Source: Deltaproteobacteria bacterium
GTDB taxonomy: Bacteria > UBA10199 > JACPAL01 > JAHFST01
Assembly: GCA_023265625.1 (NCBI GenBank)
Contig: JAHFST010000001.1
Location: forward strand, 223,265-287,264
Direction: 5' to 3'
Length of the DNA stretch: 64,000 nt
Part shown: piece after piece, positions 1 to 64,000 of the stretch
Position numbering within the stretch: position 1 is the first letter of the stretch
How the letters are laid out: every line of letters starts with the position of its first letter
Notes under the pieces: generated by a model
Databases searched by the model: none
Told to the model about the DNA's origin: nothing
Seen by the model: the letters and a program-made list of their open reading frames with translations, nothing else
Position numbers and translations under genes: made by a program

Positions 1-3000
1 GGCACGGTGACGAGTGTGGCGACGAGTACGGGTCTGACGGGCGGGACGATTACGGGGAGTGGAACCTTGTCATTGAATTACAGTGATACGTTGGCCAGCA
101 ATAGTCTGGCAACGAAACAAGCGGAATTTTCTGGGGATGGTCAGGGTGCGGTCTTGTTTGAAGGCACGACGGCGGATGGGTTTGAGGGTTTGTTGACCCC
201 GGCGGATCCGACGGCGGATCGGACGTGGACCTTGCCGGACGCGAGCGGGACGTTGGCGTTGACGAGCTCGAGCATCACCGGGAATGCGGCGACGGCAACG
301 GCGTTGGCGGCGAATGGGGCCAATTGCGGCGCGGGGAGTTATGCGTTGGGGGTGGATGCGTCCGGGGCTTCCGAGGGGTGTACGACCGATGATGATACCC
401 CGGATAACGATAGCGAGGTGCCGAACGATATTACGATTATTTCAACCTCTCAATCACAGAGTTTCACCTTGGGGGCGACGAATCTTTTTGCCATCGATGC
501 AATCACCGCGGCGAATACTGGGACCAGTGGGGTGATCAACCTGGATGTGGGGGCCGGGGATGCGGCGGTGGTGGGAATCGACAATGCCCTGACCCAAAAC
601 AATGGGGCGGCGGCGGGACGTGATGCGATCGCCGAAAATATTACCCTGACTGGAAACGATGCGGATGGGGACATGTTTGGCATCAAGATCACCGGCGCGG
701 CGACGGCCACGGCCGCGGCCGGGACTTATGAGGCGGGGATTACCATTGATGATGCGGAAGAGACGGTTGGTTCGATGCCAGATGCTATCTTGATTACCTC
801 GAGCGGGGCCAACGGGGGCGTGACGGATGCGATCGATGCCTCGGCGGGAAATATTATCAATGCCCTGAATGCCGGGATGAACAATATCCTGTTTTCAGAG
901 TCGGACGGAAATGGCGATACAATCACATTAAGTCCTCCCGGGACGGTGAGCGGGAATATTGCATTGAGTTTGCCTGCATCCGCGGGAACGATCGCCCTGA
1001 CGACGGGGAATGTTTCCACGGCGACGGCCTTGGCGGCCAATGGGACCAATTGCAGCGCCGGGAATTATGCCTTGGGTGTGGATGCCTCGGGAAATTCCGA
1101 GGGGTGTACGACGGATGATGACACACCGGACAATGATAGCGAGGTGCCGGACAATATCACGATCGCATCCACCGTGACCAATGCGGCAGGTGGATCGGCC
1201 AATCCCATCGATATCACGAGCATCTTGGCGGCCTTTAACGGGTCGGATGACTACACGGCGATTGATGTCAATCTGATCAATGGGGATCATAGCGGGTCAC
1301 TGAATACGGTTCAGGGTCTTGATATCTCGGGAATTGCGGGGAGTGCCCAAGCCACGGAGACGGCCATCAAGGTGGGGGCGGGATGGGATGTGGGATTGAA
1401 CCTCAATAAAAATACGCTCGTGTTTGCGGAGACCGATGGCAATGGCGACACGATTACCGTCACCCCTCCGGTGACGGTGTCGGCGAATACCACACTGACA
1501 TTACCGGCGGTGACGGGGACACTGGTGACGACGGGGGACAGTCAAAGTGTGACCTCGACGATGATTACGGATGGAACGATTTTGAATGCGGATATCAATG
1601 CTTCTGCGGCGATAGCGTTGAGCAAGTTGGCCGCCGGGTCGGATGCGCAGATAATTGTGGTGAATGGGACTGCGCCGGCTTATGCGACGATGAGCGGTGA
1701 TGCGACGATTGGCAATACAGGGTCAGTGACGATTGCGACTGGCGCGGTGACGACTGGGAAGATCTTGGATGGGACGATTACGGAGACGGATTTGGCGACG
1801 AACACGTTGGCGGGGAACCCGGCTTTGACAGCGGGACAGATCTCGTTTGATACGAGTGACAGCCAGGGTGGATTGATGTTTGAGGGTGCGACGGCGAATG
1901 CGTTTGAGGGATTGTTGACGGTGGTAGAGCCGACGGCGGATCGGACTTGGTCGTTGCCGGATGTGACTGGGACGATTGTGACGACGGGGGACAGTCAAAG
2001 TGTGACCTCGACGATGATTACGGATGGAACGATTTTGAATGCGGATGTCAATGCCTCGGCGGCGATTGCCCTCTCGAAGTTAGCGGCCGGGTCGGATGCG
2101 CAGATAATTGTGGTGAATGGGACTGCGCCGGCTTATGCGACGATGAGCGGTGATGCGGCGATTGGTAATACCGGGGCAGTGACAATCAACGACAACAGCG
2201 TGGATGGGACTGATATCGCGTTGGGCTCAGATGCTCAAGGGGATGTGATGTATTACGACGGGACTGACTGGGCCCGATTGGCCGCGGGCACTTCGGGACA
2301 GTTTCTCAAGACGCAGGGAGCGGCAGCCAATCCCATTTGGGGAGATGCAGGAGATATGACAGCAGTCGGGGATGTGACGACGGGTGCGGCGTTCACGGCG
2401 ACGGCGGGTCAGGATGGCAACAGCCTCTATTTTGAGGGAGCGGGTGGGGCGGATGGGTATGAGATCCAGCTGATTGGGGCGACGAATACGACGGCGGATT
2501 ATGCAGTGACCATTCCGGCGATTACCGGGACCTTGATCACTACGGGTGATACCGGGACCGTGACTTCAACGATGCTCTTGAATGGGACGATATTGGATGC
2601 GGATGTCAATGCCTCGGCGGCGATTGCCCTCTCGAAGTTGGCGGCCGGGTCGGATGCGCAGATAATTGTGGTGAACGGGACTGCGCCAGCTTATGCGACG
2701 ATGAGCGGTGATGCGGCGATTGGTAATACCGGGGCAGTGACAATCAACGACAACAGTGTGGATGGGACTGATATCGCGTTGGGCTCAGATGCTCAAGGGG
2801 ATGTGATGTATTACGACGGGACTGACTGGGCCCGATTGGCCGCGGGCACTTCGGGACAGTTTCTCAAGACGCAGGGAGCGGCAGCCAATCCCATTTGGGG
2901 AGATGCAGGAGATATGACAGCAGTCGGGGATGTGACGACGGGTGCGGCGTTCACGGCGACGGCGGGTCAGGATGGCAACAGCCTCTATTTTGAGGGAGCG

Positions 3001-5610
3001 GGTGGGGCGGATGGGTATGAGATCCAGCTGATTGGGGCGACGAATACGACGGCGGATTATGCAGTGACCATTCCGGCGATTACCGGGACCTTGATCACTA
3101 CGGGTGATACCGGGACCGTGACTTCAACGATGCTCTTGAATGGGACGATATTGGATGCGGATGTCAATGCCTCGGCGGCGATTGCCCTCTCGAAGTTGGC
3201 GGCCGGGTCGGATGCGCAGATAATTGTGGTGAACGGGACTGCGCCAGCTTATGCGACGATGAGCGGTGATGCGACGATTGGCAATACAGGGTCAGTGACG
3301 ATTGCGACTGGCGCGGTGACGACGGGGAAGATCTTGGATGGGACGATTACGGAGACGGATTTGGCGACGAACACGTTGGCGGGGAACCCGGCTTTGACAG
3401 CGGGACAGATCTCGTTTGATACGAGTGACAGCCAGGGTGGATTGATGTTTGAGGGTGCGACGGCGAATGCGTTTGAGGGATTGTTGACGGTGGTAGAGCC
3501 GACGGCGGATCGGACTTGGTCGTTGCCGGATGTGACTGGGACGATTGTGACGACGGGGGACAGTCAAAGTGTGACCTCGACGATGATTACGGATGGAACG
3601 ATTTTGAATGCGGATATCAATGCCTCGGCGGCGATAGCGTTGAGCAAGTTGGCCGCCGGGACGAGTGCTCAGATGATCGTGGCGGACGTGAGCGGGGTAC
3701 CGACGTATGTGACGATGACGGGGGATGTGACGAACAGCAACACGGGGGCGATGACGATTGCGGACAACAGCGTGGACGGGACGGATATCGCCCTGGGCTC
3801 GGATGCCCAAGGGGATGTGATGTATTACAACGGCACCGATTATGTCCGTCTCGCGCCGGGGACCAGCGGCCAGGTCCTGACCACGGCCGGTGCTGCAGCC
3901 AACCCCAGTTGGAGTGATGCCGGTTCCGGGGACATGACGGCGGTGGGGGATGTGACGAGTGGTGCGGCGTTTACGGCGACGGCGGGGCAGGATGGGAACA
4001 GTCTCTATTTTGAAGGGGCGGGGGCGGCCGACGGGAACGAGATCCAGCTGATCGGGGCGACGAATACGACGGCGGATTACGCGGTGACGATCCCGGCCAT
4101 CACCGGTACCCTGGTCACCGATGCCTCCAGCCCCACCTGGACCGGGGCCCACACCTTTACCCAAACCGTGACGAATACGGGATCGATCCAGGATGTGAAC
4201 CTGACACTCGGCAATGATGCGGACACCGACACTATTTCTGGCATCAACATCGATGTGACCTCGGCCGCCACCGGCGACGCCGATGTGGTCTATGGACTCA
4301 ATGTTGGCAACCTCTCTAGCGCGGATGCGACGGTCACAGAGACCGCCATCCGGGTTGGATCAGGATGGGATCAGGTCCTGGATCTGAACGGGACGACTCT
4401 CTCTGCGACGGAGCTCGGGTATCTGGACGGAAAGAATGCCGCCTTGGTTGATCAAAACGATCTCACCAGCGGTGATGGGGCGGGTGCGACCAGTTCAGGC
4501 TCCGGCTTGGAGACTGGGACCGGTGGGATTGGGCTGATCCAGGGTTGCTCTGCGGGGCAGACTCTCAAATGGGATGACACCAACTCACTGTGGCAATGCG
4601 GCTCGGATCGGGCAACGACAAGCGTAGTCAGCTTAGCCGATGACTCCTGGGTAGACAGCACCTTTGTGACCATTGGTACCGCGGGTGGCGCTACCTTCAC
4701 CTTTACAACAGGAGCCAATGAGACCTGGGTCTTCTTTGCCTACCTCCATGTTACATCTGACCAAACCCCAGACATGAAGTTTCAGGTCGCTACCAACCAG
4801 ACCGATGACACCTGCGTGGTGGGTGTCGATAGTATCGAGGCCGCCTCGTCGGTCGGCAATGTGGCTTGCGACACTAGCTCCGGAACTATTGCCGTGGCCA
4901 CAACAAACGACGAAACAGTCCTTGTATCAGGAAGTGTGACCGCTGTGACCGCCGACACAGTGAACATACAGGCAGCCCAAGCGACGACGAATGCCACAGC
5001 ATTCAAAGTATACAAGGGTAGCTACCTCCTGGCCTACAGGGTCACCGGTGCCGATCTCGCCGAGACCTATTATTCCGTCGATCGCGATATTAAGGCGGGA
5101 GAGCTGGTGGCCCTAGATACCGGGGCCGCTGGTGAGGTGCGCAAGACCGCTCGTCCCTATGACAACAACACCTTGGGCATTGTCTCCACCAAACCCGGTC
5201 TGGTCATGGGCGACCCGCCCACGGGAGCGGCCTCCCATCCCGTCTTGGTGGCGATGGCCGGCCGTGTCCCAGTCAAGGTCACGACCCATCACGGTCAGAA
5301 TCCGATCCGAGCGGGAGACTTTCTCACCAGTTCGGAGGTCCCGGGAGTGGCGATGCGCGCGGATCGTCCGGGTCAGGTGATCGGCAAGGCCCTGACGTCT
5401 TTGGCCGCGGACCAGGATGAGGGCGTGGTGATCGCCTTTATCGAACCAGGGTACCGCGGACCGGAAGTCGAGCACGAGAATGAATCGGACCACCCCGAAC
5501 CGGCGCCAGATCATTTTCTCTTGAAGTCACCCAACGGATCTTGCTTCAAGGTGATGGTAGGCGACGATGGCCAGCTAGCCTCCCAGCCGACTCTTTGTCA
5601 GGAACCTTAA
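1..5610 (+). CDS. Giant modular repeat surface/tail-fibre-like protein (5' partial)
   Basis: The frame is open from the first base, so the true start lies upstream of the window; GTG at 7 is only an in-frame codon. More than 1,860 residues are visible. They are Ala/Gly/Thr/Asp-rich and built from recurring modules: TADRTWTLPDASGT-type strands, a Cys-pair motif (NC then about 18 residues then EGC) followed by an Asp-rich DDDTPD stretch, and SxLAAGSDAQ units. The C-terminal part (from about 4530) is non-repetitive. It contains GADLAETYYSVDRDIKAGE, resembling the C-terminal processing domain (peptidase G2-like) of phage fibre-type proteins in many uncultured bacteria. I infer a secreted or surface fibrous protein. 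Its paralog follows at 5761. No function can be assigned from sequence alone. Long antisense ORFs over this gene reflect its stop-poor repeats. Confidence 0.8.
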   Translation, partial: GTVTSVATSTGLTGGTITGSGTLSLNYSDTLASNSLATKQAEFSGDGQGAVLFEGTTADGFEGLLTPADPTADRTWTLPDASGTLALTSSSITGNAATATALAANGANCGAGSYALGVDASGASEGCTTDDDTPDNDSEVPNDITIISTSQSQSFTLGATNLFAIDAITAANTGTSGVINLDVGAGDAAVVGIDNALTQNNGAAAGRDAIAENITLTGNDADGDMFGIKITGAATATAAAGTYEAGITIDDAEETVGSMPDAILITSSGANGGVTDAIDASAGNIINALNAGMNNILFSESDGNGDTITLSPPGTVSGNIALSLPASAGTIALTTGNVSTATALAANGTNCSAGNYALGVDASGNSEGCTTDDDTPDNDSEVPDNITIASTVTNAAGGSANPIDITSILAAFNGSDDYTAIDVNLINGDHSGSLNTVQGLDISGIAGSAQATETAIKVGAGWDVGLNLNKNTLVFAETDGNGDTITVTPPVTVSANTTLTLPAVTGTLVTTGDSQSVTSTMITDGTILNADINASAAIALSKLAAGSDAQIIVVNGTAPAYATMSGDATIGNTGSVTIATGAVTTGKILDGTITETDLATNTLAGNPALTAGQISFDTSDSQGGLMFEGATANAFEGLLTVVEPTADRTWSLPDVTGTIVTTGDSQSVTSTMITDGTILNADVNASAAIALSKLAAGSDAQIIVVNGTAPAYATMSGDAAIGNTGAVTINDNSVDGTDIALGSDAQGDVMYYDGTDWARLAAGTSGQFLKTQGAAANPIWGDAGDMTAVGDVTTGAAFTATAGQDGNSLYFEGAGGADGYEIQLIGATNTTADYAVTIPAITGTLITTGDTGTVTSTMLLNGTILDADVNASAAIALSKLAAGSDAQIIVVNGTAPAYATMSGDAAIGNTGAVTINDNSVDGTDIALGSDAQGDVMYYDGTDWARLAAGTSGQFLKTQGAAANPIWGDAGDMTAVGDVTTGAAFTATAGQDGNSLYFEGAGGADGYEIQLIGATNTTADYAVTIPAITGTLITTGDTGTVTSTMLLNGTILDADVNASAAIALSKLAAGSDAQIIVVNGTAPAYATMSGDATIGNTGSVTIATGAVTTGKILDGTITETDLATNTLAGNPALTAGQISFDTSDSQGGLMFEGATANAFEGLLTVVEPTADRTWSLPDVTGTIVTTGDSQSVTSTMITDGTILNADINASAAIALSKLAAGTSAQMIVADVSGVPTYVTMTGDVTNSNTGAMTIADNSVDGTDIALGSDAQGDVMYYNGTDYVRLAPGTSGQVLTTAGAAANPSWSDAGSGDMTAVGDVTSGAAFTATAGQDGNSLYFEGAGAADGNEIQLIGATNTTADYAVTIPAITGTLVTDASSPTWTGAHTFTQTVTNTGSIQDVNLTLGNDADTDTISGINIDVTSAATGDADVVYGLNVGNLSSADATVTETAIRVGSGWDQVLDLNGTTLSATELGYLDGKNAALVDQNDLTSGDGAGATSSGSGLETGTGGIGLIQGCSAGQTLKWDDTNSLWQCGSDRATTSVVSLADDSWVDSTFVTIGTAGGATFTFTTGANETWVFFAYLHVTSDQTPDMKFQVATNQTDDTCVVGVDSIEAASSVGNVACDTSSGTIAVATTNDETVLVSGSVTAVTADTVNIQAAQATTNATAFKVYKGSYLLAYRVTGADLAETYYSVDRDIKAGELVALDTGAAGEVRKTARPYDNNTLGIVSTKPGLVMGDPPTGAASHPVLVAMAGRVPVKVTTHHGQNPIRAGDFLTSSEVPGVAMRADRPGQVIGKALTSLAADQDEGVVIAFIEPGYRGPEVEHENESDHPEPAPDHFLLKSPNGSCFKVMVGDDGQLASQPTLCQEP
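1681..2046. repeat. Long direct repeat, copy 1 (second copy 1,569 bp downstream)
   Basis: This stretch encodes MSGDATIGNTGSVTIATGAV through TSTMITDGTILNAD. It recurs with almost identical nucleotides 1,569 bp (523 codons) downstream, at about 3250-3615. The two copies flank the tandem 558-bp units, giving an A-B-B-A arrangement. Confidence 0.85.
2041..3156. repeat. Two tandem 558-bp near-identical repeats inside the giant gene
   Basis: The block starting GCGGATGTCAATGCCTCGGC at 2041 recurs at 2599 and begins again at 3157, a period of exactly 558 bp (186 codons). The two full units are almost base-for-base identical, including silent positions. This points to a recent in-frame duplication rather than selection on protein only. 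Each unit encodes the sequence from DVNASAAIALSKLAAGSDAQ through MLLNGTILDA. Confidence 0.9.
3250..3615. repeat. Long direct repeat, copy 2
   Basis: Second copy of the block at 1681-2046, nearly identical at DNA level. It is followed by divergent sequence (ADVSGVPTYVTMTGDVTNSN), so the homology ends inside the gene. Homologous recombination between the copies would remove or add 523 codons in frame. Confidence 0.85.
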
Positions 5611-5760
5611 AATATTATCAAAATTGCCGCACATGACGCTTTTTTGACACCTAAGCCTATTTTAATGATAAATTAAATAGATTAAAATTAAATATATTAA
5701 TAATATCATATATTTATATAATATATTTATCGATAGTAAATGAGCTTATTGGTCCAGTAA
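5611..5760. other. Very A+T-rich intergenic spacer between the two giant genes
   Basis: About 120 bases made almost only of A and T (5650-5740) separate two G+C-rich genes. No RNA gene or hairpin with a T-run is evident. The low melting stability fits a promoter region for the downstream gene. Confidence 0.6.
5644..5672 (+). promoter_or_regulatory. Candidate sigma70-type promoter for the second giant gene
   Basis: A perfect TTGACA at 5644-5649 is followed after 17 bases by GATAAA at 5667-5672. A second -10-like TATAAT lies at 5717-5722 but has no good -35. This is sequence matching only; in such A+T-rich DNA chance matches are likely. Confidence 0.35.
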
Positions 5761-8700
5761 TTGCACCTACTTTTACAGGTGAACTGGCGTCTAAAATTAC
5801 TCCTGGTCTTGGTGTCCCTGTTTTTGGGAAATTCATTGTTTGCGGCGCGTCTTACCTTCCCCAATTATGGATTTTTTGTGGATGCCGATGGGGTGCCGTT
5901 GGATGGGGATTATGCGGTGACCTTTAGTCTCTATACGGCGGCCACCGATGGCACGGCCCTGTGGACGGAGACCCAGACGGTGGCCTTCGACAATGGGCTC
6001 TACAATACCACCCTCGGGGCCTCGGACAGTAATTTGTTGCCGGATGACCTGGCCGACAACACGGCGCTCTATCTTGGGATCAAGATTGCCGATGATGCCG
6101 AGGCGACGCCGCGGGTGGCTTATTCCTCCACCCCTTGGGCGAAGTTGGCCGAGGTGGCGGATCGGGCCACGCTGGCGGATGTGGCCACGGTGGCGCAATC
6201 CTTGAACTCCAGCGGCGCGACTAGTTTGGCGGGGAATGGTCTGCGTGTCTCAGGCTCAACGATTGGACTCGATACCTCTTCGATTCAGACTTGGACGGGG
6301 CTGCAAACGTATAGTTCGCAATTGGTTTCATCCAAAGATCCGGCCGATACGACTTCTGCCAATGCCTCGGTGTTGATCAATCCGACAACCGCCAGTGCCA
6401 ATGAAAAACTTTTTGCCGCCCAGGACAACGGTACGGATCGCTTCACGATTGACAAAGAGGGCGATGTGACAATCGGCGGAACCCTGACGGTCACCGGTGG
6501 CATCGCCAGCCTGACGGGCGTGGGGGATGTGACCTCGGTGACGGCCAGCACAGGCTTGACGGGTGGCGGGGCCAGCGGGGATTTGACCTTGGCGCTCGAT
6601 CAGTCGATCAATGCCAGTTGGACGGGGATTCACCTGTTTCAGACAGATGTCAATTTTCAATTTTCCGGCTCAGAAAATCTGGCGGTGACCTCCGACTTGG
6701 CGGGTTCAGTGGACATGCTTTCCATGGTGGCGACTCCATCGGCCACGGCCGGTACCACCCGGGGGATTGTTATTCAACAGGCGGATAGTGCCAACACCAA
6801 CGGGTTGGATGTGGGTCTGGTGATTGACAATGCGGATGCGGATCTGGCGTTGCCGAAGGGGATTCAAATCAAAGGCTCATCGTTGGGGGCGGTGACGACG
6901 GCGATTGACGCCTCGGATGCGGAGATTGGCACGGCCCTGGATGTGGGTGGGAATACGATCAGCTTTTCCGAGACGGATGGGGGTGGGGATGCGATTACCC
7001 TCCAACCGCCTACCACACTGAGCGGTAATATTACGTTAACCCTGCCAACGGCGACTGGAACCTTGGCCTTGACAACATCGAGCATTACAGGGACTGCGGC
7101 AATGGCTACGGCGTTGGCGGCGAACGGGACCAATTGCAGCGCGGGGAGTTATGCGTTGGGCGTGGATGCGTCGGGAAATGCGGAGGGATGCACGGTGGCG
7201 ACAACGGGGAGCGTGACGAGCGTGGCGCCAGGGACTGGGCTCACGGGTGGGACGATCACGAGTACGGGGACACTGTCGTTGAATTACAGCGATACGTTGG
7301 CAAGCAATAGCTTGGCCACAAAACAGACGGAGTTTTCCGGGGATGCTCAAGGTGCCGTTTTGTTTGAAGGCTCGACGGCGGATACGTTTGAGGGGTTACT
7401 GACTCTGACGGAGCCAACGGCGGATCGGACGTGGACCTTGCCGGATGCGAGCGGGACGGTGGCGTTGACGAGCTCGAGCATTACGGGGAATGCGGCGACG
7501 GCGACGGCCTTGGCGGCCAATGGAAGTAATTGCAGTGCCGGGAGTTATGCGTTGGGGGTGGATGCCTCGGGAAATGCGGAGGGGTGCACGGTGGAGACGA
7601 CCGGGACGGTGACGAGTGTGGCGACCGGGACCGGATTGACTGGCGGGACGATCACGAGTACCGGGACAGTTTCCATGAGTTATAGTGCGACGTTGGCTGG
7701 GGACCCAGCTTTGACGGCGGGGCAATCGGTATTTGACTCCGGCGACAGCCAGGGTGGTTTGTTATTTGAGGGGGCGACGGCTAACGGATTTGAGGGACTT
7801 TTGACCGTCACTGAGCCGACGGCGGACCGGACCTGGACGCTGCCGGATACGACTGGGACGGTGGCGTTGACAACGAGTAACGTGTCGACCGCGACGGCGT
7901 TGGCGGCCAATGGGAGCAATTGCAGCGCCGGGAGTTATGCGTTGGGGGTGGATGCCTCCGGGGTATCCGAGGGGTGCACGGCGGATGATGATACGGCGGA
8001 TACTGATGCCAAAGTGGCGAACGATATCACGATCGCCTCAACCTCTCAGTCGCAGACCTTCACCCTTGGGGCGTCTAACCTTTTCTTGATTGATGCCTCC
8101 ACCACGGCCAACACGGGGACCTCCGGGGTGATTGATTTGAATGTGGGGGCCGGGAATGCGGCGGTGGAGGGGATAGATATTGGTTTGACGCAAAACAATG
8201 GGGCGACAACCGGGGTGGATGCGGTCGCGCAAAATATTTTGTTGACCGGCAACGATGGGGATGGGGACATGTTTGGCATCAAGATTACCGGGGCGGCAAC
8301 GACCAATGCCTTGGCTGGGACCTATGAGGCGGGGATTACGATTGATGATGCCGAGGATACGGCGGGCTCCATGCCGGATGCGATCTTGATTACCTCCAGT
8401 GGGATCAATACCGGAGTGACGAATGCGATCAATGCGTCAGCGGCCAATATCACCAATGCGTTGAATGCCGGGGTGAATAATATCTTGTTTGCGGAGACAG
8501 ACTTGGGCGGTGATGCAATCACGTTGAGTCCGCCGGCGACAGTGGCTGGGGGTATTGCCTTGACGTTACCGGCATCAGCGGGGACGATTGCGTTGACGAC
8601 AAGCAATGTCTCAACGGCGACGGCTCTGGCGGCCGATCCTGCGAATTGCGGGGCGGGTCAATGGGCCGGTGGGGTCACGGCGGCCGGTGTGGCGGAGGGA

Positions 8701-10359
8701 TGCACGGCGGATGATGACACGCCGGATGATGACACGGAGGTGCCGGACAATATCACGATTGGTTCGAGTGCCAAGAACCAGAGCTTCACCTTCGGGGCGG
8801 CTAATCTTTTTACGATTGATGCCACGACGACGGCAAACACGGGGACGACTGGGGTGATTGATTTGAATGTGGGGGCCGGGAATGCGGCGGTGGAGGGGAT
8901 AGATATTGGTTTGACGCAGAACGATGGGGCGACGGCGGGGGTGGATGCGATTGCACAAAATATTGTTTTAACCGCCAACGACGCGGATGGGGACATGTTT
9001 GGTATCAAGATCACCGGCGCGGCGACGGCGAATGCGGCGGCTGGGACCTATGAAGCGGGTATCGTGATCGATAATGCGGAGAATACATCGGGTTCGATGC
9101 CGGATGCCATCCTAATTACCTCGAGTGGCGCTGCTGGTGGGGTGACCGATGCGATCGATGCCTCGGCGAGTAACATTACGAATGCGTTGAACGCCGGGGT
9201 GAACAATATCTTGTTTGCGGAGACGGACGGGAACGGGGACACGATTACGTTGAGTCCCCCGGCGACGGTAAGTGGTAACATTGCCTTGACCCTGCCCGCT
9301 TCTGCCGGGACGGTGGCCTTGACAACGAGCAATGTTTCAACGGCGACGGCCTTGGCCGCGGATCCTGCGAATTGTGCGGCGGGTCAGTGGGCGGCCGGAG
9401 TGACAGCGGCTGGGGTGGCGGAGGGTTGTACGGCGGATGACGATACGCCGGATAGTGATTCGGAAGTACCCAATGATATTACGATTGCGTCAACGGTGAC
9501 GAATGCTCTGGGGGGGTCAGCCAATCCGATCGATGTTACGAGTACGTTGTTAGCCTTTGACAATTCGGACGATTACACGGCGGTTGATATCAATTTGGTC
9601 AATGCGGATCATGGAGGGGCTTCCAATACGGTTCAGGGGGTCAATATCTCAGGAATCGTGGGGGATGCGCAGGCGACGGAGACAGCGATCAAGGTGGGTT
9701 CGGGTTGGGATTATGCGTTGGATGTGAATGGGTCGATCCGGGTGCGGGCGGATGCCAGGACCATTGCGGATAGTGGAGACGGGAGTGCCGCGACCCTGAC
9801 CCTGGCCCCCACCACCTCTCACGTGGAAATAACCTGCAACGATACTGATGGGTGCAATATTACCATGTCGGAAACCGGGATCAACCAGGGCCAGGAGGTG
9901 GCGATCATCAATGTCTCGTCCAATATCGTCCGTTTTACCGAGACCAGCGGGGTTTCGGAGATCCCAGGAAATTTTAATGCGAGACAGTACGATGTCATCT
10001 CCATGCGCTACATCTCGGATCGTTGGGTGGAAGTCGGTTCGATCCGGACCAGGGTTGATGCGCGGACCATCGCGGATAACGGCGGTGGTACTGCCGCCGC
10101 CTTGACCCTGGCCCCCACCACCACCAGTGTGGAGATTACCTGTAGCGATGCCGACGGGTGCAATATCACCATGTCGGAGACTGGGATAAGCCAGGGCCAG
10201 GAGGTGACGATCATCAATGTTTCTTCCAATACGGTAAACTTCGCCGATACTAGCGGAGTTTCCGAAATAGCCGCGGCCTTTGCCGCGGGACAGTATGATG
10301 TCATCACGATGCGCTACATATCCGATCGTTGGGTGGAAGTCAGCCGTAGCAACAATTAG
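5761..10359 (+). CDS. Giant modular repeat secreted protein with N-terminal signal peptide
   Basis: This 1,532-residue protein is a paralog of the preceding one. The N-terminus has a hydrophobic signal peptide (LKLLLVLVSLFLGNSLFA). A domain of about 110 residues follows (GVPLDGDYAVTFSLYTA... TPRVAYSSTPWAKLA), of a type common at the start of large secreted repeat proteins of uncultured bacteria. The body is tandem modules sharing TADRTWTLPDASGT, Cys-pair/EGCTADDDTPD and ILFAETDGNGDTITL segments with the upstream gene. It ends in two tandem repeats of about 100 residues instead of the G2-like domain. The start is uncertain: TTG at 5761, or GTG at 5779, which leaves a tidier signal peptide (NWRLKLLLV). 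Neither has a clear ribosome site. I infer a secreted or surface role, ligand unknown. Confidence 0.8.
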   Translation: MHLLLQVNWRLKLLLVLVSLFLGNSLFAARLTFPNYGFFVDADGVPLDGDYAVTFSLYTAATDGTALWTETQTVAFDNGLYNTTLGASDSNLLPDDLADNTALYLGIKIADDAEATPRVAYSSTPWAKLAEVADRATLADVATVAQSLNSSGATSLAGNGLRVSGSTIGLDTSSIQTWTGLQTYSSQLVSSKDPADTTSANASVLINPTTASANEKLFAAQDNGTDRFTIDKEGDVTIGGTLTVTGGIASLTGVGDVTSVTASTGLTGGGASGDLTLALDQSINASWTGIHLFQTDVNFQFSGSENLAVTSDLAGSVDMLSMVATPSATAGTTRGIVIQQADSANTNGLDVGLVIDNADADLALPKGIQIKGSSLGAVTTAIDASDAEIGTALDVGGNTISFSETDGGGDAITLQPPTTLSGNITLTLPTATGTLALTTSSITGTAAMATALAANGTNCSAGSYALGVDASGNAEGCTVATTGSVTSVAPGTGLTGGTITSTGTLSLNYSDTLASNSLATKQTEFSGDAQGAVLFEGSTADTFEGLLTLTEPTADRTWTLPDASGTVALTSSSITGNAATATALAANGSNCSAGSYALGVDASGNAEGCTVETTGTVTSVATGTGLTGGTITSTGTVSMSYSATLAGDPALTAGQSVFDSGDSQGGLLFEGATANGFEGLLTVTEPTADRTWTLPDTTGTVALTTSNVSTATALAANGSNCSAGSYALGVDASGVSEGCTADDDTADTDAKVANDITIASTSQSQTFTLGASNLFLIDASTTANTGTSGVIDLNVGAGNAAVEGIDIGLTQNNGATTGVDAVAQNILLTGNDGDGDMFGIKITGAATTNALAGTYEAGITIDDAEDTAGSMPDAILITSSGINTGVTNAINASAANITNALNAGVNNILFAETDLGGDAITLSPPATVAGGIALTLPASAGTIALTTSNVSTATALAADPANCGAGQWAGGVTAAGVAEGCTADDDTPDDDTEVPDNITIGSSAKNQSFTFGAANLFTIDATTTANTGTTGVIDLNVGAGNAAVEGIDIGLTQNDGATAGVDAIAQNIVLTANDADGDMFGIKITGAATANAAAGTYEAGIVIDNAENTSGSMPDAILITSSGAAGGVTDAIDASASNITNALNAGVNNILFAETDGNGDTITLSPPATVSGNIALTLPASAGTVALTTSNVSTATALAADPANCAAGQWAAGVTAAGVAEGCTADDDTPDSDSEVPNDITIASTVTNALGGSANPIDVTSTLLAFDNSDDYTAVDINLVNADHGGASNTVQGVNISGIVGDAQATETAIKVGSGWDYALDVNGSIRVRADARTIADSGDGSAATLTLAPTTSHVEITCNDTDGCNITMSETGINQGQEVAIINVSSNIVRFTETSGVSEIPGNFNARQYDVISMRYISDRWVEVGSIRTRVDARTIADNGGGTAAALTLAPTTTSVEITCSDADGCNITMSETGISQGQEVTIINVSSNTVNFADTSGVSEIAAAFAAGQYDVITMRYISDRWVEVSRSNN
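9736..10356 (+). repeat. C-terminal tandem duplication of about 100 codons
   Basis: Two consecutive units each run from RADARTIAD/RVDARTIAD through EITCxDxDGCNITMSETGI, GQEV.IINVSSN and YDVI.MRYISDRWVEV. The units fall at about 9736-10041 and 10042-10356. They are clearly homologous but more diverged at DNA level than the repeats in the upstream gene. Each unit carries a close Cys pair (ITC...GC). Confidence 0.85.
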
Positions 10360-10381
10360 CGACTATCGCGAAACCCCGAAC

Positions 10382-10477
10382 GTGTGGTTCGACTACGCTC
10401 ACCATGTCCAAATTATTTCGGTGCAGTTCCTAAGCTGTTACAAAATTGGACACCCTGAGCTTGTCGAAGGGTCACAC
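10382..10477. repeat. Imperfect inverted repeat (REP/REPIN-like element)
   Basis: The left arm 10382-10415 (GTGTGGTTCGACTACGCTCA, then CCATGTCCAAATT) and the right arm 10442-10477 (reverse complement GTGTGACCCTTCGACAAGCT, then CAGGGTGTCCAATTT) pair over about 34 bases around a 26-base loop. It lies between the second giant gene and trpF. The CCTTCGACAAGCTCAGG core is a palindromic-repeat motif I recall from many uncultured bacterial genomes. In RNA it would form a large hairpin and could end transcription of the giant gene. Confidence 0.7.
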
Positions 10478-10527
10478 ATTATAATCCCTACTTGATCCCC
10501 CGTTCATTTCATGCCAAAAAACGCCGC

Positions 10528-11139
10528 ATGTGTTTAGTCAAGATTTGCGGGATAACCAATGTGGATGACGCCCTAGATGCGGTTGAGTTTGGGGCCGATG
10601 CGCTGGGGTTCAATTTTTACCCAAAGAGTCCCCGTTACGTGTCTCCTGAACAGGCTGCGGAAATCTTGGACGAGATCCCAACCAATGTTTGGCGGGTCGG
10701 GGTTTTTGTCAACGAGCCTGAGGTTCATGTGGCCGATCTGGCGGTGACGCTCGGTCTTGATTATTTACAATTTCACGGCGACGAAACCCCCTATTATTGC
10801 GAGCAGTTCGCCACACCTTATTGGAAGGCCTTCCGCATGCAGAATGAGAAGGGGTTGGAGTTGATGAAGAAATATCACTGTGAATATTACCTGGTCGATA
10901 CCTTTGTGGAAAAAGGCTATGGTGGCACGGGCATCACCGGTAATTGGGACCTGGCGGCGGAGGCCAAAAAAGTGGGGCGGCTTTTCTTGGCCGGGGGGTT
11001 GAGACCGGACAATGTCGAGCTGGCGATCAAAGTGGTGAAGCCCGATGGTGTAGATGTGGCCAGTGGGGTGGAAGATTCGCCTGGGAAGAAGAATCGGTTT
11101 AAATTGGAAGAATTTATTCGGAAGGCCAAAGGCGAATGA
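10528..11139 (+). CDS. trpF: Phosphoribosylanthranilate isomerase
   Basis: Catalyses the Amadori rearrangement of N-(5-phosphoribosyl)anthranilate to CdRP in tryptophan synthesis. The 203-residue product is a single (beta/alpha)8 barrel of normal family length. The start [11 protein letters not shown] carries the catalytic Cys7, and the acidic partner is Asp124 (YLVDTF). [22 protein letters not shown] and the phosphate-binding [11 protein letters not shown] and VDVASGVE are all present. The frame is open upstream to TTG 10492, but ATG 10528 fits the family. The stop overlaps the trpB start (ATGA), indicating translational coupling. trpE, trpG, trpD and trpC are not in the window. Confidence 0.95.
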
Positions 11140-12314
11140 CGTTACCCAACAAACAAGGTTATTTTGGATCGTATGGCGGTCAGTTTGTCGCCGAGACGCT
11201 GATGCCCGCCCTTAAGGAATTGGAGCAGGCCTATCAGCATTTCTCTCGCGACAAAAAGTTTCAGCAGGAGATTCGTTATTACCAGAAAAATTATATCGGT
11301 CGTCCCACGCCGCTCTACCGGGCCAAAAGGTTGTCAGACACACTAGGCGGGGCGGAGATCTGGCTGAAGCGGGAGGATCTTTGCCACACCGGTGCCCATA
11401 AGGTGAACAACACTTTAGGCCAATGCCTGTTGGCGCAACGCATGGGGAAAAAACGGGTGATTGCCGAGACGGGGGCGGGACAGCACGGAGTTGCGACGGC
11501 GACCATGACCGCCTTGCTCGGTCAATCCTGTGAGGTCTACATGGGCGATGAAGATGTCCATCGCCAATCGCTGAATGTCTTTCGGATGAAACTGTTGGGC
11601 TCGAAGGTGATCCCCGTTCATTCCGGGACGAAGACCTTGAAGGACGCCCTCAATGAGGCGTTGCGCGACTGGATCACGAATATCCGCACCACCTTCTACT
11701 GCATCGGTTCGGTGGCGGGGCCGCATCCGTATCCGATGATGGTCCGCGACTTTCAAGCGGTGATCGGCAAAGAAACCAAGCGGCAATTGCGGGGTCGTCC
11801 GGATTATCTGATCGCCTGCGTCGGGGGTGGATCAAATGCCATGGGGCTCTTCCATCCCTTTGTGAAAGATAACAAGGTCAAGCTGATCGGGGTGGAGGCG
11901 GCGGGGGAGGGGATTCGCAGCGGACGGCATGCGGCGACACTTTCTGCCGGGCGGCCCGGGGTGTTGCACGGGGCTTTTTCCTATTTGCAGCAAGACCTGA
12001 ACGGTCAAGTGATCCCGACCCATTCGATCTCGGCGGGGCTCGACTATCCCGGGGTTGGACCGGAGCACAGCTTTTTGAAAGAAACGAAGCGGGCCACCTA
12101 CGTGTCGATCACCGATCGGGAGGCGATGGACGCGTTTAAGATCTTGTCGGAGACCGAAGGCATTATCCCCGCGATTGAATCGGCTCATGCCGTGGCCTAT
12201 GCGCTTCACTTGGCGCCGAAACTGTCTCGTTCCAAGCGGGTGGTGGTGAATCTTTCCGGGCGAGGGGATAAAGATATCGGGACGGCGGCGGATTATTTCG
12301 GTGTGAAATTGTGA
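11136..12314 (+). CDS. trpB: Tryptophan synthase beta chain
   Basis: PLP enzyme that joins indole and L-serine to give tryptophan, acting as an alpha2-beta2 complex with the product of the next gene. It has 392 residues, normal for the TrpB1 type. The PLP lysine is Lys89 in [19 protein letters not shown] binds the serine carboxylate. GGGSNAMG (230-237) binds PLP phosphate. The C-terminal NLSGRGDKD is canonical. The start ATG overlaps the trpF stop, and its own stop overlaps the GTG start of trpA, so the three genes form a tightly coupled unit. Confidence 0.97.
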
Positions 12315-13111
12315 CGTCAAAAATAACACAATTATTTGCAACGTTAAAAAAGGAACAGCGCAAGGCCCTCATCCCTTTTATCACGGCCGGTGACCCGGAT
12401 CTTGCTACCACCAAGCGTTTGATCCAGGCCTTGGCCAATGCCGGGGCCGATCTCATCGAATTAGGTGTTCCCTTCTCCGATCCTATGGCCGATGGCCCCG
12501 TGATTCAACGAGCTGACGAGCGGGCGCTGGCGCATGGGACCACGCTGCGAAAAATCCTCAAGTTGGTCAAAGACGTACGGTCTCAAGTTTCAACGCCCAT
12601 TTTGTTGATGGGGTACTATAACCCCATCCTGGCGTATGGCTTGAAATCCTACGCGCGCGATGCCCGCCAGGCTGGAGTGGATGCCACCTTGGTGGTTGAT
12701 CTTCCTCCGGAAGCCGCCGGGCCTCTTAATCGGGAGTTGCGCCGGGTGGGGATTGACCTGATCTTTCTGTTGACCCCGACCAGTGACGAGGCTCGGATTC
12801 GCCTCGTGAGCCGTCAGGCGCGAGGGTTTGTCTATTTTGTCTCGATGACCGGAGTAACCGGCGGGGCCTTGCAAGGCGCCAAGGAAATCCGTCGCAAGAT
12901 CCGGGAGATTCGCCGTCACACCTCTCTTCCGGTGGCCATCGGTTTTGGAATTTCCCATCCGCAACAGGCTCGGAAGATGGCTGAACTGGCCGACGGGGTG
13001 GTGGTGGGAAGCGCCCTGGTGAGGGCTCTCGAGATAAGCGGTAAGCCGGTCAAGGCCGCCGGCGATTTTCTGGCTAAGTTTAGCAAGGTGTTGAGGAAAA
13101 ATCAGGGGTGA
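12311..13111 (+). CDS. trpA: Tryptophan synthase alpha chain
   Basis: Cleaves indole-3-glycerol phosphate to indole, which is channelled to TrpB. It has 266 residues. Catalytic Glu50 ([11 protein letters not shown]) and Asp61 (MADGP) are present, as are FITAGDPD at 23-30 and the phosphate-binding VAIGFGIS and VVVGSALV segments near the C-terminus. GTG start with a 4-bp GTGA overlap with trpB. It ends 12 bp before the stop of a convergent receiver gene; no strong terminator is visible in that gap. Confidence 0.97.
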
Positions 13112-13123
13112 TGGACCGACTCT

Positions 13124-13531
13124 TCAGTTGAGTTGTCTGGGGCGTGTTTTCTGCTCGATCTTTTCCAAAAGCGCTCGTTCTTCCACGGGCTTCATCATGA
13201 AGTCGTCGCACTCTCGGTTAAAATTGGTCAGGAAAGGCTGCTTGTAGCCGGAGAGGAGGATGATCGGGACACCGGCCCCCGGTTGAATCCCCCGCAGTTG
13301 TTCGACCTTGCGGATGGACTCCAGCACCTCGATGCCGGACATTCCCGGCATTCGAATGTCGAGCAGGATCAAGTCGTAGGGGGCTTCCTTGAGGAGCGAG
13401 GCGATGTAGGTTCCGAGCCCCTCGGCGCCACTTTGCGACTCTTCCACGATGTAGCCGGCGTTCTCCAACATGGTGGTCATCGCATCAATTAAATCGGCCT
13501 CATCATCGACAATCAGAATCCTATTTCCCAT
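13124..13531 (-). CDS. Stand-alone response regulator receiver protein (CheY-like)
   Basis: The protein is a single receiver domain with no output domain. The N-terminus RILIVDDEAD supplies the acidic pocket. Asp58 in LILLDIRMPGMSG is the expected phosphorylation site, followed by the switch Ser (ILLSGY) and the conserved Lys (MMKPVEE). It probably works by protein-protein contact in a phosphorelay; no histidine kinase is nearby. The start is either ATG 13531 (MGNR, chosen because the receiver fold begins there) or ATG 13543, four codons upstream. Neither has a clear ribosome site. It is divergent from leuS and convergent with trpA. Confidence 0.85.
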   Translation of the reverse strand: MGNRILIVDDEADLIDAMTTMLENAGYIVEESQSGAEGLGTYIASLLKEAPYDLILLDIRMPGMSGIEVLESIRKVEQLRGIQPGAGVPIILLSGYKQPFLTNFNRECDDFMMKPVEERALLEKIEQKTRPRQLN

Positions 13532-13619
13532 AGAGGCAACCATTTTAACAGATATTGTCCGTTAGTCCCAAACAATTTTTATTTCATTTTTTATAACGAT
13601 TCAGTACAAGTCCCAGCCT

Positions 13620-16193
13620 ATGTTTGACCCGGAACAGCCTTATCACCCCAAGGAAATTGAGCCAAAGTGGCAGCAGGTTTGGGAAGAAAAGAAGATTTTC
13701 CAGGCCTTGGAGGATGGGCAGCGGCCTAAATTCTACTGTTTGGAGATGTTCCCTTATCCCTCGGGAAAAATTCACATGGGGCATGTCCGTAACTACACGA
13801 TTGGGGATGTGATCGCGCGGTTTAAGCGGATGCGTGGTTTCAATGTGTTGCATCCGATCGGTTACGACGCCTTTGGCATGCCGGCGGAGAATGCCGCCAT
13901 TGAACACAAGACGCATCCGGCGGCTTGGACGGATGACAACATGTCGACCATGAATCGGCAGTTGAAGCGGATGGGATTTTCCTACGACTGGGATCGTGAA
14001 TTGGCCACCTGCCGCCCTGAGTACTACCATTGGGAACAGCTCGTCTTCCTTAAAATGTTTGAGAAGGGTTTGGTCTATAAGAAAAAGTCGTTCGTCAACT
14101 GGTGCACCCCTTGTGACACCGTCTTGGCGAACGAACAGGTGATTGATGGCCGTTGTTGGCGCTGTGACCGGGAGGTGAGCCAGAAGCCGTTGGAGCAGTG
14201 GTTTTTCAAAATCACCGCCTATGCGGACCAATTGTTGGCGGATATGAAGCAGCTCTCCGGTTGGCCCGAGCGCGTGGTGACGATGCAGCGCGAGTGGATC
14301 GGGGAAAGCCAGGGCGCCACTGTTCGGTTTCCTTTAGAAGGAAAGAATGGCGAGGCTTCCGATCGGTGTATCGAGGTTTTTACGACCAGGCCGGATACGC
14401 TTTATGGCACGACCTTCATGTCACTCGCTGCGGAACACCCCATGGCGCAAGAGCTGGCGCGGGGCACGGCGCAGGAGTTGCCGATTAAACGCTTTGCGGA
14501 GCAAGTGGCAAAGATGGATCGTAACCAACGCCTGACCGATGCCTATGAAAAAGAGGGGGTTTTTACCGGGGCGTATTGCCTCAATCCCCTGACCGGCCGG
14601 CGCATGCCCGTCTATGCCGCCAATTTTGTCTTGGCCGACTATGGGACGGGGGCGGTGATGGCGGTACCGGCCCATGATCAGCGGGATTTTGAGTTTGCCA
14701 AAAAATATCAGATCCCGATGGAGGTGGTGATTCAGCCCTCGATGCAAGACACGCTGGATCCATTGACCATGAAAGAGGCTTTTGCCGAGTCAGGGATCAT
14801 GGTGAATTCGGCGGCCTTCAATGGCACTTCGTCGGAGGTGGCCAAGGTGGGGATTGTCCGGCTGCTAGAGGAACGCAAGGTGGGGCAAAAGACGCTGGCT
14901 TATAAGTTGCGGGATTGGGGGATTAGCCGCCAGCGGTATTGGGGGACCCCGATCCCGATTTTACATTGCCCCAATTGTGGCATGGTCCCGGTCCCGGAAG
15001 CCCAGCTCCCAGTGGTGTTGCCAACCGATGTCGAGTTTACCGGCCAAGGGGGGTCGCCGCTGAAACGCAATCAGTCTTTTCTGGAGGCCCCCTGTCCTAA
15101 GTGCAAGGTGGGAACCACTCGGCGTGAAACCGATACGATGGACACCTTTGTGGAATCCTCATGGTATTTTCTCAGATATTGTTCGCCCCATTACGACCAG
15201 GGCCCGTTTGATCCCAAGGCCGTGGCCTATTGGATGCCGGTGGATCAATATATTGGCGGGATTGAGCACGCAGTTTTACATCTGCTCTATGCGCGGTTTT
15301 TTACCAAGGTGTTGCGGGATCTTGGGTTTTTCAAAGGGGGGGATTTAAATGAACCTTTTCAAAATCTCCTGACACAGGGGATGGTCATCAAGGATGGCGC
15401 CAAGATGAGTAAATCGAAGGGGAATGTCGTGGATCCCAATTACCTCATCGAAAAATATGGGGCGGATACGGCCCGGTTGTTCAGTCTCTTTGCCGCACCC
15501 CCGGAAAAGGATCTGGATTGGAATGATCAAGGGGTGGAGGGGGCCTATCGTTTCCTGGGGCGGGTGTGGCGTTTGGTTCGGGGAGTTATTGCGGAACGGA
15601 AACGTTTGATCCACCAGCGGAGTCCTGAATCTTCTGATGGCGCGGCTTGGCTGTCCGGGGGGGAGGGACTGATCGAAGTACAGCAAGAGCTTGATGGCGA
15701 ACAGGAAAAACGTGATCTGGAGAGGTGGTTGCACAAGACCATCAAGAAGGTGACCGAGGATCTGGAAAGGTTTCATTTTAATACCGCCATCTCGACCATC
15801 ATGGAATATTCCAATTTTTTGGCGAAAATCGAGAAATCACACTATGCCCGCGAGTCCGTTTGGCAAGCGGTTCGGGCCTTGGTAGTCCTCCTGTCACCCT
15901 TTGCGCCGCATCTGGCGGAGGAATTATGGCAAGATTTAACAGGGACAGGGTTGCTCGCTATCGAACCTTGGCCGACCTATGACGAGTCGGCCCTGGTGGT
16001 GGAGGAGGTGACTCTCGTGGTGCAGGTCAATGGCGTGGTGCGGACGACTCTGTCGGTTGCCGTTGGTTTGGCCCAATCCGACGCGGAGGCCCTGGCCACT
16101 GCTGACGCCCGTGTCAAAAAATATCTGGAACAAAAAGCCGTCGTCAAAATTATTTACATCCCTAATCGCTTGCTAAACATAGTGGTCAAATGA
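13620..16193 (+). CDS. leuS: Leucyl-tRNA synthetase
   Basis: Class I aminoacyl-tRNA synthetase charging tRNA-Leu. Its 857 residues are normal for bacterial LeuRS. The HIGH-type signature is HMGH at 52-55 ([15 protein letters not shown]) and the KMSKS loop is exact at 595-599. The editing (CP1) domain is present ([28 protein letters not shown]). A Cys pair in HCPNCG and CPKC suggests the zinc module. The C-terminal domain ends [14 protein letters not shown]. The stop overlaps the start of holA (ATGA). No Shine-Dalgarno sequence precedes ATG 13620. Confidence 0.98.
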
Positions 16194-17110
16194 TTAATGC
16201 CTTGGTCGGGACAGAACATTTTTTGATAGAACGGGCCTGTGCCCGTTTGAAGGAACGACTCCTTCAAGGCCTCTCCGATTTTGATTTTGACCAGTTCGCT
16301 GCGGGTGTGACCCCCGTGACGCGGGTTTTGGAATCGCTCAATACCTTGCCGTTTCTGGGAGGGAAGCGCGTCCTCATCATCAAGGAAGTGGAAAAGTTTA
16401 AAAAGGAAGATTTGGAAACACTCGAGCCCGCCCTTAAAAATTTGCCTGAGTCGATTGAATTGTTGCTCGTCGGGGGCAAAATTGACCGGAGATTTCGTTT
16501 TTGGCAGACGGTGGAAAAACAGGGAAAGTTGGTCGAATATAAAACGCTTTATCCGCGCGAGGTGCCGGGTTGGATGAACGAAGAGTTGCGCTCCCACGGG
16601 GTGAAGATACAACCCAAGGCCCTCTCCTGGTTGGCCGGGGTGGTGGGTGTCGATGTGGGGAGCATTGCCGCCACCCTGGAAAAATTGCGGCTGTTAATCG
16701 GTGACCGTAACGAGATCACCCTGCAAGATGTGGAGCGTTGTGTCACGGCCTTTTCCTGGAAGAGTCTTTTTGATCTGACAGATGCGGTCGGGACACGCAA
16801 TAAATCCCTTTCCCTCAAATTGTTCCGATCCATGGCGGCCTCGGGTGAAAGCCCGGTGGGGTTGCTGGCATTGATTGCGCGGCATTTTCGTATCCTGTTC
16901 AAGATTAAGTCGTCTCCAAGGCAGGGGGCGACTGACTTTGGCATTTCGCCCTATTTTTTTAAGGATTACGTTCGACAGGCGGAGCGTTTTTCGTTGCCCG
17001 ATTTAAAAAAGGTGTATGAAAACATCTTTCACACGGACTGGAACCTAAAAAGCTCGCCGTTGCCGGGTGAGGTGATTTTTGAAAGGCTGTTGTGGGAGTT
17101 ATGCAGCTAG
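16190..17110 (+). CDS. holA: DNA polymerase III delta subunit
   Basis: Clamp-loader delta subunit, which opens the beta clamp during replication. It has 306 residues, slightly short for HolA. The pattern fits: N-terminal [17 protein letters not shown], the [20 protein letters not shown] region equivalent to the Walker-like delta core, a central [11 protein letters not shown] strand, then [12 protein letters not shown] and the collar domain with [17 protein letters not shown] and [12 protein letters not shown]. The leuS-holA order with a 4-bp overlap is common in bacteria. The 3' end overlaps the convergent rpsT gene by 12 bp. Confidence 0.9.
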
Positions 17111-17407
17111 CTTGCGGACCAGACTCGAAAGGCGCGAGACGTGACGCGAGGCGTTCTTTTTATGAATAATCCCATGGGCCGCTGCCTTGGAAAACGCCGC
17201 CATCGCCTTTTTCAGGGCCTCTCCAGCCAACGCAACGTCCTTCTTTTGGACGGCCGCCTTGACCTTCTTGGTCACGGTCTTGAGCTGGGTGTGCGCACCC
17301 AGGTTCCGTTCGTATCTTTTCAGGCTCTGGCGGTGCCGCTTGATCGCTGAACGATGCCGCCCCTTAACCAGCTTGCCCTTCTTTGCGTCTGCTTTTGCGT
17401 CTGCCAT
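17099..17407 (-). CDS. rpsT: 30S ribosomal protein S20
   Basis: Primary 16S rRNA-binding protein of the small subunit. The product is 102 residues from ATG 17407 (MADAKADAKKGKLVKGRHRS). It is strongly basic and all-helical, with the family pattern SAIKRHRQSLKR, the Lys-rich middle and [17 protein letters not shown] at the end. Earlier in-frame ATGs at 17428 and 17446 would add unsupported residues. AGGA lies about 13 bases upstream of the chosen start. It is convergent with holA, with a 12-bp overlap of coding ends. Confidence 0.95.
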   Translation of the reverse strand: MADAKADAKKGKLVKGRHRSAIKRHRQSLKRYERNLGAHTQLKTVTKKVKAAVQKKDVALAGEALKKAMAAFSKAAAHGIIHKKNASRHVSRLSSLVRKLAA

Positions 17408-17486
17408 AGGAGGGTGTTTTCCTAGCATGTTGTAAAATTTTAGCAACTAATTTGTGAGGTCCGTCCAATTGATCCATAAGTCTGCC

Positions 17487-17557
17487 GTAGGGGCGATCCT
17501 CGTGATCGCCCTCACCCGGGTGGAGAGGATTGGGGCGAATACAAGATTTGCCCCTAC
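17487..17557. repeat. GTAGGGG...CCCCTAC palindromic element, intergenic copy
   Basis: A 71-bp element bounded by GTAGGGGCGAT and ATTTGCCCCTAC, with an inner stem GGGCGATC-CTCGT-GATCGCCC. It sits between rpsT and the DUF433 gene. The ends match the copies in icd, the pseudouridine synthase gene and the mdh upstream region. Confidence 0.75.
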
Positions 17558-17663
17558 AAACCGGGGCATTCTGCAGACAATCCTATTAATATGAGAGTGA
17601 TAGGCGGGATTTTTTTGCCAAAGTTCCCTTGCTTTCCACCGTTGATTGATTAAACTCTTTGAT

Positions 17664-17903
17664 ATGCCCCGTTTGTATCGTTCTATCGTCTTTAATCCGA
17701 AGATTTGTCATGGAAAACCCTGCTTTAAAGGGACGAGGATCCTTGTCTCGACCATACTTGATTCCCTAGCGGCTGGCGATTCGATTGAAACTTTGGTGCG
17801 GGAATATCCACCTCTAAAACGCCAAGACATTCTTTATGCGCTTCAGTATGCCTCTTTGTTGGTTAAAGGAGAGGAACACCATTTGGATCAGAAGGCCGTC
17901 TAG
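17664..17903 (+). CDS. DUF433 family antitoxin
   Basis: A 79-residue protein from ATG 17664 (MPRLYRSIVFNPKICHGKPC). The DUF433 pattern is clear: the P.I..GKPCFKGTRI core, VSTILDSLAAGDSIETLVREYP, and the helix-turn-helix-like LKRQDILYALQYA. DUF433 proteins are typical partners of DUF5615/PIN-like toxins and probably bind both toxin and promoter DNA. The stop overlaps the start of the next gene by one base, so the pair is co-translated. The frame is open to 17646, but that start removes nothing useful. Confidence 0.85.
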   Translation: MPRLYRSIVFNPKICHGKPCFKGTRILVSTILDSLAAGDSIETLVREYPPLKRQDILYALQYASLLVKGEEHHLDQKAV

Positions 17904-18268
17904 TGAAATTCTTTTTGGATGCCAACTTACCGAACAACTTGGTTGACCTTATCCGAAAGAAATTTGGTGTTCCGGTGCGAAAAGTTCCCGGCGTTTTGTC
18001 TGATGAACAGATTTATGCAAAGGCGAAACGACAAGACCGTTGTCTGTTAAGTCTTGACACCGATTTTCTCAATATCCTTAAATATCCTCCAGGCCATCAT
18101 TCCGGAATTATCGTCTTTCGACTCAAAGATCAGAGTCGGGAAAATGTTTGCTCAGTTGTTATTCATTTTTGTGACATGTTCAAGGGGCGGTGGCATTTGT
18201 TGAAAGGTAATACCGTTGTGGTTCGAGAAACTCGATTTAGGATTTATACCCCTTCACAGAATTCGTGA
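17903..18268 (+). CDS. DUF5615 PIN-like toxin/nuclease
   Basis: A 121-residue protein from GTG 17903. It begins MKFFLDANLP, with the first PIN-like acidic residue, and has LSDEQIYAKAKRQDRCLLSLDTDFLNI, whose SLDTDF carries the second acidic site. HHSGIIVFRL is the third conserved strand. This is the Mut7-C/DUF5615 fold, a predicted metal-dependent RNase. Together with the DUF433 protein it forms a type II toxin-antitoxin module inserted between rpsT and murJ. The murJ reading frame is open across its 3' end. Confidence 0.85.
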   Translation: MKFFLDANLPNNLVDLIRKKFGVPVRKVPGVLSDEQIYAKAKRQDRCLLSLDTDFLNILKYPPGHHSGIIVFRLKDQSRENVCSVVIHFCDMFKGRWHLLKGNTVVVRETRFRIYTPSQNS

Positions 18269-18287
18269 AGCAACTGTCAGGAATCTT

Positions 18288-19841
18288 TTGAGCGAAAAAA
18301 ATAAAATCGCAAAACGGGCGGGGGTTGTGGGGGGCTGGACCATGATTAGCCGGGTTTTTGGCCTGTTGCGTGATATGGCCATTGCCAATGCCTTCGGGTC
18401 CAAACAGACGGCGGATGCCTTTTTTGTGGCCTTTCGGATCCCGAACCTGTTGCGTCGGCTCTTTGCCGAGGGGGCCCTGACTATTTCGTTTGTGCCCATT
18501 TTTACGGAAACCCTGAAGCGCGATCGGGAAGAGGCGCGGCGGGTGGTGGATATCTCATTTTCCCTGATGGTGGTGGTGTTGACGGGTGTTTCCATCGTTG
18601 GGATTTTAGTGGCCCCATGGTTGGTGCGCCTGACGGCCTGGGGATTTACCCGTGATCCGGAAAAATTCGCCCTGACCGTTTTTTTGACGCGGGTGATGTT
18701 TCCCTACATCCTCTTGATTTCACTCGCCGCCTTGGCCATGGGGGTGTTGAATTCGCTCAAGCATTTTGCCTCTCCGGCGGCGGCTTCTATCTTTATGAAC
18801 ATTGGTATCATTGCGGGGGCCCTTTGGTTCACGCATTGGTTTCATCCACCTATTTTAGGATTGGCGGTGGGGGTCATGGTTGGTGGGGTGATGCAGCTTG
18901 CTTGCCATTTTCCCTATTTGAAACCATTTGGTTTTTGGCCGCGATTGGCGTGGGATCCAAAGCACCCGGTGGTTAAGAAGGTGATGGGGATGATGCTACC
19001 CGCTGCTTATGGGGCGGCGGTTTATCAGTTTAATGTCATTGTGATCACTCTACTGGCTTCGTTTCTCCCGACCGGGAGTGTCTCCTATCTTTGGTATGCG
19101 GACCGTATCATGGAATTTCCTTTAGGGGTCTTTGCCATATCGTTGGCGACCGTCGTTTTGCCATCGTTGTCCGATCATGCGGCCGATCAAGATCATGAGG
19201 CTTTTAAAGAGACCTTTCGTTACGGCCTGCGTTTTGTGTTGCTGATTACCCTCCCCGCGATGGTGGGTATGATCGTGCTTTCCCATCCGATCATCCATAT
19301 TTTGTTTCAACACGGTAGTTTTACCGAACTGGCCAGTGAGAAGACCTCCCAGGCCTTGATTTGCTACGCCTTGGGACTTCCCTTCATTGCGGCGGTGCGT
19401 ATGACCTCCAACGCCTTTTTTGCCTTGCAGGATTCCAAGCAGCCGGTGCGTGTGGCCAACCAGTCGGTGTTGGTCAACATTGTTTTTTGTCTGCTACTCA
19501 TGTGGCCGCTGAAGCATAACGGTCTTGCCTTGGCGGTGAGCATTGCCTCCGCTTACAACCTGATCATGCACTTGGTTCATTTTAGAAAGAAGGTTGGGCT
19601 TTTGGGGTTAAAGAAGGTTTTTTCCGCCTCCTTGCGGATGGCCCTGGGGGCACTCTTAATGGGATTTATCCTCTTTTATTTGCAGCGGTTTATTTCCCAG
19701 GATCAACGGCTTATGTCTCAGGTGTTGTCCCTGAGTTGTTTGGTTATGATTGGTATGGTTTGTTATTTTGTTTTTTTGCGGTTGCTCGGAGTGGAAGAGG
19801 TCAAAAACTTGCGTGCGTTGCTGAGGAAAAAACGAGTCTGA
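18288..19841 (+). CDS. murJ: Lipid II flippase MurJ
   Basis: Moves undecaprenyl-linked peptidoglycan precursor across the inner membrane. The protein is about 518 residues with around 14 hydrophobic helices. Family signatures are present: GGWTMISRVFGLLRDMAIANAFG, TADAFFVAFRIPNLLRRLFAEGALTISFVPIF and VLPSLSDHA. The frame is open upstream to 18216 inside the toxin gene. TTG 18288 is preferred because it follows AGGAA (18279-18283) and yields the usual length (LSEKNKIAKRAG...). No stop or terminator separates it from the TA pair, so read-through transcription is likely. Confidence 0.93.
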   Translation: MSEKNKIAKRAGVVGGWTMISRVFGLLRDMAIANAFGSKQTADAFFVAFRIPNLLRRLFAEGALTISFVPIFTETLKRDREEARRVVDISFSLMVVVLTGVSIVGILVAPWLVRLTAWGFTRDPEKFALTVFLTRVMFPYILLISLAALAMGVLNSLKHFASPAAASIFMNIGIIAGALWFTHWFHPPILGLAVGVMVGGVMQLACHFPYLKPFGFWPRLAWDPKHPVVKKVMGMMLPAAYGAAVYQFNVIVITLLASFLPTGSVSYLWYADRIMEFPLGVFAISLATVVLPSLSDHAADQDHEAFKETFRYGLRFVLLITLPAMVGMIVLSHPIIHILFQHGSFTELASEKTSQALICYALGLPFIAAVRMTSNAFFALQDSKQPVRVANQSVLVNIVFCLLLMWPLKHNGLALAVSIASAYNLIMHLVHFRKKVGLLGLKKVFSASLRMALGALLMGFILFYLQRFISQDQRLMSQVLSLSCLVMIGMVCYFVFLRLLGVEEVKNLRALLRKKRV

Positions 19842-19848
19842 TGTCCAT

Positions 19849-20604
19849 TCACTTTGAAAGATCAATGTCAGGAGTTATTCCGCTAGATAATGGAAATATT
19901 CCTACATCTCCAGTTTCTGGCACCTGTTGCCACTTTAGGATCAGATCTTTTGGAACTTTAAATTGAGGCGTATATTGCTGACATCCAGCGCAAACTTTGA
20001 CGCCGTATGGTATTGGTGGGTTTTTTGCCAGAAAAATACCGGCAGGATTGGCGAACGTCAACCAATTGCGAAAAACCCCAATGATGCCATGAGCCATACC
20101 ATTCATGCTCAATCCCAACTGAAGAAAACGAATATACACCTCGTTGAAATGCCAGTGATGTTGATGTGATTCCAGAGCATTGTTGTCCTCTTTTTCTTGA
20201 GGGTAATAGACAATGGGCAGGGATAGGTATATCAAGGGATCATATTTTTCTTTCATGTTTTTTATGAATAGGAGCGCTTTTTCTAATGATAAATGTTCTA
20301 GTACATCGCCCATGACAAAAAGATCGGCCTGGGAAATTTTTTCAAAGCACTCTTCTAGTGGACAACAAATAACCTCGTCATAAAGTTCTTTGAGCTTGTA
20401 CCTCTCAATGTATGGGGCATAGCCCTCAACGGCTATCCAACGGACAGCACCCGGCTGGAATATTTTTTTGTCGACTAACTCATTAAAGAGTTTTCGATAG
20501 GTGCCTTGTCCTGCTCCGCAATCAACAATGGTATGTACTTGGCTTGATATCCCTTGAAGCCAGTGCAAGAAGGCATTTTTCCCAGCTTCAGAAGATCCGG
20601 ACAT
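19849..20604 (-). CDS. Class I SAM-dependent methyltransferase
   Basis: A 251-residue protein with Rossmann motif I at about 27-36 (VDCGAGQGTY) and the acidic motif II (WIAVEG). Motif IV-like DLFVMGDVLEHLSLEKAL suits a methyltransferase. The mid-C-terminal region has ESHQHHWHFNEVYI. A late Cys pair (VCAGC) may bind metal. The substrate is not inferable. It lies 12 bp after sdhB on the same strand, so it may be read through from the TCA operon. Its codons are visibly more A/T-ending than the neighbours, suggesting acquisition. It is convergent with murJ, with a 7-bp gap. Confidence 0.75.
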   Translation of the reverse strand: MSGSSEAGKNAFLHWLQGISSQVHTIVDCGAGQGTYRKLFNELVDKKIFQPGAVRWIAVEGYAPYIERYKLKELYDEVICCPLEECFEKISQADLFVMGDVLEHLSLEKALLFIKNMKEKYDPLIYLSLPIVYYPQEKEDNNALESHQHHWHFNEVYIRFLQLGLSMNGMAHGIIGVFRNWLTFANPAGIFLAKNPPIPYGVKVCAGCQQYTPQFKVPKDLILKWQQVPETGDVGIFPLSSGITPDIDLSK

Positions 20605-20616
20605 ATAAAAGTTAGG

Positions 20617-21363
20617 TCAGGTTCCCAGGAGGCGTTTGAAGGCCCGCTTAGTGGCGGAGCGTTCCATCTCAGCAATCGAGGTGGTGAGGGGGATTTCTTT
20701 GGGGCAGGCCTCGACGCACATCTGGGCGTTGCCACAATCAGACAAGCCTCCATCGCCCATCAAGGCATCGATTCGTTCATCAGCATTCATCTGACCCGTT
20801 GGATGCATATTGAAGAGGCGCGCCTGGGAGATAATCGCCGCTCCCACAAAATTGGAATGGGAATTGACCTGAGGACAGGCCTCGAGGCAGCAACCGCACA
20901 TCATGCAGCGAGAGAGTTCATAGCCCACCGTCTGTTCGCCCGCACTCATGCGCGGGCCGGGTCCCAGGTCATGGGTCCCATCGATGGCGATCCAGGCCTT
21001 GACCCGCTTTAAATTTTCAAACAAACCCTTGCGATTGACGACTAAATCTCGGACTCGGGGAAATTTGGTCATCGACTCAATTGTGATGGGTTGCGTGAGC
21101 TTATCCACCAAGGTGGAGCAGGCCTGGCGCACATGGCCATTGATCACCATCGTGCACGAGCCACACACTTCCTCAAGACAAGAAGACTCCCAAGTGACGG
21201 GGCTAGTACGTTCACCGCGGGCATTGACCGGATTTTTTTGAATCTCCATCAAACAACTGATGATGTTCATGGAGGGCTTGTAGGGGATGGTAAATTCTTC
21301 CCAATAAGTTTCACCATCCTGGGTGTCGCATCGCTTGATTTTCAGGCTAATAGTTGGATTCAT
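20617..21363 (-). CDS. sdhB: Succinate dehydrogenase/fumarate reductase iron-sulfur subunit
   Basis: Electron-transfer subunit of complex II (248 residues). The [2Fe-2S] ligands are Cys62, Cys67, Cys70 and Cys82 (SCLEEVCGSC...RQAC). The [4Fe-4S] and [3Fe-4S] ligands come from CMMCGCCLEACP (153-164) and CGNAQMCVEACP (210-221). It starts immediately downstream of sdhA. The order sdhC-sdhA-sdhB without sdhD matches the B. subtilis/deltaproteobacterial type with one cytochrome b subunit. Confidence 0.95.
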   Translation of the reverse strand: MNPTISLKIKRCDTQDGETYWEEFTIPYKPSMNIISCLMEIQKNPVNARGERTSPVTWESSCLEEVCGSCTMVINGHVRQACSTLVDKLTQPITIESMTKFPRVRDLVVNRKGLFENLKRVKAWIAIDGTHDLGPGPRMSAGEQTVGYELSRCMMCGCCLEACPQVNSHSNFVGAAIISQARLFNMHPTGQMNADERIDALMGDGGLSDCGNAQMCVEACPKEIPLTTSIAEMERSATKRAFKRLLGT

Positions 21364-21364
21364 A

Positions 21365-23116
21365 TTACTGTTTCATATCATATTTACGAGGTCGTGGCTT
21401 GATAAATTGTGTGTCCACCGCCTCGTAGCTGAACTCTGGCTCTTGAGTGGTCCCGGCAAACTTGGCCTTCGTGGTCTTCAGCCAACCTTCATCTTCACGG
21501 TTAGGAAAGTCAGGTTTGTAATGAGAGCCACGGCTTTCATTACGGCGCCACGCCCCCAAAGCGATGACTCGGGCCAATTGCAACATATTGCCCAGTTGCC
21601 GTGTGAAGACGAGCTCTTGATTGGCCCACAGGCTGGTATCGGGCAGCGCAACATTTCGATAACGATCAATCAATTCTTGGAGCTTGTCATCGGCCTTCTT
21701 TAATTTATCATTGTAACGAATGACGGTGACATTTTCGGTCATGACATCGCCCAACTCCTGGTGGATATGGTGGGGATTGACCTTGCCACCCGATTTGATG
21801 AGTTCTTCGTTAATAGAGACTTGGCGTTGCTGTTCGGCGGTAAAGCAGCTGTCACTGAGGGCATCGGCCCCCTTTGTGAGGCCCTTGGCATAACGTAAGG
21901 CTGCCGGACCGGCAATGAAACCACCATAAATACAGGAGACCAAGGAGTTGGCTCCCAAGCGGTTGGCCCCATGGTACTGGTATTCGCATTCACCCGCGGC
22001 AAAGAGACCTGGGATGTTGGTCATTTGATTGAAATCAACCCAGAGGCCCCCCATGGAGTAATGGACGGCAGGGAAGACACGCATGGGGATCTTGCAAGGG
22101 TCTTCACCGACAAATTTTTCATAGATTTCCAATACGCCGCCCAGTTTTTTCTTGAGGAAGGTCGGATCGAGGTGACTCACATCCAGATAAACCTGGGGTT
22201 TGCCATCAATCCCCAGTTTGAGATCATAGACGACCTTAAAAATAGCGCGGGTCGCGACATCCCGGGGCACTAAATTGCCATACTTGGGATACCATTCTTC
22301 CAGGAAGTACCAGGGCTTGCCGTCTTTATAAACCCAGACACGGCCGCCTTCGCCCCGGACGGACTCGGAGATGAGCCGGAGTTTGTCTTCTCCCGGCACG
22401 GCGGTGGGATGGACTTGGATAAATTCCCCATTGCCGTAAATAGCGCCCTGTTGAAAACAGGCACTGACGGCACTCCCCGTGCAAATCATGGAGTTAGTGC
22501 TTTTGCCAAAAACTAGCCCAGGCCCACCGCTGGCAATCACAACGGCGTCTGCCCGGAAGGATTTGACCTCCATCGTACTCAGGTTGATGGCGACAATGCC
22601 GCGACAGACGCACTGGTCATCCAACACCAACGAAAGCATTTCCCATCCTTCAAATTTTGTCAGTTTTCCGTCCGCCTCGGCGTGGCGGACTTGTTCATCC
22701 AAGGCATAGAGGATCTGTTGCCCCGTGGTCGCCCCGGCAAACGCGGTACGGTGAAAAAGGGTGCCACCAAAACGTCGAAAATCAAGCAAGCCCTCTGGGG
22801 TCCGGTTGAACATGACCCCCATGCGGTCGAGGAGATGAATGATGCCAGGGGCCGCCTCGCACATATTTTTGACCGGGGTTTGGTTGGCCAGGAAGTCGCC
22901 GCCATAGATGGAGTCATCAAAGTGTTGCCAGGTGGAATCTCCCTCGCCCTTGGTATTGACTGCAGCGTTGATGCCGCCCTGAGCGCACACGGAATGAGAA
23001 CGGCGAACGGGAATGACCGAGAAAAGCGATGTTTCAGCACCGGCTTCCGCGAGTTTGATGCAGGTTGCGAGACCTGCTAGTCCACCACCGACCACAATAA
23101 TTTTTGGTTGTGCCAT
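21365..23116 (-). CDS. sdhA: Succinate dehydrogenase/fumarate reductase flavoprotein subunit
   Basis: Catalytic subunit interconverting succinate and fumarate (583 residues). The FAD-binding GGGLAGLATCIKLAEAG lies near residue 10. His41 in RRSHSVCAQGGINAA is the expected covalent flavin attachment site. The active-site region is HPTAVPGEDKLRLISESVRG with EGGRVW. GECEYQYHGANRLGANSLVS is typical of the B. subtilis-like (menaquinone) branch. It sits between sdhC and sdhB with only a few bases on each side. Direction (oxidation or fumarate reduction) cannot be settled from sequence; the complete oxidative TCA context favours succinate oxidation. Confidence 0.96.
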   Translation of the reverse strand: MAQPKIIVVGGGLAGLATCIKLAEAGAETSLFSVIPVRRSHSVCAQGGINAAVNTKGEGDSTWQHFDDSIYGGDFLANQTPVKNMCEAAPGIIHLLDRMGVMFNRTPEGLLDFRRFGGTLFHRTAFAGATTGQQILYALDEQVRHAEADGKLTKFEGWEMLSLVLDDQCVCRGIVAINLSTMEVKSFRADAVVIASGGPGLVFGKSTNSMICTGSAVSACFQQGAIYGNGEFIQVHPTAVPGEDKLRLISESVRGEGGRVWVYKDGKPWYFLEEWYPKYGNLVPRDVATRAIFKVVYDLKLGIDGKPQVYLDVSHLDPTFLKKKLGGVLEIYEKFVGEDPCKIPMRVFPAVHYSMGGLWVDFNQMTNIPGLFAAGECEYQYHGANRLGANSLVSCIYGGFIAGPAALRYAKGLTKGADALSDSCFTAEQQRQVSINEELIKSGGKVNPHHIHQELGDVMTENVTVIRYNDKLKKADDKLQELIDRYRNVALPDTSLWANQELVFTRQLGNMLQLARVIALGAWRRNESRGSHYKPDFPNREDEGWLKTTKAKFAGTTQEPEFSYEAVDTQFIKPRPRKYDMKQ

Positions 23117-23119
23117 ATT

Positions 23120-23734
23120 TTACCTAAACGCCAACAGAATCGATACTCCCCAAATACTCATAAAGACAAACAATCCCATCGTAATGGCCGAACTCATGCG
23201 CTGTACCTTAGGACCCACCGTGAGACCCCAGGTGATGAGGAAGCTCCAAATACCATTGGAAAAGTGATACACAACGGCAATCACCCCGACAAAGTAAAAC
23301 CAAAACCAAGCGGGTTGGCTTAGCTTCAGGGCCATGTCATCATAAACAAAATCATGGCCGGCGAGAAATGAGCTGATCCGTGTGGTGTAAGAATGCACGC
23401 AGATAAACACTAGGGCCAACAATCCCGTCAAACGCTGAAAAAAGAACATCCAGTTGCGAAACTTGCTGTAGTTGTAAAAATTATTTTGTCCTCGATAGAT
23501 GAGCATCAGCCCCAGTGACGCGTGGAGGATGATCGGAAAATATATGGTCGAGAGTTCAATGAGTACCACCAAGGGCAGACTCGTCAAAAACTCGGAATGT
23601 TCATTAAATTTTTCCGGTGACACAAAGGCGTAGGAATTGCCGAAGAGATGTTGCAACAAAAAAATGCCAATGGGAAATATGCCAGTGAGGGATTGAATCC
23701 GTTTGAGCCAAAAAGAACTAGCTGAATCACTCAT
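23120..23734 (-). CDS. sdhC: Succinate dehydrogenase cytochrome b558 subunit
   Basis: Membrane anchor and haem b subunit (204 residues) with five hydrophobic helices, as in the B. subtilis/Wolinella family. Helix I has SLTGIFPIGIFLLQHLFGNS, helix II IYFPIILHASLGLMLIYRG, and helix III FFQRLTGLLALVFICVHSYT. Conserved His residues in helices I-IV (HLFGNS, ILHASL, CVHSYT, VYHFSNG) are candidate axial ligands for the haems. First gene of sdhCAB. The 51-bp gap to mdh upstream suggests one long operon. Confidence 0.92.
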   Translation of the reverse strand: MSDSASSFWLKRIQSLTGIFPIGIFLLQHLFGNSYAFVSPEKFNEHSEFLTSLPLVVLIELSTIYFPIILHASLGLMLIYRGQNNFYNYSKFRNWMFFFQRLTGLLALVFICVHSYTTRISSFLAGHDFVYDDMALKLSQPAWFWFYFVGVIAVVYHFSNGIWSFLITWGLTVGPKVQRMSSAITMGLFVFMSIWGVSILLAFR

Positions 23735-23785
23735 GCTGGCGGCAAGGTAATGGAGGTGAGGGGCGAAGTCAAATAATCTTTGGAT

Positions 23786-24782
<997 letters not shown>

Positions 24783-24785
24783 GAA

Positions 24786-25634
24786 TCATTTTTTGTTTTT
24801 AGAAAACCGTTCCGCCATTTTTCCCCAATCCTCCGGGGTCATCTCTGTTAACATATTAAATTCACCGGCGCCAGAGACCCATTCTCCGCCATCAATGGTG
24901 ATGCAATCTCCATTAATGTAATCGGCGAAGTCTGACACTAAAAAAGTGGCCAAATTGGCCAGTTCTTCGTGGCGTCCGGTGCGAGCCAAGGGGATGCGCT
25001 TCTTCCATTTTTCTTCAAAGCCTTCCGGGACTAAGTTTTCCCAGGCCTGTTCGGTGGGGAAAGGGCCGGGGGCAATGGCGTTGAGGCGGATCTTGTATTT
25101 GCCCCATTCGACGGCCAGGGATCGGGTCATGGCCAGGACCCCCGCCTTGGCACAGGCGGAGGGGACGACATAGGCCGAACCCGTCCAGGCGTAAGGGGTC
25201 ACGATGCTCAAGACACGTCCGCCACTTTGGCGATTGATCCAACGTCGGCCTGCGGCCAAGGTGGCATGAAAACTGCCGTTAAGCACGATGCCAACAACGG
25301 AATTAAATGCGTTGGGAGATAAGAGCTCGGTCGGGGAAATAAAATTACCGGCGGCATTATTAATCAGGATGTTGATCCCGCCAAAGACCTTATCAGCCTC
25401 GGTCAGGACATTTTCGATTTCATCATACTTGCGAATATCCGAGGCCTTCACCAGGACCTTGGCACCTTTTTTCTCCATCTCGTGAGCGGCTTCTTCCAGG
25501 ACGGGGAGGCGCCGGCTCGTCAGGACCAGATTGGCTCCAAGCTCCGCGAAGCGCAGGCCCATGGATTTGCCGAGGCCGGTGCCGCCGCCGGTGATTAAAA
25601 CTGTTTTTCCTTTTAATAGGTCTTTTTGGAACAT
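24786..25634 (-). CDS. SDR oxidoreductase, 2,4-dienoyl-CoA reductase (DECR)-like
   Basis: A 282-residue Rossmann-fold SDR with TGGGTGLG at 15-22 and NNAAGNF at 92-98. The usual YxxxK Tyr is replaced: the motif reads Ser159-x3-Lys163 (PSACAK). A Tyr sits 11 residues upstream (Tyr148, VTPYAWTG), with Asn119 in VLNGSF. This is the arrangement of mitochondrial DECR1. Similarity continues in LAVEWGKYKIRLNAIAPGP, LANLATFLVSDFADYINGD and GEFNML. The likely reaction is NADPH-dependent reduction of 2,4-dienoyl-CoA in beta-oxidation of unsaturated fatty acids. Its position inside the TCA operon, between icd and mdh, fits a link from fatty-acid oxidation to the TCA cycle. The substrate is inferred. Confidence 0.8.
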   Translation of the reverse strand: MFQKDLLKGKTVLITGGGTGLGKSMGLRFAELGANLVLTSRRLPVLEEAAHEMEKKGAKVLVKASDIRKYDEIENVLTEADKVFGGINILINNAAGNFISPTELLSPNAFNSVVGIVLNGSFHATLAAGRRWINRQSGGRVLSIVTPYAWTGSAYVVPSACAKAGVLAMTRSLAVEWGKYKIRLNAIAPGPFPTEQAWENLVPEGFEEKWKKRIPLARTGRHEELANLATFLVSDFADYINGDCITIDGGEWVSGAGEFNMLTEMTPEDWGKMAERFSKNKK

Positions 25635-25645
25635 ACGTCTTATTT

Positions 25646-25723
25646 GTCATCCTGAGGGCACAGCCCGAAGGATCTCACGGAGACCTTGGCCGTCGTGAGA
25701 TCCTTCGCTTCGCTCAGGATGGC
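25646..25723. repeat. Long palindromic repeat between icd and the SDR gene (second family)
   Basis: Left arm GTCATCCTGAGG, GCACAGCCCGAAGGATCTCA and right arm TGAGATCCTTCGCTTCGCTC, AGGATGGCA form an imperfect hairpin of 78 bp. The TCATCCTGAG...CTCAGGATG ends differ from the GTAGGGG family. I recall similar elements in many uncultured bacterial genomes. Only this copy is seen here. Confidence 0.7.
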
Positions 25724-25729
25724 AACCTG

Positions 25730-26989
25730 TTACATATTATCAACAATTGCGCGACCAAATTCCGAACATTTCAACAATTTTGCCCCATCCATCAAACGAT
25801 GAAAATCATACGTCACCGTCTTGTTCGCAATGGCCTTTTCCAGGCCCTTGGTAATCAGATCCGCGGCCTCTTGCCAGCCCAGGTATTCCAACATCATGAC
25901 GCCGGAGAGGATGACGGAACCGGGATTGACCTTATCCTGACCGGCATATTTTGGGGCTGTGCCATGGGTGGCTTCAAAGATGGCGCGCCCCGTGATGTAG
26001 TTAATGTTGCCACCCGGGGCAATACCAATCCCACCGACTTGGGCCGCGAGGGCATCGCTGATGTAATCGCCATTGAGGTTCAAGGTCGCAATGACGTCAT
26101 ACTCATCCGGCCGAGTCAGAATTTGTTGCAAAAAATTGTCCGCAATGGCGTCCTTGACCTGTAGGGGCAACCCTGTGTGGTTGCCCTGGGGCGGCCACGC
26201 AGGGCCGCCCCTACGTTCCTGTTCCTCCCAGGTTACGATTTGTTCCCGAAACTCCCGCTTCGCCAATTCATAACCCCACCGCTGAAAGGCCCCTTCGGTG
26301 AACTTCATGATGTTCCCTTTGTGCACCAGGGTCAGGCTTTTTCGTTTGTGTTTCAGGGCGTACTGTATGGCCGCGCGCACCAGGCGTTCGGTGCCTTCCC
26401 GGGAGACCGGTTTGATCCCAATCCCCGAAGTTTCTGGAAAGCGAATCTTTTTGATCCCCATTTCTTTTTGCAAAAACTCAATGACCTTTTTGGCCTCGGG
26501 AGTTTCCGCTTCCCATTCAATGCCGGCGTAGATGTCTTCGGTGTTTTCCCGAAAAATCACCATGTTCACTTTTTCCGGATGGCATACTGGTGACGGTGTC
26601 CCCTGGAAGTAGCGAACGGGACGAAGGCAGACGTAAAGATCCAGTTCCTGACGAAGGGTGACATTCAAGCTGCGGATTCCCTTGCCCACGGGAGTCGTGA
26701 GCGGACCTTTAATCGCCACCAAGTATTCTTTAATGGCCTCGAGGGTTTCCTGGGGAAGCAGATTAGGCGGGCATTTTTCCCCAAAGACCTTTTTGGCCTT
26801 TTCCCCGGCATAGACCTCTTTCCAGGAGATTTTTCGTTTGCCCGCGTAGGCCTTTTGCACCGCGTCATCAAAGACGGGTCGGGAGGCGGCCCAGATGTCG
26901 GGCCCGGTTCCGTCCCCCTCAATGAAAGGGATGATGGGCTGGTCCGGGACCAGCAGGTTGCCGTCTTTGATGGTGATTTTTTCAGCCAT
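25730..26989 (-). CDS. icd: Isocitrate dehydrogenase (NADP-type) with a palindrome-encoded insertion
   Basis: Oxidative decarboxylation of isocitrate to 2-oxoglutarate (419 residues). The family core is intact: [35 protein letters not shown] (the Ser is the E. coli phosphorylation-site equivalent), [38 protein letters not shown] and [20 protein letters not shown]. Residues about 259-277 ([18 protein letters not shown]) do not belong to the family and coincide exactly with a 54-bp GTAGGGG...CCCCTAC palindrome. The frame is kept on both sides, so the enzyme is probably still made with a loop of about 18 extra residues. Second gene of the operon, after gltA. Confidence 0.95.
26161..26214. repeat. 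GTAGGGG...CCCCTAC palindromic element inside icd
   Basis: 54 bp (18 codons) from GTAGGGGCAACC to GGCCGCCCCTAC. It has two inner stems, GGGCAACC-CTGTGT-GGTTGCCC and GGGGCGGCC-ACGCA-GGGCCGCCCC. It is read through in the icd frame with no stop codon. The flanking icd codons resume the family sequence directly (IVTWEEQE before, [15 protein letters not shown] after). Confidence 0.9.
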
Positions 26990-27003
26990 AAAATGCCTTA
27001 TGA

Positions 27004-28143
27004 TTAATTGGAGCGTTTTTCGATAGGAACGTACTGCAATCCCTCGGGGCCCACATATTGGGAGAGGGGACGAATAAGCCGATTATCCCGATACTGTTCC
27101 AAAATATGGGCCGTCCAACCGGAGGCCCGTGACATGGCAAAGATCGAGGTGAAGATATCGGGCGGGATGCCCAATGTTTGATAGAGGGAGGCCGAGTAGA
27201 AGTCGACATTGGGATCAATGTTTTTCAATTCCTTCATGACTTTTTGAATCTCGACGCTCATTTCATACCACTTGGATTCACCCCTCGCCTTGGCCAAATC
27301 CTCAGACATCCTCATTAAATGTTCCGCCCGGGGGTCGAGGGTCTTGTAGACGCGATGCCCAAAACCAAAGATTTTTTTCTTGTCTTCCAAATGTTCCTGA
27401 ATGTAGGGGCGCACTTTTTTGACCGATCCAATTTCCCGCAACATCTTAATCACTTCTTCATTGGCACCACCATGCAAGGGGCCCTTTAAGGCGGCGAGGG
27501 CGGCGGTGACTGCGGAATAAATGTCCGAAAGGGTGCCGGCAACCACGCGGGCGGCAAAGGTAGAGGCATTGAATCCATGCTCGGCATGAAGGATGAGGGC
27601 AACGTCCATCGCCTTGGCGGCTTCTTTGAGCGGTTCGCGGCCGGTGAGTTGATATAAGAAACGCGTGGCGATGTTTTGTCCGCCCTTGAATGGGACCAAA
27701 CGATTGCCTTTGCGAAAGCGGTCAAAGGAAGCGACGAGGGTTGGTATTTTAGCCACAATGCGCAGGGCCTTATTTTCATTGGCTGAGGGGGATCTCTCTC
27801 CAGCCTCCGGGTCAAAATGGGCCAGCATGGAGACAAAGGTGCGCAACATGCCCATGGCGGAAAGTCGTGGGGCGAGTCGTTGCAAGAGTTCTAAGATTTC
27901 TTCGGGGATGGTTGAGTTTTCTTCCAGTTCTAAGCAAAGATTGGCGAGCTCTCGCTTACTAGGGAGATGTAAGTGCCACAGGAGATAGATGACTTCTTCA
28001 AAACTGGCGTGTTCGGCAAGATCATGAATATTATAACCACCATAGATGAGTTCGCCTTTTTGGCCGTCGATGTGACAGAGATGGGTGTCGGAGGCGACGA
28101 CCCCTTCCAATCCTTTTTTGAAATCCTCTTTTTCTTTGGTCAT
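27004..28143 (-). CDS. gltA: Citrate synthase
   Basis: Condenses acetyl-CoA and oxaloacetate to citrate. 379 residues from ATG 28143 ([18 protein letters not shown]), matching the short (about 370-380 residue) bacterial citrate/2-methylcitrate synthase type. Catalytic regions: [14 protein letters not shown] (His), [15 protein letters not shown] (His) and [13 protein letters not shown] (substrate binding), with [14 protein letters not shown] carrying the catalytic Asp. An in-frame TTG at 28182 would add 13 residues. First gene of the run gltA-icd-SDR-mdh-sdhCAB. A methylcitrate synthase role is possible on sequence; the operon context favours citrate synthase. Confidence 0.93.
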
Positions 28144-28175
28144 GACGGAGGCATCTATCTCTTCTCTGCGGAAAG

Positions 28176-28207
28176 TTGTCAAGTCCCGGTTCGTCTTGTG
28201 GTATAAT
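28176..28207 (+). promoter_or_regulatory. Candidate promoter giving a near-leaderless transcript
   Basis: A perfect TATAAT at 28202-28207 lies only 10 bases before ATG 28218. TTGTCA at 28176-28181 is the best -35 match, though its 20-base spacing is long. With normal spacing, transcription would start within a few bases of the ATG. No Shine-Dalgarno sequence precedes that ATG, which fits leaderless translation. Confidence 0.5.
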
Positions 28208-28217
28208 AGTAAAACTT

Positions 28218-29843
28218 ATGCCCCGAGGCCTTAGCCCCCGACAAGAGCTTTTGCAACTTCAGAAGAGAATTTTTGCGCAGAATCAGGAGATCATCCGGAG
28301 TCAGGCGGTGGTGAATGAGCGCGGTTTTGAGGCTTATGAGCGCCGCTATAAACGCCAAGTGAGCAAATACCAGAGGGTGGCGACGATTGAAGAGCTGCTG
28401 GAAAGAATCGATGCGGCGGATATCGTCTATTTGGGGGACTATCACACCAATTACCAATCGCAACGAACCCTACTGCGCCTGTTAAAAATTCTTACCGAAC
28501 GGGAAGTCCCTGTGATGGTCGGTTTGGAGTTTGTCCAGAAGCGCCAACAGAAGTACCTGGATGATTTTTTGGCGGATCGGATCTCAGAGGCGGTTTTTTT
28601 AAAGCGGATCCAATTTGAAAAATATTGGTACTTCGATCTCTGGCAAAATTTCAAGCCCATCTTTGAGTATGCCCGTTATCACCACTTGCCGTTGTACGGC
28701 GTCGAATGGTCCCTGGGGCCCCAGGCGACCTTGGAAAAAAGGGATCAAAAGGCGGCTGAAATGGTGGTGGATCTGCTCAAGCGAAACCCCGATAAGAAAC
28801 TTCTATTGTTTGCGGGCGATCTCCATTTGGCCCCCGCCCATCTCCCTAAATTGGTCCAACGCGGTCTCAAAGAACGCAAGATCGTGAAGCGCGACCTGAT
28901 CATTTATCAGAATAGCGAGACGATTTACTGGCAATTGGCGGAGGATGAGGTGGAGGATAAGGTGGAGATTGTTAAAATCGATGAGCGGAGTTTCTGCATC
29001 ATCAACACCCCTCCGATCGTCTGGCAGCAATCTTATTTAAATTGGTTGGAACACGAAGAAGGGGAGATTGATTTTAGCGATGCCAAATACCATTTCTTGG
29101 GCCTGATGCATCGCGTTGCCGAATTTTTGGGGATAACTGATTTGTCTGGTGGTGGGGAAGATGTGGAGGTGTTCACCTGCGGGGATTTAAGCTTTTTTAA
29201 AAAGTTATCGGAGAGCGAAGATATTTCGCGTTTGGAGCTGAAGCAGATTAAGCAGCAGGTCTTGGCGGGGGAGAGTTATTGCATGCCTTCTCGGCATCTC
29301 GTTTACTTGGCCAACCTTTCGCTCAACCATGCCGCCGAGGAGGCGGCGCACTACTTAAAATACCTCTGCTCCGGACCGGAGTCCCCGCGTGATCCGGTGG
29401 ATGCCTTTTATGCCAATGCGATGCACGAGGCCCTGGGTTTTTTTGGGTCGAAGATTATCAATCAGAAACGGAAGTGTTTTCATGAAAATGCCTACCGGTC
29501 CATCATCGATTACGTGAAGTCGACCTCCAGCTCGGCGGGGCGCAAACAAGAATTGGAGATTGCCCTGCTCGTCTTGGAACATAAAAAATTGGAGGTGCGC
29601 GGCGTGCCGATTCATTCCAAGCGGTTTTTCAAATCCCGCCAGCCGCTCTTTTTTGGGGTGACGCATGGGTTGGGTTACATCCTGGGAGATCGACTCTACT
29701 ATGGACTGATCCATGAAAAAATTGGCAAGGAAGACATTAAAGAACTTTTTTGCCATCCCATGGCCAAGGATGGCGAGGCGTTTCAGCTGTATCTCAAGCT
29801 CTGCCGGAAGCTGCGCAAGGTCAAAATTCCGCGCAGGATCTAG
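28218..29843 (+). CDS. ChaN-like (Tiki/TraB-fold) protein with long C-terminal extension
   Basis: 541 residues from ATG 28218 (MPRGLSPRQELLQ). An in-frame codon at 28176 lies upstream of the TATAAT and is rejected. The N-terminal half matches the ChaN/haem-binding-uptake fold: DIVYLGDYHTNYQSQ (GExH-like), VPVMVGLEFVQ and LLLFAGDLHLAP (GxxH-like). These supply the conserved acidic/His sites. No signal peptide is visible, unlike lipoprotein ChaN. The C-terminal part (after about residue 280) is unrecognised; it has charged helices and an AEEAAHYLKYL segment. Divergent from gltA, convergent with ino1. Function is unknown beyond fold similarity. Confidence 0.7.
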   Translation: MPRGLSPRQELLQLQKRIFAQNQEIIRSQAVVNERGFEAYERRYKRQVSKYQRVATIEELLERIDAADIVYLGDYHTNYQSQRTLLRLLKILTEREVPVMVGLEFVQKRQQKYLDDFLADRISEAVFLKRIQFEKYWYFDLWQNFKPIFEYARYHHLPLYGVEWSLGPQATLEKRDQKAAEMVVDLLKRNPDKKLLLFAGDLHLAPAHLPKLVQRGLKERKIVKRDLIIYQNSETIYWQLAEDEVEDKVEIVKIDERSFCIINTPPIVWQQSYLNWLEHEEGEIDFSDAKYHFLGLMHRVAEFLGITDLSGGGEDVEVFTCGDLSFFKKLSESEDISRLELKQIKQQVLAGESYCMPSRHLVYLANLSLNHAAEEAAHYLKYLCSGPESPRDPVDAFYANAMHEALGFFGSKIINQKRKCFHENAYRSIIDYVKSTSSSAGRKQELEIALLVLEHKKLEVRGVPIHSKRFFKSRQPLFFGVTHGLGYILGDRLYYGLIHEKIGKEDIKELFCHPMAKDGEAFQLYLKLCRKLRKVKIPRRI

Positions 29844-29870
29844 TAGGGGTTCAAAATTTTGAACCCTTAC
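29843..29870. repeat. 28-bp palindrome spanning the stop codons of two convergent genes
   Basis: Half-site GTAGGGGTTCAAAA, followed by its reverse complement with one change (CCCTTAC for CCCCTAC). The first G is the last base of the ChaN-like gene's TAG. The TTA near the other end is the TAA stop of the inositol-phosphate synthase gene. It matches the perfect palindrome at 47923-47950. It could fold in both transcripts, but no T-run follows. Confidence 0.85.
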
Positions 29871-31183
29871 TCGTAATATTCCAATCCCAAATGCGTAATT
29901 GGTTCCTCACCCATCATGTGGCGCAACGTGTTCTTCATTTTGATTTCTTGGATGAAGAGGTTGTGTTCGGGGTAGAGGCCTTTGGCGGTCATGGGGCTCT
30001 TGTAGAAGAAGGAGAGCCACTCTTGGATGCCGCGCATCCCGGCCCGTTGAGCCAGGTCGCTGAAGAGGACTAGGTCGAGGACCAGGGGGGCCGCCAGGAT
30101 TGAGTCTCGGCAGAGGAAATCGACCTTGATCTGCATCGGGTAACCCAACCAACCGAAGATGTCGATGTTGTCCCAACCCTCCTTATTGTCACGCCGCGGC
30201 GGGTAATAATTGATGCAAACCTTATGATAGAGGTGTTTGTAAAGATCGGGGTAAAGATCGGGTTGCAGGATGGTATCCAAAACACCGAGCTTGCTTTCTT
30301 CTTTTGTTTTAAAAGAATCGGGATCGTCCAAGACCTCACCGTCACGGTTTCCCAAAATGTTGGTGGAGTACCAACCGTTAATTCCCAGATAACGCGCCTT
30401 GAACCCTGGGGCCAAGATGGTCTTCATCAAGGTTTGGCCCGTCTTGAAATCCTTCCCAGAAATGGGGGCATTGTTGGTGCGTGCTAATTCTTCCAGGGCC
30501 GGGATATCGGTGGTTAAATTAGGGGCCCCATTGGCGAAGGCAATCCCCAATTTCAAGGCCGCATAGGCGTAGATCATGCTTGGGGCAATGCTCGGGTCAT
30601 TGTTTCTCAAACCTTCCTCGAAACTATCTAGGGTTTGGTGCACGGCCTGCGGTTTCAGGAAGGCCTCTGTGGAACCGCACCAGATGATTACGATGCGGTT
30701 GAGGTTGCGAGATTTTTTAAAGCCTTCGATGTCAGCCATGACCTGCGCCGCGAGCTCCATTTTATTTTTACCCTGTTTGACATTCGGGCCGTCGATATTT
30801 CGGATGTAGTTTTTGTCAAACACGGAGCTGAGCGGTTTGACGGATTCCAACTCGGTGCGCACTTGCAGGAGCAAGTCTTTTTCCAACACACCGGCCTTGA
30901 GGGCGGCTTCATAGGCATTGTCAGGAAAGATATCCCAGCCGGTAAAGACCAAGTCTTCCAATTTTGCGAGGGGCAAAAAATCTTTGATCAGCGGGGTTTT
31001 TTTATCGGTTCGTTTGCCGAGGCGGATGGTCCCCATCTGGGTGGTGGAGCCAATCGGCTTGGCCAGGCCTTTTTTGATGGCCTCCACTCCTGCAATAAAA
31101 GTAGTAGAAACCGCCCCGAGGCCCACCATCATAATTCCCAGTTTTCCCTCGGCCGGCTTTATTTTATTCCCTTTTTCTGACAT
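29867..31183 (-). CDS. ino1: Inositol-3-phosphate synthase
   Basis: NAD-dependent conversion of glucose 6-phosphate to myo-inositol 3-phosphate (438 residues). The N-terminal NAD-binding GIMMVGLGAVSTTFIAGVEA is typical. GWDIFPDNAYEAALKAGV, IVIIWCGSTEAF, NGAPNLTTDIPALEELA and ISGKDFKTGQTLMKT (active-site Lys region) follow, with NILGNRDGEVLDDPDSFKTKEESK. GAAGGAG lies about 7 bases before ATG 31183. Inositol synthesis suggests phosphatidylinositol-type lipids or inositol solutes. Its stop codon lies inside a palindromic element. Confidence 0.93.
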   Translation of the reverse strand: MSEKGNKIKPAEGKLGIMMVGLGAVSTTFIAGVEAIKKGLAKPIGSTTQMGTIRLGKRTDKKTPLIKDFLPLAKLEDLVFTGWDIFPDNAYEAALKAGVLEKDLLLQVRTELESVKPLSSVFDKNYIRNIDGPNVKQGKNKMELAAQVMADIEGFKKSRNLNRIVIIWCGSTEAFLKPQAVHQTLDSFEEGLRNNDPSIAPSMIYAYAALKLGIAFANGAPNLTTDIPALEELARTNNAPISGKDFKTGQTLMKTILAPGFKARYLGINGWYSTNILGNRDGEVLDDPDSFKTKEESKLGVLDTILQPDLYPDLYKHLYHKVCINYYPPRRDNKEGWDNIDIFGWLGYPMQIKVDFLCRDSILAAPLVLDLVLFSDLAQRAGMRGIQEWLSFFYKSPMTAKGLYPEHNLFIQEIKMKNTLRHMMGEEPITHLGLEYYE

Positions 31184-31241
31184 AAAATCTCCTTCAGATA
31201 GTTAGACTAGTCAATTTTTCTTAGTCGTTAGTGAGCGAGCA

Positions 31242-31342
31242 TTGACTGGATGGACTTGCTCCAGCCAGTCAAGCGGAGCGAACGATCTCTACCCCGATCT
31301 TCAGATGGGGGTCCTCAGGGGGAGAGCGGTATCTCCCTCTGA
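31242..31342. repeat. Cluster of three short palindromes upstream of ino1
   Basis: Three stems in a row: 31242-31272 (TTGACTGGATGGA paired with TCCAGCCAGTCAA), 31291-31312 (ACCCCGATCT paired with AGATGGGGGT) and 31315-31342 (TCAGGGGGAGA paired with TCTCCCTCTGA). Each pairs with one mismatch. They lie between the divergent ino1 and the 113-residue hypothetical. They could be a stack of repeat elements or a structured leader. Confidence 0.6.
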
Positions 31343-31432
31343 ATTAAATGTAAATAAAGAAAATTTAATTTATTTTAGCAACTTCTTAGCCTCAATGTGC
31401 GATAGTGAGGATGTGTTTGGGGATTTTTTATT

Positions 31433-31774
31433 ATGAAAACTAATTGGATCAAAAATGTTTTGCAGACGCTTCTTCCTCAAACCCTGGGACAGGGGGCGGC
31501 GACCTACGAGAAAAAGGCCAAGGCCAAATTAGAAATGGGTGACGGACCCCATCCCAGCGCGGAAGAAGTTCAGAAGCAGAGCGCAGAACTAGGCGGAATT
31601 ATTAAGAAAACTGGAGAGACGCTCAATGCGGTCAAGCTTCGGGTCAATGCCCGCCGCAAGGTCAAAAAAAATATTGCCTCATTTTATGACATGGACGGGT
31701 TGCCGGAAGAGATCACCGAAAAGCTAGTTGAGGCCGCCGAGGCGGATCCGTTTTTTAAGAAGTGGTTTAAGTAA
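31433..31774 (+). CDS. Small hypothetical protein (113 aa)
   Basis: Not recognised. ATG 31433 gives a basic, soluble, mostly helical protein: MKTNWIKNVLQTLLPQTLGQ, then a Lys/Ala/Glu-rich segment (YEKKAKAKLEMGDG), EEVQKQSAELGGIIKKTGE, NARRKVKKNIASFYDMDGLP and a C-terminus ending DPFFKKWFK. No signal peptide, membrane segment or Cys. No clear ribosome site. The A+T-rich upstream region may hold its promoter. Convergent with the vapC gene. The well-organised composition and isolated frame support a real gene. Confidence 0.55.
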   Translation: MKTNWIKNVLQTLLPQTLGQGAATYEKKAKAKLEMGDGPHPSAEEVQKQSAELGGIIKKTGETLNAVKLRVNARRKVKKNIASFYDMDGLPEEITEKLVEAAEADPFFKKWFK

Positions 31775-31794
31775 AAACTGCAGCACGTGTCATG

Positions 31795-32205
31795 TTACCA
31801 AAGTGATTCCACGTGGGGATAATGTTGAATTTCGAGATCTCTCGTGACCAAAGGACAGGCATGGACCTGTGCGGTGGCAATGAGTATTCGATCAGCAGGG
31901 TTAGCCGGAGGATTGCCAGTCAAGCGGGTTGAGAGGATGGCTATTTTGGGTGTCAGGTCGAGTAACCTTACTTGAGGGAGACTTAGGGATTTTTCGATCC
32001 AAGTTTCTACATCCATGGCAAAACCAATACGCCCTCGTGCCACCAGCATGGCAACTTCCCAGCAAGAAATGGCCGCAATGCCTATCTCCGACTTTTTTTC
32101 GGCCCGCTGAATAATCTCTCTGCCTTGTTTTGAGAGCTTCTGCGGTTCGGCTAACCACCAAATCCAAGTGTGGGTATCGAGTAAGATCACAGTTCGGTTT
32201 CCCAC
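31795..32205 (-). CDS. Type II toxin VapC-like PIN-domain RNase
   Basis: A 136-residue PIN domain. MGNRTVILLDTHTWIWWL carries the first Asp. ISCWEVAMLVARGRIG has the second acidic residue. NPADRILIATAQVHACPLVTRD carries the third and fourth. These make the Mg-dependent RNase site. The start overlaps the antitoxin gene end by 19 bp. Together they form a Phd/VapB-VapC module between two unrelated genes. Confidence 0.9.
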   Translation of the reverse strand: MGNRTVILLDTHTWIWWLAEPQKLSKQGREIIQRAEKKSEIGIAAISCWEVAMLVARGRIGFAMDVETWIEKSLSLPQVRLLDLTPKIAILSTRLTGNPPANPADRILIATAQVHACPLVTRDLEIQHYPHVESLW

Positions 32206-32423
32206 GGTTCTTCCAGGGGCGAGACGATATCCTTTTCAAATAGAATGGTTCCAAGCAATTCCTCCCGAACCGACTTTTGTTCGCGTATCAAAGGCAGGAC
32301 CTGCGCGACAGGAACGCCTCGTTTGGTAACAATAATCCCTTCTTTCTTCGAGCGAACTTGTTCCAAAATTCCCAGGCATTTGGCCTTAAATTGTCCAATA
32401 GCAATAGTTTTCACTATAGTCAT
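32187..32423 (-). CDS. Phd/YefM-type antitoxin
   Basis: 78 residues from ATG 32423 (MTIVKTIAIGQFKAKCLGIL). The Phd fold pattern is present: IAIGQFKAKCLGILEQV, GIIVTKRGVPVAQVLPL. The acidic toxin-binding tail ends VSPLEEPWETEL. It would neutralise the overlapping PIN toxin and repress its own promoter. The longer frame to 32468 (MRQIFYLYFIYDH) runs through the operator-like palindrome and into the comM end, and is rejected. Confidence 0.88.
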   Translation of the reverse strand: MTIVKTIAIGQFKAKCLGILEQVRSKKEGIIVTKRGVPVAQVLPLIREQKSVREELLGTILFEKDIVSPLEEPWETEL

Positions 32424-32432
32424 AGTACTATG
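32421..32432. promoter_or_regulatory. Palindromic operator candidate at the antitoxin start
   Basis: A perfect 12-base palindrome CATAGTACTATG overlaps the antitoxin ATG, extended imperfectly on both sides (TAGTCATAG...CTATGGTCATA). Phd-type antitoxins bind such palindromes near their promoters. The assignment is by position and symmetry only. Confidence 0.5.
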
Positions 32433-32464
32433 GTCATAAATAAAGTAAAGGTAAAATATTTGTC

Positions 32465-33997
32465 TCATACGACAAAACTCCGATCCAGACTACGGTATTG
32501 AATCGCCTCCGCCAAGTGGTGGGATTTGATGTCTGGTGAGTTGGCGAGATCGCTGATGGTACGCGCCACCTTGAGGATGCGATCGAAGGAGCGGGCGGAG
32601 AATTTGAATTTTTTGACGGCCTGTTCCAGGATTTTTACGCCGGTCGCATCAATCGGACAATACTTTCGGATTTGACGCCCCGCCATCTGGGCGTTGGCGT
32701 GGAGTTTTAGTTTTTGCAATCGTTGTATCTGGATGGTTCGGGCTTGGACGACTCTTGCCCGGATCGCCGTTGAGGGCTCTCCCTCCTTTAGCTCCAACAA
32801 TTCCTGAAACGGGACGGCGGGGACCTCGATGTGCAAATCAATGCGGTCCAGCAGGGGGCCGGATAATTTGCCTCGGTAGCGTTGCACCTGGTTGGGGGTG
32901 CACGTACAGCTTTGTTGTGACGATCCCAGATACCCGCACATGCAAGGGTTTTGCGAAGCGACCAGGGTAAAACGCGACGGGAAGGTGAGTGTGGAGGCGG
33001 CGCGCGCGATGGTGACATGGCCCGATTCCAAGGGTTGTCGTAAAATCTCCAAGACATCTTTTTTGAATTCTGGCAGTTCGTCCAAGAAAAGGATGCCATT
33101 GTGGGCCAAACTCACCTCTCCAGGACGCGGAAAGGAGCCACCCCCAGCCAGTCCTGCGGTGGAGATGGTGTGATGGGGCGCGCGGAATGGCCGCTGTTGC
33201 AGCAAAGGCCCCTGGCCGTTTAATTCTCCGGCGATGCTGAAGATCTTGGTGGTCTCCAAGGCCTCTTCGAAGCTCATCTCGGGGAGGATGGTGGGCAGGC
33301 GTTGCGCGAGCATCGTCTTGCCGGAACCAGGCGGGCCCACCATGGCGATGTTGTGGCCCCCCGCGGCGGCGATCTCCAAGGCCCGTTTGGCATGAGACTG
33401 GCCGCGGATCTCTGAAAAATCGATCAGATAATCCGTCCGGTGTGCGGTGGGGATGGGATAAGCGGTATGAAGCGCTGGCTGCAGGTCTTTTTCCCCGGTG
33501 AGAAAGGTGACGAGTTCGGCTAAGGTTTCGACTCCGTAAACATCCACTCCAGCCACCACGGTGGCCTCGCCTAGATTGATTTTGGGTAAAATCAATCCCA
33601 GCTTTTTTTGTTTGGCCAGGGTGGCGATCGAGAGGGCCCCGCGGATGGGTTTGACCTCGCCATGCAGGGAGAGTTCTCCGGCCATCAGAAATGACGCGAG
33701 GCGGTTGGTGGGAATAACTTCTGAAGAAGCGAGTAGCCCCAGGGCAATCGGGAGATCAAAGGCGGTCCCTTCTTTTTTGACATTGGCCGGGGCCAGGTTG
33801 ATGGTGATGCGTCGTCGGTGAAAATCATAGCCCGAATTTTTGATCGCCGCGATGACGCGGTCCCGACTTTCCCTGACGCTACTCTCGGGAAGGCCCACGG
33901 TATTCCAATTGGCCAGCCCCATGGCGATATCGACCTCGACCTCCACCAGGTAGGCATCAATGCCCAACAGACCCGCGCTGAGAATTTTTGAGAGCAT
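32465..33997 (-). CDS. comM: YifB/ComM family Mg-chelatase-like AAA ATPase
   Basis: 510 residues from ATG 33997 (MLSKILSAGLLGIDAYLVEV). The N-terminal Lon-protease-like domain is present (VDIAMGLANWNTVGLPESSVRESRDRV). Then comes the AAA+ core: Walker A GPPGSGKTMLAQRLP, Walker B GILFLDELPEF, and FRAPHHTIS. A Cys cluster (CMCGYLG...CTC) is typical of the family. The C-terminus is RSFDRILKVARTISDLA. ComM is a branch-migration helicase helping natural transformation in Vibrio and Haemophilus; that role here is inferred. TTG 34018 is an alternative start. Confidence 0.93.
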   Translation of the reverse strand: MLSKILSAGLLGIDAYLVEVEVDIAMGLANWNTVGLPESSVRESRDRVIAAIKNSGYDFHRRRITINLAPANVKKEGTAFDLPIALGLLASSEVIPTNRLASFLMAGELSLHGEVKPIRGALSIATLAKQKKLGLILPKINLGEATVVAGVDVYGVETLAELVTFLTGEKDLQPALHTAYPIPTAHRTDYLIDFSEIRGQSHAKRALEIAAAGGHNIAMVGPPGSGKTMLAQRLPTILPEMSFEEALETTKIFSIAGELNGQGPLLQQRPFRAPHHTISTAGLAGGGSFPRPGEVSLAHNGILFLDELPEFKKDVLEILRQPLESGHVTIARAASTLTFPSRFTLVASQNPCMCGYLGSSQQSCTCTPNQVQRYRGKLSGPLLDRIDLHIEVPAVPFQELLELKEGEPSTAIRARVVQARTIQIQRLQKLKLHANAQMAGRQIRKYCPIDATGVKILEQAVKKFKFSARSFDRILKVARTISDLANSPDIKSHHLAEAIQYRSLDRSFVV

Positions 33998-34080
33998 GAG
34001 AGAGGCTTGGATAAGCAAACTACGTGCCAGGGAATATTGCGAGGGAAGGGGAGGGTGCGTTTTGAAAAACCGTCCTATTT

Positions 34081-34113
34081 TCGGACGGTGGCGACCGAAT
34101 TTCGGACGGTTAG
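34081..34113. repeat. CGGACGGT repeat element, copy A
   Basis: The 33-bp segment TCGGACGGTGGCGACCGAAT then TTCGGACGGTTAG contains two direct CGGACGGT motifs and an inner GGCGACC/CGAA symmetry. A near copy lies at 62923-62953. A third, inverted ACCGTCC motif lies just upstream (34072-34078). It sits between comM and the PPDK-like gene. Confidence 0.65.
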
Positions 34114-34145
34114 CAACAATTTCCTGATTTTGCCGACCATGAATT

Positions 34146-36725
34146 ATGGCTTTTCCTTTGAGTCAGGTTTGTTGGCCCGCGGTCCACGTGGCAGATGCGA
34201 TCGCTCGATTTCAGGGGGCGAACGGGTCTCAGATGCCGGTCGCTTGGCAGGAAGTGGATCGAATTGTTCACGCCACTAGTTCAGTTTTTCCTAATAATAT
34301 AGATGACTTACCTGTTTTACCCAGTGACGACCCTGAGGTGGTTCGAAGGGCGTTAGACGCGATTGTGGGGTCCCTGCGCAGCGCGAATCTCCTTCCTGCC
34401 TTTCACCCGTTGAGCCTTGGGACGATGACCGTTCATGCCGGGCTGGCCGGTGAAGTGGTGTCGCTTGAAGCCGTTTCCCCGTATCAGGTGAGGCGTTTTG
34501 GTTTCAAGGCGACCCGTTTGGCCGAGGTGATGCGATTGGGGCTTCCGGTGCCCAAAGGGGTTGTGGTGACCACCGATTGTGTTGACAGGCTCTTGGCTGA
34601 CGGTGAGAGGGATCCTCTGTTGCTGGATGCCCTGGTTTGGCAGTTGTTGCGGCAGTTGCGCGAGATCGGGCTTGATCTGACTGCAGAGCATCCCCCATTG
34701 GTGGCGGTGCGCAGCGGGGCCCCGACGATCATGGAAGGGATTATACCGACGCTGCAATATGTCGGACTCAATGACCAAACGGCCGCAGGTCTCGTGGCGC
34801 AATACGGAGAAGAGCAAGTTGAACGGATTTATCTTCGCTTCATCACACAATTTGCCGAAGAGATTGCCGGAGTGGCTCCTGCGGACTTCGCCAAGGTGCT
34901 GGAGGCCTTGGAGGGGGCAACCATGTGGGAGCGGGTCGCCCATGCCAAACGGCTGTATCGGGTTTATGCCGACGCCGATTTTCCGGAGGGCGTTGTGGAA
35001 CAACTCCGAATGGTGGTGGGGGCGATTGCCCGATCTTGGAATGCGGCGGGGGTCGTTCAGCATCGCCGCTTGAATGGCATTGAGGATCATCCTCCGACCG
35101 CCTTGATTGTGCAGGAACAAAAATTTGGCGGATTGGGGAAGGATTCGGCCTCGGGGGTGCTTTTTACGCGCAATCCGAAAAGCGGGGCGGCGGGCGATTG
35201 GGGCAGCGCCAAGCTCCACGCTGGCGGGGATGAGGTGATGACTGGTTCCGATAGACGTGCCCTGCCGTTACGGAGGTTGTTTTTTTACATGGAAGCGGCG
35301 CGGGATTCGCTCCGTGGCATGACGCATCGGTTAGAGTCCCACTTTCACGGTCCCCAAAAGCTTGAATTTGTGGTGCAGGATGGGGAAAGTTGGGTGACGC
35401 AGGTGGATCCCATGGTGCTTTGGCCGATGGCGCGGGTGCAGGTGGCCGTAGCGATGAATCGCGAAGGAATCATGACGGATGCGGCTTCCGTCAGATTGGT
35501 CAATGATGGGGTTTGGTGGGCGCTGGCCTCGCCCCGTTATCGGCGTCACCCCGGCATGATGTCCGGTTATTTGCTCTCCGGAAAATCCTTGGTCCCGGGA
35601 ATCGCCAAGGGGAATATCACGTTTGACTATGAAGGCCGGATGTTGCAGCCGTGTGCGGATCGATCCCTAGTCATTGTCCTCGATTATGTGGCGCCGGCCC
35701 ATTGGGATTGGGTGCTCAAGCATGCCGTGGCGATTGTCTTTGTTGCGTCCCCGCCAGCCCATTTTATTCCGCGGGCCCTGGCTGCGCGGGTGCCGGTGAT
35801 CCTCTCACCGGGATTTTCGGAGGGGGCCAAGCAGACCCTGGAGGAGGGCGCCAAGGTCTGGTTGGATGCTACGCATGAAGATGGATGGCTCAGTGATCAA
35901 GCCACGACGGAGAAGTTGGGGGAACGGGCGCGGTTTTTGCGAAATGAGCTGACTCTGGCGGATATCCAGGGAGAGAACGCGCGTACGGAGGTGGCCACGA
36001 TCCTAGCGTTTCGGGAGATTCAGGCAAGATATGAACGGTCTCGGACCACGGCCTCTCCCAAAGAGGTGGGGCCCGTTGTCGAATCATTTCTGAGGGAGGC
36101 TCAATGGTCAAAACCCCTGTTGGAAGACGCCATTTTTGACCATGGCTGGGGGCGACTGCTGAGTAAGCCCTCTTCGTTAGGGCGTCATGACGGTTATGCC
36201 CCTACTAAAGAAGATTTTGTTTACGAAATGAATGTGGAACGAGTGCGCGATTTTGTGACCGCACTTTGGCAACAGGACCCGGGTTCTCCCAAGCGGCTCG
36301 CATTGGCCTTTGTCGATACGGAACAGCATGAACATGCCTTCATGAAACACCTGTTTCGGCTCCTGGATGATTCCTTCAAGGGGGCTTTTTTAAACGAGTA
36401 TGTTCGGGCGGCCCAGAGCTTGAACAGGGCCCCCGGCCGGCCCAGCGGGATCTATCTGTTGAGCCGGTTGGTGTCGCAATTTTTTGACGTCCCCACAATG
36501 AGTTTGGCCCCGCTCGGGGAATTAACCGATGAGTCCGTCGAGTTTTTGTCGAGGGAACTCGACGATTTTTATCAGGTCTTGGAGGGCCGCTCGGAAGCGG
36601 GACCTCGTTATGCCCGGCTTTATAACCGGCTGGAGGTCCAAGGGATTGCGTTGCGTAACCCGGCGTTGCATGACAAGGCAAAATTGATGAACTACTTTTT
36701 GCGGCGGTCCAGTAATGAAGGTTGA
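34146..36725 (+). CDS. PPDK-like protein: ATP-grasp plus phosphohistidine domain, no PEP barrel
   Basis: 859 residues. Residues about 110-470 match the nucleotide-binding part of pyruvate phosphate dikinase: FGFKATRLAEVMRLGLPVPKG, LVAVRSGAPTIMEGIIPTLQ, YADADFPEGVVEQL, VVQHRRLNGI, SGVLFTRNPKSGA and KLEFVVQDGESWVTQVDP. A swivelling domain follows (SGKSLVPGIAKGNITFD...). Its usual TxGGMTSHAA is degraded to VASPPAHFIPRALA, with a His retained. The C-terminal PEP/pyruvate TIM barrel is missing. Instead about 250 unrecognised residues follow, ending FLRRSSNEG. I infer an ATP-dependent phosphotransferase with another acceptor, or a catalytically altered relative. The 3' end overlaps the convergent hypothetical by 34 bp. 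Confidence 0.7.
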   Translation: MAFPLSQVCWPAVHVADAIARFQGANGSQMPVAWQEVDRIVHATSSVFPNNIDDLPVLPSDDPEVVRRALDAIVGSLRSANLLPAFHPLSLGTMTVHAGLAGEVVSLEAVSPYQVRRFGFKATRLAEVMRLGLPVPKGVVVTTDCVDRLLADGERDPLLLDALVWQLLRQLREIGLDLTAEHPPLVAVRSGAPTIMEGIIPTLQYVGLNDQTAAGLVAQYGEEQVERIYLRFITQFAEEIAGVAPADFAKVLEALEGATMWERVAHAKRLYRVYADADFPEGVVEQLRMVVGAIARSWNAAGVVQHRRLNGIEDHPPTALIVQEQKFGGLGKDSASGVLFTRNPKSGAAGDWGSAKLHAGGDEVMTGSDRRALPLRRLFFYMEAARDSLRGMTHRLESHFHGPQKLEFVVQDGESWVTQVDPMVLWPMARVQVAVAMNREGIMTDAASVRLVNDGVWWALASPRYRRHPGMMSGYLLSGKSLVPGIAKGNITFDYEGRMLQPCADRSLVIVLDYVAPAHWDWVLKHAVAIVFVASPPAHFIPRALAARVPVILSPGFSEGAKQTLEEGAKVWLDATHEDGWLSDQATTEKLGERARFLRNELTLADIQGENARTEVATILAFREIQARYERSRTTASPKEVGPVVESFLREAQWSKPLLEDAIFDHGWGRLLSKPSSLGRHDGYAPTKEDFVYEMNVERVRDFVTALWQQDPGSPKRLALAFVDTEQHEHAFMKHLFRLLDDSFKGAFLNEYVRAAQSLNRAPGRPSGIYLLSRLVSQFFDVPTMSLAPLGELTDESVEFLSRELDDFYQVLEGRSEAGPRYARLYNRLEVQGIALRNPALHDKAKLMNYFLRRSSNEG

Positions 36726-37795
36726 TGAGGTTTTTTGACTTTAGGAGGAATGTTTGGAGGTCTGTCAGGTAAAGGGTTAATAGATTGCGGCGATGTCCAG
36801 CCCAAGAGGGGCATGCCGAAGTCGAAATTGATTTGGAAATCTTTTTCTAAGTTTAAGGCGTGGCGCCAGGATTGTTGCCAGCTTTGGAGCGCCTCCAACT
36901 CTCCCGCTGCAAAAATTTTCCTCAACTGCGCATAGTCCAGGCCCATTAAGTCACCGATAAAACGAATATGATTTTCCCATAGACAGGCGACGATCTTTTT
37001 TTGTGTCGAATCGGTGGAAGAAAATTGCACTTGTTGGATTGGCAGATCAAAGTGTTTTTGGAGCTTGCTCAACTCCGCATAGAACCAAGTGGCATATTTG
37101 GGACCTGAATTCAAAGCGGGAAAGCGAGTATACAGAGTGCTGACAATGGGGAGAGATACTCCTGGCTTATCGGCATCTGGCCCTATTTGTCGTGTGCCGG
37201 AGATCAATTCAAAGCCGGCAATCAGTCCCATGATGCATAGCAGGAGAGAACTTTCCTCACGGATTGCATATCGACCGGTACCGGAGGGGGCGTTCACAGC
37301 GAGATCTTTGGTTATCTGGGGGGTTTGAAAAAGAGCGAGGGCTTGTGCTGGTTGGGGGACAGCAGTTGGCCTGCCTGCGTAGGCCAGATCCAAACCGCGT
37401 AGCGAGAAATAGTCTTGCGTCAACGTTTCGTCACTTGTACCCCCACAAATCAGGGAAACTACCGCCAGCTCCGTTTGCAGGACTAAGTCGGTACAGTAGA
37501 GGCCCAAGGTTGGGGGAAAATCTCGTTCCAAGATCAATCGGGCGGAAGTGGCGCTGTCTTGGCACAAAATACCCCGGACGGGGAGGTGAGGGAGGAATCC
37601 CAGGGCGCTCACGGAGGTTTGTACCCTGACAAAACGGGTTTGAGTTGAGTCGACACCGAGGGTTTCTGCGGCCCTGCCCAGCAGTCTGTCTTCCGACAAT
37701 TGGCTCGACCGACGCACAAAGAGCGTATTGGCCCTGAGCTGCCCCAGGAGGGCGCGGAAGAAGGTTAACTGCATGGTTGTAAGCGCTGGTGCCAT
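36692..37795 (-). CDS. Hypothetical protein (367 aa)
   Basis: No family recognised. ATG 37795, with MQLTFF at 37774 as an alternative. A soluble protein with several hydrophobic strands (LAVVSLICGG, SLLLCIMGLIAGFELI) and five Cys. It ends in a Pro/Lys-rich tail (NPLPDRPPNIPPKVKKPHQP). The segment ENHIRFIGDLMGLDYAQLRK faintly recalls helix-hairpin-helix or RNA polymerase alpha-CTD patterns; this is weak. It lies 23 bp after the IMPase-HAD gene on the same strand, so probably co-transcribed. Its end overlaps the convergent PPDK-like gene by 34 bp. Confidence 0.6.
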   Translation of the reverse strand: MAPALTTMQLTFFRALLGQLRANTLFVRRSSQLSEDRLLGRAAETLGVDSTQTRFVRVQTSVSALGFLPHLPVRGILCQDSATSARLILERDFPPTLGLYCTDLVLQTELAVVSLICGGTSDETLTQDYFSLRGLDLAYAGRPTAVPQPAQALALFQTPQITKDLAVNAPSGTGRYAIREESSLLLCIMGLIAGFELISGTRQIGPDADKPGVSLPIVSTLYTRFPALNSGPKYATWFYAELSKLQKHFDLPIQQVQFSSTDSTQKKIVACLWENHIRFIGDLMGLDYAQLRKIFAAGELEALQSWQQSWRHALNLEKDFQINFDFGMPLLGWTSPQSINPLPDRPPNIPPKVKKPHQPSLLDRRKK

Positions 37796-37818
37796 TTCTA
37801 ATCTCGTTTATCGGTTTA

Positions 37819-39648
37819 TCAGTGAAAAAGTTGCTTCTCCAGCTCAGGCAGGGCCACCGCCCAATCTTCGATCAGAAAGTCGGCCCCAGCATCAATCAGG
37901 CGACGGCGATTTAATTCCCAAGTGAGTCCCGTGCCCTGAGGGACTCCGAAGTTAATGCCACCGAGTTCCTTGACCGTTGCCATCCCATCCGGGGTGTCGT
38001 TGTAGAAGAGGATGGTGCCGTGGAAACGCCGTTTAAGGGCCAGAATGGCCTCTTTACGGAACTCATCTTTATCCCTAACAGCGGGCATATTATCCCTGGT
38101 GACGACATTCTTGGGGCCTATCAGGTCTAACAGGTCCGCATTTCTTAGTTGGGCCAGGACTTTGGTCCGGCCAACCGCGGCATAGGTAGGGGTCACAATC
38201 GGGACGTCTTTTCTGCGATATAGCGAGAAAAGATCCGGGATGCCTCTCATCGGTTGGGGAAATTCGGTCTCGCCGCGCTCATCCATGAAGCTGTAAAATC
38301 TATCCGCCGCTGTTTTTGGGGTCAGACCTTTTTTCAATCTGGCCAGGCGTGCGAACACCTCCTGATCTGAAATGCCATAGGTGTTTTCTGCCACCCAGGC
38401 CGCTGCGTCGACGGCAGTTCTATGGGGTAGGATGGAGCAATAGGTTTGCTCAAGACTTTCTTTCCAGTTGGGTTCCAGGGTCGTACCGTGGATGTCAAAG
38501 ATGGCCAGATAAGGCGGTCTAAAATGGGCCGTGCGTCCTTCGATGCGGATCAATCCACGCCGGGATGGAACTGGTGCTACGTCCAGGCGTACGGCGGGAC
38601 AGGAAACTTCTTTGTGATTCATTGGAAAAGTATCAAGCGCCCCCCGGTAAGCGCTCAGTCCGAGATCATGCAGTCGTCCATTGCTCCCTAAAATACCGAA
38701 ATTGCGGCCGAGCACTGGGCCCACACTGAAGTCGAGGGGCCGATCTAATAGATCGGTAACTTTGCCTCCAGCCTCTTCCACGAGCAGACTATAAGGAGCA
38801 TGATCCCAGATTTGCAATTGCCGGGTCCAAGGCAGGCTCAAGGGGGCGCGCATCACGATATCCCCCACACCACCTGCCAGGAGTGCATACCGGCGCGGAC
38901 TGGGGGCCTGAATAGTCCTTTCCTCCGGAAATCCCCCGTATAAGGTTTGGAGAAATGCCCTATCACCGGGATTGACTTCCCCATGCGACAAGTTGACTAA
39001 AGAGCGTAGCAAGATGGCCTCTTGTGGACCTCGAGCAGACACGCAGAGGCGCTTAAAATCCTCGCTCCCATCCAGCGGGGCGGCCCATGAGCCATATCCC
39101 TTGATGGCCATCAACAGGAGGCCTTCTTTTTGGGGAAATTGCGGCAGGCGCAAATGCGGAAAACCGATGGCGGAGAGTTGGACGACGCCCTCATTGATTA
39201 AGGCCAAGTTGATGGCGTAGTCACGCTGTTCCATGTAATAGGTTGCATCGATTGGATCCAAGACCCAGGTCCTGGCGCCCGAGGTCGGATAAGACACGCG
39301 ATCAATCCAGAAGTAGGGGTTGTCGATCCTGGTCTTCCCGGGGATGGAGAAGGGTCTTCCCTGGATTAATAAGTCATAGAGGGACTCCGCCGTTTCTTCC
39401 CCCATGAAACCATCATGGGGAAACCGATCCGATAGCCAGCGACTTGCCAAGGTCTTGAGCACATAATCGATCGACGTGACCTTGCTGCCGTCAGGCTTGA
39501 CGGCGGTCCAATAGTCTCCGGATTGCAATAGGTCTTCGGCAAGCCGACAACATTTTAAGACGATGTGAGCCGCAGCCCGGGCGTCGCCAATGAGGATGGC
39601 TGGCGCAAAAGAGAGGGTGGGCAGTGGGGGGCGTGTGCTTGGTATCAT
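37819..39648 (-). CDS. Fusion of an IMPase/bisphosphate-nucleotidase-like domain and a HAD-like domain
   Basis: 609 residues. Residues about 20-330 have FIG-superfamily metal sites: VKPDGSKVTSIDYV, GFMGEETAE, WVLDPIDATYYM (WxxDPxDGTxxF-like, with Ala for Gly) and IWDHAPYSLLVEEAGGKVTD. This is closest to Hal2/CysQ-type nucleotidases or inositol monophosphatase. Residues about 385-600 look like a HAD hydrolase: AIFDIHGTTLEP (motif I), VPIVTPTYAAV (motif II), a Lys in FRKEAILALKRRF, and ILFYNDTPDGMATV (motif IV). In motif I the second Asp of DxD is His, so activity may be altered. Substrates are unknown. Probably in an operon with the downstream hypothetical. Confidence 0.75.
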   Translation of the reverse strand: MIPSTRPPLPTLSFAPAILIGDARAAAHIVLKCCRLAEDLLQSGDYWTAVKPDGSKVTSIDYVLKTLASRWLSDRFPHDGFMGEETAESLYDLLIQGRPFSIPGKTRIDNPYFWIDRVSYPTSGARTWVLDPIDATYYMEQRDYAINLALINEGVVQLSAIGFPHLRLPQFPQKEGLLLMAIKGYGSWAAPLDGSEDFKRLCVSARGPQEAILLRSLVNLSHGEVNPGDRAFLQTLYGGFPEERTIQAPSPRRYALLAGGVGDIVMRAPLSLPWTRQLQIWDHAPYSLLVEEAGGKVTDLLDRPLDFSVGPVLGRNFGILGSNGRLHDLGLSAYRGALDTFPMNHKEVSCPAVRLDVAPVPSRRGLIRIEGRTAHFRPPYLAIFDIHGTTLEPNWKESLEQTYCSILPHRTAVDAAAWVAENTYGISDQEVFARLARLKKGLTPKTAADRFYSFMDERGETEFPQPMRGIPDLFSLYRRKDVPIVTPTYAAVGRTKVLAQLRNADLLDLIGPKNVVTRDNMPAVRDKDEFRKEAILALKRRFHGTILFYNDTPDGMATVKELGGINFGVPQGTGLTWELNRRRLIDAGADFLIEDWAVALPELEKQLFH

Positions 39649-39706
39649 AGCAACATATATTTCGGCATTTACGGGAAAAAGGTGCGGATTTTTTTAGGGG
39701 GGACGA

Positions 39707-40114
39707 TTAACCCCAGAGGAAGGTGACCGGGATCTGGACCTCCGGATGGAGCGACTTATGGACCGGGCAGCCCAGGGCGGCGCGTTCCAGGAGTTCTTGA
39801 TCGGATTTTTTGATCCCGGCGGGGCCGGTGATGACCACCTTGAGGCTCCCAATACGGCGGGTGGGTTGACTAGTCATCTCTTTTTCGACGCTGGTCTTCA
39901 TCCCTGTGAGGTCAATCTGGTGGCGCTTGGCGACGATCCCCATGGTGATGGCCATGCAACTCCCGAGGGCCGTGGCGACCAGGTCGGTGGGGGAGAAGCT
40001 GCTGCCCTTGCCCTGGTTGTCGACCGGGGCGTCGGCGATCAGGTGGGTCCCGGACGGGGTGTGGATGGCCTCGACATCGAGGTCGCCCCGATAAGTCATT
40101 TCGATTTTGACCAT
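39707..40114 (-). CDS. OsmC family peroxiredoxin-like protein
   Basis: 135 residues. OsmC/Ohr fold: GSSFSPTDLVATALGSCMAITMGIVAKRH places the first redox Cys. LLERAALGCPVHKSLHPEVQ places the second. The pattern is closer to the YhfA branch than to Ohr. It is expected to reduce organic hydroperoxides or to act in sulfur metabolism as a thiol peroxidase. Single gene, divergent from the proline-linker hypothetical with almost no gap. Confidence 0.88.
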   Translation of the reverse strand: MVKIEMTYRGDLDVEAIHTPSGTHLIADAPVDNQGKGSSFSPTDLVATALGSCMAITMGIVAKRHQIDLTGMKTSVEKEMTSQPTRRIGSLKVVITGPAGIKKSDQELLERAALGCPVHKSLHPEVQIPVTFLWG

Positions 40115-40191
40115 GTTTCTTGATTATCGGGTTTGTGTGGGAATTCAAGTTTTTTTCCGCAACCTATTGGGCCTTTTGTCGATATAGGGGC

Positions 40192-41148
40192 ATGTTTTTT
40201 GTTAATGCAAAGTTTAAAGGTCCAATGGCACAACTCTATGGCTCATTGCTGGAATTAGCCAAGATGACTCCCGTGTGGCCGGGATCGCCCAATCATGAGA
40301 GTGCTAAGTCCTCTGTGCAGGAGGTAGTGAGTCGTTTTGTGGGAAAAGTAGAAATGGCACGGAGGCAGGCAAGGATTGATCAGTCGGAGTTGCTCGAACT
40401 AACGCGTGCGGCGGCCCGTTTCTCGCAGGGCTTGGTGGTGATGGTGACGAATCGGCTCGTTATGGGTGATGACCTAGCGGTTCCTATTGCCGTGCTTGCA
40501 GGGGTGACCTCATTTTTGTCTGACGAAACAGTCTTGCCGGGAGTGATCGGTAATATGGGTAAGGTATTGCACGAGCGGGCGCAGTTGGTTTGGGATGCTA
40601 CTCAAAATCCCTCGGCGGGTGAACGTGTCATGGCGATGCGTAACATGCTCGATCTTGCAGGAGTCTCTAATGAGGGATGGCGTGAGTTGTTGGCTAACAC
40701 CAGAATAGTGGCACGTCCTATTCCACCTGTTGAAGTTGCACCGCCACCGAGTGCTCCCGCAGTGCCTATATCATTATCATTGCCAGCGGAAGTGATGGCA
40801 CCAGAAACTCCTGTGGTCGAAAGTCCGCCATCACGACCATCGCTTTGGAACCGAATCTCTAACGAACAGCCTATCGCCTCACGGCTGACACTGGCAGGCG
40901 TTGAGTTCCCGGCTATTGAGAAGCTTTTATGGGTGGAGTTTATTGGCAAGGTGGCCCTTCAGATCAACAGTCGTTGGGGCGCGGGGGCTGCACGATTGAC
41001 CCTGGTAGGGATGGTGGCCGGTCATGAATTAACGGTGGAGTTTTCCAAAAAAGCCCAACAGCGCATCTTGGAAATCACCATCACGGGCAGCGACACCCCG
41101 ACGGTGAGCGCGCTCAAACGTTTTGTCCCGATGGATTTTTCTTATTGA
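40192..41148 (+). CDS. Hypothetical protein with proline-rich linker
   Basis: No family recognised. The frame is open from 40120. ATG 40192 (MFFVNAKFKGPMAQLYG) or ATG 40225 are the plausible starts. The N-terminal domain (about 175 residues) is helical (VQEVVSRFVGKVEMARRQAR, LLELTRAAARFSQGLVVMV). Then comes a Pro/Ala/Val-rich linker (IPPVEVAPPPSAPAVPISLS, then PAEVMAPETPVVESPPS). The C-terminal domain of about 95 residues (ISNEQPIASRLTLAGVEF...) ends SALKRFVPMDFSY. Two folded domains on a flexible linker suggest a scaffold or adaptor. Codon use is less G/C-ending than neighbours. The 3' end overlaps the convergent pseudouridine synthase gene by 35 bp. Confidence 0.6.
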   Translation: MFFVNAKFKGPMAQLYGSLLELAKMTPVWPGSPNHESAKSSVQEVVSRFVGKVEMARRQARIDQSELLELTRAAARFSQGLVVMVTNRLVMGDDLAVPIAVLAGVTSFLSDETVLPGVIGNMGKVLHERAQLVWDATQNPSAGERVMAMRNMLDLAGVSNEGWRELLANTRIVARPIPPVEVAPPPSAPAVPISLSLPAEVMAPETPVVESPPSRPSLWNRISNEQPIASRLTLAGVEFPAIEKLLWVEFIGKVALQINSRWGAGAARLTLVGMVAGHELTVEFSKKAQQRILEITITGSDTPTVSALKRFVPMDFSY

Positions 41149-41854
41149 GGAAGGTGGGATTGGAATGAAACTCCATCTTTTGTCCTGATGACGGATGGGC
41201 CAGTGTGATCCTCGTGCTATGAAGGCACATCCGTTCTGCCGTGGGACCTCCGTACAGTCTGTCGCCTAAAATGGGATGGCCGATGGCCGCCAGATGCGCC
41301 CGGATTTGGTGGCGGCGGCCGGTTTTGATTTGGATTTTTAGGGGGGTTGTTGTAGGGGCGCTGCTTGCTGCGCCCTCCAACTGGGGCACATCCCAATTGG
41401 AGGAGGGCGCAGCAAGCAGCGCCCCTACAGAAAAGGGGGTATAAACCGTCACCGCCTCCTGCGCCTTGCACCGCCTAGCCTCCACGACATTTCGATAAAC
41501 CTTGACCCGCTTGGCGCTCTTCGGGTCCGGCCCAATCGGTAGCTTGATGGTCCCCGCCTTGTTCACCACCCCCGAGACCACGGCCACATATTCCTTGCCC
41601 ACCTTATTTTTGGCAAAAAGTTCACGGAGTTTTTGGTGGGCCATCTCATTGCGGGCAAACAGGACCAGGCCAGAGGTCTCCACATCCAGTCGATGGGTCG
41701 CGCCGTAGTCGGGAAGATGTTGTAGCTCGGGGTATTGGGGCAGGAGCTGTTCGGCCACATTGGGGCGGGTGGAACCGGCTAGGGGATAGACGGCGATTCC
41801 AGGGGGTTTTTCAATGACTAACAGATCACCATCTTGATGATGGACCAAGATCAC
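41114..41854 (-). CDS. RluA-family pseudouridine synthase with a palindrome-encoded insertion
   Basis: Isomerises uridine to pseudouridine in rRNA or tRNA. About 246 residues from GTG 41854, which makes a 4-bp GTGA overlap with the CPBP gene as elsewhere here; GTG 41875 is the alternative. ATHRLDVETSGLVLFA holds the catalytic Asp. GKEYVAVVSG, IKTGRRHQIRAHLAAIGHPI and LGDRLYGG are family blocks. Between TVYTPFS and LKIQIKTGRRHQIR lie about 26 foreign residues (VGALLAAPSSNWDVPQLEGA...), which match a 77-bp palindrome at 41352-41428. Frame is maintained. No S4 domain is visible. Confidence 0.88.
   Translation of the reverse strand: MILVHHQDGDLLVIEKPPGIAVYPLAGSTRPNVAEQLLPQYPELQHLPDYGATHRLDVETSGLVLFARNEMAHQKLRELFAKNKVGKEYVAVVSGVVNKAGTIKLPIGPDPKSAKRVKVYRNVVEARRCKAQEAVTVYTPFSVGALLAAPSSNWDVPQLEGAASSAPTTTPLKIQIKTGRRHQIRAHLAAIGHPILGDRLYGGPTAERMCLHSTRITLAHPSSGQKMEFHSNPTFLNKKNPSGQNV
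41352..41428. repeat. GTAGGGG...CCCCTAC palindromic element inside the pseudouridine synthase gene
   Basis: 77 bp with perfect 27-base arms (GTAGGGGCGCTGCTTGCTGC then GCCCTCC) and near-perfect pairing continuing into a 6-base loop. It is the strongest hairpin of the family seen here. It is read through without a stop in the minus-strand gene, just before the conserved KTGRRHQIRAH block. Confidence 0.92.
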
Positions 41855-42522
41855 TGATAACTCATCCCGATCCACGCAATGACCAAATTAGAAAAGGCAT
41901 GAAACAGGATCGAGGCGGTAATGGTTTGGCGTTGCTCTCGCAGCCAGGCAAAGACCAGTGAGGGAAAGAAGATGGAAAAATGCCACCATTGCAGCGCGAT
42001 GATGCTGTGGGAAAAGGCAAACAGGAGGCAGGTGACCAGGGCCCCCTGGCTGAGTGAAAGACCCAGACATGATATTTTTTTGGGGAACCGTTCGGCCAAG
42101 AGGCCTTGCAGGTAACCGCGAAAGAAAAATTCTTCGGGTAGGGCGACTAAAAAAAGTTGGGTGAGAGTGACGGTGCCCAAGGCTTCAAAGGATGCGGGGC
42201 TGAAAGACAGGTTGAAAAATATTTTTTGATACCAATGGCTGAAGACGAGGAAGGGCGGGAAGATCAACAAGACCGTCAAGCCGAACAGTCGCAGGCTCCC
42301 CATGAGATCGGCCTTCGATCGCTCAAACCAGAGGAGCGGATCGCGGCGTCCCTCGCCGCGCAGGGTCAAATGCAGGACCGGGGCGTAGATCAATAAAATG
42401 GCCGAATAGGTGGAAAGATAGTTGCCAATCATCGGAATGGCACGCAGTTGGTAAAAACATTTGAGGACGAGCAGGACCGCGATCAGGAGGATGATGGCTT
42501 CTTGTGGGAGATTTCTTTTCAT
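41851..42522 (-). CDS. CPBP-family intramembrane metalloprotease
   Basis: 223 residues with about six hydrophobic helices. The Abi/CPBP motifs are complete: PEEFFFRGYLQGLL (EExxxR, motif 1), FAFSHSII (motif 2 His) and SILFHAFSN (motif 3 His). These form the metal site of Rce1-like proteases. It sits directly after lgt (ATGA overlap) and before the pseudouridine synthase gene. A role in protein or peptide maturation beside the lipoprotein-processing genes is inferred. Confidence 0.88.
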   Translation of the reverse strand: MKRNLPQEAIILLIAVLLVLKCFYQLRAIPMIGNYLSTYSAILLIYAPVLHLTLRGEGRRDPLLWFERSKADLMGSLRLFGLTVLLIFPPFLVFSHWYQKIFFNLSFSPASFEALGTVTLTQLFLVALPEEFFFRGYLQGLLAERFPKKISCLGLSLSQGALVTCLLFAFSHSIIALQWWHFSIFFPSLVFAWLREQRQTITASILFHAFSNLVIAWIGMSYQ

Positions 42523-43292
42523 TTTTTACGGGCCAAATAACGATAAAAAAATACGGCAATGAGGCAGATGACAATCCCGGTGATTTGCGCGGTGGAGAGC
42601 AGGCCGTTAAAGTAGACCCCGCGATCGACGTCGCCGCGAAAGATCTCGATGAAGGCGCGCGGGATGGTCCAGCCCATCACCAAGACACAGGTGGTTTGCC
42701 CCGTGAAGGTGCGATGTTTATATACCCAGTTGACGCCCAAGAAGAGGAGGGTCGCATGGATCAGAGAATAAATTTGGGTCGGATGCAGGGGTAGGTTGGG
42801 GTAATAGTAGTAAGCGGTCGAGGCCGGGTCGGAAAAAGTGATCGCCCAAGGGAGATTGGTGGGCTTTCCATAGCAGCAACCGGTGAGCAGGCAGGCGACC
42901 CGCACGAAAAATTTGACAATCGGGGCCCCGGCGGCCAGGACATCGAAATAAATCAGTGTCGGCAGTTTGCGGATGCGAAAGTAGGCCCACAAAGATAAAA
43001 CAACCCCGATAAAACCCCCATAGGAGACAAAGCCTCCCCGCCAAAACTCAAAAACCCGCATGGGTTTTTCCCAATAGTAGGCCGGCGCTTCGACGACGAT
43101 ATGAAAGATCCTGCCGCCCAGGATGGCCGCAATCATCCCGATCATGCCCATATCGAGGATCACCTCGGGGCGCAGTTTTTCGCGATGGGCGAGGTAATAC
43201 ATGTAAAAGGTGGCGGCAAGCGTGGCCACCATGAGGAAGAAAAAGAACGAAGGAATCCGGGTGGAGCCAATTGTAAAAATAAAGGGACGCAT
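42519..43292 (-). CDS. lgt: Prolipoprotein diacylglyceryl transferase, paralog 1
   Basis: Transfers diacylglycerol from phosphatidylglycerol to the lipobox Cys. 257 residues, seven hydrophobic segments. Recognisable blocks: ILGGRIFHIVVEAP, FEFWRGGFVSYGGFIG (the usual HGG His is Tyr), FFVRVACLLTGCCYGKPTNL (with the conserved Arg and Gly), LHPTQIYSLI and a late Arg in GDVDRGVYFNGLLSTAQ. It follows lspA with one base overlap. A second lgt lies about 4 kb upstream in the same run. Which paralog is the housekeeping enzyme is not clear. Confidence 0.85.
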   Translation of the reverse strand: MRPFIFTIGSTRIPSFFFFLMVATLAATFYMYYLAHREKLRPEVILDMGMIGMIAAILGGRIFHIVVEAPAYYWEKPMRVFEFWRGGFVSYGGFIGVVLSLWAYFRIRKLPTLIYFDVLAAGAPIVKFFVRVACLLTGCCYGKPTNLPWAITFSDPASTAYYYYPNLPLHPTQIYSLIHATLLFLGVNWVYKHRTFTGQTTCVLVMGWTIPRAFIEIFRGDVDRGVYFNGLLSTAQITGIVICLIAVFFYRYLARKK

Positions 43293-43798
43293 TACTTTTT
43301 AAAACCGCGCGCAATCAGCCACGCGACGGAACAACTAATCGCCATATCGGCGACATTAAACGAGGGCCATTCCAGCTTAAAATTCCAATGCAACACCGTG
43401 GCCCAGGAATCATACCAGTGAAAGGAGAGAAAATCGACCACTTCTCCGCGTACCAGCCGGTCAAAGATGTTTCCCGTGGCCCCTCCCAAAATCAAGGCGA
43501 GGGCGACATAGGGGCCAAAAGTGCTTTCTTCCGACTTGATAAAATAGATCCCAATGGCGGCCACCGCGAGCAGCGAGGTGGCGTGAAAGAACGGGATGCG
43601 CAGGTGATCCGGCAGTTGCGACATGAAGCCAAAGGCGGCCCCCCGGTTGGTGATGTGGACAATGTCAAACAGGCCGGGGATGACGGTAAAACTTTCCCCA
43701 ATTTGCAGATGGCGCACGATCCATAATTTGGTGAGTTGGTCGACGGCAAAGACGAGCGGGAGAATGATGGCCAGGAGTTGATAGCGCAGCCGATTCAT
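43292..43798 (-). CDS. lspA: Lipoprotein signal peptidase (signal peptidase II)
   Basis: Inner-membrane aspartic protease that cleaves signal peptides of diacylated prolipoproteins. 168 residues from ATG 43798 (MNRLRYQLLAIILPLVFAVD), which overlaps the ileS stop as ATGA; the frame opens upstream to 43828. The family blocks are VDQLTKLWIVRHL, HITNRGAAFGFM, LILGGATGNIFDRLVRGEVVDF (first catalytic Asp) and FNVADMAISCSV (second). ileS-lspA-lgt is a classic order. Confidence 0.95.
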   Translation of the reverse strand: MNRLRYQLLAIILPLVFAVDQLTKLWIVRHLQIGESFTVIPGLFDIVHITNRGAAFGFMSQLPDHLRIPFFHATSLLAVAAIGIYFIKSEESTFGPYVALALILGGATGNIFDRLVRGEVVDFLSFHWYDSWATVLHWNFKLEWPSFNVADMAISCSVAWLIARGFKK

Positions 43799-46608
43799 GT
43801 CGTGACCACCTCGAGACAGCGGCCACAAAGTCCCGGATGCTCCGTGGCTTGCCCGACTTGCGTGGACCAGGTCCAGCAGCGCTCACATTTTTGGCCGTCC
43901 GCATGGGAGATGGCGACAAACAGGGTGGGAAAATGCTCCATCGGTTCCGCCCCGGGAGCAATGTGAATGGCCCACTCCACCTGTGAGACGAGCAACAGGG
44001 AGGCCAAGGAGTTGCGGAAGGGTTCGAGGATGCTTTCCGGCTCTCCGGTGGCGGTCAAGGTGATCTTGGCCTCCAGGGCATTGCCGATCTTCTTTTCTTG
44101 CCGGGCCTTTTCCAAAACCTTTAAGATCTCGCCGCGGATATCGGCCAAATGTTCCCAGCGACTGGAGAGTCCCTCGTTGAGGAGGGCGGTGTCTTGTTCC
44201 GGAAAATCGCTCAGGTGGACGGACTCCGATTTGCCGGGAAACGCGGGAATATGTTGCCAGACTTCTTCGGCGGTGAAGGCCAGGATCGGGGCGCTCAATT
44301 GGGCCAGGACCACGGCAGTCCGGCATAAGACGGTTTGGGCGGCCCGGCGCGTGGGGCTATTTTTACCGGAGACGTAGAGCCGGTCTTTGAGGATATCGAG
44401 ATAAAAAGCCGACAGGGTCACGGTGCAGAACCGATTGAGCTCATGGAAGATGACGTGAAAATTATACTCCTCGTAAGCCTCTCGAGTGCGGTGGATGAGT
44501 TTTTGCAACTGATGCAGCAGCCATTGATCGATTTCTTCCAGTGCTGCATAGGGGACTTGCATGGTGGCGGTTTCAAAGTCCGAAAGATTGCCCAAGAGAA
44601 ATCGGCAGGTGTTGCGAATCTTACGATAGGCCTCGATCAGACGGTTCAGGATTTCTGGAGACACCCGGATGTCATGCCGGTAATCTTCCGCGGCGACCCA
44701 GAGCCGCAACACATCGGCGCCATATTGTTTGAGGACCTGCTCTGGTGGCAGGTAGTTTTTGGCCGACTTGGAATATTTTTTTCCGGTGCCGTCGACGACA
44801 AACCCATGGGTCAAGACGTTTTGGTAAGGGGGACGATTACGGGTGCCGAGTGAGGCGATCAGCGAGGAATGAAACCAGCCGCGATGTTGATCGCTCCCTT
44901 CAAGGTAGAGGTGGGCCGGAAACTCCAGGTCCGAATTTTTTTCCAGCACCGCCGCAAAACTGACTCCTGAGTCAAACCAGACATCCAAGATGTCTTCTTC
45001 TTTTTTCCAATGAGACCCCTGACAGGAAGGGCATGTCCTGCCGTTTGGCAAAAAATCTTCGATAGGATGAGCAAACCAGGCGTCGGCGCCTTCTTGTTCA
45101 AACAGGTCGGCAATTTTCCGGATCGACTCGGGTTCCAATAAATGATGGCCGCAAGCTAAACACTGAAAGGCCGGAATGGGGACGCCCCAGCTACGCTGCC
45201 TGGAGAGGCACCAGTCGGGTCGTTTCTCGACCATATTGTAGATCCGATCCCGACCCCAAGTGGGGATCCAGTTGACGCGCCGGATCGCGTCTAAGCATCG
45301 GGCCCGCAAATCTCCTTCGGAGAGGGAGACAAACCATTGTTTGGTGGCCCGAAAGATCACTGGGTTTTTGCAGCGCCAGCAATGGGGATAAGAATGTTGA
45401 ATTTTATCTTCATGAATCAAATGGCCGGAGGTGCGGAGTCGCTCGGTGACGAGCGGATTGGCCTCGACGATATTTTTTCCCACCCATTCCGGGACGCCCA
45501 CCTCTGCGGTGAATCGTCCCCGATTGTCCACCGGGGTCAAGATGGGTAAGTCATAGGCGAGCCCCACCTGGTGGTCGTCCTCCCCATGTCCGGGGGCGAT
45601 GTGGACGCAACCGGTGCCACGTTCCATGGTGACATGTTTGGAGAGGAGGAGGCGCGAATCGCGATCCAGAAAGGGATGGCGAGCCACCTTGTTTTCCAAT
45701 TTTTTGGCGGAGAAGCGATCCAGGATCACCGGTTCGCCTTTGATCCCCAGCAGGGTGGCGAAGGCGTCGACCAAGCTTTTGGCGATCACATAGACCTTGC
45801 CTTGATGTTCCAGGGCGACATAGTCAAAATTCGGGTGAAAGGCGATGGCCAGGTTGGCCGGGATGGTCCAGGGCGTGGTGGTCCAGATCACCACGTAGAC
45901 ATCTTTGCCGGCCAATTTTGGCAACTCCAAATCTTGTTGGATCGAAAAAGCGACGTAGATGGAGGGCGATTCGTGGTCTTCATATTCGACCTCTGCCTCG
46001 GCCAGGGCGGTTTGACAGTGCGGGCACCAGAGGACGGGCTTGAGGCCATTGTACACAAGTCCCTTCTCAACCAACTGACCGAACTCCCGGCAGATGGTGG
46101 CCTCATAGGCGAAGTTCATGGTCAAGTAGGGCTGATCCCAGGTGGCAAAGATGCCCAGACGCTGGAAATCAGCACGTTGCAGGTCCACAAATTTTTGCGC
46201 GTAGGTTCGGCATTCCTGGCGGATCTCCAGTTTGGAAAGGGTGCGCTTTTTGGGGCCTAAGTTTTTATCCACCTGGTGTTCGATGGGGAGGCCGTGACAG
46301 TCCCAGCCCGGCACGTAGGGGCAAAACAGGCCGGACATGCTTTTATACTTTAAAATAATATCTTTGAGGGTCTTGTTGAGGATGTGGCCAAAATGAATCG
46401 ACCCGTTCGCGTAGGGTGGGCCATCGTGGAGGATAAAACGGTTGCGCGTCCGGTTTTTGTCGAGGATTTTTTGGTAAAGCTTGTCCGTATCCCACTTTTG
46501 TAAAAAGCGGGGCTCCTTCTCCGCGAGATCCGCTTTCATCGGAAAGTCGGTCTGGGGGAGGTTGAGGGTTTGCTTATACTCTACGGATTTATTCTTGGAC
46601 TCCGACAT
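43795..46608 (-). CDS. ileS: Isoleucyl-tRNA synthetase
   Basis: Class I synthetase for tRNA-Ile (937 residues, normal bacterial length). The HIGH motif is HFGH at 72-75 (PPYANGSIHFGHILNKT). The KMSKS-type loop is KYSKS at 611-615. The editing domain has VIWTTTPWTIPANLA and GTGCVHIAPGHGEDD. The C-terminal zinc finger is CERCWTWSTQ...HPGLCGRCLEVV. The start overlaps the upstream lipoprotein gene by 20 bp. Confidence 0.97.
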   Translation of the reverse strand: MSESKNKSVEYKQTLNLPQTDFPMKADLAEKEPRFLQKWDTDKLYQKILDKNRTRNRFILHDGPPYANGSIHFGHILNKTLKDIILKYKSMSGLFCPYVPGWDCHGLPIEHQVDKNLGPKKRTLSKLEIRQECRTYAQKFVDLQRADFQRLGIFATWDQPYLTMNFAYEATICREFGQLVEKGLVYNGLKPVLWCPHCQTALAEAEVEYEDHESPSIYVAFSIQQDLELPKLAGKDVYVVIWTTTPWTIPANLAIAFHPNFDYVALEHQGKVYVIAKSLVDAFATLLGIKGEPVILDRFSAKKLENKVARHPFLDRDSRLLLSKHVTMERGTGCVHIAPGHGEDDHQVGLAYDLPILTPVDNRGRFTAEVGVPEWVGKNIVEANPLVTERLRTSGHLIHEDKIQHSYPHCWRCKNPVIFRATKQWFVSLSEGDLRARCLDAIRRVNWIPTWGRDRIYNMVEKRPDWCLSRQRSWGVPIPAFQCLACGHHLLEPESIRKIADLFEQEGADAWFAHPIEDFLPNGRTCPSCQGSHWKKEEDILDVWFDSGVSFAAVLEKNSDLEFPAHLYLEGSDQHRGWFHSSLIASLGTRNRPPYQNVLTHGFVVDGTGKKYSKSAKNYLPPEQVLKQYGADVLRLWVAAEDYRHDIRVSPEILNRLIEAYRKIRNTCRFLLGNLSDFETATMQVPYAALEEIDQWLLHQLQKLIHRTREAYEEYNFHVIFHELNRFCTVTLSAFYLDILKDRLYVSGKNSPTRRAAQTVLCRTAVVLAQLSAPILAFTAEEVWQHIPAFPGKSESVHLSDFPEQDTALLNEGLSSRWEHLADIRGEILKVLEKARQEKKIGNALEAKITLTATGEPESILEPFRNSLASLLLVSQVEWAIHIAPGAEPMEHFPTLFVAISHADGQKCERCWTWSTQVGQATEHPGLCGRCLEVVTT

Positions 46609-47062
46609 TGGTCATTTCAAAATCTTCCCGTCGCAACAGGTCGGCCATTTTGTTTAATACCCGACGTTCCTCCCGACCACTCGAAATGACATGGTTAACC
46701 AGACTTCTGACCGGGGTGGAGATAGTCACGACCGATTTGCCTCCCTCCTCTTCAATAGAGATTTCCACACGGTAATAAGCCCCGGTAGTGCCATAATCTT
46801 TGCGCTCAAACAGGTCGAGGTAATGGGAGTTGGATTTGGTGCTCATCCAACCACTGCGGATCGACCCTTTGGCCTCGTCCGAATCGTCAATTTTATACCC
46901 CAGCATATCCAGGGCCTTTTTGCCGCTCTCAAAGGTTTCTTTGGCGGGGGCGCTGAATTTTTTCTCAATCGTGGCGGCGGCAGGGTGATCCTTGCCATAA
47001 ACCAAGACCTTGGTGCAACCGGTGGTGGCAAGCAGGGCGATCAGCAGCGGAAGATATTTCAT
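46589..47062 (-). CDS. Small lipoprotein (157 aa), unknown role
   Basis: Signal peptide with lipobox: MKYLPLLIALLATTGC, Cys16 the lipid site. The rest is a small alpha/beta domain (ETFESGKKALDMLGYKIDDS, AYYRVEISIEEEGGKSVVTI). No family name recognised; the pattern is like small outer-membrane lipoproteins of deltaproteobacteria. It lies between the second lgt (ATGA overlap) and ileS (20-bp overlap), inside the lipoprotein-maturation cluster. Confidence 0.8.
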   Translation of the reverse strand: MKYLPLLIALLATTGCTKVLVYGKDHPAAATIEKKFSAPAKETFESGKKALDMLGYKIDDSDEAKGSIRSGWMSTKSNSHYLDLFERKDYGTTGAYYRVEISIEEEGGKSVVTISTPVRSLVNHVISSGREERRVLNKMADLLRREDFEMTNVGVQE

Positions 47063-47859
47063 GAAGACCTTTTTTGGGCGTCCCCATTATGGGGGCGCAA
47101 ATAACAATACAGAGCCGTTGCCACCAAGAACATGATGATACTGACAAACTGAGAAGTGGACAGCCACCCCGGGATCACAAAACCGCGGACGACATCACCG
47201 CGAAAGGTTTCCAAGATTGACCGTGCCACGCTGTAGAGAACGATATAGAGAAGAAAAACTGCCCCGTCAAATTTTTTCCTCCGACTGGCGAGCGTCAAAA
47301 TTAAGAAGATTCCCAGCTCAGCGGCCATCTCCATGAGTTGGCTAGGGAAGAGCGGGATGCCGGCCGGGGCCAGGGAATATTCCGTGGCTGGGAAGGTGAG
47401 GGCCGCAAAAAAACCATCGGCGGGGCGTCCGTAGCAACAACCGGCGGCCAGGCAACCCAGGCGACCAATCGCATGCCCCAGGGCCACCCCGGGCATAAAG
47501 AGGTCGGCGACCTTGAAAAACGGCAGGCGATGTTTCTTTAAGTAAAAGATGCTAACTAAGATGGAACTGATCAGCCCGCCGTAAAATACCAGGCCGCCTT
47601 CCCAGATGCGAAAGATACCTAAGATGTCCAAGGCGTAACGATGCCATTCGACGATAATATAGAGAAGCCTTGCCCCCACCAGGGTGGCGAGGATGATGTA
47701 AAAGGCCAGGTCCATCACGATGTCAGGCGCGATCCCAATTTTTTTCCCCTCCCGCACCGTCCAGGTGATCCCCACGACAAAGCCCAGCGCGACTAAGACG
47801 CCGTATGTGTAAACTCGAATACCACTGAAGAGGGGGATTTCAAATAAGAGAGGGTGCAT
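47059..47859 (-). CDS. lgt: Prolipoprotein diacylglyceryl transferase, paralog 2
   Basis: 266 residues from ATG 47859 (MHPLLFEIPLFSGIRVYTYG). The frame extends to 47934, but the first ATG before the conserved IRVYTYGVLVALGF is used. Blocks: FRIWEGGLVFYGGLISS, GRLGCLAAGCCYGRPADGFF (R and G conserved, Asn replaced as in many deltaproteobacteria), LFPSQLMEMAAELG and FRGDVVRGFVIPGWLSTSQ. It is closer to canonical Lgt than the paralog at 42519. First gene of the run lgt-lipoprotein-ileS-lspA-lgt-CPBP. Confidence 0.88.
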   Translation of the reverse strand: MHPLLFEIPLFSGIRVYTYGVLVALGFVVGITWTVREGKKIGIAPDIVMDLAFYIILATLVGARLLYIIVEWHRYALDILGIFRIWEGGLVFYGGLISSILVSIFYLKKHRLPFFKVADLFMPGVALGHAIGRLGCLAAGCCYGRPADGFFAALTFPATEYSLAPAGIPLFPSQLMEMAAELGIFLILTLASRRKKFDGAVFLLYIVLYSVARSILETFRGDVVRGFVIPGWLSTSQFVSIIMFLVATALYCYLRPHNGDAQKRSS

Positions 47860-47922
47860 TGGCGCAGAATATACTGAGCCAAACAGAATTGTAAAGGGAA
47901 GTACAGGTATCGATGGTTTCGG

Positions 47923-47950
47923 GTAGGGGTTCAAAATTTTGAACCCCTAC
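47923..47950. repeat. Perfect 28-bp palindrome of the GTAGGGG family
   Basis: Half-site GTAGGGGTTCAAAA followed by its exact reverse complement. One base differs from the copy at 29843-29870. It lies between the M30-like gene and the second lgt, next to a terminator hairpin. Confidence 0.9.
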
Positions 47951-47951
47951 T

Positions 47952-47985
47952 AAAAAGGAAGCCCCCCGGGGGCAACCGGGGGGCT
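47952..47985 (-). terminator. Intrinsic terminator of the M30-like gene
   Basis: On the minus strand AGCCCCCCGG-TTGCC-CCCGGGGGGCT forms a very strong stem (47960-47985). It is followed by TCCTTTTTA. It lies about 100 bp after the stop of the metallopeptidase gene and before lgt, so it should separate the two transcripts. Confidence 0.8.
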
Positions 47986-47999
47986 CTTGCTTGGGGCAT

Positions 48000-48037
48000 C
48001 CTGCCGGGGAACCTCTCCTTGCGGAGAGGGTGGCAGG
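48000..48037. repeat. Palindromic element with CCTCTCC-TTGC-GGAGAGG core
   Basis: CCTGCC...CCTCTCCTTGCGGAGAGG...GGCAGG pairs over 38 bases. The CTCTCC/GGAGAG core with flanking CCTGCC/GGCAGG recalls REP-like repeats of Proteobacteria. Only one copy is seen. Confidence 0.55.
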
Positions 48038-48081
48038 GCTAGGGCTCGGGTTAAGCTAGCACAAAATTAATATTTGGGTAG

Positions 48082-49716
48082 TCATTTCAGCTTGGCGATG
48101 GATCCAATGACACTATTATTGCCGCCAGCACTGATGGATACCGTATCGGTTGTCCCTTCAATCATAAAATATTGAATCGCCGTTGACTCCACCGACGCCT
48201 GGATCGGAAAAGAGGTGGGGGTGGAGATGGTGGGCCCGCTTAAGACTGTCCCTCGGCCGTCATCGGCGTTGCATCGGAGGCAAATCCCCGTGTAGTTTCC
48301 GGTGACGGGGTGGACCTCGCGGGCTTGATAATTATAGCGGGAATCATCGGTCGCTCCGCTGCCAGAAAGGGCGATGGCCATCGACCAGTTTTTGACAAAA
48401 TCATTGAAGTCATCGAAGCTGCTTTGGGTCCCGGCAAAGGCCGTCTCAATATTGCTGATACTGGTTTTCGAGGTGTTTAACAGGCGTTTGATAAAGGCAT
48501 TGCCGTCCGCGCTTTGTTCGTAAAGATACCGAATGAATAGGTAACTCATGCCACGTTCCGCCAAGCCAGGGGCAGTGGATGGGGCCAAGGGGCTCGTCTG
48601 AGGATTGGCCAAAGCCAGACGTACCCTGGAGGGATTTTCCCGGCCAAAACCGGTGATGTCTTCCGCAAAATGGGAGAGGGCTTCATTGAGCCAGGAGACT
48701 TCCGGAGAGCCGCCATTGAGAAAGACATGTTGTTGAAAGCTGGTCATGTGTTGGTATTCGTGGGCCAGCACGCCGGGGAGGATATTGTGAATCGTAAAAT
48801 CGACCGAGACATTGGGGCCAAAGCTGCCCTGCGGGTCCGGGACCATGGTGAAAAACATCTCGCGCTCGTTGGAGGCCGGGTTGCCGGAGCTTTGCACATA
48901 AAGATCGCCCGGAAAGAAAAATCCGGTGACGAGGCCGCCCGAAGTGGCCATCTTATTGAGGATGGGGGTCATCAAGATGGTCATCGTGCCATCATTGTTG
49001 ATGTCTGACTCTTGCCCAAATATATCTCGCTCGAGCGGGAGGGCAATGTCTTCAAATTCTGAGGCCAAGGTGTCCACGTCCTCATCCACCACTAAGTTAG
49101 CGGCATCGTTGTCGACATAGACCAACAGGTTGCTGGTTTTAACCCGGAGGGTGGCGGTGACGGTTTTATACGAGCTAATCGAGCTCATACTGGAAAGAAC
49201 GCGGAAGGATTGTGTGTCTCCCACGGTTTCAGCTTTATTCAATGCGGCCAAGGAAGAGGTCTTAAACGGTTCAAACTCATCTGATTGCGAAAATATCTCG
49301 GAGGATTCCATGAGGTATTGATGGAATTGAATCTCCTCCGGTTCCTCCGGTTTGACTGGGTCAGCCATGGAGAGCCCTAATCTCGAGCTGGTGGCATTGA
49401 CAGGAGAGCTGGCCGAACTATTGATCGCAATGGTGGTGTTACTGGAGCTGGTTGGGACCAGCGCCACCAAGTATTTATCTTGGGCTTGTTGGGGAGTTAC
49501 TTGGGCGCTGCTTATTGACAGGTTGAGTTCCAGCGTTTGGACGTCCTGGAGCGCAAGCCCTGATAAACTTTCAAAGCCGCCTCCGATGCTACTGACGGTG
49601 TTGGTGGCCGCGCTTTGCCCGCTGCTGCCGGTACCGCTGCTGCTGCAAGAAGTTGTGATGAGAAGTGCCGCAAAAGTTAAAACGACGACTGATCTGCCCC
49701 CCCGCTGTCCCCTCAA
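48082..49716 (-). CDS. Secreted lipoprotein, M30 (hyicolysin)-like zinc metallopeptidase
   Basis: 544 residues. The TTG start at 49716 is fixed by AGGAGG about 6 bases upstream (49722-49727). The signal peptide has a lipobox at Cys24 (LLITTSCSSSG). A Ser/Thr/Ala-rich region (25-120) forms a low-complexity tether. A domain with DNDAANLVVDEDVDTLASEF and DINNDGTMTILMTPI precedes the zinc site HEYQH (319-323). About 20 residues later comes WLNEALSHFAED, supplying the third ligand Glu, as in peptidase M30. FIRYLYEQSADGNAF follows. Probably a surface or periplasmic protease; the substrate is unknown. Confidence 0.85.
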   Translation of the reverse strand: MRGQRGGRSVVVLTFAALLITTSCSSSGTGSSGQSAATNTVSSIGGGFESLSGLALQDVQTLELNLSISSAQVTPQQAQDKYLVALVPTSSSNTTIAINSSASSPVNATSSRLGLSMADPVKPEEPEEIQFHQYLMESSEIFSQSDEFEPFKTSSLAALNKAETVGDTQSFRVLSSMSSISSYKTVTATLRVKTSNLLVYVDNDAANLVVDEDVDTLASEFEDIALPLERDIFGQESDINNDGTMTILMTPILNKMATSGGLVTGFFFPGDLYVQSSGNPASNEREMFFTMVPDPQGSFGPNVSVDFTIHNILPGVLAHEYQHMTSFQQHVFLNGGSPEVSWLNEALSHFAEDITGFGRENPSRVRLALANPQTSPLAPSTAPGLAERGMSYLFIRYLYEQSADGNAFIKRLLNTSKTSISNIETAFAGTQSSFDDFNDFVKNWSMAIALSGSGATDDSRYNYQAREVHPVTGNYTGICLRCNADDGRGTVLSGPTISTPTSFPIQASVESTAIQYFMIEGTTDTVSISAGGNNSVIGSIAKLK

Positions 49717-49721
49717 TGCCC

Positions 49722-49727
49722 CCTCCT
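49722..49727 (-). promoter_or_regulatory. Ribosome binding site that selects a TTG start
   Basis: On the minus strand GAGGAGGGGGCA precedes TTG 49716. AGGAGG is a full Shine-Dalgarno match with normal spacing, so the rare TTG start of the metallopeptidase lipoprotein is well supported. Confidence 0.75.
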
Positions 49728-49948
49728 CGGTTCTTGAATGGTTGTTTGAACCTACGGAGAGGAGTTAGATGCAAATTTAGTTCCATGATGTCATTTTTGA
49801 TAATAAAAACTTATGGTATTAAAAAAGTCGTTATTTTCTAATATTTTATATTAATTGTATACTGATCAATATGATGAAGTAATGGGGGAAATGGGGTGAT
49901 ATTGAACCCATTTAGAGGGTAAACGCGACTATCCTATCAATTTGATAA

Positions 49949-49970
49949 AGTCATTTTGATAAAAATGACT
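49949..49970 (-). terminator. Weak hairpin after the GGDEF gene
   Basis: AGTCATTTT paired with AAAATGACT, directly after the stop of the diguanylate cyclase gene on the minus strand, followed by TTATC. The stem is A/T-rich and the T-run short, so it is only a possible terminator. A second small palindrome (TATCAATTTGATA) lies just beyond. The remaining spacer to 49716 is A+T-rich and shows no gene. Confidence 0.4.
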
Positions 49971-49971
49971 G

Positions 49972-50973
49972 TTAATTGAGGTCGTTTTTACTGTCATTGC
50001 GCAGCGCGGCGATGCTGATGGGGAGTTCCAGCTGATCTTCTTCGACGGCGGGTTTGAGATAGACGACCATGCCGCGGCCGTCTTTTTTGGCCTGGTACAG
50101 GGATTGGTCCGCCTCCCGCAAAAAATTACCGGCGGAGGTTAAGCGCGGATGAAAAGAGGCAATGCCAATGCTGGCCGAGAGGGGAAATATTTTTTTCTGA
50201 TCGACGAAGGGGGTGTTCTTGATTTTTTTTAAGATACGTTCTCCGAGTCGACAGGCGGATTTTGCGTCGGTCTCCGGGAGCAGGACGGAAAACTCATCGC
50301 CACCATAACGGGCGATGCTATCCACCGAACGAACCGTCTCGCGCAACATTTCTGCCACGTTGATCAAGACCTGATCCCCTTTGGGGTGCCCACACGTGTC
50401 ATTGATCATTTTGAAGCCGTCGAGATCGATCATCACCAGCGAAAGCGGACGCCAATAACGCTTGGATCGGGCAAACTCCTTTTCCAGGCCCTCCAAAAAC
50501 CAGCGATGGTTGTAAAGATTGGTCAAGCCGTCTTTTTCCGCCATTTCCTTGAGACGTTTCTGCGCCGCGAGCAATTCATCGCGCATTTTTCTTTTTTCCA
50601 AGGCGGTGCCAATAATGTGAAAGAGGGCCACCGTGTCGAGTTCTTCCTTGAGAATGTAATCATCAACCCCTAACTTGAAGGCCTCGCGTACAACTTCAAT
50701 ATTCCCCTCGCGAGAAATGACGATGACCGGGATCTCATAGTCGAGGTTCCTTTTTAGAATGAGCAGCAAGGTCATGACGTTGACCTCGGGTGGGCTATGA
50801 TCCGTGATAATGAGGTCAAAGCGTCTCTGCGCAAGGGCTCGAACCGCCTCGGCATTGCTGAGGACGAACTTTATTTTAGCGGCGATCTTGGAGCGCGTGA
50901 GCGACTCCTTAATCAACTGATGATCCCCACGATGAGGATTAATTATTAATATGGTTAATATTTCTTTTTCCAT
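49972..50973 (-). CDS. Response regulator with GGDEF output (diguanylate cyclase)
   Basis: 333 residues. The receiver domain (1-125) has the phospho-acceptor candidate Asp58 (LIITDHSPP) and the Lys in YILKEE. The usual N-terminal Asp pair is replaced (ILIINPHRGD), so Mg binding may be weakened. A coiled linker (KRKMRDELLAAQKRLKEMAE) leads to the GGDEF domain, with an exact GGDEF at 224-228. The RxxD inhibitory site (R215-D218) lies five residues before it. It should make cyclic di-GMP from GTP with product inhibition. Monocistronic. Confidence 0.92.
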   Translation of the reverse strand: MEKEILTILIINPHRGDHQLIKESLTRSKIAAKIKFVLSNAEAVRALAQRRFDLIITDHSPPEVNVMTLLLILKRNLDYEIPVIVISREGNIEVVREAFKLGVDDYILKEELDTVALFHIIGTALEKRKMRDELLAAQKRLKEMAEKDGLTNLYNHRWFLEGLEKEFARSKRYWRPLSLVMIDLDGFKMINDTCGHPKGDQVLINVAEMLRETVRSVDSIARYGGDEFSVLLPETDAKSACRLGERILKKIKNTPFVDQKKIFPLSASIGIASFHPRLTSAGNFLREADQSLYQAKKDGRGMVVYLKPAVEEDQLELPISIAALRNDSKNDLN

Positions 50974-51086
50974 TTTAATGAGCCCAAGCCGACTAGAAGT
51001 TAGGATTATAGCCTAAAATTATTTTTTGACAATAATTGCTTTACAAGTGATGTCCCCGTAGATAGGTTTCAGTTCTCATTTCTTTT

Positions 51087-52466
51087 ATGGGCATCACGAT
51101 CATTCAAAAAAGCGATCTTTCCCAGAAGAAAACCAACCCCAAGATTGCCTTGGTGCTGGCGGGTGGCGCCATTACCGGTGGGACCTTCAAGGTCGGTGGC
51201 CTCAAGGCCCTTAATGACTTTTTGGTCAACCGAAAGGTGACGGATTTTGATATTTATGTGGGGCTCTCCGCCGGCGGTTTTTTGGCGGCGCCTTTGGCGG
51301 GAGGTATTTCTCCGGAAGAGATGTTGAAGAGCTTGGATGGAACCTCCGAGTATTTCAGCCAGTTATCCCCCTTTCATGTTTATTGGCCGAATTTTAGCGA
51401 GTATCTTGAGCGGCCACTGTCTTATCTTTACCGGCGGGCCACTTATTTGCCCGGTATCTTGTACGATTTTGTCCGGAGCTCGCCCAAATTGTGGCCGTTG
51501 TTTCGGGATAATTTTATGCAATTTGTGAGTCATCCTAATTATTCCAACCTGGAGTCGATGCTGAAGCCATTGGCGCGCGTGGTTTACTCCACGCGCTCTA
51601 TGCCTTCTATCTCCCAGGGGCTCCCGACGGGTTTGTTTGATAATCACCGCCTGGAAAAATATCTGCGCACCAACATGGAACGCAATCGCTTGACGAACAA
51701 TTTCAAGACATTGCGCCGGGTGCGAGGGAAGTCCTTGTATATTGTGGCGATGGATATTGATACGGCGGAGCGGATTATTTTTGGCCCCGATGAGAAGAGC
51801 GATGTGAGCATCTCCCAGGCGGTGCAGGCCTCTTCGGCGATGCCGGGATTTTATAAGCCGGCTCGGATTAAGGGTGTTGATTACGTGGATGGGGCGGTTC
51901 GTCGTACGACGAACATGGATATTGCGATTAAAAAGGGTGCGGATTTGGTGGTGTGTTACAACCCGTTTAGGCCTTTTAACAATCGGATTGTTTTGGAATA
52001 CCTGCGAGAAGAAGATAAGTACGTGACGAAAAATCGGCGTATTTCCGATAACGGCGTCCTGATGGTGATTAACCAGGTGTTTCGGACCATCCTGCATACC
52101 CGGATTCGTTATTATATCGATCAGATCCAGAACGATCAAAATTTTAAGGGTGATATTATCCTGATTGAGCCCAAGGAAGACGATGCCGCTTTCTTTGAGA
52201 TGAATCCATTCGCTTTTTGGAATCGAGCCAAGGCGGCTCGGCATGGGTTTACAACGGTGCGTGAGTCTATCGAGGCACGCTATGATGAGATCTCGGCCAT
52301 TCTTAACTCCTATGGCATCGAGACCACTAGGGAGATTGTCGATCTTGATTACCTAAAGATTTCCAAGCCCACCTCCGATGATGCAACCGTCATGACCATC
52401 CTCGAGAAAGAGTCCCCGAAGAAGGGGACCAAACAGCACCCGCTGGAGCTTGTGTCCAACGGGTAA
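51087..52466 (+). CDS. Patatin-like phospholipase/acylhydrolase
   Basis: 459 residues. The oxyanion loop is ALVLAGGAITGGTFKVGG, the nucleophile Ser61 lies in GLSAGGF, and the catalytic Asp268 lies in VDGAV (DGA/G). SSAMPGFYKPARI is the usual pre-dyad block. No signal peptide. Long C-terminal extension (after about residue 300) with LIEPKEDDAAFFEMNPFAFW, as in deltaproteobacterial patatins. Likely hydrolyses membrane lipids or acyl esters. It ends 4 bases before the xseA start and may share a transcript with xseA-xseB-ispA. Confidence 0.88.
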   Translation: MGITIIQKSDLSQKKTNPKIALVLAGGAITGGTFKVGGLKALNDFLVNRKVTDFDIYVGLSAGGFLAAPLAGGISPEEMLKSLDGTSEYFSQLSPFHVYWPNFSEYLERPLSYLYRRATYLPGILYDFVRSSPKLWPLFRDNFMQFVSHPNYSNLESMLKPLARVVYSTRSMPSISQGLPTGLFDNHRLEKYLRTNMERNRLTNNFKTLRRVRGKSLYIVAMDIDTAERIIFGPDEKSDVSISQAVQASSAMPGFYKPARIKGVDYVDGAVRRTTNMDIAIKKGADLVVCYNPFRPFNNRIVLEYLREEDKYVTKNRRISDNGVLMVINQVFRTILHTRIRYYIDQIQNDQNFKGDIILIEPKEDDAAFFEMNPFAFWNRAKAARHGFTTVRESIEARYDEISAILNSYGIETTREIVDLDYLKISKPTSDDATVMTILEKESPKKGTKQHPLELVSNG

Positions 52467-52470
52467 ATCC

Positions 52471-53646
52471 ATGAAGATTCACAGTGTGTCAGAACTCGTG
52501 AAGGCTATCAAAGATAGTCTTGCCGCTTTTCCACCGCTCTGGGTGAGCGGGCAGGTCTCTAATTTTTTTGCGGCCTCGACGGGGCATTTTTATTTCACCT
52601 TGAAGGATGCCCAGACCCAGATCAAGGCCGTGATGTTTCGTGGGGCCAATGTGCAGCTGAAGTTTAGGCCTGAAAATGGACTTGAGGTCCTGGCCTACGG
52701 TCAGCTCTCTCTCTACGAGGCTAGGGGGGAGATGCAGCTGATTTTGGAGCATTTGGAACCGCAGGGCGTGGGCTCCCTGCAATTAGCCTTTGAGCAACTG
52801 AAGAAAAAATTAGACACGGAAGGGCTTTTCTCCCCGGAACGCAAACGCCCCCTTCCCATGCTCCCGCATACCGTGGGGATTGTGACCTCGCCAACGGGGG
52901 CGGTCATTCACGATATGATCCAGATTATGACGCGGCGGTTTCCCACCATCCAAATTTTACTGCATCCGGTGGCCGTCCAAGGGCCCAAGGCGGGGCAGGA
53001 GATTGCGCTGGCTCTTCAGGCCTTGGATCAACGGGATGAGGTGGATGTGATCATTGTGGGGCGCGGGGGCGGATCGATGGAGGACCTTGCAGCTTTTAAT
53101 GAGGAGGTGGTGGCGCGGGCGATTGTGGCGTGCCGGCATCCCGTGGTCTCGGCGGTGGGCCATGAGACGGATTTTACCATTGCCGATTTTGTGGCTGACT
53201 TGCGCGCGCCAACACCTTCGGCGGCGGCTGAATTGGTGGTGCCGGTTAAGCGCGAGTTGTTGGCTGCGATTGCCAATCTGCGCGGACGTTATGGGCGCTG
53301 CATGGAACAAAAAATGGAACAAAGCTGGTTGTTGCTAAAGCAATGGCGGGCTTATTTGCGCGACCCCAAAAAAATATGGGTTGAAAAAGTCCTTAAAACC
53401 GATCATTTCATCATGCAAATGATTACCACGGTGCAACATCAAGTGACGGTGACTCGAGAACGGCTGAAGGGCTTGAGGGGGCGGCTCGACCTCCTGGGAC
53501 CCCAATCGGTGCTGAAACGGGGTTATTCGATCACGCGGATGGTTGGAGGTTCCCTGCCGCTCCGGTGTGCCGCAGACGCGGCACCTGGGATGGCCCTGGA
53601 GATCAAGCTTTATGAAGGATGTATCAACGCCAAGGTGACGGGATGA
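52471..53646 (+). CDS. xseA: Exodeoxyribonuclease VII large subunit
   Basis: 391 residues from ATG 52471 (MKIHSVSELVKAIKDSLAAF). N-terminal OB fold (WVSGQVSNFFAASTGHFYFT, MFRGANVQLKF). Then the catalytic region with GIVTSPTGAVIHDMI, VIIVGRGGGSMEDLAAFNEE and VVSAVGHETDFTIADFVADL. A coiled-coil C-terminal part ends in LKRGYSITR. It degrades single-stranded DNA from both ends together with XseB. The stop overlaps the xseB start (ATGA). Confidence 0.96.
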   Translation: MKIHSVSELVKAIKDSLAAFPPLWVSGQVSNFFAASTGHFYFTLKDAQTQIKAVMFRGANVQLKFRPENGLEVLAYGQLSLYEARGEMQLILEHLEPQGVGSLQLAFEQLKKKLDTEGLFSPERKRPLPMLPHTVGIVTSPTGAVIHDMIQIMTRRFPTIQILLHPVAVQGPKAGQEIALALQALDQRDEVDVIIVGRGGGSMEDLAAFNEEVVARAIVACRHPVVSAVGHETDFTIADFVADLRAPTPSAAAELVVPVKRELLAAIANLRGRYGRCMEQKMEQSWLLLKQWRAYLRDPKKIWVEKVLKTDHFIMQMITTVQHQVTVTRERLKGLRGRLDLLGPQSVLKRGYSITRMVGGSLPLRCAADAAPGMALEIKLYEGCINAKVTG

Positions 53647-53879
53647 AAAAAGAAAAATTTGAACAGGCCTTGGAGCGATTGGAAGTGTTGGTGGAGACGC
53701 TTGAGACCGGCAATCTCCCCTTGGAAGAAACGCTCAAGGTTTTTGAAGAGGGCATGAAGCTCGCCAGTTTTTGTGAGACCAAGCTGAATGAGACGCAGAA
53801 AAAAGTGGAAATGCTTATTAAAAATCAATCAGGCCAGACAGAGGTCGTTGATTTTGATCTCGCGACGGAGTCCGAATGA
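53643..53879 (+). CDS. xseB: Exodeoxyribonuclease VII small subunit
   Basis: 78 residues from ATG 53643 (MKKEKFEQALERLEVLVETL). The short helical family pattern is exact: ETLETGNLPLEETLKVFEEG and CETKLNETQKKVEML. It binds the coiled coil of XseA. It overlaps xseA and ispA by four bases each (ATGA), so all three are translationally coupled. Confidence 0.95.
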   Translation: MKKEKFEQALERLEVLVETLETGNLPLEETLKVFEEGMKLASFCETKLNETQKKVEMLIKNQSGQTEVVDFDLATESE

Positions 53880-54772
53880 GTTCTGTCATGGATGATTTTT
53901 TTACAGAGAAGAAGCAGCCGATCGAGGCCTATTTGAAGGCCGCTTTGGCGGGACCTGTCAATAAATTGCTGGAGGCCATGCGCTACAGTCTGGAGGCCGG
54001 CGGTAAAAGGCTCCGACCGGTGTTGGTGATGGCGGCTTATCAGGCGTGTTTGCCGATAGGGGAGGCCCCTTGTCATGACCTCGTACTCCCTTTTGCGGCG
54101 GCCTTGGAGATGATTCATACCTACTCCCTGATCCATGATGACTTGCCGGCCATGGACAACGACGACCTGAGGCGCGGCAAACCCACCTCTCATAAGGTTT
54201 TTGGGGAGGCGGCCGCCATCCTTGCGGGAGATGCCTTACTCACGGAGGCCTTTTCCATCATGGCTCAGACGAAGTTTCCGGGCCATGAGGCCCTGCTGTT
54301 GACCGTGATCGCGGATATTGCGGCGGCCTCCGGGGCCTTTGGCATGGCGGGTGGCCAGTGGTTGGACTTGGAGGCGGAAGGGAAGCACATTTCGGCGGCT
54401 GAGTTGGAGAATTTACATCGTCATAAGACGGGATGCCTGATTGAGGTTTCCGTGACCACCGGGGCCAAGCTGGCTGGTGCGAGCGGGTCTTCTTTGGAGG
54501 CCATGGTGACGTACGGTCGCAGCATTGGCTTGGCGTTTCAAATCGCTGATGACATCCTGGATGTGGAAGGTGGGGCCGAGGCCATGGGCAAAAATACCGG
54601 AGGGGATGCCCGCAAGCACAAATCAACCTATCCCGGTTTGTTGGGTTTGGCGGCCTCCAAGGCAAAGGCCGGCGCCTTAAAACAACAGGCGATCGATGCC
54701 TTGCAGCCCTTTGGTGAGCGTGGCGAGTCGTTGCGTCAGATTGCTGAATATATTGTGACGCGGAATAGCTAA
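53876..54772 (+). CDS. ispA: Polyprenyl synthetase, (2E,6E)-farnesyl diphosphate synthase type
   Basis: Condenses IPP with DMAPP/GPP to make FPP or GPP. 298 residues. The first Asp-rich motif is DDLPAMDND (88-96), with SLEAGGKRLRPVL before it. The second is DDILD within FQIADDILDVEGG. GGDARKHKSTYPGLLGL is the family C-terminal block. The DDxxxxD first motif with a two-residue insertion is typical of bacterial short-chain synthases. The xseA-xseB-ispA order is common, though the usual dxs does not follow. Confidence 0.95.
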   Translation: MSSVMDDFFTEKKQPIEAYLKAALAGPVNKLLEAMRYSLEAGGKRLRPVLVMAAYQACLPIGEAPCHDLVLPFAAALEMIHTYSLIHDDLPAMDNDDLRRGKPTSHKVFGEAAAILAGDALLTEAFSIMAQTKFPGHEALLLTVIADIAAASGAFGMAGGQWLDLEAEGKHISAAELENLHRHKTGCLIEVSVTTGAKLAGASGSSLEAMVTYGRSIGLAFQIADDILDVEGGAEAMGKNTGGDARKHKSTYPGLLGLAASKAKAGALKQQAIDALQPFGERGESLRQIAEYIVTRNS

Positions 54773-55803
54773 GGAATAATGGCGATTTTTAGGGGGGTTT
54801 CCTTCACCCCTTTTTGAAACACTTGGTTCAAATCCTTCAACCGGCGTTCTCCACCGATCATATTCTTGACCTTGATCTTTCCTTCGGACAAAAGGGCGAT
54901 GGATTTGGCGAAGTGAAACGGGGTGTGATGGAAGACACCGAAGAAATTCAACTCCTCGTAGTGGGTTCGATGGGTATCGAGCGAGACTTGGGTTCCCTTG
55001 GCACAGCCGCCGTAGAAACAGACACGGCCCCCTTTGCGGACGAGACGGGTGGATAATTCCCAGGTTTCAGGCATGCCAGCCGCCTCCACCACGGCATCCG
55101 GGCCATAACCGCCATTGGCCAATTGATGAACTTCCTTGACCGGGTCTTCCGTATCCAGGACGCTGACCACATGATCGGCCCCGAATTGTTTGGCGGCCGC
55201 CAATTTTTCCGGGGTGCGTCCCACGCAAATGACCTTGGCCCCCATTTGTTTCGCCAGTTGCACAAAAAACAGGCCGCAAGGACCGGCCCCAACAATGCAG
55301 ATGGTTTCGCGTGCGTGCAATTGGATCCGGTCCATGCAATGGACCACACAGGCGAGCGGTTCCGCCGCCGCGGCCTCTTGAAACGGGAGCGCATCGGGGA
55401 TCCGATGGAGATTTTTTTCGACAATGCGAGACGGGATCTTGATGTATTCGGCATACGCCCCGGTGAGAAAGAGCAGGTCTTCACACAGGTTAAACTGTTC
55501 GTGGTGACAGTAAAAGCAATGGCCGCAAGGGGCTGAATTGGCCGCGACCACCCGGTCGCCCACCCGAAAATTTTTTACGGCCTGCCCCAGCGACACAATT
55601 GTCCCCGCCATTTCATGACCAAAGGGGGCCGGGATGTTTTTTGCGAGCATAGGATGGCCCCGGCGGAATAGTTTAAAATCTGTCCCGCAGGTCAGGGAGG
55701 CGCCAATTTTCACGAGCACTTCATGGTCCGATATTTCGGGCACATCGGTCTCAACCACTTGCATGTGTTCAGGCCCATACCAGAGGGCCGCTTGCATCTT
55801 CAT
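54769..55803 (-). CDS. Zinc-dependent medium-chain dehydrogenase (threonine/sorbitol dehydrogenase-like)
   Basis: 344 residues. The catalytic zinc site is CGTDFKLFRRGHP with GHEMAG. The structural zinc loop PCGHCFYCHHEQFNLCED has all four Cys. The Rossmann motif is IVGAGPCGLFFVQLAKQMG. Overall it resembles L-threonine, sorbitol and erythritol-type dehydrogenases; the substrate is not inferable. It converges with ispA (4-bp overlap of ends). A related dehydrogenase lies 1 kb upstream, with hemH between them. Confidence 0.85.
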   Translation of the reverse strand: MKMQAALWYGPEHMQVVETDVPEISDHEVLVKIGASLTCGTDFKLFRRGHPMLAKNIPAPFGHEMAGTIVSLGQAVKNFRVGDRVVAANSAPCGHCFYCHHEQFNLCEDLLFLTGAYAEYIKIPSRIVEKNLHRIPDALPFQEAAAAEPLACVVHCMDRIQLHARETICIVGAGPCGLFFVQLAKQMGAKVICVGRTPEKLAAAKQFGADHVVSVLDTEDPVKEVHQLANGGYGPDAVVEAAGMPETWELSTRLVRKGGRVCFYGGCAKGTQVSLDTHRTHYEELNFFGVFHHTPFHFAKSIALLSEGKIKVKNMIGGERRLKDLNQVFQKGVKETPLKIAIIP

Positions 55804-55850
55804 AGGATTTTCCTTGGAATAAGCCTAGTTAGATGGTCCCCCGGGTAAAG

Positions 55851-56873
55851 TCAATCGCCGCTTTTTCGGATCATTTGGGCCACTGAACTGACCCATCCTG
55901 GTGTGCTATTGAGACAAGGGACGAGTGTGAAGCTGGTGCCGCCATTGTCTAAAAATGATTCCTTGGCGCGGATGCCGATTTCTTCCAGGGTCTCCAAACA
56001 ATCCGCGACAAAGGAGGGGCAAAAAACCAGCAGGCGTTTTTTGCCCTTGCGGGCCAGTTGCGGGATGACCTTATCCGTATAGGGTTGCAACCAAGGGGTG
56101 CGACCCAAGCGAGATTGGAAGGATAGGGAATAGGTGTCAGGGGCGAGGGCCAGTTTTTGGGCCAAGGCCTGAGTGGTGTGGTGCACATGGGCTCGGTAGC
56201 AAAAATGATTTTGGTCATTCATCAGCTCGCAGCAGTCGGATTTTTCTAAACAGTGGTTGCCGCTCGGATCGCTTTGCACAATGTGTCGCTCGGGCAAGCC
56301 GTGAAAACTAAAAAGCACATGGTCTGGTTTTAGCTGTTGCAGGAGGGGCCGTCCCAAGGCGGCGTAGCTCTCGAGAAATCCTGGATCCTGATAAAAGGGG
56401 GGGATGGAAGTCAGGGTGGGGATGTTGGTGGCCTTGGCCAGGTGTTGCAACACCTTCTCCAGGGCCGTGCCGGTGGAGGAAGAGGCGTATTGCGGATAGA
56501 GTGGCACTATCTTGAGGGACGAAATGGAGTGTTCTAGGAGAAAATTTAGCGCGCTGGTAATGGAGGGATTGCCATAACGCATCCCGAGTTTGACCAGATA
56601 CGGATCGCCCAATTCTTTTCCCACGGCATAGGTCAAGGCCTCGGAGTGGTGGAGGAGTGGTGAACCCTGGGTGCTCCAGATTTTTCGGTACGCCTCGGCC
56701 GAACGCCGGGAACGAAACGGGAGGATGAAGAGATGGACCAGCAACCAGCGAGCGATGGGGTGGATATCGATGACACGGGGATCCGATAAAAATTCTTTCA
56801 GATAGGTGCGTACCGCTTCTTTATCGGGTTGCTCCGGCGTGCCAAGATTGATGAGTAAGACGCCAGTTTTCAT
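55851..56873 (-). CDS. hemH: Ferrochelatase
   Basis: Inserts Fe2+ into porphyrin as the last haem step (340 residues). N-terminal GVLLINLGTPEQPDKEAVRTYLKEFLSD and the catalytic His191 in FSFHGLPERH are clear. IVPLYPQYASSSTG and QSRLGRTPWLQPYT are family blocks, as is VFCPSFVADCLETLEEI. An internal Cys set (Cys208, 214, 215, 225) sits where several bacterial ferrochelatases bind a [2Fe-2S] cluster. The start overlaps the upstream dehydrogenase stop (ATGA). The haem supplied would serve SdhC, among others. Confidence 0.95.
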   Translation of the reverse strand: MKTGVLLINLGTPEQPDKEAVRTYLKEFLSDPRVIDIHPIARWLLVHLFILPFRSRRSAEAYRKIWSTQGSPLLHHSEALTYAVGKELGDPYLVKLGMRYGNPSITSALNFLLEHSISSLKIVPLYPQYASSSTGTALEKVLQHLAKATNIPTLTSIPPFYQDPGFLESYAALGRPLLQQLKPDHVLFSFHGLPERHIVQSDPSGNHCLEKSDCCELMNDQNHFCYRAHVHHTTQALAQKLALAPDTYSLSFQSRLGRTPWLQPYTDKVIPQLARKGKKRLLVFCPSFVADCLETLEEIGIRAKESFLDNGGTSFTLVPCLNSTPGWVSSVAQMIRKSGD

Positions 56874-57874
56874 GAGGGGGTGGGGTAAATAATGGCCTTC
56901 ATGGTTTCGCGTCGCACCGTTTTGTCAACGGCCGCGGGGATTTCTGAAAGGGCGAAGGCCTCCCATCCATAACTTTTTGGGGTGACAAACCGGGAGGCCA
57001 GGAGTGCCAAGGCGCGCCGCAAATCGGGTGGTGTCGACGAGTAGGTGGAAAGTACGGTCAATTCGCGATGGTATAATTCATTGATGGGAAATGGGAGCGG
57101 TTCTCCGCCCAAGCTGGAGAAGAGGTGCAACTTACCGCCGTTCCTAACCCAAGGCAGGGCCTCATTGAGGAGTTGCGGGGTGCCGCCCGTGAACAGGACC
57201 ATGTCGGCTCCCTTGAGATCTTGCAAAAGTTGTTTGGCCGCATCACTGTCCAAGGCGATGGCCCCGAGCCGGGTGGCGAGTTCCATCCTCTCCGTCATCA
57301 GGTCAAGGGTGATGACCTTCATCTGCTCATTCAACAGGGTTTGGGTCATCATCATCCCGATCGAGCCAAGGCCAATCACGATGACACAATCCCCTGGTTG
57401 CAACGCACTTCTGCGCACGGCGCGCACACAACAGGCAAGCGGTTCCATGAAGAGGGTTTCTTCATTCGAAAGATTGGCGGGGATGCGGAACGCGGTCTGT
57501 TTGACGTGGCTGGCCGGGATGCGAAGATATTCGGCAAAACCGCCGGGATCGAGCTGGGTTTGTTTGAATTGCGCGCACATGGATTCGTTGCCATGCCGGC
57601 AGTAACGGCACTGCCCGCAGGGGACATGATGGGCCACGACCACGCGCTCCCCCTCCTGAAACGAGGTGACGGCGCTGCCCAGCTTGATGGCGGTGCCAAC
57701 AACTTCGTGTCCTAGGACCACGCCATGCGGGGCATTGCCCTGTTTGATCTTGAGGATATCGGTGCCACACAGCCCGCAGGCGGCTATCTTGAGGAGGATC
57801 TCTTGATCGCCAATCTCAGGGATGGGACGCTCTTCAATGCGGATCTCATGCTGATAAAGGGCGGCGACTTGCAT
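56870..57874 (-). CDS. Zinc-dependent medium-chain dehydrogenase
   Basis: 334 residues. Catalytic zinc region CGLCGTDILKIKQG and GHEVVG. Structural zinc loop PCGQCRYCRHGNESMCAQF, four Cys intact. Rossmann motif IGLGSIGMMMTQTLL. It is shorter and diverged from the dehydrogenase at 54769 but of the same overall type. It overlaps hemH by 4 bp, so the two are translationally coupled. The reason for coupling a dehydrogenase to hemH is not known. Confidence 0.85.
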   Translation of the reverse strand: MQVAALYQHEIRIEERPIPEIGDQEILLKIAACGLCGTDILKIKQGNAPHGVVLGHEVVGTAIKLGSAVTSFQEGERVVVAHHVPCGQCRYCRHGNESMCAQFKQTQLDPGGFAEYLRIPASHVKQTAFRIPANLSNEETLFMEPLACCVRAVRRSALQPGDCVIVIGLGSIGMMMTQTLLNEQMKVITLDLMTERMELATRLGAIALDSDAAKQLLQDLKGADMVLFTGGTPQLLNEALPWVRNGGKLHLFSSLGGEPLPFPINELYHRELTVLSTYSSTPPDLRRALALLASRFVTPKSYGWEAFALSEIPAAVDKTVRRETMKAIIYPTPS

Positions 57875-57935
57875 ATTTTTTATCTAGGGGAATTTTTGTT
57901 GCAAGTCTAGGGGGTTGTTTGTCAATTGTAGGGGA

Positions 57936-58670
57936 ATGAAAAAACAACGCGCGGATGTTTTATTGCATGAAACCGGCCTCGCCCCTTCCCGAGAAAAGGC
58001 CCAGGCCTTGATCATGGCGGGTCAGGTGCTGGTTGCCAGCCAAAGGGTCGACAAGCCTGGCCAATTATGGGACCCAGGGACCGTTTTTACCGTGCAGGCC
58101 AATCTGCCGTTTGTCAGTCGAGGGGGCACTAAGCTGAGCCATGCGCTCAAAGTTTTTGAGATATCGGTGGCCGGTCTCACGGCCCTAGATGCCGGGGCCT
58201 CGACGGGAGGGTTTACCGATTGTCTCTTGCAGCAAGGCGTCAAGAAGGTGCATGCGGTCGATGTGGGTTATGGCCAGCTTCATGCCAAATTGCGGGCGGA
58301 TCCGCGCGTGGTGGTTTATGAACGGTTGAATGCTCGTTTGCTTACCCATGAACACCTGGGTGAGTTGGTGGATTTAGTGGTGGCCGATTTAGCCTTTATC
58401 TCTCTGACTAAAGTCTTACCGGCCCTGGTGGCTTGCCTCAAGCCGGAAGGAAAGATGGTCTTGTTGATCAAGCCGCAATTCGAATTGGAACCGGGGCAAA
58501 CTCAGAAGGGGGTGGTGCGCGATCCAGTTTTGTGGGATCGGGCCATTGCGCGCGTGCAGGAAAAAGCGGTGGCCATGGAGCTACGGGTATTAGGGGTGAC
58601 TCCCTCGCCAATTTTGGGTCCGAAGGGCAATAAGGAGTTTTTTATATTCACCTGCCGGAAAAAAGTGTAA
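57936..58670 (+). CDS. tlyA: TlyA-family rRNA 2'-O-methyltransferase (S4 plus FtsJ-like)
   Basis: 244 residues from ATG 57936 (MKKQRADVLLHETGLAPSRE). The N-terminal S4 RNA-binding domain includes REKAQALIMAGQVLV. The FtsJ-like methyltransferase domain has FVSRGGTKLSHALK, ALDAGASTGGFTDCLLQQG (SAM motif), DVGYGQLHAKLR and LIKPQFELEPGQ. In mycobacteria TlyA methylates 16S and 23S rRNA cytidines; here the same role is inferred. An AGGGGA lies next to the start. The stop is 10 bases before the TPR lipoprotein start. Confidence 0.92.
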   Translation: MKKQRADVLLHETGLAPSREKAQALIMAGQVLVASQRVDKPGQLWDPGTVFTVQANLPFVSRGGTKLSHALKVFEISVAGLTALDAGASTGGFTDCLLQQGVKKVHAVDVGYGQLHAKLRADPRVVVYERLNARLLTHEHLGELVDLVVADLAFISLTKVLPALVACLKPEGKMVLLIKPQFELEPGQTQKGVVRDPVLWDRAIARVQEKAVAMELRVLGVTPSPILGPKGNKEFFIFTCRKKV

Positions 58671-58680
58671 GGAAATGAAC

Positions 58681-60291
58681 ATGTCTGATCGGTGGGTGTG
58701 GTTATTGTTAACCATGATGGGGTGTCTGGCCTGCGCGAGTCCACGTGTCATCACCACAGCAAAATCGGATGTCAAAAAGGGCGCCGTCTATCATTTTTTG
58801 GTCGGGGATCTTTATGCCTTGCAAGATCATCCCACCGAGGCGCTGCGTGAAGTCGACAAGGCGATTCTTGATGAACCTTCCTCCTACCTCCAATACAAGC
58901 GGGCCTCCCTGTTGGGGGCGCTCGGTCGTCTCGAAGAGGCCGATCAGGCGGCTCGTGCCGCTTTAGCGGAAAATCCCCGTGATTTTGCCATCCTGCTCTT
59001 GTTGGGAAAGGTGGATCAGAGCTTGGGACGGCGTGCGGAGGCGATTCCCTTTTATGAGCGTGCGTTGGTGATCCAACCGGATTCGGAGGAGGCCAATCTC
59101 CTCTTGATGGAGTCCTACTTAGCGGACAAAAAATATCAGGCCGCGTTGCAACTCGTCCACCGTTGGGGCGAATTGAGTCCGGAGGACCCCACGCCTTATT
59201 TTTATGAGGCGTCCATTTATGATGACTTATTGCAAGACCGACCGAAGGCCGTTGCCGCCTATGAAAAAATTCTGTCCATTGATCCCATCAATCAAAAAGC
59301 CCTCTCCGCCCTGGCGGAGATTTACTTAGCCTTGAAACAAGATCAAAAGGCCTCCGGATTGTTTCTTGAGTTGGAGCGACAGGCCCCCGGGGATGTGGCG
59401 GTGCAGCTGCGACTGGCATTACTCTATTACGAATCCAAACAGTATGATCAGGCGATTGAGAAGTTTAAGCAGATCTTACAGTCCTACCCCACCTTTGATC
59501 GGGTTCATTATTACTTGGGGATTACCTGTGAACAGCTGAAGCGTGATGAAGAGGCGATGGGTCAGTTTGCCAAAATTTTACCGCGATCCCAGTTTTTTCG
59601 TGATGCCTTGCTGCACCAGGCCTATGTGAGGCATCGCCAGCGGCGCACCGCGGAGGCCTTGGAAATTCTTAAGAATGGGATTCGGCAAAAGCGCGATGAG
59701 GAGGCTTTTTACGAATACGCGGCTGATTTGTTGCGGCAGCAGGGACAATGGCCGGACGCCGCGGCCCTGTTGCAACAAGGCTTGTCTCATACCGAGGACA
59801 AGGAGTCGTTGTACTACGCGTTAGGGGCGCTCTATGACAAAATGGGACGCTTTGACGAGGCGATTGAGCAGATGCAGAAGGTGTTGCGACTCAATCCGAA
59901 AAATGCCAATGCGATGAATTTTATCGGTTATAGCTATACCGATCGCGGTGTCAAATTGTCAGAGGCCTTAAACTTGCTGGAAACAGCCCACCGCTTAAAG
60001 CCGAACGATGGATTTATTGTGGATAGTTTGGGTTGGGCGTATTTTAAAATGGGCAAAATAGATCAGGCGCGCACTTTTTTGCTGAAGGCCTATCAATTGG
60101 TTCCGAAGGAAGCGACCATCACCGAACATTTGGGGGATTTTTATTTAGCATTGAAGGATCCTAACAAGGCCTTGAATTATTTCCGCGAGGCCATTGAGAT
60201 TTTGCAGGACAAAAAGGATGAGCCAAATGTCCAACAGGATGTGGAGCGTCTCAAAAAGAAAACTGCGGCCGTTCATCCCCATGCTGCTTAG
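58681..60291 (+). CDS. TPR-repeat lipoprotein
   Basis: 536 residues from ATG 58681. It is preferred over ATG 58675 because AAGGAA (58669-58674) then has normal spacing. Signal sequence MSDRWVWLLLTMMGCLACAS with lipobox Cys. The rest is a run of tetratricopeptide units (ALREVDKAILDEPSSYLQYK, AIPFYERALVIQPDSEEANL, QYDQAIEKFKQILQSYPTFD, RFDEAIEQMQKVLRLNPKNA). A conserved YSYTDRGVKLSEALNLLETA and SLGWAYFKMGKIDQA close the repeat region. Probably an outer-membrane or periplasmic scaffold. It overlaps the next lipoprotein gene by 65 bp and likely acts with it. Confidence 0.88.
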   Translation: MSDRWVWLLLTMMGCLACASPRVITTAKSDVKKGAVYHFLVGDLYALQDHPTEALREVDKAILDEPSSYLQYKRASLLGALGRLEEADQAARAALAENPRDFAILLLLGKVDQSLGRRAEAIPFYERALVIQPDSEEANLLLMESYLADKKYQAALQLVHRWGELSPEDPTPYFYEASIYDDLLQDRPKAVAAYEKILSIDPINQKALSALAEIYLALKQDQKASGLFLELERQAPGDVAVQLRLALLYYESKQYDQAIEKFKQILQSYPTFDRVHYYLGITCEQLKRDEEAMGQFAKILPRSQFFRDALLHQAYVRHRQRRTAEALEILKNGIRQKRDEEAFYEYAADLLRQQGQWPDAAALLQQGLSHTEDKESLYYALGALYDKMGRFDEAIEQMQKVLRLNPKNANAMNFIGYSYTDRGVKLSEALNLLETAHRLKPNDGFIVDSLGWAYFKMGKIDQARTFLLKAYQLVPKEATITEHLGDFYLALKDPNKALNYFREAIEILQDKKDEPNVQQDVERLKKKTAAVHPHAA

Positions 60292-60991
60292 TGTCGTGCT
60301 GAGTGCCTGCGCCTCCACCCCGGCGCGTCATGACAGCCCAGCGGTTACTTTGAGCCTGGATCAGGCTTGGCAAGGTTTGGTGGATCGGACGGAGTCGTTG
60401 CGGGGTTTGCGCGGCTTAGCGATGATGAGTCGCAGCCTTGGGGGGAAGGGGCGGTTGGTCCTCTTGGCGCGTCGGCCGGGAGAGATTCGCGGGGAACTAT
60501 TAACCGACATGGGGGCCTCGCAGTTGCAGTTTTTGTGTCATGCAGGGGAGTTGACGGTTTATTGGCCCATGGAAAATCGCTATCAAATCACGGAGGCGAC
60601 TCCCGCACAGATGAAGGCCCAGTTGGCCTTGCCGCTTCGTCCCGAAGAAGTGGTTGCCCTGTTATTGGCGGCACCGCCGCTGGGGCCTAAGGAAGGGTAT
60701 GGGGTAGGCCGGAAAAAACAGCGGACATTTTTGCAGGGAGAACAGCAGAAGATTTGGTTGTTGCCCCAAGGGGGCGGTGTGGTGCCGGAACGGATCGAAA
60801 ATCCCGATTTTGCGGTGAACTATTCCGATTATGTGACGGTGCAGGGGATCTTGTTCCCTCGAGCGGTGGAGGTGGTGATGCATCACGGCGGAACCTTTCG
60901 TTTGAGTTTTGATCAGATCGATCTCAACCCGATTTTGCCAAACCCGACTTTTAATATTTCCATCCCAAAAAATGCCGAAGCGATTCATTAG
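60227..60991 (+). CDS. LolB/DUF4292-like outer-membrane lipoprotein
   Basis: 254 residues from ATG 60227, chosen for AAGGA (60214-60218) at 8-base spacing. Signal peptide with basic n-region and lipobox (SKRKLRPFIPMLLSVVLSAC). The mature part looks like a LolB/LolA-type beta half-barrel: VDRTESLRGLRGLAMMSRSL, GRLVLLARRPGEIRGELLTD, ELTVYWPMENRYQ, and late strands GILFPRAVEVVMHHGGTFRL, QIDLNPILPNPTFNI. A role in lipoprotein insertion at the outer membrane is a fold-level inference. It overlaps the TPR gene and the next SBP gene. Confidence 0.72.
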   Translation: MSNRMWSVSKRKLRPFIPMLLSVVLSACASTPARHDSPAVTLSLDQAWQGLVDRTESLRGLRGLAMMSRSLGGKGRLVLLARRPGEIRGELLTDMGASQLQFLCHAGELTVYWPMENRYQITEATPAQMKAQLALPLRPEEVVALLLAAPPLGPKEGYGVGRKKQRTFLQGEQQKIWLLPQGGGVVPERIENPDFAVNYSDYVTVQGILFPRAVEVVMHHGGTFRLSFDQIDLNPILPNPTFNISIPKNAEAIH

Positions 60992-62615
60992 CCTGATCTT
61001 TTTGTTGGTCGTGGGTTGCACCTTTCGGGTCCCGAAGGAGCCTGACGCGATGTTATGGCATTTAGGGGCGGAGCCTGACACCCTGAATCCGATTATTTCA
61101 ACCGATGCCTACGCTTCCCGGATCGCGTCTTTTTTGTATGATGGCTTGATCGAACGCGACAATCAGACTCTGGGTTGGAAGCCAAAGATGGCGGAACGCT
61201 GGGAGATCTCAAGCGACGGCCTGAAGTTTACCTTTCACCTGCGTCCCGGACTTTTTTGGCACGACGGTCATCCCGTCACGGTGGATGATATTCTCTATTC
61301 CTTTGGCCGTATCATGGATGCCCAGGTCGATGCGCCGCACTTGCGGGTTTATTATCAAGATATCAAGAAGGTGGAAAAAATCGATGAGCGGACGGTGCGG
61401 TTCACCTATGCCCGGCCGTATTTTATGGCCCTGGAATTTTGCGGCTCGATCCCGATCATCCCCAAACATCTCTTTGAGGCGGGCGGGGATTTTAACGTCC
61501 ATCCCCAGGGCCGCGCCCCGATCGGGAACGGTCCCTACCGGTTTGTCACTTGGGAAACCGGCAAGCGGATTGTGCTGGAGCGCAACGAATCCTATTGGGG
61601 GAAACGACCCGCGATTCGGCGTCTCGATTTTCAGGTGATCGCGGAAGATACGGTGGCCTTACAGTTGCTGAAAAAAGGCGAGCTTGACTATGCCGGGTTG
61701 CGTCCCATTCAATGGGTGCGGCAAACCAATTCGGAAAAGTTCAATCAAGATTTTGCCAAATACCAATTTTACAGCCCCAGCTACAGTTTTATCTCCTGGA
61801 ACATGCGCCGGCCGTATTTCACCGACCGGCGGGTGCGGCGGGCGCTTACCATGTTGATCAACCGGCAGGAGATGTTGGATAAATTGCAATTTGGGTTGGG
61901 ACGGATTGTGACCGGGCCGTTTTATGTCGAGAGTCAGGCCTACAACCACGACGTGCCGGTGATCCCCTACGATCCCGTGCAGGCGCGTCAGCTCCTCAAA
62001 GAGGCGGGATGGGAGGATCATGATGGCGACGGAATCTTAGACAAAGACGGCGTCCCGTTTAAATTTGAATTTTTAATCCCCTCCGGCCGCCGTTCCGCCG
62101 AGCAGGTGGCGACCATTCTCAAGGAAAATCTGAGAGGACAGGGAATCGACATGTCGATTCGGCAATTGGAGTGGGCCTTGTTCATCAAAAATTTGGATGA
62201 TCGTAAGTTTGACGCTGTTACCCTGGGTTGGGTCTTTGGTTTTGATCAGGACCCGTATCAAGTCTGGCATTCCTCTCAGGTGAAGCAGGGCTCAAACTTT
62301 GGCGGCTTCTCAGACCCGGAGGCCGACCGAATTATCGAGGCCGCCCGCGTTGAATTCGACGACGCCAAACGCAATCAGCTGTACCGGCGCTTTCACCAAC
62401 TGGTCGATGAGATTCAGCCTTACTCGTTTCTCTATTCCACACCTTCTTTAGTGGCCTTGCATCGCCGCTTTGAGAATGTTCAGGTCTATCCCGGTGGGAT
62501 GGATCCGCTGGAATGGCGGGTGAGGGGGGAGCTTAGTGGGGATGTTTCTTGGAGGAGCGCCGATCCAGGATTGCCAATGATACTGCAATCAGCGCAACCA
62601 CCCAAGCTCCAATGA
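60972..62615 (+). CDS. Oligopeptide ABC transporter substrate-binding lipoprotein (SBP family 5)
   Basis: 547 residues from ATG 60972 (MPKRFISLIFLLVVGC, lipobox Cys16). The OppA/DppA family pattern is present: GAEPDTLNPIISTDAYASRI, DGLIERDNQTLGWKPKMAER, FHLRPGLFWHDGHPVTVDDI, GNGPYRFVTWETGKRIVLER, RVRRALTMLINRQEMLD and WVFGFDQDPYQVWHSSQ. No permease or ATPase genes follow, so the partner transporter is elsewhere. It overlaps the LolB-like gene by 20 bp. The last 83 bases overlap a small antisense ORF. Confidence 0.92.
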   Translation: MPKRFISLIFLLVVGCTFRVPKEPDAMLWHLGAEPDTLNPIISTDAYASRIASFLYDGLIERDNQTLGWKPKMAERWEISSDGLKFTFHLRPGLFWHDGHPVTVDDILYSFGRIMDAQVDAPHLRVYYQDIKKVEKIDERTVRFTYARPYFMALEFCGSIPIIPKHLFEAGGDFNVHPQGRAPIGNGPYRFVTWETGKRIVLERNESYWGKRPAIRRLDFQVIAEDTVALQLLKKGELDYAGLRPIQWVRQTNSEKFNQDFAKYQFYSPSYSFISWNMRRPYFTDRRVRRALTMLINRQEMLDKLQFGLGRIVTGPFYVESQAYNHDVPVIPYDPVQARQLLKEAGWEDHDGDGILDKDGVPFKFEFLIPSGRRSAEQVATILKENLRGQGIDMSIRQLEWALFIKNLDDRKFDAVTLGWVFGFDQDPYQVWHSSQVKQGSNFGGFSDPEADRIIEAARVEFDDAKRNQLYRRFHQLVDEIQPYSFLYSTPSLVALHRRFENVQVYPGGMDPLEWRVRGELSGDVSWRSADPGLPMILQSAQPPKLQ

Positions 62616-62628
62616 CAAAAGTGACCAT
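62533..62628 (-). CDS. Tiny membrane protein (31 aa) behind the DUF6722-like gene
   Basis: ATG 62628 to TAA gives MVTFVIGAWVVALIAVSLAI then LDRRSSKKHPH: one hydrophobic helix followed by a basic tail, a plausible single-pass protein with the tail in the cytoplasm. AAAGGAGG at 62640-62647 lies 11 bases upstream, inside the end of the preceding small gene, with which it would be co-transcribed. It overlaps the 3' end of the SBP gene on the other strand. No homolog recognised. Support comes from the strong ribosome site and clean topology. Confidence 0.5.
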   Translation of the reverse strand: MVTFVIGAWVVALIAVSLAILDRRSSKKHPH

Positions 62629-62631
62629 ATT

Positions 62632-62844
62632 CTAATTATCCTCCTTTCTTTTCAAAAAAGTCAACCCGCCATAAATGGTGGCCATGGACGCCAGACATCC
62701 AAGCAACATCAGGAGGATGTCAATTGGTTTTTCACCCCGATTTAAGAGAGGTCCCAATACGGATCCTCCAAACAGGATTTTTGCCACATCCAGAAAGAAA
62801 TCCGATAGTTTTTCCCGTTGTTGGTGATTCAATCTCATCCTCAT
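62632..62844 (-). CDS. Small membrane protein, DUF6722-like
   Basis: 70 residues from ATG 62844 (MRMRLNHQQREKLSDFFLDV). The frame opens at TTG 62874, but ATG 62844 or 62838 fits better. Pattern: amphipathic REKLSDFFLDVAKILFGGSV, then PLLNRGEKPIDILLMLLGCL and ASMATIYGGLTFLKRK, giving two membrane helices. This resembles small proteins annotated DUF6722, of unknown role. A 31-residue membrane ORF follows directly. Confidence 0.6.
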   Translation of the reverse strand: MRMRLNHQQREKLSDFFLDVAKILFGGSVLGPLLNRGEKPIDILLMLLGCLASMATIYGGLTFLKRKEDN

Positions 62845-62922
62845 CGCTGAATTTATAAGCAATTTTTGTGCCAAGAATGTTGAGCTAGATTGAGCGTCGG
62901 ATGGTGAAAAAGGGTTCGAAAA

Positions 62923-62953
62923 TCGGACGGTGGCGTCCGAATTCCGGACGGTT
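62923..62953. repeat. CGGACGGT repeat element, copy B
   Basis: TCGGACGGTGGCGTCCGAAT then TCCGGACGGTT, nearly identical to 34081-34113 with two or three base changes. It lies downstream of the trxB stop on the minus strand, before the DUF6722-like gene. CGGACGGTGGCGTCCG also allows a short stem. Confidence 0.65.
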
Positions 62954-62969
62954 GTCTAACTTGATGACT

Positions 62970-63911
62970 TCAGGAATGAAGAGATTCTAAATACCGCTCA
63001 GCATCCAGTGCCGCCATGCAACCACTGCCGGAGGCGGTGATGGCTTGGCGGTAGACGTGGTCTTGGACGTCGCCGCAGGCGAAGACGCCGGGGACGTTGG
63101 TTTTGCTGCCGTCGTGGGTCAGGAGGTAGCCGTTTTTGTCGCTCTCGATTTGACCCGAGAAAAGTTTGGTATTGGGATCGTGCCCGATGGCGACAAACAG
63201 ACCGGTCAGGTCGACGGTCTTTTCTTGGTTGGTCTTGAAATCTTTGATACGAACTCCAGTCACTTCTTTGTCTCCCAAGACCTCGGTGACCGCGGCATTC
63301 CAGATGAACTCGATTTTTTTATTGGCAAAGGCGCGTTCTTGCATGATCTTGGAGGCCCGGAGTTGGTCGCGCCGATGGATCACATAGACCTTGCTGGCAA
63401 AGCGCGTCAGAAAGTTGGCCTCTTCCATGGCGGAATCGCCACCCCCGACCACGGCAATGTTCTGATTGCGAAAAAAAGCCCCGTCACAGGTGGCACAGGT
63501 CGAAACCCCATGCCCCATCAGTCGTTTTTCCGATTCTAGACCGATCAGTCGTGCGGAGGCGCCGGTGGAGATGATGACCGCCTTGGCCTCATATTTCTGG
63601 TCCCCGACCCAGACGGCGTGGGTGGGCGGGGTCACCCCGCCCCTACACAACTCAACGCGTGTGACATCCTGTGTGATAAAACGGGTGCCAAATCGTTCCG
63701 CCTGTTTACGAAAATTTTCCATTAATTCCGGACCCATGATCCCGGTCGGAAACCCTGGATAGTTTTCCACCTCCGTCGTGAGCATGAGTTGACCACCGGA
63801 TTGATAACCCTCGATCATGAGGGGTTTTAAATCCGCACGACCGGTATAGATGGCGGCCGTGAGCCCGGCGGGGCCGGAGCCGATGATGATGATGTTTTCG
63901 ATGTTGGGCAT
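62970..63911 (-). CDS. trxB: Thioredoxin reductase with a short palindrome-derived insertion
   Basis: NADPH-dependent FAD enzyme reducing thioredoxin (313 residues). FAD motif [16 protein letters not shown] at 11-26. Redox pair Cys139/Cys142 in [16 protein letters not shown] motif [16 protein letters not shown]-terminal FAD motif [21 protein letters not shown]. Residues about 89-97 (CRGGVTPPT) are absent from the usual alignment and coincide with a short GC palindrome of the GTAGGGG type. The frame is kept. Confidence 0.95.
63622..63646. repeat. Short GTAGGGG-family palindrome inside trxB
   Basis: GTGGGCGGGGT-C-ACCCCGCCCCTAC, 25 bp. The right end CCCCTAC matches the family; the left end has lost two bases relative to GTAGGGG. 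It is read in frame as CRGGVTPPT-like residues of thioredoxin reductase. Confidence 0.7.
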
Positions 63912-63917
63912 AGTGTG

Positions 63918-64000
63918 TTATTTTTTGAAGGTTAGTGGATAGTGTTCCGGATGTTCCAAAGATTCAAGCTCCAGATCAACATCTAGAGCAGGCCAATAGA
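63918..64000 (-). CDS. C-terminal fragment of a DUF2442-like protein (cut by window edge)
   Basis: The minus-strand frame reads YWPALDVDLELESLEHPEHY then PLTFKK and stops at TAA (63918-63920). The WPALDxDLxxESL pattern resembles the end of DUF2442 proteins, small domains often near toxin-antitoxin genes. Too short to be sure. It ends 6 bp before the trxB start. Confidence 0.4.
   Translation of the reverse strand, partial: YWPALDVDLELESLEHPEHYPLTFKK

Follow-up and report, generated by a model that had tools for sequence, protein, structure and literature searches.

The ATP-grasp and swivel (phosphohistidine) machinery of pyruvate phosphate dikinase (PPDK) has been repeatedly re-targeted to other acceptors (PMC4844700, PMC12167813), the described cases including rifampin phosphotransferase (RPH), the two-component phenol kinases (HpeHI) and the histidine kinase VadK (Rv1127c) of Mycobacterium tuberculosis. 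VadK, reported in 2026, lacks the PEP/pyruvate TIM barrel, autophosphorylates its His422 in the presence of ATP and Mg, and regulates the methylcitrate cycle (PMC13400623). In RPH, replacement of the Mg-coordinating Glu297 by Ala leaves activity in place (PMC4844700), and a 2025 study gives T/SxxGGxxxH as the motif conserved in the swivel domains of active dikinases (PMC12167813). Barrel-less PPDK relatives are already known from VadK and RPH, but those keep the catalytic loop. New in the protein described here, encoded in a 64,000-nucleotide stretch of a deltaproteobacterial contig (the window), is that it combines the absence of the barrel with a new helical module where the barrel would be and with an altered catalytic loop.

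The gene and its surroundings

The 859-residue open frame (Table 1) stands alone, both flanking genes lying on the opposite strand: a comM-type Mg-chelatase-like gene (32465-34018, minus) points away from it, and its end overlaps by 34 bases with a convergent unknown gene (36692-37795, minus). Its codon usage falls inside the range of the neighbouring genes, giving no sign of a recent foreign origin. Elsewhere in the same genome, on contig C36, a complete and motif-perfect PPDK carries the loop TTRGGMTSH and the barrel motif GIGLCRTE; the 859-residue protein is therefore a paralogue. One relative was found, in a genome from another family of the same order (G001), 1189 residues long and 34% identical over 786 aligned columns. 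The frame is intact, this diverged relative shares the C-terminal module, and a complete PPDK exists separately, which rules out a frameshifted or mis-assembled PPDK.

Elsewhere in the window, two adjacent giant frames (7-5610 and 5761-10359; 1867 and 1532 residues) lack any Pfam match that reaches the family's cut-off. The genes lspA and ileS lie between two copies of lgt, the gene for prolipoprotein diacylglyceryl transferase, at 42519-43292 and 47059-47934, within 5 kb of each other. A 609-residue protein (37819-39648) joins an inositol monophosphatase domain to about 280 residues without a Pfam match, and a myo-inositol-1-phosphate synthase gene is also present (29867-31183).

Table 1. Features of the 859-residue protein and its gene, in window coordinates
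Feature	Residues	Position	Strand	Basis or remark
PPDK-paralogue gene without PEP/pyruvate barrel	859 aa	34146..36725	+	open frame
N-terminal extension	1-96	34146..34433	+	poorly conserved, 26% identity to relative; pLDDT mostly low
PPDK-type ATP-grasp (nucleotide-binding) domain	~97-480	34434..35585	+	profile, PDB and fold matches; pLDDT mostly 70-97
Lys121, PPDK Lys22, kept	121	34506..34508	+	PDB and 32-PPDK alignment
Arg189, PPDK Arg92, kept	189	34710..34712	+	PDB and 32-PPDK alignment
Lys405 at the PPDK Asp321 position	405	35358..35360	+	alignment; Lys in relative too
Glu407, PPDK Glu323, kept	407	35364..35366	+	PDB and 32-PPDK alignment
Gln419, PPDK Gln335, kept	419	35400..35402	+	PDB and 32-PPDK alignment
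Asp421 at the PPDK Arg337 position	421	35406..35408	+	alignment; Ser in relative
Degenerate swivel (phosphohistidine) domain	~481-600	35586..35945	+	AlphaFold2 and weak fold match
His539, aligned with catalytic His of PPDK	539	35760..35762	+	alignment; loop VFVASPPAH
All-helical C-terminal module in the TIM barrel's place	601-859	35946..36722	+	AlphaFold2; one copy here, two in relative

Domain content and nucleotide site

The ATP-grasp domain is plainly of the PPDK type. The PPDK model TIGR01828 matches residues 118-499 (E 2.6e-51) with 174.6 bits, far under its curated cut-off of 843, and Pfam PPDK_N (E 1.4e-13) and the short-PPDK model NF004531 (residues 100-517, E 5.9e-49) match as well. 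A sequence search of the PDB returned PPDKs only, to about residue 518 (best E 6.5e-40), and Foldseek with the AlphaFold2 model, built from 34 sequences, matched PPDK structures including 1kbl. Within the ATP site, numbered by PDB alignment and compared with 32 PPDKs, four of the six residues considered (Lys22, Arg92, Glu323 and Gln335) are retained in both the protein and its relative, and the other two, Asp321 and Arg337, invariant in the sampled PPDKs, are replaced in both. Further shared replacements are Arg134 to Leu, Glu279-Asp280 to Asp-Glu and Met242 to Gln; Arg135 remains Arg here and is His in the relative. At PPDK-invariant ATP-grasp columns where both proteins depart, they carry the same new residue in 19 of 40 cases, versus 21 of 116 at variable columns (Fisher p 0.0004). 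The corresponding counts for the swivel domain, 8 of 22 and 10 of 35, do not differ significantly (p 0.37). This enrichment points to a re-specialised nucleotide site rather than independent decay, read from two sequences whose core columns evolve slowly anyway.

The region that follows is more degenerate. AlphaFold2 models a swivel-like domain with moderate confidence, and Foldseek ties it weakly to 2fm4, a PPDK carrier domain on its own (E 0.07, with a probability of 1.00 and a TM by target of 0.58). The TxxGGMTSH loop of PPDK, of which the pattern T..GG...H occurs in 47 of 48 sampled PPDK frames (the remaining one ends at a contig end), reads VFVASPPAH here and VVLGDPGAH in the relative. 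Both loops begin with Val and have no GG, and thus depart from the T/SxxGGxxxH of active dikinases, and both keep the catalytic histidine, as His539 and His560, respectively.

Beyond about residue 517 no Pfam or NCBIfam model covers the protein, and neither these models nor AlphaFold2 reveal a PEP/pyruvate TIM barrel (GxGLxRTE). Residues 601-859 have no significant sequence match. They form only helices in the whole-protein model (pLDDT mostly 50-90) and are helical again when modelled alone from three sequences (mean pLDDT 70), the lone model finding no fold match below E 0.6 in the PDB or below 0.2 in BFVD. Profile search, helical models and fold search together exclude a barrel hidden in this region, which as modelled is not a TIM barrel. 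No recognisable acceptor site was seen in the helical module. Its duplication in the relative would be easier to square with an interaction module than with an active site, and it probably serves for protein-protein contact.

An earlier note on this stretch had described a PPDK relative in which the barrel is missing, the His loop is altered and a new domain is present, and this core observation is confirmed. The alignment of His539 bears out its claim that the loop motif was lost and the histidine kept, and the barrel is indeed replaced by about 250 unrecognised residues, helical in the model and without sequence or fold match. The structure prediction and profile search it proposed for the C-terminus yielded no PEP barrel and no significant sequence match, leaving the module unrecognised, and where it had considered that homologues might keep the full PPDK motif, the sole homologue found also lacks the loop motif. 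Its statement that the ATP-grasp and swivel parts clearly match PPDK holds for the former; by sequence it fails for the latter, which is tied to PPDK by the aligned histidine and the weak fold match to 2fm4. The order of ATP-grasp, His and new domain, which it took to be different, differs from that of RPH only and is the ordinary order of PPDK. The altered ATP site, with Asp321 replaced by Lys and Arg337 by Asp or Ser, it overlooked.

Compared with PPDK (TIGR01828; PDB 1kbl, 1vbg), the protein thus shares the ATP-grasp domain, the position of the histidine after it and the four retained site residues, but differs in lacking the barrel and the TxxGGMTSH loop, in the two replaced site residues, and in its helical C-terminus and N-terminal extension. 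Like the short PPDKs of the VadK/Rv1127c type (NF004531), it is PPDK-derived and barrel-less with ATP-grasp and swivel present; however, the VadK-type proteins of Rhodococcus and Streptomyces keep TxxGGxxSHAAVV and end soon after the swivel, without a helical domain. On NF004531, a model that is not specific for short forms, as the full-length PPDK of the window genome passes it too, the protein scores about 168 bits and the relative 165 against a cut-off of 456, which the plasmid-borne short PPDKs of Rhodococcus (768) and Streptomyces (479) pass. RPH and HpeHI likewise combine ATP-grasp and swivel with a different third domain, but they keep the loop; in RPH the order is ATP, acceptor domain, His last, whereas here His539 is central and the helical module last, and the RPH acceptor domain is unrelated to that module. 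The RPH model matches only 58 residues of the protein (104-161). The prodigiosin ligases PigC and RedH match weakly over the first ~50 residues of the ATP-grasp domain (RedH E 8e-6), far under cut-off, and no other resemblance to them was found.

Further PPDK relatives surfaced on plasmids and in phages. On plasmid pA of Rhodococcus pyridinivorans (L108, 821-4323), the gene for a 579-residue VadK-type short PPDK is flanked by AMP-binding and biotin-carboxylase genes, an arrangement that parallels that of the relative described below. Plasmid RPME01 of Methylibium petroleiphilum (L110, 1405-4238) encodes an 844-residue PPDK relative, matched by the full-length PPDK model only to about residue 628 and followed directly by a microcompartment (BMC) shell gene. 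PPDK-like kinases (phrog_18609) are also encoded by phages of Vibrio, Stenotrophomonas, Rhizobium and others; among the matches listed, many end ahead of the swivel region or inside it.

Distribution and evolution of the pair

The PPDK-like gene with the C-terminal module occurs in 2 of 46 genomes of the phylum, namely the window genome and G001, which also holds a separate complete PPDK; alignment of the relative extends through the module. No relative was found in ~770 genomes outside the phylum (8 + 379 + 384), which were drawn from samples of two additional phyla plus a few individual genomes. A scan of genome contigs for more homologues returned ordinary PPDKs only, and the helical module was not found in viral contigs, plasmids or phages. 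In a maximum-likelihood tree the two proteins form a clade with 100/100 support on very long branches far from all PPDKs, the path between them measuring 7.7 changes per site versus ~0.5 between the two genomes' own PPDKs; given these branches, the position of the pair within the PPDK family is not resolvable. Identities to the relative at the three codon positions are 0.50/0.58/0.35 in the ATP-grasp domain and 0.49/0.62/0.30 in the C-terminal module, so that second positions are the most conserved, most strongly in the helical module, a pattern that, from this one comparison, shows selection on the protein. Judged from these sequences, the protein is a real, ancient, fast-evolving and lineage-restricted PPDK paralogue, the family resting on two genomes.

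The two genes share no neighbourhood. The neighbourhood survey suggested in the earlier note brought out nothing conserved between the two genomes, the ORFs flanking the relative having no counterpart in the window. In G001 (L093), the relative (14676-18245) is followed 106 bp on, on the same strand, by a gene for a 2161-residue fused biotin carboxylase/biotin carrier/carboxyltransferase (8084-14569), and a divergent gene on its other side encodes an 1826-residue AMP-binding protein. No match to the mid-region of that carboxylase turned up in the window genome, another contig of which carries a different biotin-carboxylase frame of 2386 codons. Matches to this mid-region, in frames of 1853-2458 codons, do turn up in other genomes of the class, ones without the PPDK-like module.

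Candidate functions

From what the sequences show, namely which domains are present, which residues are lost or kept, a complete PPDK in the same genome and selection on the protein, we favour, at somewhat short of an even chance, the reading in which this ancient, fast-evolving paralogue, having lost its barrel and carrying a helical module, acts as a regulatory pseudo-dikinase beside the complete PPDK. By sequence it probably no longer makes PEP. With the equivalents of Lys22, Arg92, Glu323 and Gln335 retained, the ATP-grasp domain would still bind nucleotide, opening and closing with it. The absence of Asp321, of Arg337 and of the glycine-rich loop at the histidine suggests that pyrophosphoryl transfer of the canonical kind to His539 is lost or very slow. 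The helical module, together with its protein partner, would then receive the nucleotide state by way of the swivel-like domain. Against such a pseudo-dikinase speaks the conserved His539, which a dead enzyme would not need. By analogy, loss of a single site residue need not abolish activity either, as in RPH E297A, and Tyr stands at the Asp321 position in a Streptomyces protein that passes the short-PPDK cut-off. The shared-residue enrichment could also partly reflect slow core columns, and against a signalling role count the two sequences known and the finding of no partner or conserved neighbourhood in its support. More tentative, and rather unlikely, is the proposal of a hitherto undescribed, lineage-specific pseudo-dikinase class in which a re-specialised ATP-grasp nucleotide sensor signals via the helical domain, possibly regulating the cell's own PPDK or another enzyme of carbon metabolism.

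The same histidine can be read the other way. Its retention in both relatives despite the changed loop, together with the four kept ATP-site residues and the precedent of barrel-less VadK, which autophosphorylates its histidine and acts on metabolic enzymes (PMC13400623), would suit an active, non-canonical histidine phosphotransferase in which ATP phosphorylates His539 and the phosphate or phospho-state reaches a protein bound at the helical module, along the lines proposed for VadK. We consider this doubtful, as Asp321, Arg337 and TxxGGxxxH are missing in both relatives, the G001 protein has His in place of Arg135 and a changed glycine loop as well, the sampled short PPDKs retain the loop, and both proteins score well under the NF004531 cut-off. 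The earlier note's own proposal of a new phosphotransferase acting on an unknown molecule, taken here as a dikinase of the RPH or phenol-kinase kind whose C-terminal module binds a small-molecule acceptor, is so far not supported and appears improbable: the two site residues and the loop are lost in both proteins, and the module, duplicated in the relative, is unrelated in sequence and fold to the rifampin-binding domain or anything else in the PDB. Repeated re-targeting of the same machinery, the fused biotin carboxylase gene beside the relative and the carboxylase genes adjoining the Rhodococcus short PPDK do favour it, but no metabolic neighbourhood is common to both genomes. The pseudo-dikinase reading fits the sequences at least as well as a new phosphotransferase would. 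Very improbable, finally, is a paralogue of relaxed function heading for loss, with no defined role; the very high evolutionary rate, the altered active site and the occurrence in only 2 of the phylum's 46 genomes would agree with it, but both frames (859 and 1189 codons), each from its own family of the order, are intact, conservation is highest at second codon positions, and codon usage does not leave the range of the neighbours.

If the favoured pseudo-dikinase reading is right, a barrel lost, an unrelated helical module present, and matching changes to the catalytic loop and parts of the ATP site in a distantly related pair would together carry the series of re-targeted machines towards a regulator without dikinase chemistry. 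For genome annotation, proteins labelled "PPDK" need to be checked for both the loop and the barrel.

Follow-up and report, generated by a model that had tools for sequence, protein, structure and literature searches.

The two halves of the fused gene described here have their nearest described relatives in the HAL2/SAL1 proteins (TIGR01330; solved structures 4hxv, 1k9y and 8f9y) and in the HAD hydrolases (PF00702), respectively. In a related class II FBPase the main metal site is formed by a DPIDGT stretch, according to PMC10289334. HAD phosphatases, according to passages of PMC8069645 and PMC3946280, use the first of the two Asp of motif I as nucleophile and the second as general acid/base. 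Within the window (the whole 64,000-nucleotide stretch of DNA that was analysed), the open reading frame at 37819..39648 on the minus strand departs from both textbook active sites, combining a HAD domain that has His at the acid/base place with a domain from a HAL2 branch that lacks the Gly. HAL2/SAL1 is the best match to the N-terminal half, in which the metal-ligand positions are all kept; the window protein differs in reading DPIDAT rather than DPIDGT, in having SPRRY in place of the SQxKY loop, in changes at other residues fixed in the family, in scoring under the curated cut-off, and in being fused to a HAD domain. The C-terminal half resembles HAD hydrolases in its profile-profile match, its nucleophile Asp, the GT after motif I and a similar C-terminal RLIxAGADFxI stretch, and differs from them in having His where motif I carries its second Asp, in the spacing of NDTPD, and in having no Pfam match of its own. 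Our preferred reading, held tentatively and at somewhat less than even confidence, is that the gene encodes a lineage-specific fused phosphatase with two sites and a shifted substrate, the activity of the HAD half being uncertain.

A single reading frame and its HAL2-like half

The frame encodes 609 residues with no internal stops, which bears out the proposal of an earlier note, made from the letters of this DNA, that an IMPase-like and a HAD-like domain lie in one chain; both folds are recognized by homology. Read in this frame, both halves score as coding, at 0.18 and 0.21 bits per codon; the remaining five frames score negatively for either half, and third-position GC is close between the halves (0.62 and 0.60). 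The short linker scores nothing, and an ATG at residue 343 of the junction (residues 338–362; 38563..38637, minus strand, as for all parts of this gene) has by eye no evident ribosome site. A frameshift joining the domains, a concern of the earlier note, found no support, the frame being intact and codon use similar in the two halves, and an artefact of stop loss is also disfavoured by the HAD relative in genome G004, which likewise occupies the C-terminus of a longer chain. Judged from its sequence, the gene genuinely joins divergent members of two known folds in an intact frame; the novelty is that each half comes from a small branch with shared active-site changes. The fused protein had no match in PHROGs, Rfam gave none at gathering thresholds, and counts from a promoter and terminator scan were no higher than in shuffles.

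The N-terminal domain (residues ~26–337; 38638..39573) matched PF00459 with 84.5 bits (E-value 1.1e-23), above the curated cut-off of 27, and the HAL2 model TIGR01330 with an E-value of 1.2e-35 and 123 bits, under its cut-off of 267; its top match among solved structures was 4hxv (1e-30). By these matches the domain is a member of the IMPase superfamily, nearest to the 3'(2'),5'-bisphosphate nucleotidases of HAL2 type. The DPxDG[T/S] motif of the PF00459 family is absent, the corresponding stretch reading DPIDAT (residues 131–136; 39241..39258), with Ala for Gly; since the two Asp and the Thr remain, the domain appears to be a derived relative and not a typical IMPase member. The other recognizable stretches are GEE (residues 83–85; 39394..39402), WDH (residues 281–283; 38800..38808), which retains the Asp of a metal-ligand position, and SPRRY (residues 250–254; 38887..38901), which stands where HAL2-like proteins from other classes have SQxKY. 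We presume from the family what roles these positions play and which ones contact PAP in yeast Hal2.

The lost glycine as a trait of a HAL2-like branch

An alignment of seven HAL2-like proteins of the class, namely the window protein, four paralogues from the same genome and one protein each from genomes G013 and G044, revealed that the Gly after DPxD is missing in all seven, with the replacements A, V, A, V, F, S and K. For comparison, a search of 385 genomes at an E-value of 1e-25 gave 22 further HAL2-like loci beyond the class; DP[IV]DGT was present in 20/20 of those parsed, the other two being unparsed, and the Gly was also present in 30/30 of the best IMPase loci of a 45-genome survey, so that it was kept in all 50 motif-read IMPase and HAL2-like sequences outside the branch. 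A 28-row tree placed the seven class proteins together on one side of a split supported at 100/99, nested within the outside HAL2-like proteins of other lineages; inside this group the branches are long and the internal order is unsure. Seven metal-ligand or catalytic positions, numbered as in the window protein (D61, E84, E85, D131, D134, T136 and D282), and thus both Glu of GEE, were identical in 7/7 class and 20/20 outside proteins. Columns 56, 135, 139, 147, 249, 251 and 253, in contrast, were fixed in 19 or 20 of the 20 outside proteins and altered in every class member; among the residues of DSQxKY and DGT, the Gly, D, Q and K were altered in 7/7, and the S was retained in three, including the window protein.

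A shift of substrate would give just such a change, in all seven proteins, at seven columns fixed outside, and the column pattern fits better with a metal enzyme that has a changed substrate than with plain decay; lost phosphate binding could account equally well for the missing Gly of the seven proteins. The latter would suit the main rival to our reading, which we regard as unlikely though deserving of serious weight, namely that one or both domains are no longer phosphatases and serve instead for the binding of phosphorylated ligands, for regulation or as a scaffold. The varied replacements of the Gly and the long branches within the clade are in keeping with this, whereas the N-terminal metal-ligand positions are invariant in 7/7 proteins, and dead enzymes usually lose metal-ligand and nucleophile residues early. 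Under the reading that we prefer, the N-terminal half would be a derived, Mg-dependent phosphatase of the HAL2 family with its metal site kept and its substrate pocket changed, most likely taking phosphate off something other than PAP (3'-phosphoadenosine 5'-phosphate).

The genome (2.93 Mb) contains five HAL2-like genes in all, compared with at most one per genome elsewhere (385 genomes, E-value 1e-25); the other four each stand alone, three of them on contig 25 and the fourth on contig 26. Such a number of copies in one genome may hint at an unrecognized phosphorylated metabolite in the class. The three on contig 25 are clustered (64029–69462; L037) beside a 578-residue ORF that has a zinc-protease-like motif, HELGHLLGLDH. 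Two further members of the IMPase superfamily in this genome both read DPLDGT, unlike the DPIDAT of the window protein: a stand-alone 269-residue IMPase, which we take to be of SuhB type, and a CysQ-like protein whose gene is cut by contig ends and adjoins CysC (APS kinase, PF01583) and a CysH-like ORF, the CysQ and CysH identities being presumed from their sequences. As PAPS-making genes and an ordinary CysQ candidate are present, PAP recycling is probably covered, and the fused protein may have an unusual substrate.

The divergent HAD domain

The C-terminal half (residues ~363–609; 37822..38562) had no match to Pfam when searched alone. A relative from the same order in G004, 36% identical to it, matched PF00702 at 32.9 bits (cut-off 26.4), and a two-row profile of the two proteins matched a profile of four ordinary HADs with 96.3% probability (E-value 1.9e-9). 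Motif I reads DIHGT in the window protein (residues 385–389; 38482..38496) and DLHGT in G004, so that both retain the nucleophile Asp (D385 in the window protein) and 2/2 members have His instead of the second Asp. The earlier note had pointed to this His and to DPIDA (residues 131–135); both are present and, as described above for DPIDA, both changes are common to relatives. A sequencing error at DIHGT is ruled out by the DLHGT of another genome. Three HAD_2 matches of the window's own genome read DLDGT, DFDGT and DFDGV.

At an overall identity of 36%, the window and G004 proteins agree fully or almost fully over FD[IL]HGT, PNW, NDTPDGM and GGINFG, which places the presumed active-site loops among the most conserved segments. 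In the region of motif IV the two share the identical stretch NDTPDGM (residues 550–556; 37981..38001); in both, the first Asp of NDTPD aligns with that of ordinary HADs and the second acid comes one place early. At motifs II and III the window protein has Thr486 and Lys532, and the G004 relative, by reading of the same alignment, has Ala and Glu, with an Arg adjacent to the Glu. Given the Ala and Glu of G004 and the displaced acid of motif IV, the HAD domain may not hydrolyse phosphate. The replaced second Asp of motif I and this displaced acid are further points for non-catalytic domains, against which stand the nucleophile Asp and the motif IV loop, invariant in both HAD proteins.

A different possibility is that the HAD half catalyses something else than the hydrolysis of phosphomonoesters, such as C–P cleavage of phosphonatase type or phosphoryl transfer. 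HAD branches without a second Asp in motif I provide a precedent, as phosphonatase and haloacid dehalogenase have no acid at this place, and the only NCBIfam lead was to the phosphonatase-like TIGR03351 (E-value 0.2, 11.6 bits for the window HAD; 0.0095, 15.9 bits for that of G004). These scores are nevertheless far under the cut-off of 218.9 bits, and the linked HAL2-like half is from a family that handles phosphate esters; we consider this chemistry distinctly improbable. In the two-site phosphatase that we favour, the C-terminal half would use its kept nucleophile Asp, with the His most likely standing in for the Asp as general acid/base. The HAD profile found no usable match among solved structures, and a single-sequence prediction of the domain had a pLDDT of 35.7, a model that was unusable.

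Distribution of the fusion and its gene neighbourhood

The comparison covered 45 other genomes of the same class, five of them of the same order and none of the same family. The HAD family was present in two of these 46 class genomes, and strong matches among 385 genomes came from the same two. Two weak matches among the 385 were rejected: the L039 protein, the nearest HAD relative outside the family, is an ordinary DFDGT HAD with a plasmid relative (CP069395.1) annotated as 'HAD family hydrolase', and at L040 we saw by eye no HAD-like ORF of at least 150 residues. The family was absent from the plasmids, phages and viral contigs searched, and a search of genome contigs with the whole protein or the two-row HAD alignment found none, through an exact-peptide prefilter that would miss distant relatives.

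In G004 the HAD relative is the C-terminal end of a 975-residue protein (L035 9588–12515). Residues 319–499 of this protein match phrog_1843, a phrog of unknown function, with an E-value of 5.7e-21, and with this match lying upstream the HAD partner there is not HAL2-like. The N-terminus of the 975-residue protein is membrane-like by eye.

Both halves were matched together in none of the other genomes of a 60-genome survey, so the search for the fusion elsewhere, which the earlier note had suggested, brought no second case. That note knew of no standard fusion of the two folds in this order, and we likewise met no precedent; no description of such a fusion was found in searches of open-access papers, which is weak evidence of novelty. 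The linkage holds for this gene, and beyond it the domains are largely separate, as four paralogues of the N-terminal half stand alone and the only close HAD relative is otherwise partnered.

The single occurrence, the free-standing paralogues and the unrelated partner in G004 would all be expected of a chance gene fusion in which the halves are uncoupled, each working or failing alone. Set against this are the intact frame and the coding-like codon use in both halves; and as same-family genomes are absent from the comparison, a young fusion cannot be told from one kept within the family, so that its rarity does not fix its age. A chance fusion strikes us as improbable. Coupling itself cannot be judged from conservation, the fusion having been seen once; in the two-site phosphatase preferred here, the sites would most likely act on one small molecule or on successive intermediates. 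A bolder version, which we think quite unlikely, would have the HAD half represent a new catalytic branch, with His as acid/base in a phospho-Asp mechanism, and the other half a HAL2-derived phosphatase branch with a rebuilt substrate pocket; between them they would strip two phosphates, or one phosphate and another group, from a metabolite specific to this bacterial class.

The fused gene is on one strand with two neighbours: an OsmC-like gene 58 bp upstream (39707..40114, minus strand), a possible operon partner, and, 23 bp downstream, a gene for a 367-residue protein of unknown family (36692..37795, minus strand), found in 1/60 genomes, its own. The earlier note had suggested a phosphate-transfer pathway linking the two domains with a PPDK-like kinase and a hypothetical protein. 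The PPDK-like gene (34146..36725) lies on the plus strand, converging on the operon-like pair made up of the fused gene and the 367-residue gene and overlapping the end of the latter, and with no conserved neighbourhood a shared pathway is unsupported. The product of the PPDK-like gene resembles the N-terminal part of PPDK only; a loop contains a His near the canonical phospho-His, where the alignment is loose and we base no claim on it. The PEP barrel was not recognizable in this protein.

The one long relative of the PPDK-like gene is a 1189-residue ORF in G001 (L036 8176–11745; 35% identity), and in that genome no member of the HAD family or of the 367-residue family was found, so that co-occurrence with the PPDK-like gene did not emerge. 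By eye, part of the C-terminal segment of the G001 ORF is present twice, and the 2161-residue ORF beside it (L036 1584–8069) appears to be a fusion of biotin carboxylase, biotin carrier and carboxyltransferase-like parts. Elsewhere in the window, positions 7–10359 hold two very long ORFs, of 1867 and 1532 residues, that look surface-protein-like by eye.
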